Origin: Clavulina sp. PMI_390
Taxonomy: Eukaryota; Basidiomycota; Agaricomycetes; Cantharellales; Hydnaceae
Direction of reading: 5' to 3'
Assembly: GCA_015039315.1 (NCBI GenBank)
Contig: WIDE01000016.1
Span: forward strand, 62,001-126,000
Length of the DNA stretch: 64,000 nt
Positions 1 to 64,000 of the stretch are shown piece after piece. The position numbers and the translations under genes are program-made. The notes beneath the pieces are model-generated. The model had not been told where the DNA came from. It ran no database searches and saw only the letters and a list, made by a program, of their open reading frames with translations. How positions within the stretch are numbered: position 1 is the stretch's first letter; every line of letters starts with the position of its first letter.

Positions 1-126
1 GCTCCCCTCCACTAAAATTTGATGAATCTGGCTTGCCTTGGAATCTATAAATTCGCCCATACTCTTCATGAGAGGTTCCTCAAATCCCAACCCCTCCTGC
101 CCACCCAACTTATACTGAAGTTTCCC

Positions 127-1655
127 ATGGCTCTCCCTACCCGCAAAGTTGACTCTGTTGATGTTACTGGTCAGCCTCCATTCGTGCTCTGAGATGACAC
201 TTGGCGAGAGTAAACTAAAGGTTGGTCTATCAATATAGCTATTGGCTTTGGAGCCATGTCTTTCGGTGGACTTTATGGCCCTACTGACTCGGATGAAGAC
301 AGGTTCAAGGTTTGCGTATTGGAAATATTTTGATGTCCACCCGCTGATATGTTGCGTTAGTTGTTGGACCGAGTTTATGAGCTCGGTTGCACCAACTGGG
401 ACACCGCTCATATGTGTCAGCTAGGATTTTTTTTGGCCTTTTTGATTATTCAGTCGTGCTTAGCCCCACATTCTTTTTTACTAGATGGTGACAGTGAAGC
501 GACGATTGGAAAATGGTTCAAGCGTGAGTTTCGTGATGTAAACGCCTATTGCCTTCATGCTCAGCATCAGACAAATTTCAGGTACCGGGCTTCGCGACAA
601 GATCTTCCTCGCCACGAAGTTCGGAATATCCCCCAATGATTATTCCCTCATCCGCGGCGACCCCGAGTTCATTGCGGAGCAGCTCAACGAGTCTCTGGAA
701 CGTCTCCAGACGGACTATATCGACCTCTATTACGTGCATCGTACAGACCCCAAGGCACCCATTGAGGTCACAATGAAAGCTTTGGCAGGCTATGTCAAGT
801 GCGTTCCCTTGGGCTCCCCTCTGGCTCTCGCTGACGATATGATTTCTCCATTTAGGGAAGGGAAATCAGACGAATTGGTTTGTCTGAGGCTACAGTGAAT
901 ACGATACGCCGAGCCCATGCCGTTCACCCAATTTCTGCCATCCAGTTGGAGTATGTGCTTCGTTCCTGAGTTGGTCTCGGCCTTCAGGTTTCAAATTGCT
1001 GACTGGCGATTGTGCTTAGGTATTCTCCATTCGACGTCACCGCCGAAGTCGAAGGCGACGTCATCCCTACCGCTCGGGAGTTAGGAATGACGTGAGCTCT
1101 CTTGTAAAGTTGCTCAATGTACATCCTTCGCTCAGGTGTTCCATTTCTTTCCTCCGAATCTAGGATCTATGCGTATTCTCCTACCGGACGTGGTCTCGCA
1201 ACTGGCCGATATGTACGTCATTTCGGCCATCGCACGCTGGCCGATCCGTCTCTCTAACCTGCCTCGCCCAGCGATCGCATGATGATTTTGCCGCAAATGA
1301 TTTTAGGCGCGACATACCCAAGTTTTCTGAGAAGAACTTCCCCCGAATCCTTACCCTCGTCGACTCTCTCCGTACCATCGGCATCGCCCACAATAACGCA
1401 ACGCCTGCTCAAGTTACTATTGCCTGGCTCATGGCCCAAGGCCCTGACATCATCCCGTTGGCTGGTAGCAAACAGATCAAGTACACCGAAGAGAATCTCG
1501 CCGCTGCGAATATCACGCTGAGCCAAGAGGAAGTGAGGCATATCAGGGCCGTGGTGGACGATATCGAGAAGCATATGGGACAAGATTTAAGGATGCCAGA
1601 GGCCTACAAAGCCGCAAGCTATGTAGTAACACCCCTCCCCGGAGAGGCTCACTGA
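127..1655 (+). CDS. Aldo/keto reductase, possibly damaged
   Basis: A classical NADPH-dependent aldo/keto reductase that would reduce aldehydes or ketones in the cytosol; substrate unknown. The ATG at 127 opens MALPTRK, and a phase-1 intron (167-238) joins VT to AIGFGAM, so the TGA at 190 is intronic. Later exons give the full tetrad: Asp and Tyr in NWDTAHMYG, Lys in LATKFG and His in YYVHRTD. The chain then runs through [13 protein letters not shown] and ends PLPGEAH. One spot is odd. After GYVK (intron from about 799) the obvious acceptor near 856 leads into EGKSDELV and a stop, whereas the family frame reads RRIGLSEAT. Either one base is missing near 868, or a downstream AG at about 869 is used, which loses about five residues before the next strand. 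It may therefore be an early pseudogene. About 330 residues are expected. The fold assignment is secure; functionality is not. Confidence 0.8.
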
Positions 1656-2057
1656 GTGTTGTACTTGGGTTTCTTTGGGTCGAAAATCGCGATGATCCTC
1701 ATAGTACTGTAGAGATCACAGTAGAATTGTATTGCAGAATCGAGGTGGCCCAAACACCAATACACAAGGACGGGGAGCTAGTTGCACAAACAAAGAGTCA
1801 ACGCGACATCACAATATCATCAAGTTGGAGCTCAATCGCTCCCTCCTCGTATAGCGACCAATGAGTCAGTCATGGAAACTCGAACAGCTTCCTCACATCA
1901 CAAGTTCGAATAGCAAGACTGGCGACTGAATTACCGCAGGGCAGCGCAGGCCGACAACTATCGGTGTGACCACAGGGGCCACCCCAGTCGCAAACCCTTT
2001 ATCTGCTGACTTTCTCTCGCACTTGGAGCTCCCCTCAGCGGGTTCTACCAAGTAATC
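1656..2057. other. Intergenic, AKR to carboxypeptidase
   Basis: This is the 3' flank of the reductase and the promoter side of the carboxypeptidase. I see no open reading frame, RNA or repeat here. Confidence 0.5.
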
Positions 2058-4210
2058 ATGATTACTACACGTTTAATGAACGTGTTCCGTTTGCTGGGTT
2101 TCGCCCCCACCCTGCTACTTGCACCCCTCGTCTCCGCAAACATACAAGAATCGCTATACTTCACGCTTGGTCCAGATGATCAGCTGACGCCTGAAGCTAT
2201 CCCAACCGACGCATTTACTACGTCCCATCACCCCTCGATGCCATCGAATAGTCTACGAATCAAGCGTCACACCGACTTCTGCGACCCTACCGTTAGGTAT
2301 GGTGCGATGGAGTTAATCCTGCCTACTGCCTACTTACCCCAACCAGGAGTTACACGGGATATCTCGATGCCGCCTATGGTACCCAGCATATTTTCTTCTA
2401 CTATTTCGAGAGCCGCAACGATCCCAGCTCTGATCCTGTCGTCATGTGGTTCAACGGCGGGCCTGGATGTTCTAGTACCACCGGCCTCTTTATGGAGAAC
2501 GGTCCTTGTCGCATGAATGAGCACGGTAACGCGACGACGTTTAACAAATATGGATGGAATGATCGAGCCAACATACTGTTCATTGACCAGCCGTAAGACT
2601 GCCTCCCCTCCGGCTTTGACTAGATTCAACTATATATCATCCTCCCGCAGGGTCAACGTTGGGTTCTCGTACTCAGATCATTCAATCGAGATTTTGACCA
2701 CCAGAGACGCTGCTCGCACCATCCAAGACTTTGTTCGTCTTTTCTTCGAGACATTCTCAAGCCTAAAGGGCCGGCCCCTACACCTCACTGGGGAGTCATA
2801 CGCGGTTAGTGCTCTGACTTTATGCTTTCCGACTCTCGATAGTATGCTAACCTTCATATAGGGCCACTATCTGCCCGTTTTTGGTAGCGCGATCCTTGAC
2901 GGAAACGACAGAAACTCTTCCTCAGTCCCCATAAATCTAGTTTCGGTCGCCATTGGAAATGGCATGGTTAGCATGCCGAAAATACTCCCATCATGGTACA
3001 AGATGATGTGCACACCTGCCTCAGTTGCTCCTATCCTCAACATTGAGCATTGTGTTGATCTTAAGCACAAGGTATCACCAACTCCAACCATGCTTCATGC
3101 TCCGATCAGTTTATTCACAGCAAAGCTAATTGTTCCATTAGATTCGCATGTGTCAGAGAAGGATTCAGGCTGATTGTGAGGATAAATTCGAACCACTATC
3201 GTGTGCAGCCTCGGGAGAGTATTGCCTACTGCTGCTTACCGAATCCCTGGCTAAAGCTGGTACGTAGCTCGTCTTCTTTTCCTCTAGGGTCCATAATCTT
3301 GTTGAGCGGTTTCTCCTCTCAGAGAGGAATCCATATGATCTTAGCAAAGTGTGTGATGTCATGTACAAGCTGTTTGCACTGCTGAACGGCTTCTACCTTT
3401 TATTCTCCACTACGTAGTACTGCGATCTTAGCGGCGGTGATACCGCATGTAAGTCACGACAGAATATCCTCCTTCAGTACGCTTATCCGGCTTCTCTCTC
3501 ACAAAGGCTATCAAGAAAGAGGCCGTAAGTTCATTCATTCCATTAGCTGCAACAAAATTATTGAGGATTTCTCTTATATTTCATCTTTTGATATGATCAG
3601 CAATCAATCACTATCTCAACCTTCCCGCTACCCGCGAAATGCTTGGCATTTCACCTGACTTTGGTGAATTCACGGGCTGCAATCACCACGTCAACGCTGG
3701 GTTTGTAGAGCACGGCGACTTCCTGATATCTACTCAGTTCCATTTAGAGCAACTAATCGAACGGGGTGTAAGGGTTCTCCTATACGATGGTGTGCTGGAT
3801 CTCTATTGGTGAGTGTACTCTGTTGCGCCTGATATTGGATGGAGCAACTGATCGATCTACTGTATAGTAATAAAATTGGCTATCTCGAGATGGCCGACGC
3901 TCTTGAATGGCTCGGCCAGGCCGAATTCGCTGCGACACCACTCAAACCCTGGTTCGCCGATCCTGCTTCATTCACTGGAACGAGTCGTGCCGCTGGAAGT
4001 GTAAAAACTGTCCGTCGGAAGAACGCGGTAGGGGTGGAAAATGTCCTATCATGGGTTGAGATCGATGGAGCAGGGCACATGGTATGTCTCATATGAGCCG
4101 TCAACCACAGCTGGGATGACTCACGGTATTTTATATATCAGGCACCATTCGACAAGCCTCTTGAGAGTTTAGTGATGATCAATAAATGGCTTGCCGATGA
4201 AGGGCTTTAA
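2058..4210 (+). CDS. Secreted serine carboxypeptidase (peptidase S10)
   Basis: An S10 serine carboxypeptidase that removes C-terminal residues from peptides at acid pH. The start at 2058 is followed by a hydrophobic signal peptide of about 25 residues (core LLGFAPTLLLAPLVSA), so the protein enters the secretory pathway. Family marks appear in order across about ten exons: the substrate-binding WFNGGPGCSS (around 2450), the nucleophile motif GESYAGHYLPV split by an intron near 2808-2862, the catalytic Asp in YDGVLDLYCN (around 3785-3875) and the catalytic His in GAGHM (around 4070). The chain ends in LADEGL. No frameshift is visible, and the length of roughly 480-500 residues is normal for the family. 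There is no GPI or membrane tail. It lies between an aldo/keto reductase and a convergent one; no functional link is evident. Confidence 0.9.
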
Positions 4211-4422
4211 CTAATAGCGAACATTGCGAGCTCCTTTGAAACCTTGGGGATGAATTTTCGTCCTACTCCTCATGATGGGATGTGCGACACAAGTGTAGAA
4301 TAATTCAACGAAAGTTCACATATGGTCATGTTGGGAATCTTGAAGCCTATATTCATTGGGAAGCGTACGATTTGAATTAATACACAATTTCGAAGTTGGA
4401 TTGCTCATCCAATGCCGTTCAC

Positions 4423-6002
4423 TCATTTCATCAAGGAGCTGGCCATGATTTCAGGGTATCGCCCACCGACGACTTGGAAGGAGGAAATAGCAATATCGAT
4501 CTCCTCCTTCTCTTCGGGCGTAAAGACTATATTAGCCGCAGCGAAGTTCTCCAAAGTCCGAGCTGCGTTGCTTGATCCTGGCAGAGGGATTACATGGGGA
4601 CCTGCGATGACATTAGATGGGATCAAATGAATCTTACAGCGTGCAGAGGAATGAAGGGGGGCCAGCGACATACCAAGGCTGGCGATCCAAGCCAGACAGA
4701 GCTGGGCGTTTGTGACGCCTTTCTTCTTGGCTAGCAGGCTGATGGTATCAACAATCTTTTGGTTCTCCTTCATGGCCTGCCAGCGAAGTGTGCCGTTATG
4801 AGCCGAAAGTAATACATCTAAAGGTCTGGGATGACAACTCGCACCTCTTCCTCAAAACGAGGGAACATGGCAAGACCGGGAGCCTTCTTGAGCACGTCAG
4901 CACCGGTCAAGAATCCTTAATAAAAGATTGGTTAATCTTAGTAGTCACATTACTCAAGCCGCAGTCTCACCTTTACCCAAAGCACCATAGGCGATGACCG
5001 TGACGTTGAGTTCCGCGGCCACAGCGATGACTGAAGGAGGACCATGCATCAGGCGAATGATGTAATGGCCAGAGTTTTTGGGCTCACCATCTCGCACCTC
5101 GTCTGTGTACGTCCAAGGAGACACTTCGACCTCGACCGAGGCGACAGGACTAACCTGGGGGAATCAAATGGTATTCAACAGGGAATGGAAGCCGCTATTT
5201 ATGGATGACTTACTTTGCATGCGCGCCTAAGAGTATCAGCGTTCACTTCACTGAGTCCGATATACTCAAAATGACCCTCCTCTTTGAGAGTAACGAGTAC
5301 CTTCATCACATCCTCGATAGGAGTATTATCAAGACGCGCCGGCTCAAAGTGATCTAATTTCTTGTGCTCGCCAAGGATAGCTTGACAGTTAGTGGCGCTG
5401 CGTAGTGAAGTTTCACATTCGTCAAAATGATTGCAACGAAATACTGGTATGGAGCGAAGAAATACCTGCGGCGAATGCCCTCAGCAGTGAGATCAGGTGT
5501 AAGCGTAGCAGGATTGTATGCTCCCTAGAAGGCTTAATTTGTTAGTATACCCCCTAGTTATGCGACATGATTGTTTTCGGGGTCGTACCTTTACAGCAAG
5601 AAGGCAGCGATCCGTGTAATGGGGATATTTAGCAAAGAAACGAGCTATGAGCTCCAGGCAAGCAGTGGGAGGGTCACGACCATAGAATTCAGCTAGGAAG
5701 AATGGAAGGCAAGATTATTTAGTATGCTACACTCCACTTCAGAGTCTGACCTAAGGGGTATATATACCAGTGTTAATTATAACCTTGCCTCCAGGAGGAG
5801 CGCAGTCAAGGCTCGCAGAAAGGGCCTCAAAACAGGTCTCATCGGGGACGATAGTGATAAGCCTGGGTCAAGAACAATACTCAGTGGATTTGTGCTTCTT
5901 TCGTAGGCGCGAGTGAATGAGAATATACTTCATTCCCATCGTTCCATGGGCAACGCGAACGACCTCGAGGGCTGAGTCACCAAAGCGAACGGTAGCAGTC
6001 AT
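4423..6002 (-). CDS. Aldo/keto reductase, pyridoxal-reductase-like (copy A)
   Basis: An aldo/keto reductase resembling fungal pyridoxal reductases (AKR8 type), predicted to reduce pyridoxal or a related aldehyde with NADPH in the cytosol. The start at 6002 gives MTATVRFGDS and HGTMGMK. Further exons give PDETCFEAL, INTGEFYG-like AEFYGRDPPTACLEL, LLAVKGAYNPA, DHFEPARLD, EGHFEYIGLSE, VSPWTYTDEV, YGALGKGFLTGAD and finally HVIPLPGSSN plus ASSLMK. All nine or so exons join in frame. The tetrad keeps Tyr and Lys, but the usual Asp is Asn and the usual His is Ala. As I recall, yeast-type pyridoxal reductases share this pattern. About 330 residues. Its neighbour at 6755-8324 is a close tandem copy in the same orientation. 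The substrate is inference. Confidence 0.85.
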
Positions 6003-6754
6003 GGCTTCGAGTGATTTCCTTGGAACAGTGATGAGGTTCGAACGAGGATGTGGGCGAGGAATGAAAGCCTCTCAACGATTGGCTTTATAAGGTTCAGGAA
6101 AGTCGTTCATTCCTCCAAGTGCATATTTGAGCGCCTGCGCTCAGCCGCGTAGCAGGTCCAGCTGACCTTTTACTTTCATATGATTCAAATATCGGAGGTT
6201 TGCTGGTCCCACTGGTGCTGGGGGACCTTGCTCGGGATCAACCATCACCGAGGTTTTCAACTCAGTTCGCGTGAAGTCACACCATCACAAGCGTGACCGG
6301 GACGCGCGAGCATGCGCTGCGATTTGGCGGTATCACCGGCCCAAATTCACTAAATTCTGCGATATGGGCGTAATTTATCCGTATGTTTCCTCGTGCGTTG
6401 ACCGCAGTGGGAATAGCTCAGTTTGCCACCCTACAGGAACATCACATGGGGATGGCTGCAATCGTCATCGGGAGTCGGGACGAATGGTCACCTGTTTGTG
6501 ATGTTATTGAGAGCCCGTAGCACACGTTCAGGAGCGTCGATATGAACAGGATCACATCTTTTACCCCTGATTATAGCAGCAAGACCGATATTAGGGACGT
6601 TTTCTGGATCAAAATCCGCGAACTGAGGCACAACATATTTCTGATGTATGATCGGCATGAAAATCACAAGAGCCTGCTCACTTTGGAGACAAGTACTATA
6701 CAGATTAGGTCATACAGAGACGTCGAGCAAGCCAAGCACTCAATTGCTGGTCCC
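6003..6754. other. Intergenic between tandem AKRs
   Basis: This stretch is the promoter side of copy A and the 3' flank of copy B. The segments near 6271-6501 and 6542-6740 have open frames but no protein-like pattern. No gene is supported. Confidence 0.5.
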
Positions 6755-8324
6755 TCACTTCATCAAGGAACCAAGCATAATTTCAGGGTATCGTCCACCA
6801 ACAACTTGGAAAGAAGCAACAGCGGCATCCATCTCTTCCTTTGCCTCGGGGGTCAAAACTATATCAGCTGCTGCAAAGTTTTCCAAGGTGCGGGTTGCAT
6901 TGCTCGAGCCCGGTAAGGGGATCACATGGGGGCCTTCAATTACAGCGGAGTGAATCCTAGTGTCTGTGTGGAAACAAGACTAGTTGGTGACATACCAAGA
7001 CTGGCACTCCAAGCAAGGCAAAGTTGAGCATTGGTAACGCCTTGCTTCTTGGCAAGAGTGCTAATAGTTTCAACGATCTTCTGGTTCTCCTTTATCGCCT
7101 AGAGGTGAATGAGTCAATGTATTCGCTCCAAGCGTAAACCTTCATAAGGAAACACACCTCCTCCGAAAATCGAGGCCACATGGCAAGACCGGGAGCTTTT
7201 TTCAGCATGTCAGCACCCGTCAAGAATCCTTTGTAGTACGAGAAGGCGTCAATCAAGCAAACGTGCCATGTCATGGAGGGCAAACCATACCTTTGCCAAG
7301 AGCACCATAAGCAAGAACGGAAACATTGAGCTCCGCTGCAGCGGCGATAACTAAAGGACAAGTTCAGCGTGCACAGCGTAGCAGCCATAGACCTGCGTCT
7401 CACCATCTCGAACTTCATCTGTGTATGTCCAAGGAGACACCTCAATCTCGATCGAGGTAACAGGGCCAACCTCAGAGAGTGAACAAGGGGTGAGATGGAA
7501 ATCGATTGGCATGCCATATAGAGGTAACATACTTTGCAAGCCCTCCGGAGAGTGTCCGCGTTCGCCTCGCTTAGTCCGATGTATTCAAAATGGCCTTCTT
7601 CCTTCAAGGTAACGAGGGTCTTCATAACGTCTTCGATAGGCGTGTCGTCGAGGCGCGCTGGCTCGAAGTGATCGATCTTCTTATGCTTGCCAAGAATAGC
7701 TTGGCAATTAACCACACTGCATCGTTCGGGGTAGTAGATCATGGATCATGATCATTAAGATGATATTCAAGAACGAGACGTGTGAGTGCCGTACCTCGCG
7801 CGAATGCCCTCTGGGGTGAGATCAGGCGTGTGGGTAGCAGGATTATACGCCCCCTGCAGAGTACAAGTCAGTTACTGTAGCAATCTACTGTATTTTTAGA
7901 GGTTATTCCCATCGACATACCTTGATAGCAAGTAAGCAGCGATCTGCATAGTTAGGATACTTAGCAAAGAACCGAGCTAGAAGCTCCAAGCATGCGGTTG
8001 GTGGGTCACGGCCGTAGAATTCGGCTATCCAAGTGGGTAAAGAGATGTTTAGAGTGTGAGGTTGAGCGCTTTGGCTCAGCCAGGATTGCATACCAGTGTT
8101 AATGATTACTTTGTCTCCGGCGGAAGCCAGATCTAGGCTAGCACGAAGGGCTTCGAAACAAGTCTCATCAGGTACGATCGTCACGGCCCTTGATAATGAG
8201 GGATTCAGCACACTGGACACGAGGGTCATGAATAAATGTGAAGGACATACTTCATCCCCATTGTCCCGTGAGCAATGCGAACGACTTTCAGAGACGAGGA
8301 GCCAAAACGGACAGTAGCAGGCAT
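6755..8324 (-). CDS. Aldo/keto reductase, pyridoxal-reductase-like (copy B)
   Basis: Tandem paralogue of the gene at 4423-6002, with the same exon layout and motifs. The start at 8324 opens MPATVRFGSS and HGTMGMK. It continues with PDETCFEALRASLDLA, EFYGRDPPTACLELLARFF, LLAIKG, then CQAILGKHKKIDHFEPARLD and EGHFEYIGLSEANADTLRR, then SPWTYTDEV, GKGFLTGADMLKK and HVIPLPGSSNATRTLE, ending MLGSLMK. As in copy A, Tyr and Lys of the catalytic tetrad are kept, Asp is Asn (INTGEFYG) and His is Ala (EPARLD). The two proteins differ at scattered positions throughout, so the duplication is not brand new. I see no frame break. The predicted activity is NADPH-dependent reduction of pyridoxal or a related aldehyde; the exact substrate is unknown. 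Confidence 0.87.
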
Positions 8325-9704
8325 AGTGTCTAGTTAAAGAGTAGAAATTAGCTTTGAAGGGGGATATGAGCTGTGGAATGAGAGCCTCCAAGAGGTATGC
8401 TTTATATAGTTGGAGGGGGTGGGGTTGCCTTGGACGAGCACATACGCGTCTGCCGTCCGAATTTCGGTCTCGGAGCCCGAATTAATGGGCGATTCGGCTC
8501 AGTTTGAAGATTTCCATTAGTCAAATACGAGCACAGTACTAGTCTCACTAGTGCTAGAGGCTCTTTCGTGCGAGGTGGAGGCCAACAAGGACCAAATTAG
8601 GAAATTCTAAATTAATTGGCTAGCAATTCAAAGAGAGTTCTCACGCGTAGCTGTGATGAGCAGTAGCGTATGACTAAACACGTATGATACTGATGATGAG
8701 GCGTCCCCAAGAACCACAAGCTCATGCCAAGCTCAATTTAATTCAAGCATCCATCAAGATATTGGGCCATGGCTCCAACCGAATTTACCTGTTTCAGCTG
8801 TCTTGGGGCGGGGATCTGCCATGAAAACCCAAAAGACTCTCGATTTACACGGACCTGACAACGCCTTCGAGCACGGAGGAGGGAAAAAAAATCTGGCCGC
8901 TGTTTGTCTCTCAATGAGCTCAAATATGTTAACACACGCAGACGACGAAGGAAGTTGTTTTTGGCCGCATAGTGAACTCTGCAGATGAGTAAGTTGTCAG
9001 GTCTAGCCGGGTCCGGATGATGGCTGTATGGGCCCCTAATGAAATCCAAATATGAATATGGCTACCTCGAGCGGTCGGTATGCGGTTAGGCTGGGCACTG
9101 CTGACTGTGGAGTATGAACCAGAGCTGACAGCAGATCACTAGCCTGGCACATATCGGTGCCAATAGGATGTTTACCATTACAATAGAAGATATTTTGGAG
9201 GAGGAGAGGTGACGGCGTGCCCTTGAGCCAAACAGAACAGATAGCAGAGGGTACGAGCCAACGTTTTCGGACACCCTAATTATCGCCTTATGGAGGGAAG
9301 AGAGACAATGGCCATATCTATTGATATTATTTAGCGATAGATAAATTATCATGAAATTTGGTGATACTATTCCAATCCTGTTTGTATTTATCTCACCTGG
9401 TGTTCGACAGAGCAGGGAGACCGCATGTGACACTGACGTATGTAACAAGACCGTGACACTGAAGACCGCGAAATTTGTGACTTCTTGTACCCCAGATTTC
9501 AAGCTTGACGCTTTGATATTCGCTGGAAGAAACCTCCGAAGATTCTCAAACCGTTTCAAAAGACCTTGATAGGTCTGTCGACTCCCGAAATTGTTTCAAA
9601 GCAACGCTTCCTGGGCGATCCCCTTGCTTTGTTGCCTATACATTCTTCTGAGCCTGGTTGCCTTTCACAAACGGCATCAACCCAATCGCTGCTAAGAAGT
9701 CAAA
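8325..9704. other. Intergenic, divergent promoters of AKR copy B and RRP45
   Basis: About 1.4 kb separates two divergently transcribed genes. The open frames at 8738-9049 and 9086-9559 show no domain, splice pattern or biased composition that would support a gene. Nothing else is recognised. Confidence 0.5.
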
Positions 9705-11164
9705 ATGCCACGAGAACCTGAACCATCTACCATCCAACGCGAGTTCGTCCTTGGAGCGCTCAAGGAGAAAATGCGCGTTGACGGACGGGGGCTGCTGCAA
9801 GGGCGCGAGCCTATGCTAAAGTTCAGCGAGCAGGAGTTAGGCGTCGTCGAGTGCGCTCTTGGAAAGACGAGGTGAATAATGCTCCAAACGCAACTTACTA
9901 CACCATGTTCCTATTGATTGGAGTGGTGAATGAGGGGCGAGGTTGAAGCGACCTCTTTGACTATTTCCATTTTCACATGCTCCTTGAGTCTTTGGTCGCA
10001 AACTGATAGCATTATGTCACAAACTCCACTTCTTTCCATTAGGGTACTTGCTGCTGTGCAGGCCACCATTGGTCGACCCCGGCCGGACAGACCTTTCGAG
10101 GGCACATTTACAATCTTCTCTGAGATTTCGCCGATGGCATCACCCTACTTTGAGGCTGGTGGTAAGTGAGTACCAATTTCACTTATGCCTCTTCGCTGTC
10201 CTTCGTCGTTCCCTGTTTCCAGGGATCGTACCTCAAAATGTTGACGACAAACATCCCTGCTGACACCTCTCTTTCCACCTCGCATCCAATCAAAATGCTT
10301 TATCGATCGTTCCGTGATGTAGACCTTCCGAGGAAGAGATAGCAATCACCCGTATGCTGGAGAAAGTCCTCAAAAGGAGCGATGCCGTTGATCGAGAGGC
10401 TCTATGTATTGTCGCTGGGCAGCGAGTACGTTTGCATCCTTCCATATAATCGCTGTACACCTATACTGGGTCTCACGATAGTTGCTGCACTCCGGAAGGT
10501 GTGGCACCTCACTTTGACGCTGCATTTTCTTGCCGACTCTGGGAACATGCTCGATTGTGCCTGTCTTGCAGGGATAGCTGCACTCAAGCACTTTAGGAAA
10601 CCTGACGTTGAGGTTGTTGGCGATGAGGTTACCATCGTCAGTCTTTCCTTACACCTTGGCGCTACAATCCTGACCAATTCTGTGGTCTTATCCTATGAAA
10701 AACATTAGCATGACCCAGCGGACCGAGCCCCCGTCCCATTATCGGTACATCACATCCCAATATGTGTCTCATTTGTCTTCGCAGATGACGAGTTGAGTCA
10801 AGCTAGTCTTCTTTCTTTCTTATCAGAACATGCCTGGTTGACTCAATTAATAACTCGATTCCTGTACTACTCGCTCATTCCTCATCCATCCCCGTTGTCT
10901 AGCCCCCAACCAATTATTGACCCCACACACCTTGAGGCGCTCCTCCTACCCTCCAATCTCGCCATCGCACTCACACATCTCTCCTCCTCGACCGCCCCCA
11001 CCCTCTGCGTCCTGCACAAAGCTGGTGGAATCGCTCTCAGCTTTGATGAGATAACAGCTTGTGTCGATATCGCCGTCCGCCGAGCGCGCGAGCTCGCTGG
11101 GTGGTTGGAAGAAGAAATCGAGCGAGATTGGAAGGGTCGCAAGGCATTAGTAGAGGTAGTATGA
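9705..11164 (+). CDS. RRP45: Exosome complex subunit RRP45 (RNase PH fold)
   Basis: A ring subunit of the nuclear and cytoplasmic RNA exosome, which processes rRNA and degrades aberrant RNA from the 3' end. Eukaryotic RRP45 has an RNase PH fold but is not itself an active exonuclease in yeast and human; this is family knowledge. Six exons sum in frame to 291 residues: 9705-9871, 10043-10165, 10323-10425, 10499-10636, 10709-10791 and 10903-11164. Motifs are KMRVDGRG near residue 20, GVVECALGKTR, RPFEGTFTIFSEISPMASPYFE, the RMLEKVLKRSDAVDREALC stretch, DSGNMLDCACLAGIAALKHF, and the second-domain pattern VLHKAGGIALS near the C terminus. It is shorter than animal EXOSC9 because it lacks the long C-terminal tail. 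The start is set by the conserved REFVLGALKEKMRVDGRG context. Confidence 0.92.
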
Positions 11165-11428
11165 GAGAAATGTAGAAGAACGCTTTGTGCGTCCGTATAC
11201 ACCAGTTGGCTGCCTCACTGGCCCGACGTTGGGGGCCTTCATGATAACATAGCTCCAGCTGGCATCACGTGGGAAGTTGTTGAAGGTTGTCTTCTAGCTG
11301 TGAATTAACAATAAATGAGAGAGAGGCGAAAGGGGACGAAATTATAAGGAGCGCAAGTTATATATTAGCAGAGTCAGGCATGGTGGAGTGTCATCAGGCA
11401 ATTGGCAAAAAAATAAAATATTAGATAG

Positions 11429-11499
11429 TGCATTAGCGGCGAATCGAACGCCGGCCGAGTCGATGGCAACGACCCATTCTACCACTGAACTACTAATGC
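11429..11499 (-). tRNA. tRNA-Gly (anticodon GCC)
   Basis: The reverse strand folds into a full cloverleaf without an intron. It has a perfect seven-pair acceptor stem (GCATTAG with CTAATGC), a D arm GTTC/GAAT around AGTGGTA, and an anticodon stem GGTCG/CGACT with loop TTGCCAT giving GCC. There is a four-base variable loop, and a perfect T arm CGGCG/CGCCG with loop TTCGATT. The discriminator base is A at 11429. The flanks are A/T-rich, with A-runs just to the left on the + strand (T-runs at the 3' side of the tRNA), as expected for a polymerase III terminator. It lies between RRP45 and the transporter. Confidence 0.93.
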
Positions 11500-12016
11500 C
11501 GCGATAAAGGCAACTCCTTTAGTGGTTATTATTCATTATCAATCAAGCCATACCACTTCTTGAATACCAAGAAGCATGTGACGTCACCTAAGTAACTTAA
11601 TGAGCAGGCCTCACCATCCCACTATCCTAGCTCGATTCTTTCGTGAACATATGTTGCCAGCTTGCTCGATTGCATTATGTTCTGACTATGTAGTACTGTT
11701 ACGACATCTACAGCTACCACGTACAGTTACAGCGAGGCTAACATTAAAATATGCGTGACAAGAATTCGTATGGTATACAGATTTTCAGACTTTCATTCCA
11801 GGTTCGCGACAGCCCTCCATCAACCATCGGAGAAGGGGGCGTGCGCCAGATTAGGTCGTTCACAGAAACAGAAAACAGAAAACAGAGATAATTAGGAAAG
11901 CGGGAGAGAGCGCGGGAAAGACGAAGGGGGCATGGGGAAAGGTTGGGGAATTTGATGATGCTGGGAAGGGAATGGGAGATATCCAGATGAAGAGTCGATG
12001 TGTTGATGGGAGCACT
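11500..12016. other. Intergenic, 3' flank of MFS transporter
   Basis: The segment is purine-rich on the + strand around 11860-11960, which fits the pyrimidine-rich 3' untranslated region of the transporter on the minus strand. No gene is seen. Confidence 0.45.
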
Positions 12017-14679
12017 TCAGACTCTGTGCTCACGATCCTCCGGAGTCATGGCCTTCTCTCCACCAAGTCCGGCATTGCGCTTGCCGTGGTGGATATAGCC
12101 ACCATCATCGTGGGGTGGGGGGATTTCAGGCACATTACGCCTAAGCACATAGCGATCAAAGGTATTCCAGAAGCTCGCAATGCCATAGCGTGCCTGCTTG
12201 TGTGTCGGGACATTGAACACTTGATCGAGCTCCTCCAAACTCAAACTCTTTGTCTCCGGAACAAACAGCAGAATGAGGAAAAAGCCGACGATATTCCAAG
12301 CCGCGTACCAGAAAAAGGCCCCCATTGGCGTAAAGGCACTGAGGAGACGCGGGAAGGTGAGGGCGACGACAAAGTTGAAGAGCCAGCAGACGGCGGTGGC
12401 CCATGACATGCCGACCTCGCGGATGTATAGTGGGAAGGCCTCGGCCGAATAAGTGAATGGGACGGGGCCTTCTCCGGGAGAATAGAAGCATCCGTATAGA
12501 TAGATCCCGAGGCAGACGACTCCGATACGAGCGTGTTCGGCATGGATATGGAATGCGGCACCGGTGATCACGAGGCAAACCGCCATCGCAGGGAAGGTCG
12601 TGAGGAGCAAATTGCGGCGGCCAAAGGTATCGATAGTGTACTGCATAGAGAGAAAGGGTAGGGGAGGAGTTGTCAGAAAGGAGCCAGAAAAAAAATGAGT
12701 ATACACATACGATAGCGGGAATTGCGAAGAGGAAGTTGACGGCGCCAAAGCCCCATGAACCAAGCAGCGCACTGGTGACGGAAAAGCCACCTTGCTGGAA
12801 GATAGTGGACGAGTAGTACGCGATGACATTGACGCCACAAAACTGTTGCATGAACATGACTGAATTAAAAAAATCAAGTTAGTGATCACTGACCATCTAG
12901 TAATCATTGAGAGAAAACTACAGCACATACCGATACCAGAGGCAATCGTCGCACGCCTGACACGAGGGATGGTGAAAAGCTCAAGAGCGAGGTTGCGATT
13001 GCGCACGACATTCTCCTCCTCCTTGAGCAAGACATGGATATCTATGCAAATTACATGAGTATTCAATCTGAATGGTAAATTGAGGATACACGAAAGGAAA
13101 AGTAAATACTCACAGTATAGGTCCCTTGCTGCCTGAAGAGGGGTATTTCGCAGCCTGCACAAGCTTTCGTACGCTTTGGTGTAGCGGCCCTTCTTCATCA
13201 GCCATCTGGGCGACTCTGGAAGCATGAACACTTGGGCCATAACGAAGAGCGCCGGAAGACCGGCTGAGCCCAACATGAGACGCCAGCCAAGACCAGTGAT
13301 ATGGGGCTTGTTCCCAACGTGATAGAAGACCAACGACGAGATGTCTGTGTACACAAGGCCAAAGGTAAAATACCGACGATTGTCAGCCCACAAATAAAAA
13401 ATGCCACTCGACGTGTCGAGTACAGATCGATTTATCGCAGCTACTCACAGCCAAACATAATTCCGAACGCCGTCCACATCTGCCACATCATGACCATAGC
13501 TCCACGAATATTCGCAGGCGCGCATTCAGCAGAGTATACGGGGACAGTGGAGCTCTTGGGACCAATGCCAAGCCCGAGGACAAAGCGTGCAGCGAAGAGA
13601 TGGCCCCACGAGTTCGTAACACCCGACCAAACACAAGTGAGGAAAGAGAGCGTCGCAGTGATGAAGATGGTGCCGCGACGGCCAAAGTAGTGGTTGAGTG
13701 GCGCGGTGAGCCAGCATCCGAGGACGGCGCAGCATAGCTAGAGAGATCAAGGCGAGGGACAGACAAAAAAGGAGACGAATCGCATGTCAGTTCTTGGAGC
13801 ATCAAGGTGCGGATCACCCCGGATATTGGAGTGCGGGGGAAAGAAAGAGAAGCGCTCAAAAAGACTCACATATGGAGCACCATTCACGAGACCAAGGATC
13901 CACTGGTTTGTAGCAGCCTGGGACGCACTACCGGCAACGCTTGCATCGGTAGAGATACCGAATTGTTGAGGGAAGAAAAGATTGGCTCCGTTGATAACCG
14001 TTTCGTCCATCTGAAAGGATACACAATCAGGATATATGCACATAGAGGCATTGGATTGATCAAAAGAACTTACACCCTGAACAGCAGCAGCCATTGAGCA
14101 AAGGAATGCGAGGGCAAATAGCTGGAATGGCTGGCTCCATCGATGAGTTGTCTCACGTCGAAGAGCTTCCTTATCTTCCTCTGTTAATTGGGGAAGAACC
14201 TCAAAGGCTGTAGAGTAAAAAGTTGGATTAGCAAACTTGAATTCCCTGCCTGTGAAAGGGTCCAAATTCTTCGTACCGGAAGGATCCTGTTTGAGCAATG
14301 ATGGAAAACCCGTGTGAGCTAGAGTAAATGTGAGACCCCATAATGGAGGGAGACCTACCTGGGCAATGACGGCGCCTTTGCGGAGGAGCGCAACGTGTTC
14401 TGTCAACCCAATCTCATTTGCGAAGCGTTCTGCGTCGGCTTCGAGTTCTGCATGTGTTTTGCCCTCCAATGGATTAGCGAGACGCTTTTGTGGAGAGTAA
14501 TATGTGTCAATCGCTACGAAAAAAAAGTGCTGCAGACTGGGTGATCGACAACATACCTTGTCCAACGCAGTCACATCATCCATGGTCTGACCGGTTGTTG
14601 AGCCGGGCCCAGAGTTTGCCGTCTGAGAGATGTGATCGACCTCTTGGTCCCGCTTCTTCTCGTGCTCAATTTCAGCCAT
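12017..14679 (-). CDS. MFS sugar transporter (sugar porter family)
   Basis: A major facilitator transporter of the sugar porter family, predicted to sit in the plasma membrane with twelve helices and import a sugar or polyol by proton symport. The start at 14679 opens [14 protein letters not shown] long cytosolic N-terminal region of about 150 residues (with [20 protein letters not shown]) precedes the first helix, as in many basidiomycete members. Motifs are NHYFGRRGT in the loop after the second helix, [12 protein letters not shown] after the fourth, [12 protein letters not shown] before the central loop, [13 protein letters not shown] in helix seven, [10 protein letters not shown], and the closing [15 protein letters not shown]. 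About nine exons give roughly 670 residues, with no break found. The substrate cannot be read from the sequence; the long N-terminus recalls inositol or polyol carriers, but that is a guess. Confidence 0.88.
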
Positions 14680-17090
14680 GGTTCAAGTCGTACACAGCGC
14701 GATGGGTGTGGGGGTGGGGGGTAGTGAATCGCTCGCGTGCCCGTACGAAGAGGCAGGAGAAGAAGGGGAAGTAGAAGGAGGAGAAGTGCGGGGGGACGGA
14801 AGGGTGGAGTGGGGTATGGATAAACAAGAAATCCGATGGAGGCTTGCGGAGCTAGGCTTTTATAAGCAGAAGCTTTCTTTCTGTTTTCGCGGATTCACGC
14901 GACCTATAAAACTCTCTCGCGCGGGCGCAGATTCATTCTGTACCCGATGACGTCGATATAGGTCAGCCGGCGCCCAAGCCCAGCTCCATTTGGCGGCTCC
15001 ACAACACGTTAAGCGTCATTGACTCAGTCGGCTGCCTTCTTTGATGGTTGAGAAGGGGGAGACTGTGAGGGTGGGCGTCGATGAAGAGAATTCGAGACAT
15101 CCACTCTCCTGAAACTGCTAGAAGATCGTCCACTTATTGCGAAAAACCAATCCGAGGAGGCTTGGGCCACTCCCACCTGAGAACAACGTAACGTCGAAGC
15201 TTCGAATCTTGTCACATTGGAACTGAATGAGAGGTGACGTCACGAATGATGCGAGTGGAGTACAGCTCGCTTCCCTCCACTTTGCCGGCCGTTTGTGGGC
15301 TAAATAACTTTCTTCCCCGATCATCAATGTAGAATGAGACGCCGATGCCGCCCACTTCATATACAAACGGCAAAACTCGGATCTGGAAGCGGTTCATTCT
15401 CCTGCTGCTGCACGGACTCCACCACCTGTTATTACAGTCCAACAACGCTCGTGGAAGTTTGGGCGATCAAAACCGAGAAATTGGTTGTCCTAGTAAGGGG
15501 TTCTTCAGCTCGTTTAGCGAGAGGAAGAGGTGCAAATAAAATTCACATCGGCCCGAGTTTGTCAAATGTGATGATGCGTTTTCCCTCACTCGAACGATGA
15601 CAGCATCGATGGATGGCAAAACTCTTGTCGTCGTCTCTGTGTCGGTGCTTCCGAAGCCACCTTTCCGCGACGCCGAATGCGCTCCTCAATCAGAAACTTT
15701 GCATGGCACCCCACCTCCTCCGCGACAGAGTAAGTACCTGACCCTTGCCCCACCGACCGGCGCACCCTCAAATGAAGCTTCCTCCCCTTCCGATGTCCCG
15801 CAGTATATTGTTAACGGCCGGAAATACGGATATCCCGTGCAATCGATGCAGCCACCAACGATGGTACTACAATTAGAAGCTAGACAAAGGGAAGTGTCAT
15901 CGGGAATGAGATGACTGAATTCTAGTGGCTGGCTGCCCCGGTTGTGAAATAGTCGGCCGATGGCACTTTTCACTTCTTCCCAGTCAGTAGAGCGCCCACA
16001 CCAAAGGAGCACAGTAGCTCTACATTCCCCCTTGTGCTAGTATAACATCCCACGGAGGTCTGAGAGCGCAGATTGTCACTGACCCACCAGTACTGATCAA
16101 CACCGGCCCCGACAACCTGCTGAGAAACGACATAGACATTTCTAATATCATAACTAGATTTCCAGAGCGATCCCCATGTAGAGAGAGCCATATTCTATGT
16201 GGGCACAATCGCAAGTTTTACCACTTCATCGAGAGTCTGGTACAAAGGTATGAGGATAAACGGGTGCAGGGACGACTCATTACGCGTGTGATATGCTAGG
16301 GCACACACGCATTCCCGCTGATGTATAGTGGAACACAGCACAGAAACATCAGTCGCTCAGAAGATATAGACATGCGTGTATAACAGTACGTACGGCTTGT
16401 TTGCTATGCTATTAGCAAGCAGTACATATATGCAACGTGCAGAGAGAAGTGAGAAGAGAGGAAGGCTACATGGGGATCCAGGAACTGAACTGAAGGAAAG
16501 AACGAAGTAACAATCATGCGAAGGAGAAGAAAGAAGAAAGACTAATGAGGCGGCAACAGAGCATGCATGGGTGAATAGACTGGCGGGGGTTTTTGAGTAA
16601 GACGAAGAGTAATGCGAGTAAGAGGGTGAGTGCTGGGGGGAAAATATCAGTGCAGGAGATGTGGAGGAATGAAGATGTATATTAAAGAAAAAATGAGTGC
16701 AGAGGGTCGTGATGAAAGTTGGAAAAAAAGGAATAAACGCGTGAAAGAAAAAGATACGAAAATGGTGACCAGCACAATGACTAAGGCGAGGGCTACCAGG
16801 CGGTTTTCCATCAAGGACGACGAGCTGGAAAGTCACTCAACAACGAAGCACTGTGGTGGTACCATGAATGAATGAGTCAAGAAGAAAGGGGAGAAGTATC
16901 GAAAAATCAACGGTGATATGCGGAATGATTAGGGGTTATCGATTGAAGCGCGCGTGTTTTGCGAGCGATGGAATGGAATGGAGAGAAGAAAAAGAGAAAC
17001 AGATATATGAAGAAAAGCAGGGAATAGTGGCCGGCCCATATCGGCAGATGGGGCAATCGGCCACTCATCTTGCGTTGTGGACTCGACCTT
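14680..17090. other. Intergenic, MFS promoter and Tay1-like 3' flank
   Basis: Upstream of the transporter, 14700-15000 is its likely promoter. From about 16400 to 17090 the + strand is strongly purine-rich, which fits the 3' untranslated region of the telobox gene. Frames at 15597-15914 (+) and 16357-16836 (-) are open but look like composition artefacts. No gene is supported. Confidence 0.45.
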
Positions 17091-20000
17091 TTAAAACATT
17101 GACTCGGAGGAGAACATTCTCAGTCCATCCCAGCTAGCACGCTTCTTCCTTCTCATGGTAGCAGTAGCGGTACTCAGCCCACCACTATTCACCCCATCAT
17201 CGTCAATATCAGCCTCAAACCCCCCGGCTGCCGCACCAAGCTCATCGCCCATGCTCCCTGCTAGTCCACCGGCAGCGGTGGCGGCCCTCACATGCCCCTG
17301 GCCAAAGCCGTGACCATGTCCATGACCAAAGAGCGATGATGCCTCGTACCCATCCAGGCCCAGACCCATCAGATTCAGATCGCGGGGTGCAACCGTGAAC
17401 GACTGGCCCCTGGAATGCGTATGCGGATGCGCAAGCATCCCACCCATCGCTGAATGTGAGTGAGAATGCGAATGTGAATGGGAGTGAGACACCATGCTGG
17501 CAGCAGTGGAGCCAACACTAGCAACGCGAGTCGATGCGGGGGTAGGCGTCGACATGCCAAAGCGTGACGGGATTGGCGGGATAGGGCCGTAGGGAGTCAT
17601 CGTGGTTCCTGACTGCTGCCCGTTCACGCTGAGACCTGCACGGCTGTGTCGCGCGTTGAGTGTGGATGCAGAAGGGGTCGTTGACGTAGGCGGCGCAACA
17701 GCAGAGGATGGTATGACAACTGACGCAGCCGGGATTGCAGGCCCTGATTCGTCGGTGTCCACATTCATCTTCATTGATGCTGATGCTGAAGCCGGCCGTG
17801 GCGGGGGTATCGCTCCCTTGCTAGAGCCAGCATTAGCGCCAGGGCCCATAGTCGAACCAAGAACGATTTCTGGCCCAAGCTGCTGCTCCTGCTGTTGTCG
17901 GGATCGTTGTGCGGCATCCAAGAGAGCCTCAATGAGTGGCCGATTAGTTGTGACATTTACACCACGGCCGCCGACAGTGCCATTGGCGCTGATAGCAGCA
18001 GCGGCAGCAGCGATGACCGCGTCAGACGCAGCAGAAACGTTTCCGGTATCGACGCCACCATTAGCATCTGCCCCCACACTCCGTCTTCCTAGCCTCTCAC
18101 TAGCCTGAAGCGCCAGGCCGAGCCCTAGCTCCAGCCCTCGCATGAACGCTGAATGATTACTTGCTGTCACTTGTGCCACAAGAGGATCGTTGGGGTTCTC
18201 ACGCATAAATGCAGGCGTTAATCCCAGCCCTAAAGCGGAGCCCGAGGCAGCACTCAAGGAGGCTGATGGATCGAGGCCTAATGGAAGCATGCCCATCTTG
18301 GCCAAGTGCGCGTGTTGACCGTAGTGCAAGTCTAGGGCAGCAGTGGACAGAGGCTCTGTGTGCGAAGTGGGCTGGGACGGTGGGAGCGTACCAAAGTATT
18401 CAAGCGAAAGCAGGTCATAGACGGATGGTTGGCGGGCCGTGTTTGCAGAATCCATGCTAGGGAAGGAAGGAGCAGCGGAAGGCGTGGTGAAGGCGGGGTT
18501 GGAAAACGCAGGAGCTACAGGAGGCGACCCAGCGTGATATTGGCGATGTTCCCCAGGCGGTTGAGAAGATGAACGAGGAAGATGAGAGGGATGAGGATGG
18601 GGGACGGGCGTCTGAGATCTTTGGTGGTGAAGAGGGAGATGCTCGGCAGACTGCGAGGCTGAGTTAGTGGACTGTTGGAATGCAGGTTGGGGAATGGACG
18701 CTTGGGGAACAGGCGACGAGTGAAGATACGTGCTGAAGTTTGGGCTGGCACTCGCAGACACCGATGTGGTCGCCGGCGGCTGTCTTTGTGAGAATGAATT
18801 GAATGAAGCTGATGACACATCCGCAAAGCTTTTGAATGAGGAAGGTGCGTGTACCGAGGATGTCGACGCCGAGAACGGCGCAAATGATGTGGAGGATCTC
18901 GAGCGCTGCATCTGCACGTGAGGAGTCGCCGCAGGCATTGCGTTCATGTTGGCATCAAAAGCACTGAGGCTTTGAGCGCCTGTCAAGAACGGGGAAGTTG
19001 GGGTGGTGTGAGAGCCACGATCATAAGCATTAGTCGACGGGCGCATCATGTGCGAGAAGAACGTTGTGCTATCTGTCCCTCCCAGATCAAAGGAGGTCGA
19101 GGTCCCGCCAGGGTGCATGCTCATGCTTGTCATGGGCCTTCGTAATGGGGATCCGACCTCATGCGACGCAGGCCCGAATCTACCCCCTACACTAGCACTT
19201 GCGAAAGAGCTGGGGTCGGCAGTCCGTGGCCTCTCAACAGAGAGGCTCGCAAACGCCTCGTCACTCGCAAATCCAAACGACTCGACATCATCCATGAATG
19301 AATCTGCACTGGTCGTTGGGGCTCCCCCGCCGCTCGCATTGCCGCCACTTCCACCGCCACCTCCACCGCCAGCATTGTCGTCTTCACTTTGCAAACTAAG
19401 CTGGCCGACCTCCATCCCGAGGTGGCTCGTCGTCCCGCTTGTCGTGCTAAGGAATTCAAGGTCGCGATCTGCCTGCAAGGCGCCACCTGAAATGAGATCG
19501 CCTGCATACGGGTGGTGCGTGAGCCCATTATTCGCTTCAGACGGGTTTGAATACTGATTGTGGTGTGGATTGCCATGATGATGGCCATGATGATGGTGAT
19601 GATGCTTGGACGCATATCCGTTCTCACCAGCATCTGAAGCGTATTCTCCTGCAGGCATGTTCATCGAGTTGTTCGCCCCCGAATAGAGGTCGTAACGATC
19701 AAATACTCCATGTTCAGGAATGGGCCAGCCAATGCCCATCCCTAGGCCCAAGAACGTTGCAGGCCGCGAGCCAGACCCCGAGGAGGAATCGAGGCGTGGG
19801 TTTGATGACATCCAACTCGAGGGACCCCATGCTGAGTTCCCGATCCGCGTGGAATGAGTAGGGGATCGGGGAAGGGGAGGCAGGGAGGCAAGCGCAAGCG
19901 TAGGAGATGTCGGCGCAGAGGGAACATTGACTTGGGGATTAGCGTGCGGAACAGCTGACAGCTGATCAGGCGAGGGCCGTCCTGCCTCAGTCGACGACGT

Positions 20001-22328
20001 CAGAGTAGTGAAGAGGCTAGACGACAACGGGACGGTTTCTGGGGCCGGAGCTGCTGGGGATTCATCCATAAAGGAAGATGTGAGGTAGGGAGGGATGGTT
20101 TCCATGACTGACGTAGGTTCTGCTTTCACTACCGTGCTACTGGTATAGCTGGGTGGTTGCAGCAATTGCCCAGAAGATGAAGGTAATGAGGTCATCGATG
20201 TTGGGTCTGTGCCCATGGACATGTCATAGTCGCTTGATGCCATTCTCGAGAGGGAAGAATCTTCAGGCGAGCTTGCTTGCAGGGGTAACTCATCATCCCC
20301 GTCATCATACCGATGGTTCGGAGAGGCTGCTGCCGATACTCTGCCATAAGGGATGAAATCATCATTGTCCTCCACATCAGAGCACGCTGCACTCGGGTTC
20401 GAAGACGGAGTTGACGAACTCGTTACGAGCCCAGGACGAGGACCTGGCCGCAGCGATTTCGAGCGCACAAGCCTTCCCAAGCCAGTGCCTTCTGAGCTTC
20501 GGCGCACTTTCGGTGGAGAGGGAGTCACACTTCGACGGGTGCCTGAGGGACCAGCCCCAGACGGGACAGAAGCGGAAATGGGAGGCGCAAAGGAAGAAGG
20601 GGGTGAAAATGTGACAGGACGATGGTGCCGCTGTGCGAGAGCGGGGACTGGGGACGGAGGCACGTTGAGAGGCGGCGAATTGCTGCTAGCAGCCCCAGGG
20701 AGGAGTGATCTTGACAAGGAAGCAGGAGTGTTCGGGACGGAAGAGATGGACGAGTTGATCTTCTTGGGCGGAGCGCGCGGCTTGTACCCTGCACCAACGT
20801 AGAGCTCTGGGAAGGCATTCCGGAATCTGTCACGCAGATCTGTGCTTCGCCTCGAGGCAAATATGGGGTCTTTGGCAATGGAGGCCCAGACGGTCCCATA
20901 CTATGCATTTCCGCAGTAGTCAAAAGAGAAAAAAAAATGCATGTCAGAACACACGACACGTTATGGAATAAATGCGCCGAGAATCCTGACCTTTTCATAA
21001 CCTCGTTTCAGAGCTTCGTCTTCCTCCGCTGTAAAAGGCCGGCGTTTCTTGGGCAGCGTTTTCTCAAACACAATTATGTTGTCTGGAAAGGCTGTGGAGG
21101 CGGGCCGATTAGAAAGGTGAGTTTTAGCGTTGGGATAGTGCTTCCTGTATGCGTCTGGGAACGATACTCGGAATCTGCGTTGCATTTTGGCGGTTAGTGA
21201 TTGTGGTTCGGAATGACAGGGGCCGCCGCTGACCACACACATACGCACCTATCTTTCAGGTCAACAGGCGACCTGTCTTGAAAGTGGAATCGAGGATCCT
21301 CAAGAATCATCTTCCAATTCCCAACACCATGCTGTGCCAGATGTGAGAGAGTGAAAGTGGAGTTGAGCGCTTGGTGTACTTGACACAAAGTGTGATGGAA
21401 AGCATATACGCACAATTTTGCAGCCCTCCACAAGACATTTAGTCTCTTCCTCTGTCCACATGTTCCTCCGTGCTCGTTTAGGAGCAGGGTCTAGTGGTGG
21501 ATCCATCGTGCCGGCGCTAGAGGTGCTTGGAAGAGGCGGAGCTGGTGGTAAATGCCGCAAGTCTGCACTCATTGAGAGAGAGTTGGCTTTGCGGGGTCGT
21601 CCTCGTCGGGTTGGACCTGCGCTTGAGCTAGTACTGGGGCCAGCCACTACTGATGCTGCCGCGGAGCCGGACGAGGAGGGAGAGCGGTGGGTGGGGGGGC
21701 GAAAGGGGGCGGCAGCAGGGGGAGGAGAGGTCGAGAGGGTGGCAAGGTCAGGCTGGAAGGGACTCTGGTTCATGGAATCGGGATTCGCAGAGGTGGGAGA
21801 GAAGAGGCCGAGGCCCATTTCATCGCGGAATGCCTGGACGCGCGAGGCGGGTGATGAAGACGATGATGAAGATGATGCAATGCTCATGCCAATACCAAGA
21901 GACGGCTCGTGCAGGGCTGACGTAGACACACGCCGCGGCTTAAGTTTGGGAGTGGTGTTTCCAGCCGCGTCAGCGTTATTAGAGTCATCGTCGTCTGGGA
22001 GGACATCAGCACCCGCTCGAGACGGCGAATGGGGCGTCGAGGGGGACCCCCAGGCAAGCCTCCTGTTGGCTTCGTCGACTTCCGGAGATGAGCCTAAGAG
22101 ACCGAAATCGACACCAGAACTGTATGTTAGGCCACGAGCACGACTCGTGGTTGGAGGCTCATTGGGATTCTGCAGAGACTTTGGAGTGGCCGAGTCGAGC
22201 GCAAAGAGAGTGCTGGGCAGAGTGCGTGCCTTGGCCTTGCCTATAGTGGTGGCCGAAGCAGACTGGCTATCTGCTGTTTGCGAAGCTGTCGCTGCTGCAG
22301 CTTCAATCGCTGCAGCTGCCATGGCCAT
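17091..22328 (-). CDS. TAY1: Double Myb/telobox telomere-binding protein (Tay1/Teb1-like)
   Basis: A predicted duplex telomere-repeat binding protein related to Tay1 of Yarrowia and Ustilago and Teb1 of fission yeast. Four exons sum to 1663 residues: 22328-21414, 21331-21249, 21174-20991 and 20900-17091. The first Myb repeat (about residues 288-345) begins NMWTEEETKCLVEGC, continues HGVGNWKMILEDPRF, and ends with telobox VDLKDRFRVSFPDAY. The second (about 375-435) begins RRPFTAEEDEALKRGY, continues YGTVWASIAKDP, and ends with telobox TDLRDRFRNAFPELY. Residues 1-285 hold an AT-hook-like GRPRK (about residue 245), serine runs and acidic patches. The C-terminal 1200 residues are low complexity, with a His-rich segment (around 19560-19605) and alternating His-Ser repeats (around 17450-17490). 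The telobox pair makes the DNA-binding call strong. The nuclear telomere role is inferred from family. The size is unusually large. Confidence 0.8.
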
Positions 22329-24751
22329 GAGGTTTCGAACTGACTGACTACTGTGCTCAATACGGCAAGTGCCTCACGACCCGAGGCCCGGCGCTAATAA
22401 GCACAACAATGCCGTCAAGTTGATCCGCCATCCAGCATGTGCCACCGCGCCCCCGTCTTCCGTCCTTCCACATCTCGTATCCTCGCGTGCTTAATTGTGA
22501 TGAATTGATCTTTATTAGGCACAATCCGTCTTTCGTTAGGGAACCTGGCCTCGACCTGTCGGTATCAACGGGACAGATGTCGTTTCCTATGTCTTTCATG
22601 ACGAATACCCATTGAGGCGAGCTCACTGCCACCAAGAACAGCGGCCATGCACGAGGAAGGACACTGGCGCCAGTTGGGAATCCGGATGCTTATTGAGCGA
22701 GTCTTATCTCAGGCGCAGACGGTGGAAGGTCGAACACGACGTTGCCACAACGCACCCATGCTCACAATCGGCGTGGCCGACTTTGACATTCTACCCTTGG
22801 CCTCAATCAAACTGCCGATATAGGCTCGTCTCGTCACTATGATTCCGAGCAACTCGAGTAGTGCTGGACTGCATCTCACGCACAGCTAGATAATGTGCTT
22901 CAACCGACCTCTCAGGGATCCTATCACGAGCACCTGTAGCATAGTACCATCCCTCACTCAGCAAGCTCAAGTTTAGGGTCGTCGAGCAAGTTTGGAAAGC
23001 TCAAAAATACTGTGGGGGATTAACCTCATTGATTCGTGCAATTCAATTCCGAGCTATTTATATACCTGGCCTTTGTTCCCATTTGGCCTCTCCGACCTTT
23101 TGACTCCTTTTTGCTCCAGATCCCTTTCCTGAGCGCCCCCCAGATGAGATAGAGATGGAATGATTACCCGGCATAGGCCAGCTCGGGACCCGTACTCGCA
23201 TGACCAATTGTATCAATCGGAGATGTCAACATTCCAGCCTGCTGGCTGGGCCAATCATCCCGATCAGTTCAATCGCGGTGACAACTCGAACCTGTCAAAC
23301 GAACCCTCCTCGATACTGGGGCTCTAGCGCCCCCCGACCATGTACCCCTATTCTCTCTGCTAGACGTTCTAGCCACCAGTATCTCTCCACGCTACGGCCT
23401 AGTCTCTGCAGCACACAAGCGTCGCCTCCAGCAAGGTTTTCCGGCCTCTAGGTTTTCCGTAACGCGAGTTTTCCTTTCAACGATTCCTGCATTGTTCAGT
23501 TTCAGAAACTTGCCCTTTGTCCCTCTCTCTTTTCATACCCGACTCTTGACGGTTGTCGCCACCGCATTGCCCCCGAATCATTCCACGAAGACGTTCCATA
23601 TCCCGAAGCGGCAGCTCACTTGAATGGCTTGAATGGACTCTGTGCCTCAGTAGCGATCTATTATGCAGTGCCTCCCGAAGCTCACTCGAATAAAGTGACA
23701 TATAGACTCTACAATATACTGGGGCTTCCGGGTCTTGTGGCGGGTTTGTGTAGAACCCCCTCTCTCTCCCAGGCCACCTTTCGTGTAATTGCAGATCTTA
23801 TCAGTGCTCAAAAATAACGCTCGATCCGTGCACGATCGGGCTACGCAGTGCAGTTAAAAAAAGACGGGATGTATACATGTAGTTTGAAAATCCGAGGATA
23901 CAAAGGATGGCCCATGACGAGCTGGTAAATGAGGCTCAGGGTGAACAGAACATTGAACGAACATGGGAAACAATCCCACTGCAAAAACCTCTCCCATGCA
24001 CTCATCAACGAGAAAACGACAGCAAAAGCATCACAGCCCCAGTCGCCAAACAGTGGCCGCTCGCTTTGCGCCCCAATGACGCTGGATATGCTGACGCTGG
24101 CGTCAGTGGCGGTGGCACCCACACCACGTTGGCCGACTTCGGTCAAGTTGGTTTTCCGATATTTCATCTTATTATTGCTACCCTGAGAACTGATCAAGGG
24201 ATTCTTCGGGATTCTCACTACCTGATAAGATTTGTATTGGCGAGCATAAGATCAGGAGATCAATTCATTCGAGCCATAGGCTGAATATGGCAGTGTGCTC
24301 GTCACAAAGACCTCACCTCTCTAACACCCACAACTGCCACTCTGCACATTCGCGTCGACAAACACGATGGGGCACGTCTAGAGCATCCCCTCTACATTTC
24401 CATGTGCTTGGAGCGCGAGTTGGTTTGGTGGATCGCAAGAAAAAGCGACAAACATTGTCCTTTTCTTCCCAAAAAGGAAGTAGGGAACACCTTGTGCCAC
24501 TCAGTCCCTAGCACACACTCGTCTTCTGCTGCTGCTGGTATAAGATGGCTGCGAAAGCGCATTTTCGAGGCTTTCTCTGGACTCTCCTCCACCCAGTCTC
24601 CCCCCATCCTCTTTTCTTGCGCTCTTCCCTTGGGCTGTCTGCGATCCTCAGCACCGAGTACTCAGCCATAGAGTACTAGGCCCGTGGCTGATTCATTCCA
24701 AACCGGATTCAAACGCCCTCTATCTCCCCTCAACACCCTGAATAGTCTGAG
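22329..24751. other. Intergenic between Tay1-like and STE3
   Basis: About 2.4 kb of divergent upstream sequence. I scanned both strands for further short CaaX-ending frames and found none. Open frames near 23200-23817 and 23841-24284 show no protein-like pattern. Only the inverted repeat at 24447-24459 is noted separately. Confidence 0.45.
24447..24459. promoter_or_regulatory. ACAA/TTGT inverted repeat upstream of STE3
   Basis: GACAAACATTGTC is a near-palindrome of two ACAA half sites about 290 bases before the STE3 start codon. HMG-box mating regulators bind ACAA-type cores, so this is a candidate control site. The function is inference from motif and position only. Confidence 0.3.
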
Positions 24752-26527
24752 ATGGCATTCACTCCAGCACCAATCATCGTCTGCTTCCTCGCGACCTTCT
24801 TTGTGCTCATTCCTCTCCCATGGCACTGGCGCACTCGTAACATCCCGACCGTAGCCAGCATTATCTGGCTCGCCCAGGCCAACTTCTTCCGTGGCGTTAG
24901 CGCAATCATCTGGCGAGACAACGTTGTGCGCCATCACCTCGTCTATGGCGATATTGGTCAGTCTCATTTTCCTCGCAATTCTCCCTCTCTCCCTCCCCCC
25001 TTTCCCACATGTCTTTATTGACGAACCCTTTCGAATCCTATTTTAGTTCTCCAGCTGCAGGTTGCAAGTCTATGGGGCCTAACCGCCGCAGCCTTCTGTA
25101 TTACTCGCCACCTCGAGTTCGTCTCAAGCCCACGGTATGCCACCACGGGTCTCAACGACGAGCGTAATCGGAAGCGCTTTGAGATCTTTATGTGTTGGAT
25201 CTCTCCCTGGATCTACTGTGGCCTTCGTGAGTAAAATCATCGGATCACGTTATCATTCAACCAAGGAGCGGCGATCCTGACTGCCAGCTTTTTCTTCTCC
25301 CTTTCTCCTGTCCAGACCTGATCGTGCAAGGTCACCGGTTCGATATCATTGAGAACATTGGCCCTTCCATCACCACCTATTGGTCATGGGCGAGCCTTTG
25401 GCTGTTCTTCCTCCCTCCGATTATGCTCTCGCTCGGCACCTCGTTCTATGCTGGTGAGTCGTGGAAGCTCTTTTTTCGCTGTGTTTATTCAGTTTTCCTG
25501 ATTGCGCTTCCTCTCTCCCCTCCATTTCAACTAGCTCGGGCCTTCTACTGGTTCTTCCAGCGCCGCGCGCAATTCCGCGACCTCCTGTCGAGCTCTGGCC
25601 TTTCCCACTCTCGCTACCTCCGCCTGATGGGTCTCGCCGTCGCCGAATTCCTGGGCACAGTCAGCTGCAACTCATATGTGATCTATGTTGATTCGAAGAC
25701 TCCCCTGCGCCCCTGGATTTCCTGGCAAAATGTCCACTCCGACTTCCGCCGTGTGGACCAGTATCCGATGGCGCTCCTGAGTTCGTATTGGTACAAGCAG
25801 TACTGGGTCGTGTGGTCATTCTATCCCTACGGCGCCTTCCTCTTCTTCGTGTTCTTCGGCTTTGGTCGTGAGGCTACCTTGGAGTACAAGAAGACCGCCA
25901 TGTGGGTGTGGGTGAACATCTTTAGGCAGAAGCCTGCTGCTCCCAAGCAGCACTCTGTCGGCCAGCTCCCCAGCTTTGTCGCATCGTGCGTATCTTTTCG
26001 TCCCCCCGTGTTCTGCCTCGAAGTGATGTACTGATTGCCTTCGTTCCCACAATAGTGATTCAATGGTGGAGAACTCAAAGGGTGTTATCGCATCCTCCAC
26101 CCACGGCTCCAGCGGAACCCAGCGCTACGGCCGATGGGACCCCACCGCGACATTCGATGTCGATTCGGATTCGCTCTACGATGCCGACGAGCACCGTGGG
26201 CAACGCAACGTCAACCTCAATGACCTCGAGTCGGGACTCAGCGTTCCTATCGATGGGATCCACGTCGCAAGGCGGACTAGCTCGTACGATGATGATGGAC
26301 ATGGCGTTGATGAGAAGAAGATGGGATACGAGGCATCCTTGGCACCTTCTTCGCTCAACACTGCCGAGAGAGAGAAGGAATTGATGGAGCATGAAGCACC
26401 CCCTCCAATGCCCCAGCTACCGCATCGCGTTGCCCTCTCGCAACCGAGACGGCTAAGCGATGACGGTTTGTCGAGTGGGCTGCCATCGCCAATGACACCG
26501 AATGACCCGCAACCAAGAGCATTCTAG
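24752..26527 (+). CDS. STE3: STE3-type pheromone receptor (class D GPCR)
   Basis: A seven-helix G-protein-coupled receptor for lipopeptide mating pheromones in the plasma membrane, signalling through a G protein to the pheromone MAP kinase path. Five exons (24752-24956, 25047-25226, 25316-25453, 25535-25985, 26056-26527) give 481 residues. Helices lie near residues 7-28, 34-58, 69-94, 112-130, 144-175, 205-230 and 268-290. Family marks are TRNIPTVASIIWL before helix 2, the conserved QGHRFDIIENIGP before helix 5, the cytosolic FFQRRAQF after helix 5 and SRYLRLM at helix 6. The cytosolic tail of about 190 residues is Ser, Asp and Pro-rich, as usual. No signal peptide is expected. Three pheromone precursor genes lie at 52.4-55.9 kb. 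Whether it is the mating-type-specific receptor or a paralogous STE3-like receptor cannot be read from one haplotype. Confidence 0.94.
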
Positions 26528-27314
26528 AGCTCTTTTGCAGCATCATCGGCTTGGCTTGGCTTGCTTCTATCTATCCTATCTATCCAACCCCGTTGTTGTT
26601 TAAACGCCCTTCCTCATACCCCCGCCTGTCTGTCTTGGTACGGCTATCTGTCTGTACCTCCCGCTCATCAAAACGCTGCTCGCTCTTCACGCTCTGCTTC
26701 TTGCTTCACCCCAAATTCAACGCACAAGCTTATTCCCCCTCTCACCACACGTTCTCTCATATATCACCACTCACCTAATCTTTATCGCATTCGTTCTTAC
26801 GATCCTTTCGTGATCGATCTGTAGCAACACAATTCTCTTAACTGTCTTTTTGGATTTTACAAACACTGTTTTGGATTAGGAGGTGGCCCCGTAGTACATA
26901 CGATGTGTCCACGTACAAAGAAGAATAACAAAAACAAAATTAACAGTCCCTTCGCACCGAACGTAAACGTGTCTGATTGTTCCTGAGTTCCATAAACCTG
27001 CTGGAGTGCTGCGTAACCATCAACTGCGAGCGACACTGCGGAGAATGATACGGGTATGTTGACGATAGGAGAGAGTGTGGAGTAAACGCTAATGAGCAAT
27101 TAGAGCTTCATGAAAAGCTACAACCCTCAATCCAGGGGCAACGAAGCACCCACTACATGTAAACCGGTTTAGGGGAAGAGAAGCTGGCCGGGGCCAAGGG
27201 ATCCAAACCGGTCCCTCGGAAGGGGAAGCGACACGATAATGGATACGGCTATCTTGAGAGTGGCACACAAATGAACAGGTCCTGCACATTGAGCGTAATG
27301 CATCCTTTGTCGAA
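26528..27314. other. Intergenic, STE3 3' flank
   Basis: Pyrimidine-rich sequence from 26550 to about 26830 fits the STE3 3' untranslated region. The rest, up to the convergent oxidoreductase, holds no recognised feature. Confidence 0.5.
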
Positions 27315-29229
27315 TCACTCGTAGGTAGAAGCAGGGCGCGCACCCAGCCCGGACTAGGAATGAACAGCATTAGACATCACCTCGACGTAATATCCTCGTA
27401 CTGATCATGGGACGCGGCAAAGACGAATCTTACGTTCTTGTAAACCATCTCCAGGGCAGCGAGGTTACCCAGTGTCTGTTCTTCCGTCACCCAAGTCTGC
27501 GGTGTCCGCCCAAGGACTTTATCAACAAAGGCTTCAAGCTGATACCGATATCTGAAGGTGCAAAGCTCCATATTAGTCCACTTGTATAGCCGCAAGGCTC
27601 GAGAACCATATCCATGACGAAACGAGAGGAGGATCGACACTCACGTTAACCAAGACGCGTCACTCTTCGCGTTGGAGTCGAGCCCCTCGAACGTGTATGC
27701 TTTTCGGTAGCTTTTCTTCGCACCATCCCCCTTCCCCTCTATTACCTCGATGGAGTGCCATAAACTCGGTGCAATGAAGTTATAGAGGCACACGCTGCCC
27801 TCTGTCCCGTCCACCTTGATCCAAGCCTGGATCATCCGTGGGATAACGAGGAAGCGGCTAGGCATAGCGAGATCACCATATATAGTGGTCGTCACGTTAG
27901 AAGGGAACGAATATGAGACTCGCATACTGCGATCGACTCGCTGTTCCTCCTCGAAGGCCTCCACCTGGATGTCCGAGGTATCGATTGGCTCGGCGCCGAG
28001 GACGTAGCGGGCCAGGCCAGTGGTGTAGCCTATAAACAATATGAAAGAATTAATATCGATAATTGAGCATGGACCATAAATGAGAGAGCTTGTGGGATGG
28101 AAACGAGAACTTACCTCCCAACTCCATCATGGCCCCACCACCAAGTTCATAGCTCTTTTTGATGTCTCCAAGTGGGATAACCGAGGGTGCAGCCAGTTCA
28201 GCTTCAATACTGGTAACTTTTCCAATCTTACCAGAAGCGACTAGTTGCTTCAGAGTTTGAATGGCGGGGTGAAATCTGTTGGATGAACATTGATGGCGTT
28301 GTATGTGAGGACGTGACGGAAGGATTCCTATCACAATCACGATAGCACACACAGTATGTGATAAGCTTCTAATAGAATGAGCCCCTTCTCCTTGGCCACA
28401 GAGAATAGCTTTTCTGCCTCGGCTCTGGTATTGGTTGCTGGCTTTTCAACCAGAACATGCTTCCCTGCCCGGAGGGACTTCAATGCCCATTCGTACTAGT
28501 AGATAATGGATTTTAGTATGCTTTGCCTCTACGGACCTGTCGTACCGTCAGCCTTAAGCTAACACTCACATGGAGACCTGATAGAGCATATCCCAGCCCA
28601 CACCCAAGGTCAGTAGTCAGTTGGGGGACACGAACGAGGGTATTGCACACCTGTCGGAAGCTAGTGGTAGGCGCATCATCAGTGGGAGGCATATTGCGTG
28701 TAACTTTATGAGCACTCACGGGAACATATACGACGTCAATAGATGGATCGTCTAGCAGGTCTTCGAGGGGCGAGAGAGTCAGCTTCATGCTACCTGTGAG
28801 TAGTTGGAGCAGAGAATATCACCGACCCACCTTGATACGAGGGATACGTCTTGGGGATGCCATGTTTCTTTGCAAAGGCTTTTGCACGCTCGGGGTCACG
28901 AGCGGCGATAGCCTAATCCACAAGATAAGTCCAAAGAGTCTCCACCAGAATGTTGGGTTGATCCCTTAGCAACTTAAGGATGTCGAGCTCACTTCAACTA
29001 CAACCTCAGGGTGATTGCGCGCAGGGCCGATTAATGCTCGAGGTGCGATCTTAGCAGCCCCTAGTATGCCAAATCTCAGCGTTCTAGGCTTCTTGGGAGG
29101 TGTTGCTGGAACGAACGTCTATCGTGCGGCCAAGTTTCGAAGGAGTTTATCCCATGCTCAAACTTTTAGCCGGCTTCAAAGGAGGCATACCTCATAGTTG
29201 CGAGAGATAAACCCAAGAAATGAGGCCAT
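27315..29229 (-). CDS. Gfo/Idh/MocA oxidoreductase (copy 1)
   Basis: An NAD(P)-dependent oxidoreductase of the Gfo/Idh/MocA family, closest in pattern to fungal D-xylose 1-dehydrogenase or dimeric dihydrodiol dehydrogenase. The start at 29229 gives MASFLGFISRNYE. The Rossmann nucleotide motif GILGAAKIAP follows, then AIAARDPERAKAFAKKHGIPKTYPSYQ, the tiny exons spelling LPTG and LH, then YEWALKSLRAGKHVLVEKPATNT with the family Lys in EKP. The C-terminal sheet domain includes VLGAEP, WIKVDGTEGSV, YTFEGLDSNAK and YQLEAFVDKVLGRTPQTWV, ending GARPASTYE. About 385 residues. One oddity: where copy 2 reads FHYRFHPA this copy reads YHILFHPA at an exon junction, so the conserved Arg is lost or the junction is misassigned. 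It is a tandem duplicate of the next gene. The substrate is not known. Confidence 0.83.
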
Positions 29230-29620
29230 ACCGAGGAGGAACTTTTAGAGATATTACCAAACGCAAGGGATGTCAGGTGCTGGTTCGGAGCCGAGCCATT
29301 CAGCCCAAAGGACTGGAGAGTTGCATTGACCTAAGCTCATTGATCTTCACTCCTCAACGTGGTTTCCTGGCAGTCATTGGGTTCAACGATGTCGGCGCGA
29401 TAGGCTGGTTTAGCCTCAGGAGGAGTCACATTAGAATGTTGGGCCAACAAATGGGGGTATGGTCTATTGGCTAGCAAAAGCGTACATAACAGTAGTAGCA
29501 ACAACAGGCATATAGATGAATATCTCGCAGGCGGAAATTTGGGGCAACGAGATGGAGAAATCGGAACACATCGATCTCAAATAGGTTGAGGATATTGGCA
29601 AAGGATCCTATGATCCACCA
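29230..29620. other. Spacer between tandem oxidoreductases
   Basis: This is the promoter side of copy 1 and the 3' flank of copy 2. No open frame here shows a protein pattern. Confidence 0.45.
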
Positions 29621-31510
29621 TCACTCGAAGGTAGAAGCTGGACGCAGTCCAAGCCCAGACTAAAACAACCCAGGAGATTCGTATCAGTTCCATGAGTTGC
29701 TTGCAAAGAGTTATTCCACTGAAGGTTTCTCTCGCTGAAATGAGTAGCTAGAAGGATAAACAAACGCACGTTATCGTATATCATCTCGAGGGCAGACATG
29801 TTGCCAAGTGTCTCTTCCTCTGAGACCCAAGTCTGTGGTGTCCTCCCACGAACCTTATCAACAAACGCCTCTAGCTGGTAGCGGTACCTATGAAGAAGAG
29901 TTCGGAATAGTGATTTATGCCGAGGTATGAGAGACAGCACTCGAGAATGGAACGTAGATAAATCAAGCCACACTTACGATGTCCAAGAAGCATCGCCTTT
30001 TGCGTTCTGATCCAGTCCCTCGAAGGTATACGCTTTCTGGTATGTCTTTTTTGCCTTATCCTTCTTCCCCTTTGTAACCTCGATATAGTGCCAGAAACTC
30101 GGCACGATAAAGTTGTTCAGATAAACGCTGCCCTCAGTCCCATCTACCTTTATGCTAGCGAGTGGCGGGCGAGGGAGGACGTAAAGGAGGTTGGGTAGAC
30201 CGAGATCACAGTAGATGGCGGCAGTGGCGTCAGAAGGGAAAGAGAACACAACTCGCATGCTACGGTCGTTGCGCCTGTCCTCTGGGTAGGTATTCAGTTG
30301 GATGTGGAGGACGTCGTCGGGTTCAGCACCAAGAACGTAGCGGGAGACACTGGTGGTATAGCCTATCAGGAGCCATAGCAAATACAGCAAGAGCAATGTT
30401 AGTGAAGTGGCTGAAGATGGGAAAATCAAAGTGACCAAAACTTGCCCCCTGCATCCATAGTAGCACCACCGCCCATATCGAAGTTTCTCCTAATGTTTCC
30501 TGGGGGGGCAACAACTGGAGGGAAGGCGAGGTCGGCTTCAACGCCAACGATTTTTCCGATAGCACCAGAAGCTACGATTTGCTTGACAGTCTGGATGGCA
30601 GGGTGGAATCTGACACAATAATCGTAAGTGGTGTGTTCGTCTCTAACCAGAAGGAGAGCTGGCTGAGATGATGAAAACGTGAACGTACCGATAATGGAAG
30701 GCTTCCAGCAACACGAGGTTTTTCTCCCTCGCCAAGGCGTACAGCTTTTCAGCCTCAGCTCTTGTGTTGGTCGCAGGCTTTTCCAGCAGAACGTGCTTCC
30801 CCGCCCGGAGGGCTTTTACGGTCCATTCGTACTAGAAGCTGGTGTCAGAACGCATTCTGGGGGCAGGCATCAAAAATGGGAGGACAGTGGAACGAATACT
30901 CACATGCAGAGCTATTAGGGTGTGTGATAATTTATTGTCAGCACTGGCTCAACGTTTACAGAGCACCCATACACACTGTTGGGAAGCTAAGGTTTATGAC
31001 AGGATTAGCATGAATTCGTGTCGTAGGGGATTTGGATACTCACTGGGATATAAACGACATCAATAGATGCGTCGTCCAACAATTCTTCCAGGACGAAGAC
31101 CAGTTATGAGCTAAATACTACATATCAGCAAATGGGCCACTACTCACCTTGGTAGGAAGGATAGGTCTTTGGAATGCCGTGCTTCTTGGCAAATTTCTTT
31201 GCGCGTTCATGGTCACGAGCAGCGACAGCCTGTTGGTGAATCGCGATAAGGGTTTTTCGCCGCAGCGGTGTCAAGCGAATTGCTCACCTCAATAATAACA
31301 TCAGGATGAGTGCGCGCAGGAACTATGAGAGCAACAGGTGCAATCTGGGCAGCACCCAGAATGCCAAACTTTAGCGCATTGGATTCTTTGGGGGTCGTCG
31401 CTGGGAAGAATGACTGGAATGCATCCCACGTTGAGCATGACGAATTACCAAACCTCCGGTCGATAGCGTACCTGATAGTTACGAGAGACGAAACCAAGTA
31501 ATGAAGCCAT
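29621..31510 (-). CDS. Gfo/Idh/MocA oxidoreductase (copy 2)
   Basis: Tandem paralogue of the gene at 27315-29229, with the same exon pattern. The start at 31510 gives MASLLGFVSRNYQ. The Rossmann motif is GILGAAQIAPVAL, followed by RAKKFAKKHGIPKTYPSYQ, ELLDDASIDVVYIP, the small exon LPNTLH, YEW, and the catalytic region KHVLLEKPATNTRAEAEKL with EKP lysine. LLEAFHYRFHPAIQTVK is complete here, unlike copy 1. The second domain carries GGGATMDAGG, RYVLGAEP, IKVDGTEGSVYLNNF, FEGLDQNAKGDASW and YQLEAFVDKVRGRTPQTWV, ending GLRPASTFE. About 385 residues, all exons in frame. The likely role is oxidation of an aldose or trans-dihydrodiol with NAD(P); the exact substrate is inference. No linked pathway genes are visible. 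Confidence 0.88.
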
Positions 31511-33648
31511 GTCAAGGTTGGAGTTTTGACGTTTTCGCCGAGGACGCTTGCTGGAACTCGGCTTGTTGGACGCGTGAACGGTGGGACTCAACTTGAGTGC
31601 GTGGGAATGGAGTCGCCGACCCCAATGCGGCCTCGGATAGAACCACAGCCGGAGAGATACGGCCGCCGTCTTCGCTCACCATTCTGTCACCGTCACCAAC
31701 AAGTCTCAAAGTGCTACACTGACTGGCGGGCGTCAGAATTCGTTCTTTGCTGGTTGTTTTTCTGGGGGCAAATCAATTTGCGAAGATCGACATTGACATT
31801 GGCGCGTATGCCGGAGGAATTGTTGTTCCTTTCCCAGCAGCCGAATGCCTCGAAACATAGAACTGTTTCACTGAAATGATTGTGCCCTTCCCGATCGCGT
31901 TAATATTGTCGTCTGGACTCCTGAATTTCTGGCACTTCCGCTTGGATCTTCCGAGAAAGATATCTTTCCCACGATAGAACAAAAGAAACAAATACGCGAT
32001 TCCCTTACCTCTCATCATAGGCACTCTCCGCGCGACCCAAGAAGATGAACGACTGTTTGTTAATGTCTAATTTTGGTAAAAACGAACCGTTGGGATAGCT
32101 CTCTGATCGGTACGTCCGGGGCACGAGGCTAGGGTCGCGACAGATGCCGTTGGGTTCCCCATGGACTTTTTGTAGCAAATCTTAGAATGAGAGATGCTTT
32201 TGTGCCGCCAGATCCGCAATGAAGCATCTAACCCGCCCTCAGATAAGTGCATACATTCTAAAATTGTCGATAGGGTACGATCATAGAGTGGGGTTTCCCG
32301 TGCGCGGTTGCTCTCCGGAGGGTTGCGCTCTTCAGCGTCTGTTTTGTTCTCGTTGTCAGCTATTGTTTACGCTGTGCCGAGGATATCAGATACAGAGAGT
32401 GAAATGATTTGCGTAATGAAAATAAGTGGAGAATCTAGCGTGACAGCTAGGTGGTAGTGGCCGAGCCGGGGGAACATAGAACCAAGCTTCTGACATGGAG
32501 AATCGGGACAAAAATGTGACTGAAGCAGACACTACCGGAATCCCCCAGCACAGAAACGTTGCGCTGAAGGATGGGCCCGTATCATGGCCCTTGAGGATAA
32601 TACCCTAGAATCTAGGTAAGTCGCTAGCCCATTGACCTCTGAATATGACGTCTGAATATTCACCTTCTAAATTTTGGTCGCGAATTCGTTTCAAGGACAC
32701 CGTAATAAGCAGGTAATCCAAGCCGCAAGCTGAACGGCGCCGAGGAAGCAAATGCAACCTACACTGACGAGGTTGTGCACAACGGAAGGAGGGCAAGACT
32801 CAGAAACGACAACTGGTGTGGATATTGAGGGAGAACGCGAGTGCTGAGGCGTCCACAGAAGCACGGCTCGGTCCCAAATGAGGACACACTACATATAGAG
32901 CTTAGTATCCCAGAGAATCCTGACGCAATGCTTCGGATATTCCGACTGAAACCGCCGATGATGGCCGCTTTTTGATATCGCGTGAGACTTATGGACAACC
33001 CCGAGATGCAAGAGGGAGAGTTGGCATGCCTATCCATTGTACGGGTGTAACTGAGCTATCTTCTCTCATAACCTCTCAGCTGGTATCTCCAAAGGTAGAC
33101 GAGGTAATTGACTTGCGACCAAACAACCGCGTTTGTTTTACTATCATAGTGCGAACGAAGTAATAATGAACGGAATCAAATAGTAGAATGCCAGGATTCA
33201 GGAGAAATTTGAAGGCCCCAACGCCGAGGTGGGGACGGAAGCAATTTCATTCACCAGATCACAACAGAAATAAGGATCGCCATATTCGCTTGGTTTCTTT
33301 TTGTTCGACGCGTCGGGGAATCCATGTGGGGAAGAACCTAGCTGAACCTGCATGCAGTTGAATACTTCAAATGAAGAGGATGGGCATGCCATTATCTTAG
33401 GCAAATGCCGAGGTTCGTTCAGGTCAACAATGCCGCGTTGGGAACGATGAGACTCTTGAAAGAACAGATATGCTATTGGACGCGTCTGCTTATCGATTGG
33501 AGTGGGTACTGAAAACACGCACAATGGCCAATATGGTTCGTGTTTCGTGGGAGTCAAATGGGTCGCGCCCAAACAAGGATCAACAACCCGTTGTGGCGTC
33601 CCTCTTACCTTGTACCCCCCGCCTTCGCGCCTGGTCCCAACACGGTCA
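31511..33648. other. Intergenic between oxidoreductase and HMG gene
   Basis: About 2.1 kb of divergent upstream sequence. Short open frames exist on both strands (for example 33198-33677 minus), but none has a recognisable domain or splice-supported structure. No repeat, tRNA or short CaaX-type frame was seen. Confidence 0.45.
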
Positions 33649-36428
33649 ATGGCAGCCATGGCGTCGACGAACGACACGGTCGTGTTTCCTAACGACCCCG
33701 GCCCTCACTGGAACTCTCACCCTCCAATGATACCACCCTTCGACACCCCAGACGTCCGCAGACAACTCGACGAGCTCAAGGTCGTCACTCGCCCAGCCGG
33801 CCACAATATACCCCCAAGAAAATACCTTGCTCGCGTGCCTTCAGGCGAGAAGACACCTCGCCCCCGCAACCCATGGATCCTCTATCGATCTGATAAGCTT
33901 CTTCTCGCCAACGTCGTCGCTGCTCGAGCAGGCCTCACCGGTCAGCGCATGAAGCCCCAGGCTGGCCTCTCGCGCGACATTGCAACAGATTGGCATAACG
34001 AAAACCACGATGTGCGTGAGTACTACCAGTACAACTCGGAAGTCGAGAAGATCGAACACAAGGCGGTCTATCCCGAGTACAAGTTTGCTCCTCGCAATAA
34101 AGAAGACCGCGAGGCCGAGCGTGAGGCCGAAAGAGCTGTCGCTAGTGCAAAACGCGAAGTCGAGCGTGCTCGCAAAGCGCAAGAGAAACGCGAGAAGATG
34201 GCAGCACAGCGTCGCGCCAAGAAGGAAGCTGCTGGTGGTCGACCATCCCGTCCCCGCCCAGTGCCAATAGATGAGCCTGTTGCCTCAACATCCAAGAGTG
34301 GTCGTCCGGCTTCTCCCATTCCATCTTCCTCTTCCTCTATCATGCCCCCTCAACTGTATCCTTCGGTGTGTATTGGTTTCGCTCATGACTTGACTTGCAT
34401 GTGTGCTTCTTCCTCACCACGCCGCTTCATGCCTCTCCAAATTAGGAAACTGCGTCGACCTCCTCTGACCCTGCATCGCGTTCAGTCTCTGCGTCGAATC
34501 GTCGAGCACGAGTTCGCGAGGCGTCGGGCATGAGCGCCATTACTGGACTCAAGCCACTAGGGCCATCACCGCCGCAAACCTTCGGCGACGCGGCGCGGGC
34601 AGCAGGTTGGCCTGCTCAGCCTCAGGCTTCCACCTCAACCCAAGTATCGGCGCCCAAGGAAGAGCCAGCCGATATATCTTCCATCCCAGCTTTCGTGCAC
34701 GACCCTTCATCATTGTCTGATCAAGTGAAATCATCTTTCGAAGATATTCAGCCTGACACATTTCTGGCGAGCTGGGAGCGCAACTTTCACGCTATATCAC
34801 AGCCCGCTGAGCTCTCCATCTCAGAGGAGGACTCTGACCGCCAATACCTCTTTCGGCACCCTCTCACAAACTTCGGTGGAGACTATTCCGCAGACCCCAT
34901 CATCCAGATCCATCAGCCCTTCCACCCCAACTTCCCCGGTTTCTCCACTGAACTCACCAACCCAGGGGAGAGCTCTACCTCCAGCTATGGCGCGGAGGCA
35001 AGGCCAGTCCTGAATGCAATGGATAGCATGCATATATTTCCCGATGGCGATCCGATGCTTGCAACTCTCCAGCCAACCGACGAACCCTTCCAGTTCAATT
35101 TAACGCTCCAGCCCAACCAAGAGCTTTCCGGCCTTGGTATTGACCTAAGTAGCGTCAGCTGGGGCTCGTATGTCGATGCTGGGGTTGGTCATGGCGGAGA
35201 AACAGACGTTTCTCGGTTCTACAACATGCTGGGGGACCGCTACTCTGGAGGAACCAATGGCATCCACATGCCCGCCGGTCTCCTTCCCGCCGCTGTTGAG
35301 GACATGCAGGCTAGGCACAACTCTGTGGTGGCCGCCACCAAGGAGACCGCGAGTGCAGAGAAGACTGGCGCGAGTTTTCGAGGCGGACTGGATGCCATGA
35401 ACGGGTCGATCGTTGCCCACCGCGACGACACGCTGGCTTCGGTTGATGCTAGTGCAATCATGCCAAATATTGAAGATTATATCAATATCTCGTCACTCCA
35501 GGCCGCGACGGCGCAGTCTGATGTCCCTTCCGCTGAACAGCCGAGCCAGTTCCAGTGGAATGCGGATGGCACGATGGTTGTTGAGCAACCTGCAAGCAAC
35601 TCGTGGGCGCAGTACATTCGACAACCTTCACGCGTCTGGAGTCAGTCACAGAGCTTGACAACAGTGTCTGTTGCGAGCCCTCAGCATTCATATACCCCAG
35701 CAGCACCTACAGGGCAGCCAGGCGAGGTTAGTCTTGCAGATCCTTGGCTATCATATAGAGTGGACTGACATTCCTCCGCCCAGTCGTCTGGTACGAGTTC
35801 TGACGAAGAAGACTACTCTCGCCCGAGGAACTACACCGGTCCAATTGACACTTATGCTTATCGTGCATCATCTGCCTCCACCCCTACGATGGTGGCTCCT
35901 TCCCCCACTGTAACACCGGATAGTCGCCCATATGTCCCTCCCGCGGGCTCAAACAACAACGCTCGCCGTGTCGGTGGCACTTGGATGTTGCCGGGCATGC
36001 GCGAACGCCTCGAGGCGAAACTTGCTGCAGATGCACAAGCTCGAGCACAGGCACAAGCCGCTAAGGCCGCAGGCGGAATCGTGTTGTCTAAGCCCCCTCC
36101 TCCGAGAGTGAACACGGTCCACGTACCACCAGCTCATCGCAGTGCGTTCAGCGCAACGTATTATACCGACTCGTCCTCCCCACTCTCCAACTCCCCCAGC
36201 CCTCGATCAGCCAGCAGTGGGCCAGTTTTGGGCTCGCTAGCGCTTGATATGAATGGTCATCGGCCTACTATGGGCAAAATTTTGCGCAATCATGCCGACA
36301 GCCCATATACTTATGCGGGGACGCCGATTCCTGATGCTGTGGCGGTCGCAGGAGCGGAAGAGTATACTGGGTATGAGCAGCAGGTGTCGACACCGTTATA
36401 TCAGCATGCTGGGCCGTTCATGGAGTAG
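33649..36428 (+). CDS. HMG-box transcription factor (MATA_HMG type)
   Basis: A nuclear DNA-binding protein with one HMG box. Three exons (33649-34365, 34446-35726, 35784-36428) give 880 residues. The start at 33649 (MAAMASTNDT) is preferred over the in-frame ATG at 33502, because the extra upstream residues look non-coding. The HMG box lies at about residues 70-140: RPRNPWILYRSDKL, a helix with LSRDIATDWHNENHDVREYY, and the closing EKIEHKAVYPEYKFAPR. It is followed by a highly charged Glu/Arg/Ala coiled helix (about 140-205) and long Ser/Pro/Gln-rich regions that look like activation domains. Basidiomycete proteins of this class (Prf1, Mat2) switch on pheromone and receptor genes by binding ACAAAG-like sites. 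Being 7 kb from STE3 and 16 kb from pheromone genes makes that role attractive, but the orthology is not shown here. Confidence 0.86.
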
Positions 36429-39204
36429 GAAGTCGCTGAGGGGAGAGAGGGATTTCAAGTCACACCTGCACTTATTTATGGCGTTTGAGAGGCACTGTCG
36501 CCCTGATCGAAATTCCTCACGACAACGTCTCCTGTGCGCGCCACTGCTTCAGCCTGCTTCTGCTTCAGCCTGCTTTGTCTGTTTTCACGACTATTTATTG
36601 CGCTCCTACTTCATCTGGGTTGTTGTCGCGGCGCCCGTGTCCGCTATCGAACAAAGCTGCAGGTTTCATCTGGTTTGGTGAGTTGCTTTGTTCCCCTACA
36701 TTCATAATCCCTTTGTGCGTGGAGGAAACCTTGGAACAAAGTTCATTCCTTCTACCTCTCCTATATTGCCTTTGTATCTTGGTTCTCCACTTCCGTTCCC
36801 GATGCACCATCTTCGTTGTCTCACATTGTTGACGCCAATCTTTGCCCCTAGATTCTCAACGACTATGCTATGTTTATACTTCTGTGTTCCTCTCGTCCAT
36901 GACCCTTGCCACGATTTGCTTCCACCGAACTAACGTACTTTACAGCCGGTTCTGTGAACCGTGCACATCGATCCTCCCTTCTTCACTGATATTCGTTCGA
37001 TCGCCCTGCCGCTTTTGCTCCTATGCTCTCAACCTTGCTATAATTATCACCCCGCCGCCGTCGTTTACCTTACGATTACCTTCAAGCATGGCGATCTTCA
37101 TCCGGCACCCATGTTCTCCAACCCACCCTCCCATCTCACGACCGATCTGACCCTCCCATTGTTTCCCTTACCATGCACCAGTTCGTTCTCGTTGTTTTCC
37201 GTATCGTGATTTCTTCTCGGCATCAGTGATTCCCTATTATTCCCACCACCTTCACCTGCTCCTCCTTTTCCGCGATCACGAATAATGGACCCCTCCCGCC
37301 TTGATGTATAGCTTTCGTCGACCTCCACTTCCCGTGCCAGCCAATTCTTGCTTACGCTCATAACGACCGAGCTCCTTCAAGTTGTTCTTCACGTTTTTTC
37401 GAGTTTTGTATGCTGGCCGACCTTCCTCCTCCCTTGTTCAATCTCATACCCCATCTCCTAACTCTTAATCGCATCTCTATCCACCCCTCAACAAAACATC
37501 ATCTTGCATTGACCTTCAAAATTCTGGCATTCATCCCACATCCACCTATTATAGTTTGTACAATGAATGATTTTATTGAATCTCCCTTGTCTTTTGTGCA
37601 ACACCCAAGTATGAATCGGTGTGAATACCTGGGTGACGCTATGGAGATCAAAACTTGGGAGAGTTTCAGAGTAAGTAGAGCTCATTCGTGGAGGAGACTG
37701 GGCGGCCAAAACGGGACTAATAAGAACAAAAGGATCACTCGTCCACCTCCTGGCCCCCCTGGCAGTCTCCAGGGGGCTCGGCCGGAGATTGAATACCTAT
37801 TTCGCTGGACAATGGGCGTATGGGCCGCTCCGTCGACGACCCTTTTCCTTGACTCGCCTGGCCTTTTGTCGTGCCGCTGAATATCGTCGTCTATTGTACT
37901 GCCATATGGGGAGGTTGTATCGACTTCCTCGAATGAAATCCTCAGATTGAATTCTAGTCCAGACCTTCGCACAAATGAGAAAGGGAGGCAATGTAGCCCT
38001 TGGGCACTGCCAGTATTCGCGTTCGAGAACTCAGAATGGAAGGTCTGAATGATCAGCGTCAATTCAATTTTGTGAAGTCCGCCCGAATTGCCTGAGACTT
38101 CTGATGGCTGTCACTTCGAGGCTGCGTTCCTGCACTGTGAATACATTGGTTGGCATCGCCAGAATTGACTCAGGTCGAGCCTGGCACACGCCCGACCTCC
38201 TCGGTGCACAGCCAACCAATGCACCCAAGTGCACGATTAAACGTGCCAATAACAACACATTGCCGCCCATAGCGGTACTCTTCATTCATACTCCTTGTCA
38301 GAAACGGTGGCAACATCCTATTGCACGGGGGCTGAAACAGCTGCATCGCAATAGTCCTTAGCATAGACTCTCAGACGAACTCTGAATGCGTGTAAAGCTG
38401 ACGTGGACGGAAGCGCCTCGAGGTTTCGGCTCGAGATGTATCAGACATATGTGAAAAGCGAAGGGCTTTCGAGTTTCAGGGCAGGTTGTGGGGAAATACT
38501 CCATATAGAGCATAGCTTCGGCTTCACTCGGTTATGTTGACACTTGTTTATTGCTGGCTCAAGTAATCCTATGCCGAACCCCGATGCTGTGCAACCTTCC
38601 CCTGAGGAGCACACGGCGGAGTCTATTGGACCGATTATGCTACCATGGAAATGACATGATACTTTGGTAGAGGCGGGCATGTGTGTTTATTGCGTTACAC
38701 GGAAACAGATCTCCATCCTACACGACGGTCTGACCAACATCGTCCACATCATCAAACTTGATCCCAGACATCTGGACTTAGCACCCCCACCAGGCCTCTC
38801 AGCAGCCACCACCAAGCTATAAAAGCCATCAGAGCCGCTGACTTGGTGCAAGCGCGATCCGCGGTCGCTGTGCCACGAAAAGACCAGACTTTCTGATTCC
38901 AGCCACCACGCACTAACCACGCGCAGCAACCCACCACCTCGCTCCCCTCGCGAACTTCACGCCACATACACTCAGCTGCCCTTAAATTCCTTTGTTTCTC
39001 TCGTCAGTGCAGCTTGACTTGCTGCTCCCCTTAGTCACCGCCACTTGTGAAACCTGTGCACTTGATACAAGGAGCTTCACCGGTTCCCTAATTGGCACCA
39101 AACAAGACACTGGTTGTCTTATAAACCTCTAATCTTCGCTACCCACAATCTATTTCTCCTCTCCGCTTCCTCCCTCTGCCTCCCGCCACACTCTCTCCCA
39201 CACC
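36429..39204. other. Intergenic, HMG 3' flank and lipase promoter
   Basis: The first kilobase is strongly pyrimidine-rich on the + strand, as expected for the 3' untranslated region of the HMG gene. From 37400 to 38700 there are scattered short frames without domains. 38700-39200 is the likely promoter of the lipase gene. No gene is supported. Confidence 0.45.
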
Positions 39205-41430
39205 ATGGAGGAGACCGGTTCAGAATCACCATACGCGAAGCACATCTCAACTCACGCCGTATTCGCGTGCCACGGGCTTTGGGGGGAACCAGCCCAACTA
39301 GCCAACCTGCGAAATGCCCTCCAAGAACAAGCCAGGATCGCAGGCGTTGACATGGTTATTCACCTGTGCGGTTCCTACAAGCGATCACAAACTTGGGATG
39401 GAATTGATATCTGCGGAGATCGCGCCGTGAAAGAGATCAAGGACAGGCTGAAGGAAATTGAGCAATCAGGACGTCGAGTCACAAAGTTCAGCATCCTTGG
39501 GTACGTCTCCCAAAGTATCAAAGCGGCTTAGTGAGTAACTACTGATGTAAATTTTCTACTTTTGCATAACAGATATTCCCTTGGCGGTCTAATCGCACGG
39601 TATATAGCCAAAGTTCTTGATGATCAAGGCTTCTTCAACGAAGTGGAGGCCGTCTCATTCACAGCCTTCGCGTCCCCAATGGTCGGAGTTCCTAGGTGAG
39701 TTTGTGTTTCATTGGCAATTTCGGAGCGGAGTTCTAAGTGCCGCGCCATCACAGCGTGGACTCCTCGATTCGTCAGATGTTCCAGAGCGTGTCAGCTGCG
39801 TTCCTGGGGCGGTCTGGATCGCAGCTCTTCATGCGGGACGGAACATCGAAGACAAAACCCTTACTATATCGTCTTGCCTCACCTGAATTTACCAACGCGC
39901 TTCAAAAATTCAGAAGAGTGGACATTTACGTGAATGCGGTTAGTTCTCTTTCTTCTTGTTGAGAATCTGTCCTAAACCATTCTGATAAATTCCCGCCCAC
40001 AGGTTGCAGACAATCTTGTGTCGTTCCTTTCTGGTGGGCTTTCCAATGAAAACCCGTTCAAAGACGCAGTCGCCGCAGGCCGAGCGCAGGGCGTCGTGGG
40101 GGAAGGCAATCAACTGAAACTTCCTGGGCTCACTCTGTAAGTGCGCTCTTGACGATCATGCCATATGCTGTGCACTCATACATCGCTCTATTTCACTAGA
40201 ACATTTGATCCGAAATACCCAGCCATCGTTACCAAATGCGAACGCGAAGACAAGGAGCCTTTCGAAATGATGCAATTCATGAGATACGAGGCAGGACCCC
40301 CCGAAATCATTCAAGACATGGAGAATGCTGGAGAGGAAAAAGATACCATCGATTCGAAGAAAGAAGGCCCCACCGAACGAACGGAAATCACCCCTCCTGC
40401 TGCCGATTTGAATGACACGCCTGTGTTCAACCGCCCACTTGGACCAACGATAGGGGAACTCATCAAACCATGGTTTCTCAGTTCCACGTACCGGTTCGGC
40501 CCTCGTAACCTGAGCCGCGTGTTTGTCGCGCTGCACGCCACTCTCCTGTCGCCAGCTCTTGCGCTCGGCATCTTTGGGTATCAATGTGCTGCTAGTGCGG
40601 TGCGAGTAAGGGGGCATCTAAAACAGAAGGAGATGGAGACTGCCTCTGCTGAGTTGCCGGAGCCCCAAGACGAAACCCGGGGACGACCCATCCCGAAACG
40701 ATCACTCACGATTGAGGAGTTTGGGCCCGGAAGCCCCATCCTCCTCACTCTGGAGGGACCTGAAGCGACTGCAGTAGATGATGTGGTGAAGTTCATGGAC
40801 AACCAGGGCTTGATGACACTTCTGTCAATCCCCGCACCTCAGGAGGCTTCCTCAGATACTGCATCTGTCAAGTCGGGCTCATCCAGTGCACAAGAGAGGG
40901 CTGATACACCCAGTACACTAGTTGCTCCCCTCGAGATACCCTCTCCCCAATCGCCAACTCAACATCTCGCCCCACCCACCCCTCTCAAGCGAACTTCCTC
41001 CAAATCATCGTTGCGTTCGATTTTGCGCTCGATGTCTCCTAAACGCAGAGAGGAAGCTTCGGAAAGGACACTCGTCCGAACGACATCATCGTCTTCCTCA
41101 GCATCATCCTCTTCTTCCTCGTCCGCTGCTTCCTCGTGTTCCCCTGGCTCGAATCTCCTCTCCACATGCAAAGCCAGGCTTTCCTCCGTCTCCCTCCCAG
41201 CTAGCCCATTCAAGACCGTCCTCCGCAACTCGAATGACCAAGAACAGATGATCGCTATGATCCGCAGTGCTCTTGGCCCTAAACTGCGTGTCCATCTGGG
41301 CTTCATTCCCAACGTATGGAACAGCCATGCGGTGATCGTGTGCCAGTTCCCTGGTGAAAAGGGGCTCGAGTACCACGAAGAGGGGCGGAGCATCATCCAG
41401 CACTGGGCGGATCATTTTTCCCTCATCTAA
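39205..41430 (+). CDS. DUF676 serine esterase/lipase (ROG1-like)
   Basis: An alpha/beta-hydrolase of the DUF676 group, like yeast ROG1 and related lipid-droplet phospholipases or monoacylglycerol lipases. Five exons (39205-39500, 39573-39695, 39755-39938, 40003-40136, 40200-41430) give 655 residues. The start is in a good context (caccATGG). Near the N terminus is HAVFACHGLWGEP, with the oxyanion-type HGLWG. The nucleophile elbow GYSLGGLIARY is formed across the first intron at about residue 100. FTAFASPMVGVP follows, and a candidate acid and His lie further on. A hydrophobic stretch RVFVALHATLLSPALALGIFGY (about residues 350-370) may be a membrane hairpin. Residues 470-600 are Ser/Pro-rich with a long serine run (around 41080-41145). 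The C terminus HAVIVCQFPGEKG ... IIQHWADHF matches the family ending. The lipid substrate is unknown. Confidence 0.87.
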
Positions 41431-42030
41431 TGAGCTGCGCCGCGATATGTCTTGGGCTGTATTACCATGCACAAACTGTGTCACCATTATCATGGGCGAC
41501 TGGCTTGGCCCGGCGTAGCTCGCCATATCCAGTTGCACGCCAACTAATATTTCATTACGGTAAAATCCTTGGGACTTTGCATTGCTTTTCTCTCTTTCTC
41601 CTTCAAGTAAGGCTTCTCTCGGTCCAGCCTTACGACGACTCGATTCGAGAGAATAGCACTATATACCCCTCCTGCATGCATGCCTTTCGCGTTTTTGCCA
41701 CGCCAAGAATCAAGTACGACCACTGTATGATCATGATCATGACCATGGACTTTTTAGCCAATCAGTCATCACCGCTGGATATGCCAGCGTCTTTTGTAGT
41801 TTTTGTAGCTTTACTGCCATGTAGATGTACATGATTCCCAAATTCAAGTTATTTAGAAGATTACTCTCTCGCATAACATCTGCTGTGACCTGAACTCAGA
41901 AAACCAAATCGACGGCGGAAGCCAGCTGACCCAGAAGTTCGATGATTAGCATCTCAAGTAGGTAGTGACTATCTACATCTGGAGTGCGTGTTTTGCGGGG
42001 GCGTTTCAAGATGTCTTTCCCACTCTCCAA
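41431..42030. other. Convergent intergenic
   Basis: This lies between the convergent lipase and prefoldin genes and presumably holds both 3' untranslated regions. Nothing else is seen. Confidence 0.45.
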
Positions 42031-43076
42031 CTAGCTGGCGCCATCCTCTTTCTCTCCCTCGTCGCTCCTGCCTTCTAGCCTCGCTTTATCTCTCTGCTCC
42101 CTCCTTCTCTTTACATCCCAATTGTAGCACCGTGCAGTATTGACCTCCATAATGGTGATCTGCTCACGGAGGAATTCGAGGTCCTCGACCGCATTGGCGA
42201 GGTTTTGGCGCGCGGCGGAGAGTTTGGAGGAGAGGAGGGCGAGTGCTTCTTCTTGTGTGTATGCGAGCATGACGTTTGCCTGCACTCACGATCCCAAAAC
42301 ATCGATGAGCGTGAGCCACCGAAAGGAAGAAGAAGAGAGAAAAAAAAAACCCACCCCCAGCCATAGGTATACGGAATCAGACTCTTCTTCAAGAGTCGCT
42401 TCCGCCCAGAGTGTGTCATTGAGCTCGAATGTAGCAGTCAATGGTTTCTTCCCTTCTTCTTCATCCTCCTCTTCAGCTTCCAGATCATCTTCGTCGTCTT
42501 GTGAAGATTTCGATTTACCAACCTAGGTGGATTATCTACCAGTCAGGATCGACACAACTTGGTCGGAACGATGGGAACTCACTCTCCGATCGTGCAAGAA
42601 CTGGACCATGGCAAGTGTTTTCTCAATGTCAGGAATCTTTGTTAGAAGCCCCTTTTTTCGCTGCTGAAGGTTGACTTCCATGTATTGGTACTTGCTGAGG
42701 TGTTTATAATAGATCGAGAGAAGGAGCCTTTAGTACATCCAACACATGGAAGCTATATTTCGATCGACAAACGCACGCAATAGCTTCTTGGAATTGTTTT
42801 AGAGTACTCTCAGCGTCACCTTCTGGCCCACCTACGTGTTCCTCAACATTGGCCTATCAGCCAAGTACATGATCGCAAACGTAATTTTTGCCATAACCAA
42901 AAAAAATAAGGAGTCCAATAGATCAAGTAAGCGGTGCGATCTATATGATATTTAGACGGGAGGCTAACAATGAACGGAGCATGCGGTATCCCACGCGGGT
43001 TTGTCGCGACTGCTTTGCCCGAGCCAGATTCAAGTTTGGATGAAGTGGATGCGGAGGTGGTAGTGGCAACAGACAT
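42031..43076 (-). CDS. PAC10: Prefoldin subunit 3
   Basis: An alpha-type subunit of the hexameric cytosolic prefoldin chaperone, which hands unfolded actin and tubulin to the CCT chaperonin. The start at 43076 gives MSVATTTSASTS, then GIPHAPFI. The first coiled helix carries STLKQFQEAIAKYQYMEVNLQQRKKGLLTKIPDIEKTL-type heptads; in pieces, KYQYMEVNL and IPDIEKTLAMVQ are diagnostic. The beta hairpins come from FELNDTLWAEA and VYLWLGANVMLAY, where an intron separates LWLG from ANV. The second helix has EEALALLSSKLSAARQNL and closes with the hallmark NTARCYNWDVKRRR. An acidic insert (EAEEEDEEEG) precedes the hairpin and is longer than in animals. It has about six exons and roughly 220 residues. 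It is divergent from the membrane-protein gene at 43456. Confidence 0.92.
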
Positions 43077-43455
43077 CGGGAGTTATTTTTGGGTAATCAG
43101 AGCAACAGAGATCCGTTGGTGTGTGTTCGTTCTGGTCCTGTGGATCGGGATTTGATAGGGGTCCACAGCTCCGGAGTGCAAATGTGATTGGTCGCCGTGT
43201 CGCGTTGGAGGCTCTGCGCCTTTTGCACCGTTGATTGTCAAAACAACACGAACAACCGATGAACACAATTTGAACTGAACTTTCCTTTTTCGGATGCGCC
43301 GTGATCCAATTGAATTGGATTGGATTGCCCAGGCGGGCGCTTACACAACACAGCCCTCCCTCTCTTGCGCCAACTCGTTCCATCAAGTTGTCCCCATCTC
43401 TCTCGCTCTCTATTGCTTTTGAGACGCACCCTTCGTCTCCCCATCGTTCGATACG
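43077..43455. promoter_or_regulatory. Shared divergent promoter, prefoldin 3 / membrane protein
   Basis: The two start codons face away from each other across 379 bases, so both promoters must lie here. No clear TATA box is seen on either strand, as is common for housekeeping genes. Confidence 0.5.
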
Positions 43456-44490
43456 ATGTCCGGCTATGATAAAAACCTACTCAAAGATGCGCCAGAATTG
43501 ACGAGAGAAGAGCGCCAGGTCAGTCTTGTCCCCCCTCAATCATGCCAAGCGTGTGGGCGCCTTTGAGATGCCTGCGTCAGCGCGAATAAAGAATTCGACA
43601 AGAATGACCGCTGCTCTTACCTTGTGCTGCGCTGTCTAACCTATGTGCCTTGTACTGACTGCCCTTTTTTTCTGCTTCCTCGTCTCTGTCTGATGGCTAT
43701 GTTGTGTGGTTTACGCTTTCTGTCTCTCGTCCCATCATCCGACATCGGCATCACCATCACATCGACGCTATCGATATACTTGTCATAATACTCGACGAAT
43801 CTACAGGAAGGATATGACCCCGCCCTCGCTGCGCCTGCCCCGGAGAGGATATCATCACCTCCCCTGCCGTCCACCACACCCCATCCACCTGCCTCCGCAC
43901 CCTCATTCCCCATCGCCGACGCTGGTGAAGCAGCTGCCCTGACTGGATCTGGTGGCGCGGGCAAAGAATACTCTTCGCTCAGCCAAGACGAAGAGGCCCA
44001 CCCTGGCCGAACAACGCCTGCACCTGTCTCGTTCTGGCGTACCACTCGTGGGAAGCTGGTGTTGGCACTACTGGCTCTGCTCATTGTGGGCGCTATCGTT
44101 GGTGGAGCTGTTGGTGGGACGGTTGGTCACAACAAGAGCTCGAATGTCTCTACAGGTGGCTCTGGCTCCAACACCAGCAGTGTTACCCCTCCGCAATCTC
44201 AATCTGTCGGTAGTGCAGGCAGCGGGAGTGGTACCTCAAATGTGGGAGGAGCCTCTGTTACGGGGACCGCTTCTCCAACGAGCACAAACTCGGGTGGAGT
44301 TGGTGGAGATACTACCACTACTTCCTCAACAACAACTGCGACCAATGGGAGTGCAACGGCCAGTGGTGGTGGAGGAGGTGGCGGTCATGGAAGCGGACTG
44401 GGCGAGCAGGGCATCGCTTTTGGCGTCGCAGCGCGCCGGAGCAGTCAACCCCGGGCTGCTGGAGCTGGTGCATGGGCCCCAGATGTTTAG
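43456..44490 (+). CDS. Mucin-like single-pass membrane protein
   Basis: Not recognised as a named family. Two exons (43456-43518 and 43807-44490) give 248 residues. Exon 1 reads MSGYDKNLLKDAPELTREER, and the intron is a normal phase-0 GT/AG one. The first 120 residues are hydrophilic and Pro/Ser-rich. A single hydrophobic helix, LVLALLALLIVGAIVGGAVGG, lies at about residues 118-140, just after the basic FWRTTRGK. This suggests an N-in, C-out topology with no cleaved signal. The outer part is almost wholly Ser, Thr, Gly and Asn (for example GGSGSNTSSV and GGGGGGGHGSGLG), likely heavily O-glycosylated. Such proteins occur as wall sensors or surface anchors, but no WSC or Cys-rich domain is present, so the role is open. 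It is divergently paired with prefoldin 3. Confidence 0.72.
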
Positions 44491-45754
44491 TTGGGCGTCT
44501 ATCTATCGGTTCTTGTGTCCCCCCGCGTCTATCTCTATTCTCCCGACTATTTTTCTTTTTTACTTGCTGCGGACGTTATGACTAGTGAAGGTAACGTAAT
44601 TTATATTATTGGTGTATGCACTATCCTCGGCGCAAGTCTCATCGCCGGATGCTTTTTATATGTTACAGGGAAAGAGACCCGTCGATGGTGCAAGTGCATG
44701 CCGATCACCTAATCGTCCCGTGCCTTTCTCCACTCTATTGGATTAGATTACGTTGGATTATTGATTGCGCGGCATGTCAAGACAATTGCCCATTCGACTC
44801 GACTCAATTCACCCTGGCTTATGATTTATTTTTGTTCCTTAACATTACCCTCCTCGTCTCACGTTTTCATGCCTTTCTCCCGTCTTCCTTCCCTTCCTTC
44901 CTTCCTCATGGCGAACCTCTACCGAAAACTCTTGGCCCTCCTATCACAACTACCCCGTTGTCGTTTATCTCTCCGTTGCTTTCCTTTTCTCTATATCTTC
45001 GCACATGCATGTTCAGTCAGGTATTCCCTCGTGCTTCTCTCACTCGTCTTGGAAATATTCAATGGTATAACTTGCCTGAATTGCCTAATCATGCCTTACA
45101 TGCCAAGTCATGTTGTCCCGTCTGCCTATCGTTGTGCTGTTAACCGCTGTACTCACTTCTGTTGCACAGGTCCTCCATGTGAGATCTTGAAGGCACTGCT
45201 CCTCGTCTGATCCGCCACGAACCTGTGCTAGCGAGATCGAACGTCGAGACTTGACAAGCGATGGGAAATTAAATGAAACGGAGGAAGGATTGCTGGAGGT
45301 CTGCCAAGAATGGTCGCCTCGACCTCTCATCCTTCAGGCACATTTGTCATATTAGACGCAATATTACTGACGTGCTATTGGTGAAATCCCCCCGTGCCTG
45401 GTACAGTACCCTGACAGGTGAGCCATTAATTCATGAAGGAAGAAATAGGATCGGGTTTTAACGATTAGATGGAATCCATAATGGTAGTTTTCGTCTGCGA
45501 GCCCGATTGGCAATTCGGTGATCGCCCTTTGCTCCTTTGGGCTCATCTACCTTTCCTACTCACCACTGTCTGTAAGGACTTTCTGCAATACTAACACTAT
45601 GAGATCTAGAAAGCTCTAGCCCCTCCAAGTCTCCTATTTCCTCTGGGGTTATATTAATTTGTGGGGGAGGCCAAGTAAATGAAGCGGGGAGGTTCTGGGC
45701 CCAAACAAACAAACAGGATCGAACCCCACACATCGACATCCACCTTATCCCGCG
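44491..45754. other. Intergenic upstream of glycogen phosphorylase
   Basis: 44491-45200 is pyrimidine-rich and looks like 3' untranslated sequence of the membrane-protein gene. The remainder is the probable promoter of glycogen phosphorylase. No gene is seen. Confidence 0.45.
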
Positions 45755-48700
45755 ATGTCGAGTCCCAAGACGAAGACCAAGGCTACGAGCCCGACGACTG
45801 CTACGGCTACGACAGCTCCTGCTGCGACGCCCCCTCCTCCTGCAGCTGCTCCTGCTGCCCCTGCGTCGACTCCTCCGCTGGGGCGCGCGCGGAGCCCGAG
45901 TACGAGCACGTTCGATCCTACGACGATCGGAAAGCCCCCCGTTCGTCCGCGCGTCCACAAGCGCACTGCTACTGGTAAGCTCAGACTGAAACCTAATGCG
46001 ATGGACACTGATGTTGAGTGTCACCTTTTCTGTGCGCGCCGCCTGGGCTGGGGATTGCTCCCGTCGCCGCTGTCATGTTCACGCGCGTGCGATTCGCATG
46101 ACGTCGTTGACTTGCCCTGGACGATCTCCAATCAATCACACTGTCCTCTGGTGATCGAATCCTCTTATCTCGTGTCTGTCGATGCACGCGTTGGGTGACG
46201 GGTAGGCTACACGCCGGAACGCGACTCTGCGGGTAAGGAGATCTGGCCGCGCGGAGACGAGGCGACCTGGAAAAAGAACCTCAAGGATGCCCCGCCCGAT
46301 GATGACGACAGCATCGCTGGCTCTATTGTCAGGCACGTACAAACGGTGAGTATCCTCCCGCATTCTCCCGTTGGAATTTGGAGTGCGTGTGCGCTGATTG
46401 TCGGGCGCGATGTCCGATACAATTAGACCTTGGCTAGGCAAGCCTACAATCTCGATAACGTGAGCGAATTCCGCGCGTCAAATGCTCTAGTTTGGGATAG
46501 CTGAGTTTGGTGATGTCATAATAGATGGGAGCCTACCAAGCCGTTGCGCTCAGCGTGCGCGATGACCTGCTCATCAACGTATGTATGCTTCCATCTAGTC
46601 ATGTGTGCGTGATGATGATGATCAATATACCTCATCTCTCACTACTACTTCCAGTGGAACGACACTTCAGCATCCTATACGCGCAAGGCTCCCAAGCGGT
46701 GCGTCATTTTCTGCCCAATCATCGTCATTTCATCATCGCGTATGCTCTCATCCCAGACGGTTTGTTCGTCTGGGGTCTGTCGCTCGATCCAGTAATTTGG
46801 CGGCGCAGATGCTGAGGATTCGCGCCACTTGTGCCGATCGATCTTATCTGAATTATTCAAGGCGACATTACATACTAACATGTCCTTTTTTTCTTTCGCT
46901 TCCTTGGATGCTCACTTCCTGCGCCGCTCGCTTCCCACTTGTGACCATTGTTTATTGCTTTGCCCATCACCTCATTGAACCTACCATTATGCTTCTTCTC
47001 CTATCACACTTCATGCAGAGCATATTATCTTTCCCTCGAGTTCCTGAGTACGTATCGCGCTCCAGTGCCCAAAAGCTAGCTAACTGACCGAGTTTATTAC
47101 ACCTACTTCTATAGTGGGTGCGTGCCGTCCTATCTCTTGGAGACTACGCGACTGAGCGCTGGGGCTAACGCTCATACTATCACTCTGGCGTCGTTTGCTC
47201 ATCCTCCACAGGTCGTAGTCTGGATAACGCGCTCCTTAACCTTGGGCTGCGTGACAAGTTTGGCAAGAGCATTGACAAACTCGGTTTCGTGCGTCCCACT
47301 GCTTATTTCCCAAGATGATGATTTTATTGAATAGCATCCTCTACGCCAATCTCCCTCTAGACACTTGAGGACGTTCTTGACCAGGAGCGTGACGCAGGGT
47401 TGGGTAATGGAGGTTAGTTCTAATGGTATTGTTGCATAGAAGAGTTAACGAGACATCCGAACCTCTCCTGTCCAACCCTTTCTATTCCTTCGCGTCATGA
47501 TTTCGACTATGGCTATTGGATAATAGGTCTCGGACGTCTCGCCGCGTGCTACCTCGATTCTGGTGCATCAATGGAGCTTCCTCTCTGGTACGTCCCCGAA
47601 ATATCCTGGGTTAGCTTTAGAGTGTCAGGCATGATGCTAATATAATGAACTTTCTTGACCAGGGGTTACGGCTTGAGGTACAAATACGGAATCTTCCAGC
47701 AGCTCATCGCACCCGATGGATCGCAGCTCGAGGCGTGAGTAGCAACCGTTCGCTCTTCCTCCCTTCATTTCCCGTCTCATCTAATATACCAATCTACTAT
47801 TTTGATGGAGACAGTCCTGATCCCTGGTTGAAGCATTCCAACCCATGGGAGATCGCTCGTTCCGATGTGACTGTCGATGTTCGCTTCTATGGACACGCTG
47901 ATCGCTTGGAGAATGGTCGTGCAGTCTGGACTGCGGGCCAGGAAGTTGTAGCTGTTGCGTATGATGTGCCCGTTCCTGGCTGTGAGCGTTATTCCATCAA
48001 AGCCCGTGTATGACGATTATTGCGGATGTACTGATGATCGTGACCTAATTGACAGACAAGACGCGGAACACGAACAACTTGCGCTTGTGGGGTGCAGAGC
48101 CCAAGTCGGGTTTCGATCTTAACAGCTTCAATGGTATGCAAAGTTCTTGTCGCTGATCAGAACCATAGGTGTCTGTTGATTAACGAAACGTGGTCCCCCT
48201 TGCTCCAAATACGTGGGACGATAGCTGGAGACTACGAGAAGGCAGTAGAATCTTCCAACAGTGCTGAGACCATTACCCGGGTGCTGTACCCCAATGACAA
48301 CCACTACAGTACGTGTCCACTTCTCTGTTATATCTCAGCCATCGAGGTCTCTGCATTGTGAACTCACACTCTTCCTAACTGATTAGTGGGCAAGGAGCTC
48401 CGCCTGAAGCAGCAGTACTTCTGGACAGCAGCCAGCTTGGCCGACATCATGCGTCGTTTCAAGGATCTCGGGAAGCCTGTGACAGACTTCCCTGACTGTG
48501 AGTTTCCGTTTCTAAGATTCCGTCAAGCCGAGTCTAGAATAAGAAAGGAACAATCTTGCTGACATACCGTACCCCTTTCCCCCTGTCCAGATGTCTCGAT
48601 CCAGCTTAATGATGTACGTCGTGGTTCTATCTTACACTATGAACTATGGAAAACTCATGCGTTTGGTGTTGATGACGACCTGATCTGCTCCATAGACCCA

Positions 48701-51330
48701 TCCTACACTTGCCATCCCCGAGCTGATGCGCATCTTGGTTGATGAGGAAGAGGTTCCATGGGCTAAGGCGTGGCAGCTCGTGACCAGGACGTTCGCATAC
48801 ACGAATCATACTGTCTTGCCTGAGGTGGGATTTCTGTTCTGTTATCCGGTTCCCGACGGGGGCTTACTTATTTTCCCACATCAGGCTTTGGAGAAATGGC
48901 CCCTCCAGCTGATCGAGAACTTATTGCCCCGGTGAGTAGCCCTATGATGAACTATGAAGGATAACAAGGCTGATAAGCTGACAATCGGTGTTTCGTTACC
49001 TAGCCATATGCAGATTATTTATGACATCGTGAGTGTATATTTCTTTATCCCTTGTCATGGTGTCCTGACTCAAGGTTAATTGTCATAATAGAACCTGTAA
49101 GTTCTTGCGCACTTCTCACTGGCGATAGAATAATGGCTGATCCCAGACAATCACATCTCAAGGTCATTCCTACAAGGTCAGTTCCTTCGCTATTGATCTG
49201 GGGAGGTTGAAGACTGACCATCAACTTGATGATATTGTCCAGCTGTGGAGAAGAAGTTCCCAGGCGACCGCGAACGCCTCTCGCGTATGAGCTTGATCGA
49301 TGGTGTGTTCCATGAGCCATACACTTTCCCGCATCCTTTTTTCCTTATCCTATTCCGTGAACAGAGACCCACCCGCGTTACCTCCGTATGGCAAATCTTG
49401 CCGTCCTTGGTTCCTTCAAAGTGAACGGTGTGGCAGAGCTGCACTCCCAGCTCGTCCAAACCACCATCCTGAAGGACTTTGTGGACTTCTACGGACGCGA
49501 GAAATTCGGCAACATCACAAACGGCATCACGCCCCGTCGATGGCTCGATCAGTGCAACCCTGGTCTTAGCAAACTCGTGACGCAAACTCTTGGCGTAGGG
49601 ACGCAAGAGTGGCTGAGGGACTTGTATCTGCTCAAGGGTCTGGTCAAGAACGAGGAGGACGCGAAGTTCCAGAAGCAGTGGGCGCTGGTCAAACAGGGTA
49701 ACAAGGAGAGGCTTGCCCGTAAGTACACGCTAATATGCTTTAGAAGGGGGTGAATTATATTCCGACCTCTTCGTCGCTGCGCAGACTACATCGAGACCAC
49801 GCTTGGCATCCGTGTCAATACTGAGGTGAGTGGTCCGATGACCGTACCGTCTTCAGATCACAAATTGACTGGATGCACCTTAGGCTATGTTCGACGTGCA
49901 AGTGAAGCGTATCCACGAGTACAAGGCGCGTATGTTCCTGAGAGTAATCGAGCTTGACATGCTCATACGAGGATGGTTATAGCGTCAAACGATGAATATC
50001 TTGGGTGTCATTCACGTACGTTGAGCTCGCCGCAGCCCATCGCTATCGTATCTAACCGGACCATTTTTCCGGTTGTTTCATTTATTAGCGCTACTTCACC
50101 ATCAAAGCAATGACCCCCGCACAGCGCAAGTCTGTAGTCCCGCGTGTGGTTCTTTTTGCCGGCAAGGCTGCGCCTGGGTACTATATGGCCAAGTTGACGA
50201 TTCGCCTGATCGTGAACGTCGGCAAGATCATCAACTCCGACCCGGACGTCAAGGATCTTCTCACCCTGCTGTTCCTTCCCGACTACTCGGTGTCACTGGC
50301 TGAACTCCTTATCCCTGCTGCAGATATCTCTCAGCACATCTCAACCGCTGGGACGGAAGCAAGTGGTACTAGCAACATGAAGTTCTGCTTGAATGGCGCG
50401 TAAGTGAAACTTACTATATACCAATGCTGGGGTAATTGCCATGGGCTGACTTATGCCTTCGCTAATCGATGTCCTTGCCTCTAGCCTGCTGGTTGGTACC
50501 GTCGATGGTGCCTCGATTGAGATTGCTGAGGAGGTCGGCGAAGAAAACGTTTTCCTCTTTGGTCATCTCGCTCCTGCTGGTGAGTTCGCTTGATCTCCCC
50601 CCAAGCCTTATAAACTGAATGTACCATGTCATAAATCAAGTGGAGGACCTTCGCCACCAACATCGCTACCATCCCGTCGAGCTCGCACAACGCTCCCCAG
50701 CCCTTGCTGTCATTCTCGACGAGATCAGCGCCGGTCGGTTCGGCGATGGATCTACTTATGAGCCGTACGGTACTATCTTTTATGCCAAGAATCTCGCTAA
50801 CTCTTTCTATCTCGGTCTCCCCCCTTCTTGATGGGATCATTGGCTGTAGACTGATCGGGACCATCCGCCATGGCGATTACTACCTTGTCGGCGACGACTT
50901 TGACTCTTGTGCGTTCTGTTTCCTATTACATCTCATTGCATATCCAATGGCTGACAGAACATTGACGGTGGCGGTCATCGTTTGGAAATAGATCTGGAGG
51001 CCCAGAAGATCGTCGACGAGGCGTATCTTGATCGCCCATCTTGGATTAAGAAGTGCATCCGCACTGGTAAGTAGCTATATAAAGCTCTCCGAGCCTGGGA
51101 ACGTGCTGAATGAGCTCCATAATCTCCACAGTCGCTCATATGGGCAAGTTTAGCAGTGATCGTGCTATTATGCAGTACGCTGAAGAGGTGCGCGATCCTT
51201 CCCTCATACATGACGCCTATTCGCTTACTGACTAACTGGGTGATGCATCTATTCCCTTACATCTCCCTCCAATTTCGCACTATCTATCTTGCATTGACAG
51301 ATCTGGAACATCGAGCCCACAAAGTTGTGA
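45755..51330 (+). CDS. GPH1: Glycogen phosphorylase
   Basis: A pyridoxal-phosphate enzyme that releases glucose-1-phosphate from glycogen in the cytosol. The start at 45755 gives [12 protein letters not shown], followed by a low-complexity Ala/Pro/Thr stretch of about 60 residues that may hold regulatory phosphosites. More than twenty small exons then follow the family from end to end: [99 protein letters not shown] [54 protein letters not shown], and the PLP site [15 protein letters not shown] with its Lys. It ends WNIEPTKL. Total about 870 residues, as in yeast. No frame break was found. The stop is at 51328-51330. Confidence 0.95.
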
Positions 51331-52412
51331 ATCATGGAGCATACTTCGTACGCGGTATTCCCTGGCAAGGACTCTCTCCCTGGCTGTATAACAACTGTCT
51401 TTTGTGCGTGTACCACGGCGTTGTGATATCACGTAAAAATGTAACATTTAGTATCTTATGTGAATGTATCCCCATCCCATCTGGAGTCATCCACGAAAGA
51501 TCGAGGCACAAAAGGTGTCGCGTTGTGAGGGATCGATGGGACGTGGTCGCCTGCTCGCGCTGACTCGAGTTTGCAACCCCACACTTTTTTGTCCTGTCTT
51601 GGCAACTCCCTGCGTGGGGCACGCCGCATTGCCACACATCCGAGCACTCCTGTGGCGCAGCCAGCGGCCCAAAGGACTTTGCGGAGTTAGAGAGTTCATT
51701 TCAGTTATGTCACGCGAAGTCACACCGTTCGTGACAAGAAACAATCGTGATGATGATGAATTGGACGTGAGTGGAAAAAGACGAACGAAGTTGATACAGT
51801 TGGCCACGAAATTGGGCACAGACAGAGACAAGATATGAGGTGATAAAGTAGAGTCATGCAGACGATATCTCTACGGAAACCCGAAAATGAAAAGAAGATG
51901 AGGAACGAAAACCCCAGATGATGATGTGGGGATACTAAGTGCTCTCTTGCTCAGAGAAGGCAGCATACAAGGCATGGTGGACCACGACGCGATACGAAAT
52001 GGGCGAAGGGTATGACCGATGCGGGAGAAAAAGACGAATGGGAACGAAGGTTTGACTCGTGTATATGAGAGGAGGCGGGAGACTGATGACGAAGGGAGTG
52101 TGGTGGCCGGGACTGAGAGCATCCGATACGATGAGGAAATAAGTGAATAAAGATAGGTTTGAGTGGGGGAGGGTGAAGGGGGCGATATAATTGGGTGATT
52201 GGGTGGGATGTGGAAGAGTGTGTGTGGATGTGATCGCCCTCGAGTGGAGGAGATAGTGTGCTCGATGAGTCTCAGGGACTAGACGAGTGTGCTAAACCTG
52301 AGATAAGACCGGTAAGTTAGCATAATTGATTCTCAAATAAATGTACCAGAGCCCAGGATCCATGCAAGGAAGGGAGAGAAAAGACTTACAGCAATGCGAG
52401 TGGGTTTAGGAC
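51331..52412. other. Convergent intergenic, GPH1 and pheromone P1 3' flanks
   Basis: From 51850 to 52260 the + strand is purine-rich, so the minus strand downstream of pheromone P1 is pyrimidine-rich, as expected for its 3' untranslated region. Open frames at 51464-51838 look spurious. Confidence 0.45.
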
Positions 52413-52535
52413 TCATGCGATGGTGCAGGCCGTGTTCTTCGATGTCGAGTCCTCATCAGCGACCTCGACATCTTCCACACGGGCTTCGGTAGTAGGCGCA
52501 GGGCCAAAGAAGAGCAGCGAGAAGAAGGAATCCAT
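52413..52535 (-). CDS. Lipopeptide mating pheromone precursor P1 (CaaX)
   Basis: A 40-residue precursor, too short for ordinary gene calling. It opens MDSFFSLLFF, the typical start of basidiomycete pheromone precursors. An acidic middle follows (EARVEDVEVADED), then a short C-terminal segment STSKNTAC and the farnesylation box CTIA directly before the TGA. By family knowledge the Cys is farnesylated and carboxymethylated, and the N-terminal part is removed at a charged site, here probably after ADED. The mature lipopeptide leaves through an ABC exporter and is read by a STE3 receptor. No intron is present. A TATA-like box lies about 146 bases upstream. It differs from P2 and P3 in its mature part, so it may be a separate specificity. 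Certainty rests on the combined length, start, acidic spacer, CaaX and family-like neighbours. Confidence 0.87.
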   Translation of the reverse strand: MDSFFSLLFFGPAPTTEARVEDVEVADEDSTSKNTACTIA

Positions 52536-52680
52536 TGAGAGTATAGTGGTATTTCGAGGAGGTTTATTGGGATTTTGATCGACACAGGCGGCGAAGTTGC
52601 TGCGAGTTGCAAGAAGTAGGCGTCGACTCGGAGAGGGCAGGGAGCTTTGCTGGAGAACTGAGGCATCGGTGGGATCGTTT

Positions 52681-52690
52681 GCTCTTTATA
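52681..52690 (-). promoter_or_regulatory. TATA-like box of pheromone P1
   Basis: The minus strand reads TATAAAGAGC, about 146 bases before the P1 start codon. Confidence 0.45.
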
Positions 52691-52810
52691 CGGACTTTGG
52701 GTCCATTGAGAAATGACTGGTGGGCCCTAGACGGAGCGCTATTGTACATGACGGCGTTAAGAGGCCTTAGCGGCGATGCTGTTTGTCGGGCCACACATTC
52801 GCACCCGAAA

Positions 52811-52819
52811 CGCTATTGT
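52811..52819 (-). promoter_or_regulatory. ACAATAGCG motif upstream of P1
   Basis: The nine bases ACAATAGCG on the minus strand lie 276 bases before the P1 start. The same nine bases lie upstream of P2, and a variant lies upstream of P3. The core resembles HMG-box targets. The role is inferred. Confidence 0.3.
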
Positions 52820-54333
52820 TATCGTGTGGGTATCAGACAACCTAGAGGCGCACAAAAGAGACGTATATGAGTCAAGTAAGCTCGGCATTGCCACTGGGAG
52901 TGTCGGTGCTGTAAGGTGTGTGGTTGGACGGCGCTTAGAGGCATGAGATTTAGCGGAGCAAGATCTGCACAGCCACTCGACGATTGAATTGCCGGAGGGT
53001 CCGAGAGCTTCCCGACAAACGCCACTTCAGCACTCCTCTGGACTTCATGGCTAGCAATGAATATAACGAATAGGAGTCGATAAACTGATATATATGCCGG
53101 CTGCTGTTATCAGCCGCACACACACGTCAGGAGACACGATTGGGAATCAGGAACTCCGCCTTGGCTGGATCTGGCGACGCCGACTGTTCCCATCGCCCGC
53201 TCAACATTCGTCACTCACGCACTGCCCACCAATAATTAGATCTTATTTTCGGCGCACTTTGGAAGACGAAGAAGCGGATCTGCCAGCGAGGTCGAGCAGA
53301 TCGTCAAGGATTTTCTCTCTATTTTCACAGACACCTTCCTACAACCTACACCTGTGAGAACCCAGTTTCGTCACCTTCTGCATCGAGAGCGTTAGACCAC
53401 CGCACACAATCGGTACTCTTTGTCTAACTCCCTCCCCCCGGCCGGGCGCCGCCCCTGTCCTGCCGTTATCATCGGGCATGGCGAGTCATCTGGTTTGTGT
53501 AGAGCGGCCGTCAACGGCTCTCAACACAAGGCGTTTCAGGGTTGTCAGTACCAGCCCATATCAACCCAATAGACAAAAAACCCCCATCCCCGGGGAATTT
53601 ATGCGACATTTCCCCCCAACCAATCACGAGGAAGATATGGACTGTATATGTCTGAGCATAAGGTGCCGCGCGTGTCTTCCTCTAAATCCGCACGACCTCC
53701 ACCTGCCGCGTCCCAATAGCCCGACCAGCGTCTTCGGGACTTCTAAGTCTTGTTGGCTTACTCATGTGAGAGACGCAATGTGAGAAGCGTTTTCGCGAGC
53801 GGTATGCGCGTCAGCGAGCGACATGTAGCTTGCGTGCCAGTGTCTCTCGCTCAGATGTCTAACAAGGTTTGAGTTACGGTCACGCGGACTCGCCTCTTAT
53901 TTCAGGTTCAGGAACCGTTTTGAAATAACTTAGGGTTCGATAGGAGGTGGCTAAGCCGATGGTCATGCGCGTCCTTATGTCGTCACAGGCGTTAAGCAGA
54001 TCACTCTCAGTGGTGTGTTATGAGCAGAACCGACAATGTCCCGACATAAATATAATTCCTCGATGATAGATCTCTGTTAATCGGCGTGCCCTGTTGCCAA
54101 CCCAACGAGATTATTCCTCTAAGTTCTACTCTTCATGGGCGAATCCTCATCTCACTCTACTTCATTGCCATTGCTTGAGCCACTGAACCAATAACTCGGA
54201 CTCTGCGCCATCCATCGTGACTTTCTGCCTCATTCTCCGTCATGTGAGCGAGAAGCTCTCGCCTCCAGGGCAGTTATGAGACAAAATCTGCCTCTGCTCC
54301 TGTTGCGCGCGAGTTATGTGCGCACAGTCCCCG

Positions 54334-54342
54334 ACAATAGCG
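54334..54342 (+). promoter_or_regulatory. ACAATAGCG motif upstream of P2
   Basis: Identical to the nine-base sequence upstream of P1, and about 147 bases before the P2 start codon. Candidate regulator site. Confidence 0.3.
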
Positions 54343-54376
54343 ACCACCGCCGAGAGACAACGGCTGCAAAAGAAGC

Positions 54377-54384
54377 TATTTAAG
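54377..54384 (+). promoter_or_regulatory. TATA-like box of pheromone P2
   Basis: TATTTAAG, about 105 bases before the P2 start codon. Confidence 0.4.
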
Positions 54385-54488
54385 GACCCTTGTCTGCGTC
54401 GTCTTCTCGCTCTCTCCAGCATCTGCTCCAGAATCTCCTCGCTCGTCTACCCCACTTGCCCAAACTCCCAAACAATCTCTCTATCCCA

Positions 54489-54605
54489 ATGGATTCTATC
54501 TTCACCGTCTTCTACCCCGTCGATAACGCTGCTGTCGAGGAGACCGAGATCAACGATCAGGATGGTGGCGGCGGCGGTGGCAACACCAGCTGCGTGGTCG
54601 CGTAA
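54489..54605 (+). CDS. Lipopeptide mating pheromone precursor P2 (CaaX)
   Basis: A 38-residue precursor opening MDSIFTVFYP, continuing through an acidic spacer (VEETEINDQD) to a glycine-rich C-terminal segment GGGGGGNTSC and the CaaX box CVVA at the TAA. It is the clear paralogue of P3: from VD onward 21 of 28 residues are identical. The expected maturation is farnesylation and carboxymethylation of the Cys, with N-terminal cleavage at the charged NDQD stretch. The predicted mature peptide is unusually glycine-rich. There is no intron. The downstream 450 bases are pyrimidine-rich, as in other expressed genes of the window. The nearest STE3 receptor in the window is about 28 kb to the left. 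The start at 54489 is the only ATG that gives the canonical MDS opening. Confidence 0.88.
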   Translation: MDSIFTVFYPVDNAAVEETEINDQDGGGGGGNTSCVVA

Positions 54606-55805
54606 AGGTGAGCTCGTCGATCTTCTTCCTCTTTCTTCTTGCGCCTTTGCTTTTTGCCCCTGATACTCCTCTATCGTTCAACTTGAGGCTAACCGCTCGC
54701 GTTTTCCGTTTATCCCATCGTATGCTAGGTCCTCCGCTAAGGCCCACACGCATCTCCCACTCCTCTCTCTCCTGCCTCCCCCAATTCCTCCATCCTCAAC
54801 AGACACTTCCTTCTCCCTTCTCCTTTGCTACTCATTCGAGACGACCCTATCCCTTATTCTTTCATCTATTCGTTCGTTCTTGCTCTCAACGCCTCCATCT
54901 TTCCCTTGTTCGCAGCCGCACGCAGTAGATCGCCATCCTCGTTCGGATATATGTCTCTGTGTACCCGAACCTTTCACCCGTCGATCTACTCTCTCGCTCC
55001 TTCCCTAGGCTTGCACACTGTGTATTGGCTTGGCATTTCGCCCCTCCATTCCATTGTTGTACATTATAGCCGTGATAGCTTTATGGTTATCTAAAAACTG
55101 TGTTTTGTTTCGCGCGAAGATCAACTTCATTGACTAACGCTCTTAAGCCGACTAGTGTGACTGCAGATTTCTCCTAGGCCAGAGTTTGAGCAAAACACGG
55201 ACGTGATTCCGAAACGCATGCATGCGTTCAGGGGTACAGTACCTTGGTCGCTTCTGAGGCGAGAGTGTTGAGACGGCTGGAAACAGCAAAGGCCAAATAT
55301 GGAAGGACAGGGTTGTGGTCAAAGCGGTTGCGTCCCCGCTAACGACTTGTCCCCTCATAACCAGCTCTAGCGGGCCTCATTATTCGGCGCGAGCAACTCT
55401 AAAGTTAGGACATCTCAGATGATAGGATTGATACAAAAGCGCAAAACGAGGAAGTTAATGGCACAGAGTTTGAGGTACATGGACGCAAAGCTAAGACAGG
55501 GGAATTAGGGAGAAAGACGAGGATGACACTACAACAAAGGAAGGAACCGTCGAGAAATGAGGGGAAGAGTGAGGGGTTGGGATGGGAGGCAAGAATGGAG
55601 AGGATGGCTCGTGTGTGCGGCACGGCCTTGGATGAGGGGAAGGACAGGATAGTTGGGGGAAGAGAGCAATGCGGGGATGATTGGCAGCGGATGGGCCTAC
55701 AGTTAGAGGCAAGAGGAGGGGAGGGGGCGTCAGTTACAGCTGAAGGCTGAGACATCTAGCATCGAATGGTAGCTACTGAGGGTGGGGGAACCTTGACCTC
55801 ACCAT
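54606..55805. other. Tail-to-tail spacer of P2 and P3
   Basis: Pyrimidine-rich on the + strand after P2 (54606-55000) and on the minus strand after P3 (about 55440-55760), which fits two long converging 3' untranslated regions. The frames in it are composition artefacts. Confidence 0.5.
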
Positions 55806-55919
55806 TTACGCGATGACACAGTTAGTGTTATAACCACCGCCCCTGCCATCTTGGTCGTGAATCTCAGTCTCTTCGATAGCAGCGCTGTCGACCAGGACGA
55901 CGGTGCAGAAGAAATCCAT
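55806..55919 (-). CDS. Lipopeptide mating pheromone precursor P3 (CaaX)
   Basis: A 37-residue precursor opening MDFFCTVVLV, with acidic spacer IEETEIHDQD, glycine-rich segment GRGGGYNTNC and CaaX box CVIA at the TAA. It is the inverted, tail-to-tail paralogue of P2. Changes fall mostly in the presumed mature part (Gly to Arg, Gly to Tyr, Ser to Asn), which is where receptor specificity would be set. An in-frame ATG at 55991 would give 61 residues. That ATG is only six bases from the TATA box at 55997-56004, so it would precede the transcript start, and the inner ATG is preferred. The inner start also matches the MD-aromatic opening of the other precursors. Processing and export are as for the family. 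Confidence 0.88.
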   Translation of the reverse strand: MDFFCTVVLVDSAAIEETEIHDQDGRGGGYNTNCVIA

Positions 55920-55996
55920 TGTAGGCTGGTTAAGTGTTTGGGGGACGGAGTAGGGGGAGTAAGAGTCCTGGAGACGGCAATCAGGGTCCATAGTGT

Positions 55997-56004
55997 TTAT
56001 ATAA
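55997..56004 (-). promoter_or_regulatory. TATA box of pheromone P3
   Basis: The minus strand reads TTATATAA, about 78 bases before the preferred start codon. Its spacing argues against using the upstream in-frame ATG at 55991. Confidence 0.55.
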
Positions 56005-56036
56005 CCTCGCAGCCGTAGCTATTCCCCGCTTTATTT

Positions 56037-56046
56037 CAGCGATTGT
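56037..56046 (-). promoter_or_regulatory. ACAATCGCTG motif upstream of P3
   Basis: A variant of the ACAATAGCG sequence found before P1 and P2, sharing the ACAAT core and the following CG-rich end. It lies about 118 bases before the P3 start. Confidence 0.25.
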
Positions 56047-58163
56047 CTGAAAACAGAGGGCGGGGAGATGGGAGTGGTTGGAGGGCGGAGATCGTGTTTT
56101 GGGTCTCCTGACAGGGTTTGCGTCGGGACGCACCCGCTTACATCACACGCTGATGCCTAAAGTCGACGCTTAACTGAGATAGACTCCGCCAAATTGGTCA
56201 GAGTGGACAGGTCTGGTGAGTGGAGAGGCGGGTGACTCATGCCCGCAGTGGCGTATGAACTGTCAAAGAATAGAACCTTAGAGAAGACGAGCACTGGTTG
56301 TCATGGGAATAGACCGCCATATCTGGAAAAGAGCGGAGTGGCCAAAGTTGCCTTCGGCAATATACACGCCTTGAGTTGACGAGGGATAAGAAGGCGAGGT
56401 TTTTTGTCCACAAGGACTATAGATCGGCCCCGGTGCAACATATATTGATTTCCACCCATCCAATCTGCTAGCAGTGCGTCAATCGAGACGCTTTAGCCTG
56501 GAGAGGAGCGCATTCCTTTCCTATTACATTTACGATTGCTCAGTAGGTCAAGGGCGTGATCTCCTCAATGGCAATAAATTGAGGGGAATAAATCCGCCAT
56601 GATATGTCCTCACAATCGAGTTCGCCGCCAATTCAGCGTTCGGAAGATTGACAAGCCAATGGAAGGATGTCATTGCATGATTCCACAACGTCTCACCGCC
56701 AATGATTTTTCTTCCTGGAATTAAAGCGGACGGCAGTGATGGCAGCCACCCTTAACGGTATATCTCTGCATTTCTCATCAAGTTTGAATCGGAGAGGAGA
56801 GTTTGTTTGCTGACGCGAGAGTAGTCGCATGAGGTTGCTGGCCAAACAGCTGAAAACGTGCCTCTGACCGTGTGCCTTCCAACACCGTGGGACAAGGCAC
56901 TACAACCAGCTATGCGTACACTATTGATAGTATCTGATTACCCCTTTTGAAGCCTTCATTGACAGGAGAGCCATACCTGAGTGTTACCGAGCCTCATGCC
57001 GGTTGACCGTGATACCTTGGATATTGTATTTCTACCAGGAAGCTCATATCCGAGAAATATGGCTGAAGCATACTGGCACTTTATTCTCTGACTAGAATTT
57101 AGGCTCATCTTCTGTAAGATATTGGGGAAACCTGAGCTCTGTGCTGGTGAAATCTTAGCAGGTTGAAGATTTCTCTAATCTTGGCTGAAGTTCCTGTTTG
57201 GAAATTCAAGCTTCATACATTTCTGCTCAAAGTGGGAAAGGATTCCAGAACATTCTTCCATTGTTTAGGCGTTTGACCATCTCAGTGGCTCAGGAGTTAG
57301 TAACATGTCCAAGTTGTTGGCGGCACGGTCACAACATTTGCTCCGACCGCTGCGTTGGAACGGACAAGACCTCCCAGTTCCCCGCGCGTATTATTCAATT
57401 TGTCTCCATGACAATTCGCCAGGCGACCTTGTCTTCCGACACTGTTTCACAAACCCGCCACCTCAATAATTAGCAACACAGATACTCCACACAATTGGGA
57501 AGTTGTTTTAGAACTCCTCAACCTGCTATTGGACACCAGCACTCTCGTTCCGTCCTCTCCGATGATCAATATTCGAATACTTCCTTGTCAATGTCATCTA
57601 TTTCTTCGGCGGTAGTAGCATACTTAATAGGACAACCCCGTGGATGGCACTCAACTCATTGGTGAATACGGCGGTGACTGCGATGATCTCCGCCCTGCCG
57701 ATGCGTAATCTACACATTCTCATCGCCCATTCCTTGCAGAAGCATTGCCCCGGCTCCGCCTTTTCTTTGCGGCTAATCGTGTTCATACAATCCACCGCGA
57801 GCACTCCAACGTCTCTGAACGTTTTGTCTACGACCCTATAATCTATTGGCTCTTTCGTTATATCGTCTCCTATCTTGTCTGGCTCCCCCTCAACCACTTC
57901 ACTGATTTTTTATTCCAAACCCTCGCTATCTAGTGTCACACTGGCTGTATCATGATTGTTGGTACTGGTTTGCTTTTGTGACTTGCTGGTATGTGAACAT
58001 CTTCGTTGCTCGCGACCGTCGACTAGTCACCTTAGAAGACAGTCAAGTTTGAGATTTGTACCGGGTTCCTCATAAATCAACATCTATCAACATCTATAGT
58101 ATATATCGAGATGAAGGTGACGAATACACCGTTGAGTGAGGACACCGAGCTAGTATGGAATAT

Positions 58164-59183
58164 CTAGTCAGAGCTCTTCTTCCCTCCAGTATTCAGCTTG
58201 AGCCCGCTCCACTCTTCTGCCTTCTTCAGGCCACTCGCAACGGCCTTTTCGCCGCTCGCAACAGCATTCTTGATTGATGCGCGCAGCTCGACAGTAGAAT
58301 CGGCGACACTCTTGTTGAGAGCAGCGTGGGAGGCGCCAAGAGATGGAGCGAATCGGTCTTCCAATTCGGAAGCGTAAGCTCGGACGTTGTGGGCAGTCTT
58401 AGGGAGGAAGTAGGGGAAGGAGATGAGGAAGAGGGTAGGAGGTAAGAGTATCCGGACTGGGAGTGCTCCTAATACGATAGAGGATGTGGATTAGACAGGA
58501 ATGGGCATAACACGTTAAGGTAGAGATGAGTTGGGAACTCACGAGTTCGCCCGAGAATTGAGCCTGCCATGGTCGCAACGCCAACGTAGAGGATACCAGG
58601 GGTGATAGTCTCATCCTTGGGGATAAGGGACTTGACTCGGTCTAAAGCAAGAGATTCATGAGGTGTATTCGATAACGGGTCGAAAGGAGATGAGGTGAGT
58701 GGATCCGGGATGAGAATGTGAGGAAATTATGCTCACGCTCAACCTTGGCCTCCACACCAATCCACTTGTCTACTAGACTGTGGACTTGGGAGCGAGAGTT
58801 ATCATACGCCATTGTAGCATGCGTCCTTGCAGTGCCAATGGTGCGCTCTAACTCAGTGTGAACTTCCTCGAGGACAACTTCGGGTTCCGGCTCAGGGTAG
58901 ATTGACAGCTGAAGAATCAAGTGAAAAGAAAGCTTAGATCCTAAATGATGGGGTTTGCTAGTCAAGGTGAGGCGCTAACCCTTTTTGATGAGGAAGGAGT
59001 GGATGAAGGAGCCTCCGAGTCGAGGGCAATGGGTCTTCGTGTAGTGTATGCCACGCTTCCTGCTCCGGCCCCTGCCAGGAGGGCGGCAGTGCCTCGACGA
59101 GAGAGCTATCAGAAGATTCAGTATACTGAGACAAAAAGTTCGGCAGAATAATGGGTATTTACCACCGATGCAAAGCTTGCCAT
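58164..59183 (-). CDS. MICOS complex subunit Mic26/Mic27 (apolipoprotein O-like)
   Basis: An inner mitochondrial membrane protein of the MICOS complex, which shapes crista junctions and binds cardiolipin. The start at 59183 gives MASFASV. A 40-base intron follows, then YTESSDSSRRGTAALLAGAGAGSVAY-type sequence; in pieces, RRGTAALLAG then a Gly/Ala helix and TTRRPIALD. This N terminus, rich in Arg and Ser, suits a mitochondrial presequence. The ApoO domain carries LSIYPEPEPEVVLEE and HATMAYDNSRSQV, then the helices GILYVGVATMAGSILGRTR and VRILLPPTLFLISFPYFLP. The C-terminal third is amphipathic, with Ala/Lys repeats and the end GGKKSSD. Exons sum to about 245 residues, normal for fungal Mic26/27. 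I cannot separate Mic26 from Mic27. Confidence 0.86.
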
Positions 59184-59800
59184 GAGCCAATAGCGTTTGG
59201 GAGTGTTGATGTGTGTTTGGAGGACTGAGCTGCAAACTAAATCTCAGTCCCCTTGCTGTGTACGCTGCAACTGCCAGCAGTCTGACAATGAGTGAGCAAG
59301 GGACAAATGAGTTATTATCGCTTCCGAGCTCTGGCTGCTGCCCTTTGAAAGTCCTCATCGTCCTTCAATTCATTGAGTGAATGATCGTAAATCCTCAGAT
59401 CGCAACAGTCTGGGAAATCACCAAGAGAACAAGATCATTAGTGCATCTCGACGCTGTTCACAGGGGGCTATCTTTGATTGCCCCGCCACAATCTTCCTTG
59501 GACACTGCCTTTAACGGAGTTTCGGGCTCACCACATACAGGCGACCGGTGTCCGCTTCCCCGTACCGCCGTAGTTCCAGACCATCCATACTCAGTCGATC
59601 CTTCCTCTGCTTATGAGGGCCATAAATCATCCAATTTTTTTTTGACTATGAATCTATCATGTTTATCTGCAATGATGATGGTGCAAATCTCCTGCATTGC
59701 TAGGTGCTTCCGACCAGCGCGAATACAAATACACGAACCTTTCAGAGCGGTATCCCCATCCTAAGCTTCCTCTTAGTCTCTAATTTCTTGGCCATTAGAC
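59184..59800. other. Intergenic, divergent promoters
   Basis: 617 bases between divergent starts of the MICOS gene and the secreted-protein gene. No supported frame. Confidence 0.45.
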
Positions 59801-60776
59801 ATGGTTTTTCTAGCTTTCAACTGGTTGAAAGTAATATTGTCCTCACTGGCTCTCGCTTTGCCTCCCGCGGTCATTCCTGAAAAACAGACCCGCGCACAAT
59901 GTGTGGCCTATAAATCAGGATATCTCACGACTGATCTTACCAATGGTTTGTGTATTTTCCGCAATATTTCCTCTGATATCTCTCCTCAATACAACCTCGT
60001 GGCTTTGTAGGGACATGGGCACCCTTTTCACTCGACGCCAACCACCACATTGTCTACACCAAATCTCCTCGCCGCCAACCCATCTTCGTTGAATTCCAGG
60101 TACGTATCAAAGCCTCTGGTGCGAATAAGAGAAGAAATCTCGGACCAAACCTTACGCAACTTGTGTTTGATCATCCAGACATGTAACCCAAACTGGGCGA
60201 AGAATAATACGGGCAGCGAGCATCGTTACTATGGCCGGCTCTACGTCCCTAGGAGTGGCGCATGTGTAGCGCTGGATGCGGTGCGTTCCATCTACACTCA
60301 GTGGCGTGGCCTTCCATCTTTGTCTAATGAGCAGTCTCACTATCATCATCATCATCACCTTTCGCCAGACTATTGGGACCGCAAGCCTGGTCCCATGCCT
60401 CAGTAGTGCATATGGTGCAATGGCAACCGCAGCATCAGCTCCTCAGAACTTTGCGTTCTCTACATATGACCATACTAGTCTTTTTTGGGTACGCATCGAC
60501 CGTTTGACCTCGATGGACGTTTCAAGGAATAATCCCAATAACCACGGACCAATCTCTATTTATCAGTATGGAGCGTCAAGCCAGAACACCAAATACGTCT
60601 CCCACAAAGGCTGCAGTGGCTTCTTTGCCTACGTCCACGGGTCTAAATATGCTCCCACCCGCGACAATACACCAATAGTGGCAACAAACAACTTGGTCCG
60701 GTACCAATGTGACTTTTACAATGCGAACGCCACCATATTTGGTGCTATACGCCCTGCGCCGATGGGAAGTGTCTGA
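59801..60776 (+). CDS. Secreted protein of unknown function
   Basis: Not recognised. Four exons (59801-59945, 60011-60099, 60179-60280, 60369-60776) join in frame to 247 residues. The N terminus MVFLAFNWLKVILSSLALAL is a good signal peptide, with cleavage likely near PPAVIP. The mature part is Asn, Tyr and Ser-rich, with Cys spread along it (QCVAY, TCNPNW, SGACVALD, VPCLSS, KGCSGFF, YQCDFY), so disulphides are likely. It has several N-glycosylation sites such as KNNTGS and NANATI. It ends GAIRPAPMGSV with no membrane anchor. The Asn/Tyr/Trp pattern and paired Cys suggest a small beta-rich extracellular protein; a carbohydrate-binding role is only a guess. It lies 185 bases from the convergent end of the NOSIP-type gene. 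Confidence 0.72.
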
Positions 60777-60964
60777 GGAGCCATACAAGCTCTGACGGTG
60801 CTCTGTTCCACGACCCGTTCTGGCAAGGCAGGCTAGGATCTTCGACTATTTTTCTCTACATTAGTTATCGATCCTGCATATAATACACACTGTTCCCCAT
60901 CATGAAAGACGACAGGCTCATGCAATCGTAAATCATAGGAGTGGCAAATAAGGGTCTTTGCGCA

Positions 60965-62343
60965 TCATCCCTGGAATGACACCCCCACTTTCTTCGTCTC
61001 TGCTCGACCACCAGCAGAGAAGCCCGTGCCTGAGTATTGCGTCATTGGGTTAGATCTACATGTCAAGGAACAGGGTCTCGTTGTATGGGCGCACCTTCGC
61101 GATCCATGTTGATTATATCTTTATCCTTGGCAGGCTTGTCGCATACAGAGCATTGATTAGATGGCCGGACGAGCGTATCAGCGCATGTCTTGCACACAAC
61201 GTGGGAGCAGCTCTTGAGAACTGTGGCCAAGTCTGGTGTTAACACTAGGGGGATGCGGAGGACTAGGAAGACATACGAGCAAGATTGGACGAGTTAGAGA
61301 GCTCCTTCTTGCATGAGGGGCATATCGTCCTCTTGTCATCATTCGAAGTACTCGAGGATGAGGATGCTGCTGTGTTGTCGAAAGTGAAGATAACGGGTAT
61401 AAGGGATTTCAGGCTATTCGCCAGGTGAGCACACGGAAGGAGAGAGGTACAGGGTTGCACACATACCTCATGGGGTGAGAGGGAGTGCTCTGATGGCAGA
61501 GACATTGCAGCTTGATGTCTTTCAGGGGTCCGGGGACGGCGGTGGGAGTCAAGGACGGGAGCCAGAAATCGGGAAGCTTGTCCCTCCGCGCTTCGGCCTG
61601 CTCGACCTCGATCTGGCGAAGGGCAGCAGCCTCTGCCTCGTCGGCGGCTTTGTCTACTGCTTCTTGGTCAAAGTCAAACTTGCGCTTCGTTCCTCGGGGA
61701 GCTAGATTATTTGCACCGAATCATCAGACTCTGCTTGGTGAGGAGAGGTTGACAAGGGACGCACCGTCGGCGCTAGGTTCCGCATCTTCCGTGGAAGCTG
61801 CCTTCTTCGAAGTGGAGCCGAGCCCAAGGTGTCTCTTCTCAAAGTCTTGCACGACTCGTTCCCTAGCGGCGAGCCGTGCCTGAGCCTTCTGCTCCTCCTC
61901 TTCCCTCGCCATGGCCTCTAGCTTGGCCTGGTGACGTTTGATGTCTTTCTTCTGGGATAATAGGTCGGAAAGTGCACATTCCCGACAGTATATGTGGCCG
62001 CGCTGGCAGGCTACAGGGTCGCGTGCGCGTTGCAGACACAGGGAGCAGGCGTCGAACTGTCGCATGGATTCAGCGCCCAGTCGTTGCTGTCGTGCATAAG
62101 GTGAGTAGCTGGTCGAAAAGCATGGAATATTGAGTTGGTACCTTCTTGGTGCCATAGTGAGCATCAAGTTTCTTGTATTCTGCGTAGGTGAAGACACTGT
62201 AAGGAGGATCAACACCACTCTCAGTGTGACATAAGCGTAATCGACTCACCTGGAGGCCGTGTTATTTCTAGAGTGTTTAGTCTACGTTGATATGAGGGGT
62301 GAATATTGGGCAGAGTGCTTCACAGAAGTGGTGACTGTACCAT
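60965..62343 (-). CDS. NOSIP-type U-box protein (putative E3 ubiquitin ligase)
   Basis: Homologue of nitric oxide synthase-interacting protein, a conserved eukaryotic protein with a split U-box/RING and E3 ubiquitin ligase activity in animals and plants. The family opening (Met followed by TKHSRNNTAS) can only be built if the first coding exon is the bare ATG at 62343-62341, joined to an exon at 62281. Then come VFTYAEYKKLDAHYGTKK, RLGAESMRQFDACSLC, RDPVACQRGHIYCRECAL (first zinc-finger-like half) and a charged coiled coil (LSQKKDIKRHQAKLEAM). After that are FWLPSLTP, ICPSCKKELSNS, HVVCKTCADTLV and CSVCDKPAKDKDII (second half), ending GTGFSAGGRAETKKVGV. It is roughly 310-320 residues. It is divergent from NOC2. 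A role in fungi is little known. Confidence 0.87.
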
Positions 62344-62457
62344 GATGAGGCGACGATGAAGGCGGCCACAGTTTGTCCTTGTTGATCCCGGATCCCAAGC
62401 AATTCACTCCTTTGGCCTGCTCGAACTTTTTCTCTCCTCCGTTTCTCTTCTGCCAGG
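62344..62457. promoter_or_regulatory. Bidirectional promoter NOSIP-type gene / NOC2
   Basis: Only 114 bases separate the two opposed start codons, so both genes must be served by this stretch and by intragenic sequence. No TATA box is evident. Each gene has an intron early in its reading frame. Confidence 0.55.
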
Positions 62458-64000
62458 ATGGCCAAGAAGGGAACAAAAGCTTCGAAGAAATTCGCCCAGT
62501 CTGGGCAACTTAAGAAACAGATCGACAGCAGAAGAAAGCACCAAAAGCTGAAAAAGCAGATCCAGGCTCGCAAATCGGTTCGCGGGGCTCCGTTAGCAAA
62601 ACATCAAACGGAGGATGATGAAAATGATGAAGAAGTAGAGACGCAGCCCTCAGCTTCTTCGTTAAAAAAGGGCAAGGGTAAAGCTCGCCCCAAAGCTGTA
62701 GATTTCTTGGACGACGACGAGGCAGAGGAGGAAATGGCAGACGATGCTGTCACGAGCAAGGGAAAGTGAGTACATTTACCTCGTTTTACATCCTACATCT
62801 TATATTTGGCTTGCAATAGGTTCTCTGGAATGACCGTCGATGACCTTTTGTCTGGTAACTTTATGGACGAGGACGATAATTCTGAGGTTCGTATTGTCCA
62901 CCATCCTGCTCATCCTAATATGCGTTTAACGGTACATTCGTTCAGGATGAAGGAAATGAAGGAGTCAATGATGATGACGACTATGCGTCATTAGATGAAC
63001 TAGAAGGTACTGAACCACTTGAATCCACCACTGTCTAGACCGCTTACTGTATACTGGCACGAACAGAGGACGAAGAAACACACAAAATGGAGCTTGCTGC
63101 CCTTGCGGAGAAGGACCCAGAATTCTTCAAATACCTTCAAGAAAACGACAAAGAGCTGCTGAACTTCACTGCCCCCGCTGCCCCCGCGGATGCTGATAGT
63201 GATGACGGTGGCTTTGCGCTAGATGGCGAAGATGTGGATATGGACTCTGACGAGGACGAGGACGAGGAATCACCCGTCCTGACTCTGGCGATCCTGAAGG
63301 GGTGGCAGAGGTCAATAATCGAGGTAAAGCACTAACCCCTTCCATCGGTCGTTGCACTTCTTGTTGATCATCTGTTGTCCCAACCCGTATAGACAAGGTC
63401 CTTGAGGTCATTACGCAAGCTTTTATTAGCTTTCCGAAGCGCAGCAAGGATGAATGATGAGGAGGCCGTTTCGGGCTGGAAAATTGAGGAGGCATCTGGT
63501 ATTGTTTATCCACTCTCGAATGAAGCTCCCATAACTGATTTCAAGTCTTTACAAACTCACAGTATTCAACAAGCTTGTCGTTACTGCGTTCAAGTACACT
63601 CCTGTCGTCCTTCAACACCACCTGCCCTACAAAATCCTGCCCAATGGAAAATTGTATGTTATTCCACGATCGACCTCGCTTCTGACCGCTAACGATGCCT
63701 CATTTTCTAGCAAAGCTCCTGCACAGAATGCGAAGTTCAAGGCTCTCCAGAAACTCGTCCTCTCCTACTTCCTCACCGTCATTCACTTCGTCTCTGAGCT
63801 TTCAGATGCACCGATGCAGCAACTGGCTGTTCAAGAAAGCGCAAAACTGATCCCTTATGTGATCTCAAGCCGGAAAGCAATACGAAACTACCTCAAGGTA
63901 TAAGCCGACGTTACGCCTCGTGATATTCTTGATTTGACCCCACCCTATCTCAGATGTGCTTCGACTTGTGGTCCTCTGCAGCAGATGAAGTTCGGTTGGC
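62458..64000 (+). CDS. NOC2: Nucleolar complex protein 2 (NOC2), 5' part
   Basis: The N-terminal part of NOC2, a HEAT-like nucleolar protein. It pairs with NOC1 or NOC3 to drive intranuclear movement and maturation of 60S pre-ribosomes. The start at 62458 gives MAKKGTKASKKFAQSGQL followed by a basic, then acidic, low-complexity tract. Then come FSGMTVDDLLSGNF, the family block LAALAEKDPEFFKYLQENDKELLNF, VLTLAILKGWQRSIIE, SLRSLRKLLLAFRSAARM and FNKLVVTAFKYTPVVLQHHLPYKILP. The last part is KFKALQKLVLSYFLTVIHF and AVQESAKLIPYVISSRKAIRNYLK, with a final exon starting at about 63955 (MCFDLWSSAADEVRL). The window ends inside the gene, so the conserved C-terminal half is missing here. All splice joins seen are in frame. 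Confidence 0.93.

Follow-up and report, generated by a model that had tools for sequence, protein, structure and literature searches.

Three short CaaX frames of Clavulina sp. PMI_390 lie in the same 64,000-nucleotide stretch of DNA (hereafter the window) as an STE3-type receptor gene. Is this a P/R mating-type region, as the initial annotation proposed? The ORF list and the alignment confirmed the frames of 40, 38 and 37 codons described there, all three open from ATG and ending in CTIA, CVVA and CVIA, respectively (Table 1). The precursor anatomy was also recovered, with an MD start and a C-terminal CaaX box in each window frame and the acidic spacer present. Small precursor genes are easily missed, and the remark that gene finders overlook them seems to apply here: among ~5.8 billion proteins, none of the window copies was located as an annotated entry. 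Judging from their sequence features, the three frames look like genuine genes, apparently overlooked by gene finders. In precursor 3, an extra in-frame ATG upstream gives a 61-aa version (55806-55991); the 37-aa start is likelier because of the TATA box at 55997-56003.

Table 1. Features of the precursor genes and the receptor gene, in window positions
Feature	Position	Strand	Description	Basis
Precursor 1, pheromone-type	52413..52535	-	40 aa, MDSFFSLLFFGPAPTTEARVEDVEVADEDSTSKNTACTIA, ends NTACTIA	ORF and alignment
Precursor 2, pheromone-type	54489..54605	+	38 aa, MDSIFTVFYPVDNAAVEETEINDQDGGGGGGNTSCVVA, ends NTSCVVA	ORF and alignment
Precursor 3, pheromone-type	55806..55919	-	37 aa, MDFFCTVVLVDSAAIEETEIHDQDGRGGGYNTNCVIA, ends NTNCVIA	ORF and alignment
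TATA box, precursor 1	52685..52690	-	in GTATAAAGAGC, -155 from ATG	
TATA box, precursor 2	54377..54383	+	TATTTAA, -112 from ATG	
TATA box, precursor 3	55997..56003	-	TATATAA, -84 from ATG	
Candidate 3'UTR intron, precursor 1	52298..52389	-	GTAAGT...GCTAAC...CTCAG, 92 nt	
Candidate 3'UTR intron, precursor 2	54608..54728	+	GTGAGC...CTAAC...CTAG, 121 nt	
Candidate 3'UTR intron, precursor 3	55697..55802	-	GTGAGG...CTAAC...GTAG, 106 nt	
STE3-type receptor	24752..26527	+	481 aa, PF02076, 5 exons	spliced model
STE3 exons	24752-24956, 25047-25226, 25316-25453, 25535-25985, 26056-26527	+		spliced model

The window frames belong to a family of five NTxC peptides spread over three contigs of the genome, with two paralogues (C15 and C257) outside the window contig, C68. 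A genome search for NTxC[..][VI]A followed by a stop retrieved six places, the five family members and one on C65 (backward control, two). The C65 place was rejected as a sixth member, as it lacks an ATG-MD frame. All five precursors are 37-42 aa long, start with MD and end in a CaaX box, and 9 of the 44 alignment columns are invariant, including N-T-x-C and the final A. Precursor 1 is 50% identical to the C257 copy and 48% to the C15 copy (42-50% across the members compared), while precursor 2 is 68% identical to precursor 3 (42-68% across the family). The C15 and C257 precursors are 83% identical, and a DNA comparison of the two fetched loci found no match outside the precursor gene (91 bases).

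A charged pair (ER, ED or EH) 10-15 aa before the C-terminus is the mark expected of such precursors in the available text of PMC5100862. In precursor 1 and the C257 and C15 copies, ED is followed by 11 aa; precursors 2 and 3 have [NH]DQD followed by 13 aa, with no doubly charged pair. Cleavage after the ED pair would release STSKNTAC from precursor 1, with a farnesyl-Cys methyl ester. The putative mature peptides of precursors 2 and 3 are GGGGGGNTSC and GRGGGYNTNC, and DGSGNTSC and SSSGNTAC are predicted elsewhere in the family. Two of the five members, precursors 2 and 3, have clearly G-rich peptides, whereas those of the remaining members contain 0 to 2 glycines.

No Pfam family matched in a scan of the five precursors. 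The initial annotation had suggested searching the peptides against precursors of related species. With the alignment of the five members as a profile, the ~5.8 billion proteins gave one protein (one of eight candidates), Clavulina's own C15 paralogue. Since no relative outside Clavulina was retrieved, conservation rests on paralogues of one genome. The C15 paralogue is annotated as an unnamed 73-aa 'hypothetical protein', a version less likely than the 42-aa frame, as it would place the TATA box inside an intron. Among other CaaX-ending frames (e.g. L018 and L024), none showed the 3' intron pattern together with an MD start and a CaaX box of the aliphatic kind; the exceptions are the NTxC family itself and a frame on contig C33, the latter without the intron pattern.

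Frames this short, found among 65 ORFs of at least 30 aa in the 8-kb stretch around the precursors and, for the window copies, lacking annotation in the protein collection, might be open by chance or be remnants of dead genes. A less strict pattern, with an M[DS] start and a broader CaaX, does arise randomly, at 0.27 per simulated window (maximum 2). However, frames of the form MD...C[VTI][VI]A, of which the window has three real loci, appeared in 0/30 first-order and 0/100 second-order Markov simulations of it. The five paralogues are intact, with common upstream and 3' features, and dN was lower than dS in 10 of 10 pairs. We consider chance or decay an extremely improbable origin of the window frames.

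The shared flanking features are a TATA box at -84 to -155 and a candidate 3'UTR intron beginning 3-24 nt past the stop. Each was present in 5/5 family members versus 9/362 short ORFs in the window, although the three window genes are presumably counted among the 362 and both patterns were defined with the five members already in view. The C257 and C15 paralogues are likewise preceded by GTATAAAGAGC. A 17-base upstream block was exact at C15 and C257 only (eight places at up to 2 mismatches, control three). The window has no copy of it even with 3 mismatches allowed, so the block is not family-wide. With one mismatch, GTATAAARAGC occurred twice in the window versus 1.1 expected, so this motif carries no weight by itself. 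The HMG-type motifs listed ahead of the precursors are short and inconsistent and were set aside. Elsewhere in the window, an HMG box at 33460-34530 is weak, its best solved-structure match having E = 0.17.

The CaaX cysteine would be farnesylated, the last three residues removed and the cysteine carboxymethylated, while the acidic leader would be cleaved near the conserved [EQ]D. A lipopeptide of 8-10 residues ending in NTxC may then leave the cell and be recognised by G-protein-coupled receptors of the STE3 type. Expression, processing and ligand-receptor pairing are presumed in this scheme. A CaaX box by itself predicts prenylation only, and with no relative retrieved outside Clavulina and no Pfam match, the small prenylated peptides encoded by the frames might instead serve some purpose other than as pheromones, for instance as membrane-anchored intracellular peptides. 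Such a role is very unlikely: the products, at 37-42 aa, are built like precursors, with an MD start, an acidic spacer and [EQ]D ahead of a short NTxC tail, the candidate 3'UTR introns are like those of Agaricus pheromone-like transcripts, and an STE3 gene lies on the same contig.

That STE3 gene, already noted in the initial annotation, is intact by the spliced model, and 59% of it is matched at 100% identity by a partial STE-3-like receptor from Clavulina sp. PMI_390. The closest precursor gene is 25.9 kb away. Receptor and precursors span a 31-kb stretch with unrelated genes between them, e.g. a phosphorylase. The genome inventory holds six STE3 genes. In the careful tree (39 hand-picked rows), the window receptor groups with C269a, C269b and C296 in a Clavulina group of four (95/87), on the half holding Rcb2-type and 'B mating type' receptors; in the quick tree (56 hand-picked rows), the Clavulina group had an SH-aLRT of 92, unstarred. 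The rows came mostly from the best 120 of 336 and the best 120 of 552 listed proteins. A C24 receptor fragment, with a very long branch in the quick tree, was dropped from the careful one. The window is the sole site found to join candidate ligand genes of the NTxC type and receptor genes of the Clavulina group.

The window could be the, or a, P/R (MAT-B) locus or sublocus, its three peptides and STE3 setting mating specificity. An intact STE3 and three precursors lie within 31 kb, and near the other five STE3 genes (roughly 30 kb around each) a convincing precursor was found at C33 only. Flammulina PR subloci lie up to 170-181 kb apart in the part of PMC5100862 available, and an A. bisporus Rcb2-type gene, on the tree side of the window receptor, marks a PR-orthologous site in that of PMC8305134. 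However, 26 kb and unrelated genes such as the phosphorylase separate receptor from precursors, and the family is mutually alike over three contigs, whereas the accessible text of PMC4101180 describes B-mating-type precursors as very distinct. The window contig has no PBD (PAK), RIC1 or DML1-type match; PBD (PAK) matches fall on C273, C280 and C33, and those to RIC1 and DML1-type genes on C247 and C134. We regard a P/R identity of the window as somewhat unlikely. Of the mating-type claim, the presence of CaaX pheromone-type precursors and an STE3 receptor in the window stands; the P/R identity itself is less likely than claimed, the precursors being scattered and mutually alike and C33 fitting MAT-B better.

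The STE3 gene on C33 falls on the Rcb1/Rcb3 half in the careful tree (100/100). A single-copy ER-type precursor lies 1.7 kb from this gene, and a PAK-type kinase follows after another 4.3 kb. PAK near MAT-B is frequent but not universal, and the gene order of MAT-B is described as less conserved. In the available sections of two reports, a PAK gene was used to locate MAT-B or is often linked with it (PMC8970355, PMC3564976). An ER-type frame arose by chance in 3/1000 simulations of C33's 30 kb and in 4/500 simulated windows. By the patterns found in the other five, the C33 precursor lacks a 3'UTR intron, and its first 170 nt upstream show no TATA box; a TATAAA lies ~195 nt upstream. From its gene content, C33 appears nearer to the usual MAT-B layout than the window and is the likelier primary MAT-B (P/R) locus. 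Against a separation of the two sites, Hydnum receptors from both halves of the tree were, among the matches listed, assigned to contigs of a single length (296362); C33 and the window might then be parts of one large P/R region that the assembly has split.

Rhizoctonia belongs to the same order as Clavulina. Its P/R locus, in the available description, has RhiPra with adjacent RhiMfa (PMC7884421); a receptor with a small precursor gene resembles the window, RhiMfa being likened by description, but the adjacency is the layout of C33. The MAT-B loci of Trichaptum, Serpula and Flammulina, as far as covered in PMC8970355, PMC3564976 and PMC5100862, likewise hold STE3 and CaaX precursors over tens of kb. 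The window differs in that its receptor and precursors are not adjacent and its contig lacks matches to PAK, RIC1 and DML1-type genes.

Non-mating precursors of Coprinopsis cinerea, Laccaria bicolor and Agaricus bisporus, from the portion of PMC8305134 available, resemble those of Clavulina in their short CaaX form, MD-type opening and several scattered copies. Their predicted mature peptides are G-rich, with a reported consensus of GGGSGNGAYC and GGGSGNNAYC, compared with GGGGGGNTSC, DGSGNTSC and SSSGNTAC in Clavulina. The Agaricus pheromone-like genes have G-rich mature peptides and, as ESTs show, 3'UTR introns in their transcripts; such an intron is predicted in Clavulina. Unlike these precursors, the Clavulina ones have an NTxC rather than an AYC tail and [EQ]D near the putative cut site, a cluster of three of them is located 26 kb from an STE3 gene, and sequence search showed no homology. 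In Pycnoporus, mutually similar scattered precursors are presumed non-mating peptides (PMC4101180, available part).

Since the Clavulina precursors are mutually similar, scattered and partly glycine-rich, as in the published non-mating kind, we read the window as pheromone-like or secondary. The position of its STE3 in a group with C269a, C269b and C296 also speaks for this. On balance, it is moderately probable that the NTxC peptides come from genuine precursor genes of a 'pheromone-like' (non-mating-type) or secondary P/R system, presumably without a mating-type role, and that MAT-B is likelier on C33. Several observations count against this explanation. The precursors and STE3 share 31 kb, unlike the non-mating receptor-like genes of Flammulina, which lack accompanying precursor genes in the available text of PMC5100862. 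The window STE3 is on the Rcb2/'B mating type' half of the tree, and the C33 precursor lacks the TATA and intron patterns. C33 also lacks RIC1 and DML1-type genes. Two of the five precursors have no doubly charged pair where the cut is expected, precursor 1 is no more than 42-50% identical to the members compared, and conservation has support from one genome's paralogues only. A fuller version, which we hold to be rather doubtful, gives Clavulina two lipopeptide/STE3 systems: a canonical MAT-B on C33 and a lineage-specific system comprising the five NTxC peptides and the receptors of the Clavulina group (one on C68, two on C269 and one on C296). The latter would be an extra unlinked mating-specificity locus or a non-mating signal, e.g. 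in fruiting or hyphal self-recognition.

Literature searches, under the terms used, found no work joining Clavulina, mating-type and pheromone, or Cantharellales, STE3 and pheromone. What non-mating receptors and peptides do is reportedly the subject of a Schizophyllum paper. For the receptors, the available part of PMC4101180 calls the function 'still-unexplored'. The analysis provides a candidate inventory for a Cantharellales fungus, comprising five NTxC peptides, one ER-type peptide and six STE3 genes. A probable MAT-B is now set apart from a probable pheromone-like system, so that non-mating receptor and peptide function becomes testable with defined peptides.

The three CaaX pheromone-type precursor frames reported in the initial annotation (40, 38 and 37 aa) were recovered in the window, which covers bases 62001-126000 of the 479,974-base contig C68 in a genome of 39.4 Mb and 301 contigs. 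Precursors 2 and 3 are convergent, with 1.2 kb between them, and share 68% identity; precursors 1 and 2 share 42%. Genome searches retrieved two paralogues, one each on contigs C257 and C15. With the C15 protein as query, four of the five family members were recovered from the genome and no additional ones, the missed member being precursor 3, which joins the family through precursor 2. The five-member alignment has 9 invariant columns out of 44 and a common tail, NTxC-x-[IV]-A.

Coordinates of pheromone-type precursors, STE3 receptors and neighbouring domains
Feature	Sequence	Coordinates	Strand	Basis or remark
Precursor 1	window	52413-52535	minus	open frame
Precursor 2	window	54489-54605	plus	open frame
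Precursor 3	window	55806-55919	minus	open frame
STE3	window	24752-26527	plus	complete spliced model, five exons, 481 aa
Paralogous precursor	C257	116313-116438		genome search
Paralogous precursor	C15	48615-48740		genome search
CaaX precursor MDHISTFALPEANPLPDNTEFPIDEERIKSLGYTQCIII	C33	40945-41064	minus	frame
STE3	C33	42728-44842	minus	gene model, four exons, 646 aa
PBD domain	C33	36419-36670	minus	same strand as precursor, 4.3 kb past it
Kinase domain	C33	~34.3-34.8 kb		different frame from PBD

We are confident that the window frames are true lipopeptide precursors, a view common to the mating-type reading and the pheromone-like or secondary reading of the region. MD...C[VTI][VI]A frames appeared in none of 30 simulated windows and in none of 100 in a second simulation set, and a looser pattern occurred 0.27 times per simulated window. 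Genome-wide, NTxC-[..]-[VI]-A-stop was found at six places versus two with a backward control, and five of the six belong to the family. All five members have a TATA box 84-155 nt 5' of the ATG and a donor-branch-acceptor pattern, a candidate 3'UTR intron, beginning 3-24 nt past the stop. Among 362 short ORFs of the window, nine have a TATA box in the tested range and nine are followed by the full intron pattern (39 by a donor alone), a contrast that is descriptive because the patterns were drawn up after inspecting the five members and the precursor genes of the window are presumably counted, all three, among the 362. A 3'UTR intron is described in transcripts of Agaricus bisporus pheromone-like genes (available text of PMC8305134). 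Nei-Gojobori dN was below dS in all ten member pairs, for instance 0.13 versus 1.13 for C15/C257 and 0.19 versus 1.16 for precursors 2/3, the ratios being rough since dS is high to saturated. A profile search of a protein collection returned the C15 copy only, carried as a hypothetical protein with an additional N-terminus that is probably wrong.

According to the available text of PMC5100862 and PMC8305134, basidiomycete precursors are cleaved close to a pair of charged residues that stands 10-15 residues before the C terminus, and the CaaX route comprises farnesylation of the Cys, loss of the last three residues and carboxymethylation. The window precursors would be farnesylated on the CaaX cysteine, trimmed of three terminal residues and then carboxymethylated, with the leader removed near a charged pair at predicted cut sites. 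Three family members carry ED followed by 11 residues to the end, and precursors 2 and 3 carry [NH]DQD followed by 13. The predicted mature peptides are STSKNTAC, GGGGGGNTSC and GRGGGYNTNC in the window, SSSGNTAC for C257 and DGSGNTSC for C15; the STE3 proteins are their candidate receptors, a putative pairing.

The STE3 receptor that the initial annotation placed in the window is complete in its spliced model and lies 25.9 kb from the nearest precursor. A partial STE3 protein named Clavulina sp. PMI_390 is 100% identical over 59% of it. Exon matches identified five other STE3 genes in the genome, two on C269 (C269a and C269b) and one each on C33, C296 and C24; in the 30 kb examined around each of these four places, a convincing precursor was found solely at C33. 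Our careful tree of 39 chosen rows, named as in their sources, conveys kinship rather than mating role, since none of its rows is labelled a non-mating receptor. In it, the C33 STE3 falls in the half with Rcb1/Rcb3-type receptors (16 rows, 100/100), where it groups with two sequences from Hydnum and one from a metagenome (98/99). The receptor of the window lies in the opposite half, alongside Rcb2-type and 'B mating type' receptors, and groups with C269a, C269b and C296 (95/87; 92 SH-aLRT in a quick tree); sequences from Hydnum and Cantharellus stand close to this Clavulina group (9 rows, 100/100). About 1 kb 3' of the window gene, duplicated segments (27432-28502 and 29768-30838) share 67-79% identity; the single frame tested there (29977-30489) had no Pfam match.

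C33:34269-44842 is a probable pheromone/receptor (P/R) mating-type locus, MAT-B, with STE3, an adjacent ER-type CaaX precursor and a PAK-type kinase. The precursor lies 1.7 kb downstream of the receptor and has an ER pair followed by 12 residues; similar frames arose in 3 of 1000 simulations of its 30-kb stretch (899 N included). It has no second match in the genome at E up to 10, no TATA box within 170 nt and no 3' intron pattern of the kind found in the five NTxC family members. Solved-structure relatives of the frame with PBD, taken as a PAK marker, are PAK proteins, and PBD and kinase domain are assumed to form one gene. PAK has served to find MAT-B or is frequently linked to it (PMC8970355, PMC3564976). 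RIC1 and a DML1-type gene, further flanks of the Trichaptum locus in the available text of PMC8970355, are absent from both C33 and C68, so synteny with Trichaptum is only partial. A frame with a PSD13_N match (C33:38557-39117) lies inside the locus.

In Pycnoporus, B-mating-type-like precursors are described as very distinct and presumed non-mating, pheromone-like ones as more alike (available text of PMC4101180). The C33 precursor matches the former description, whereas the window family resembles the latter in mutual similarity and spread. Agaricus pheromone-like peptides are G-rich, and the consensus peptides GGGSGNGAYC and GGGSGNNAYC are reported for two other species (same portion of PMC8305134); two of the five window-family members share this glycine content. 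We therefore lean towards a pheromone-like or secondary system for the window family. The initial annotation had proposed a probable P/R mating-type region, of which the precursors and receptor stand; the similar, scattered and partly glycine-rich precursors count against that role, and a mating-type (sub)locus here seems rather doubtful. In its favour, receptor and precursors lie within one 31 kb, unlike the Flammulina receptor-like genes, which appear without accompanying precursor genes in the available text of PMC5100862. C33 and the window may also be parts of one large P/R region that the assembly has broken up, because three Hydnum receptors among the matches listed, from both tree halves, lie on contigs of one size (296362).

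A P/R locus is described in Rhizoctonia (PMC7884421). Under the search terms used, no paper was found that connects Clavulina with mating type and pheromones, its order, Cantharellales, with STE3 and pheromones, or NTSCVIA with a pheromone precursor. Homeobox_KN, the homeobox family searched, matched on C27, C55 and C291 and not on C68 or C33, so linkage of homeodomain (HD) and P/R genes was not seen within these contigs. Four matches lie within about 1 kb at C27:5069-6003, close to the contig end, and are possibly HD mating-type genes. MIP, which usually neighbours MAT-A, belongs to Peptidase_M3; matches to that family lie on C290 and C285, not beside the C27 matches.

An identical 17-base element lies ~240-250 bases 5' of the paralogous precursors (C257:116071-116087 and C15:48366-48382), kept although their synonymous distance is ~1.1, with no exact copies elsewhere in the genome. 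Between the window STE3 and precursors, a plus-strand frame (33460-34530) has a weak HMG-box match (21.2 bits against a cut-off of 25.4) and no significant match in the solved-structure search. A stop-free minus-strand frame of 1269 residues (17094-20900) has no Pfam match. Window segments 4413-6089 and 6745-8406 are a tandem duplicate with 67% identity, the second copy containing an aldo/keto reductase match (7095-7745, minus).
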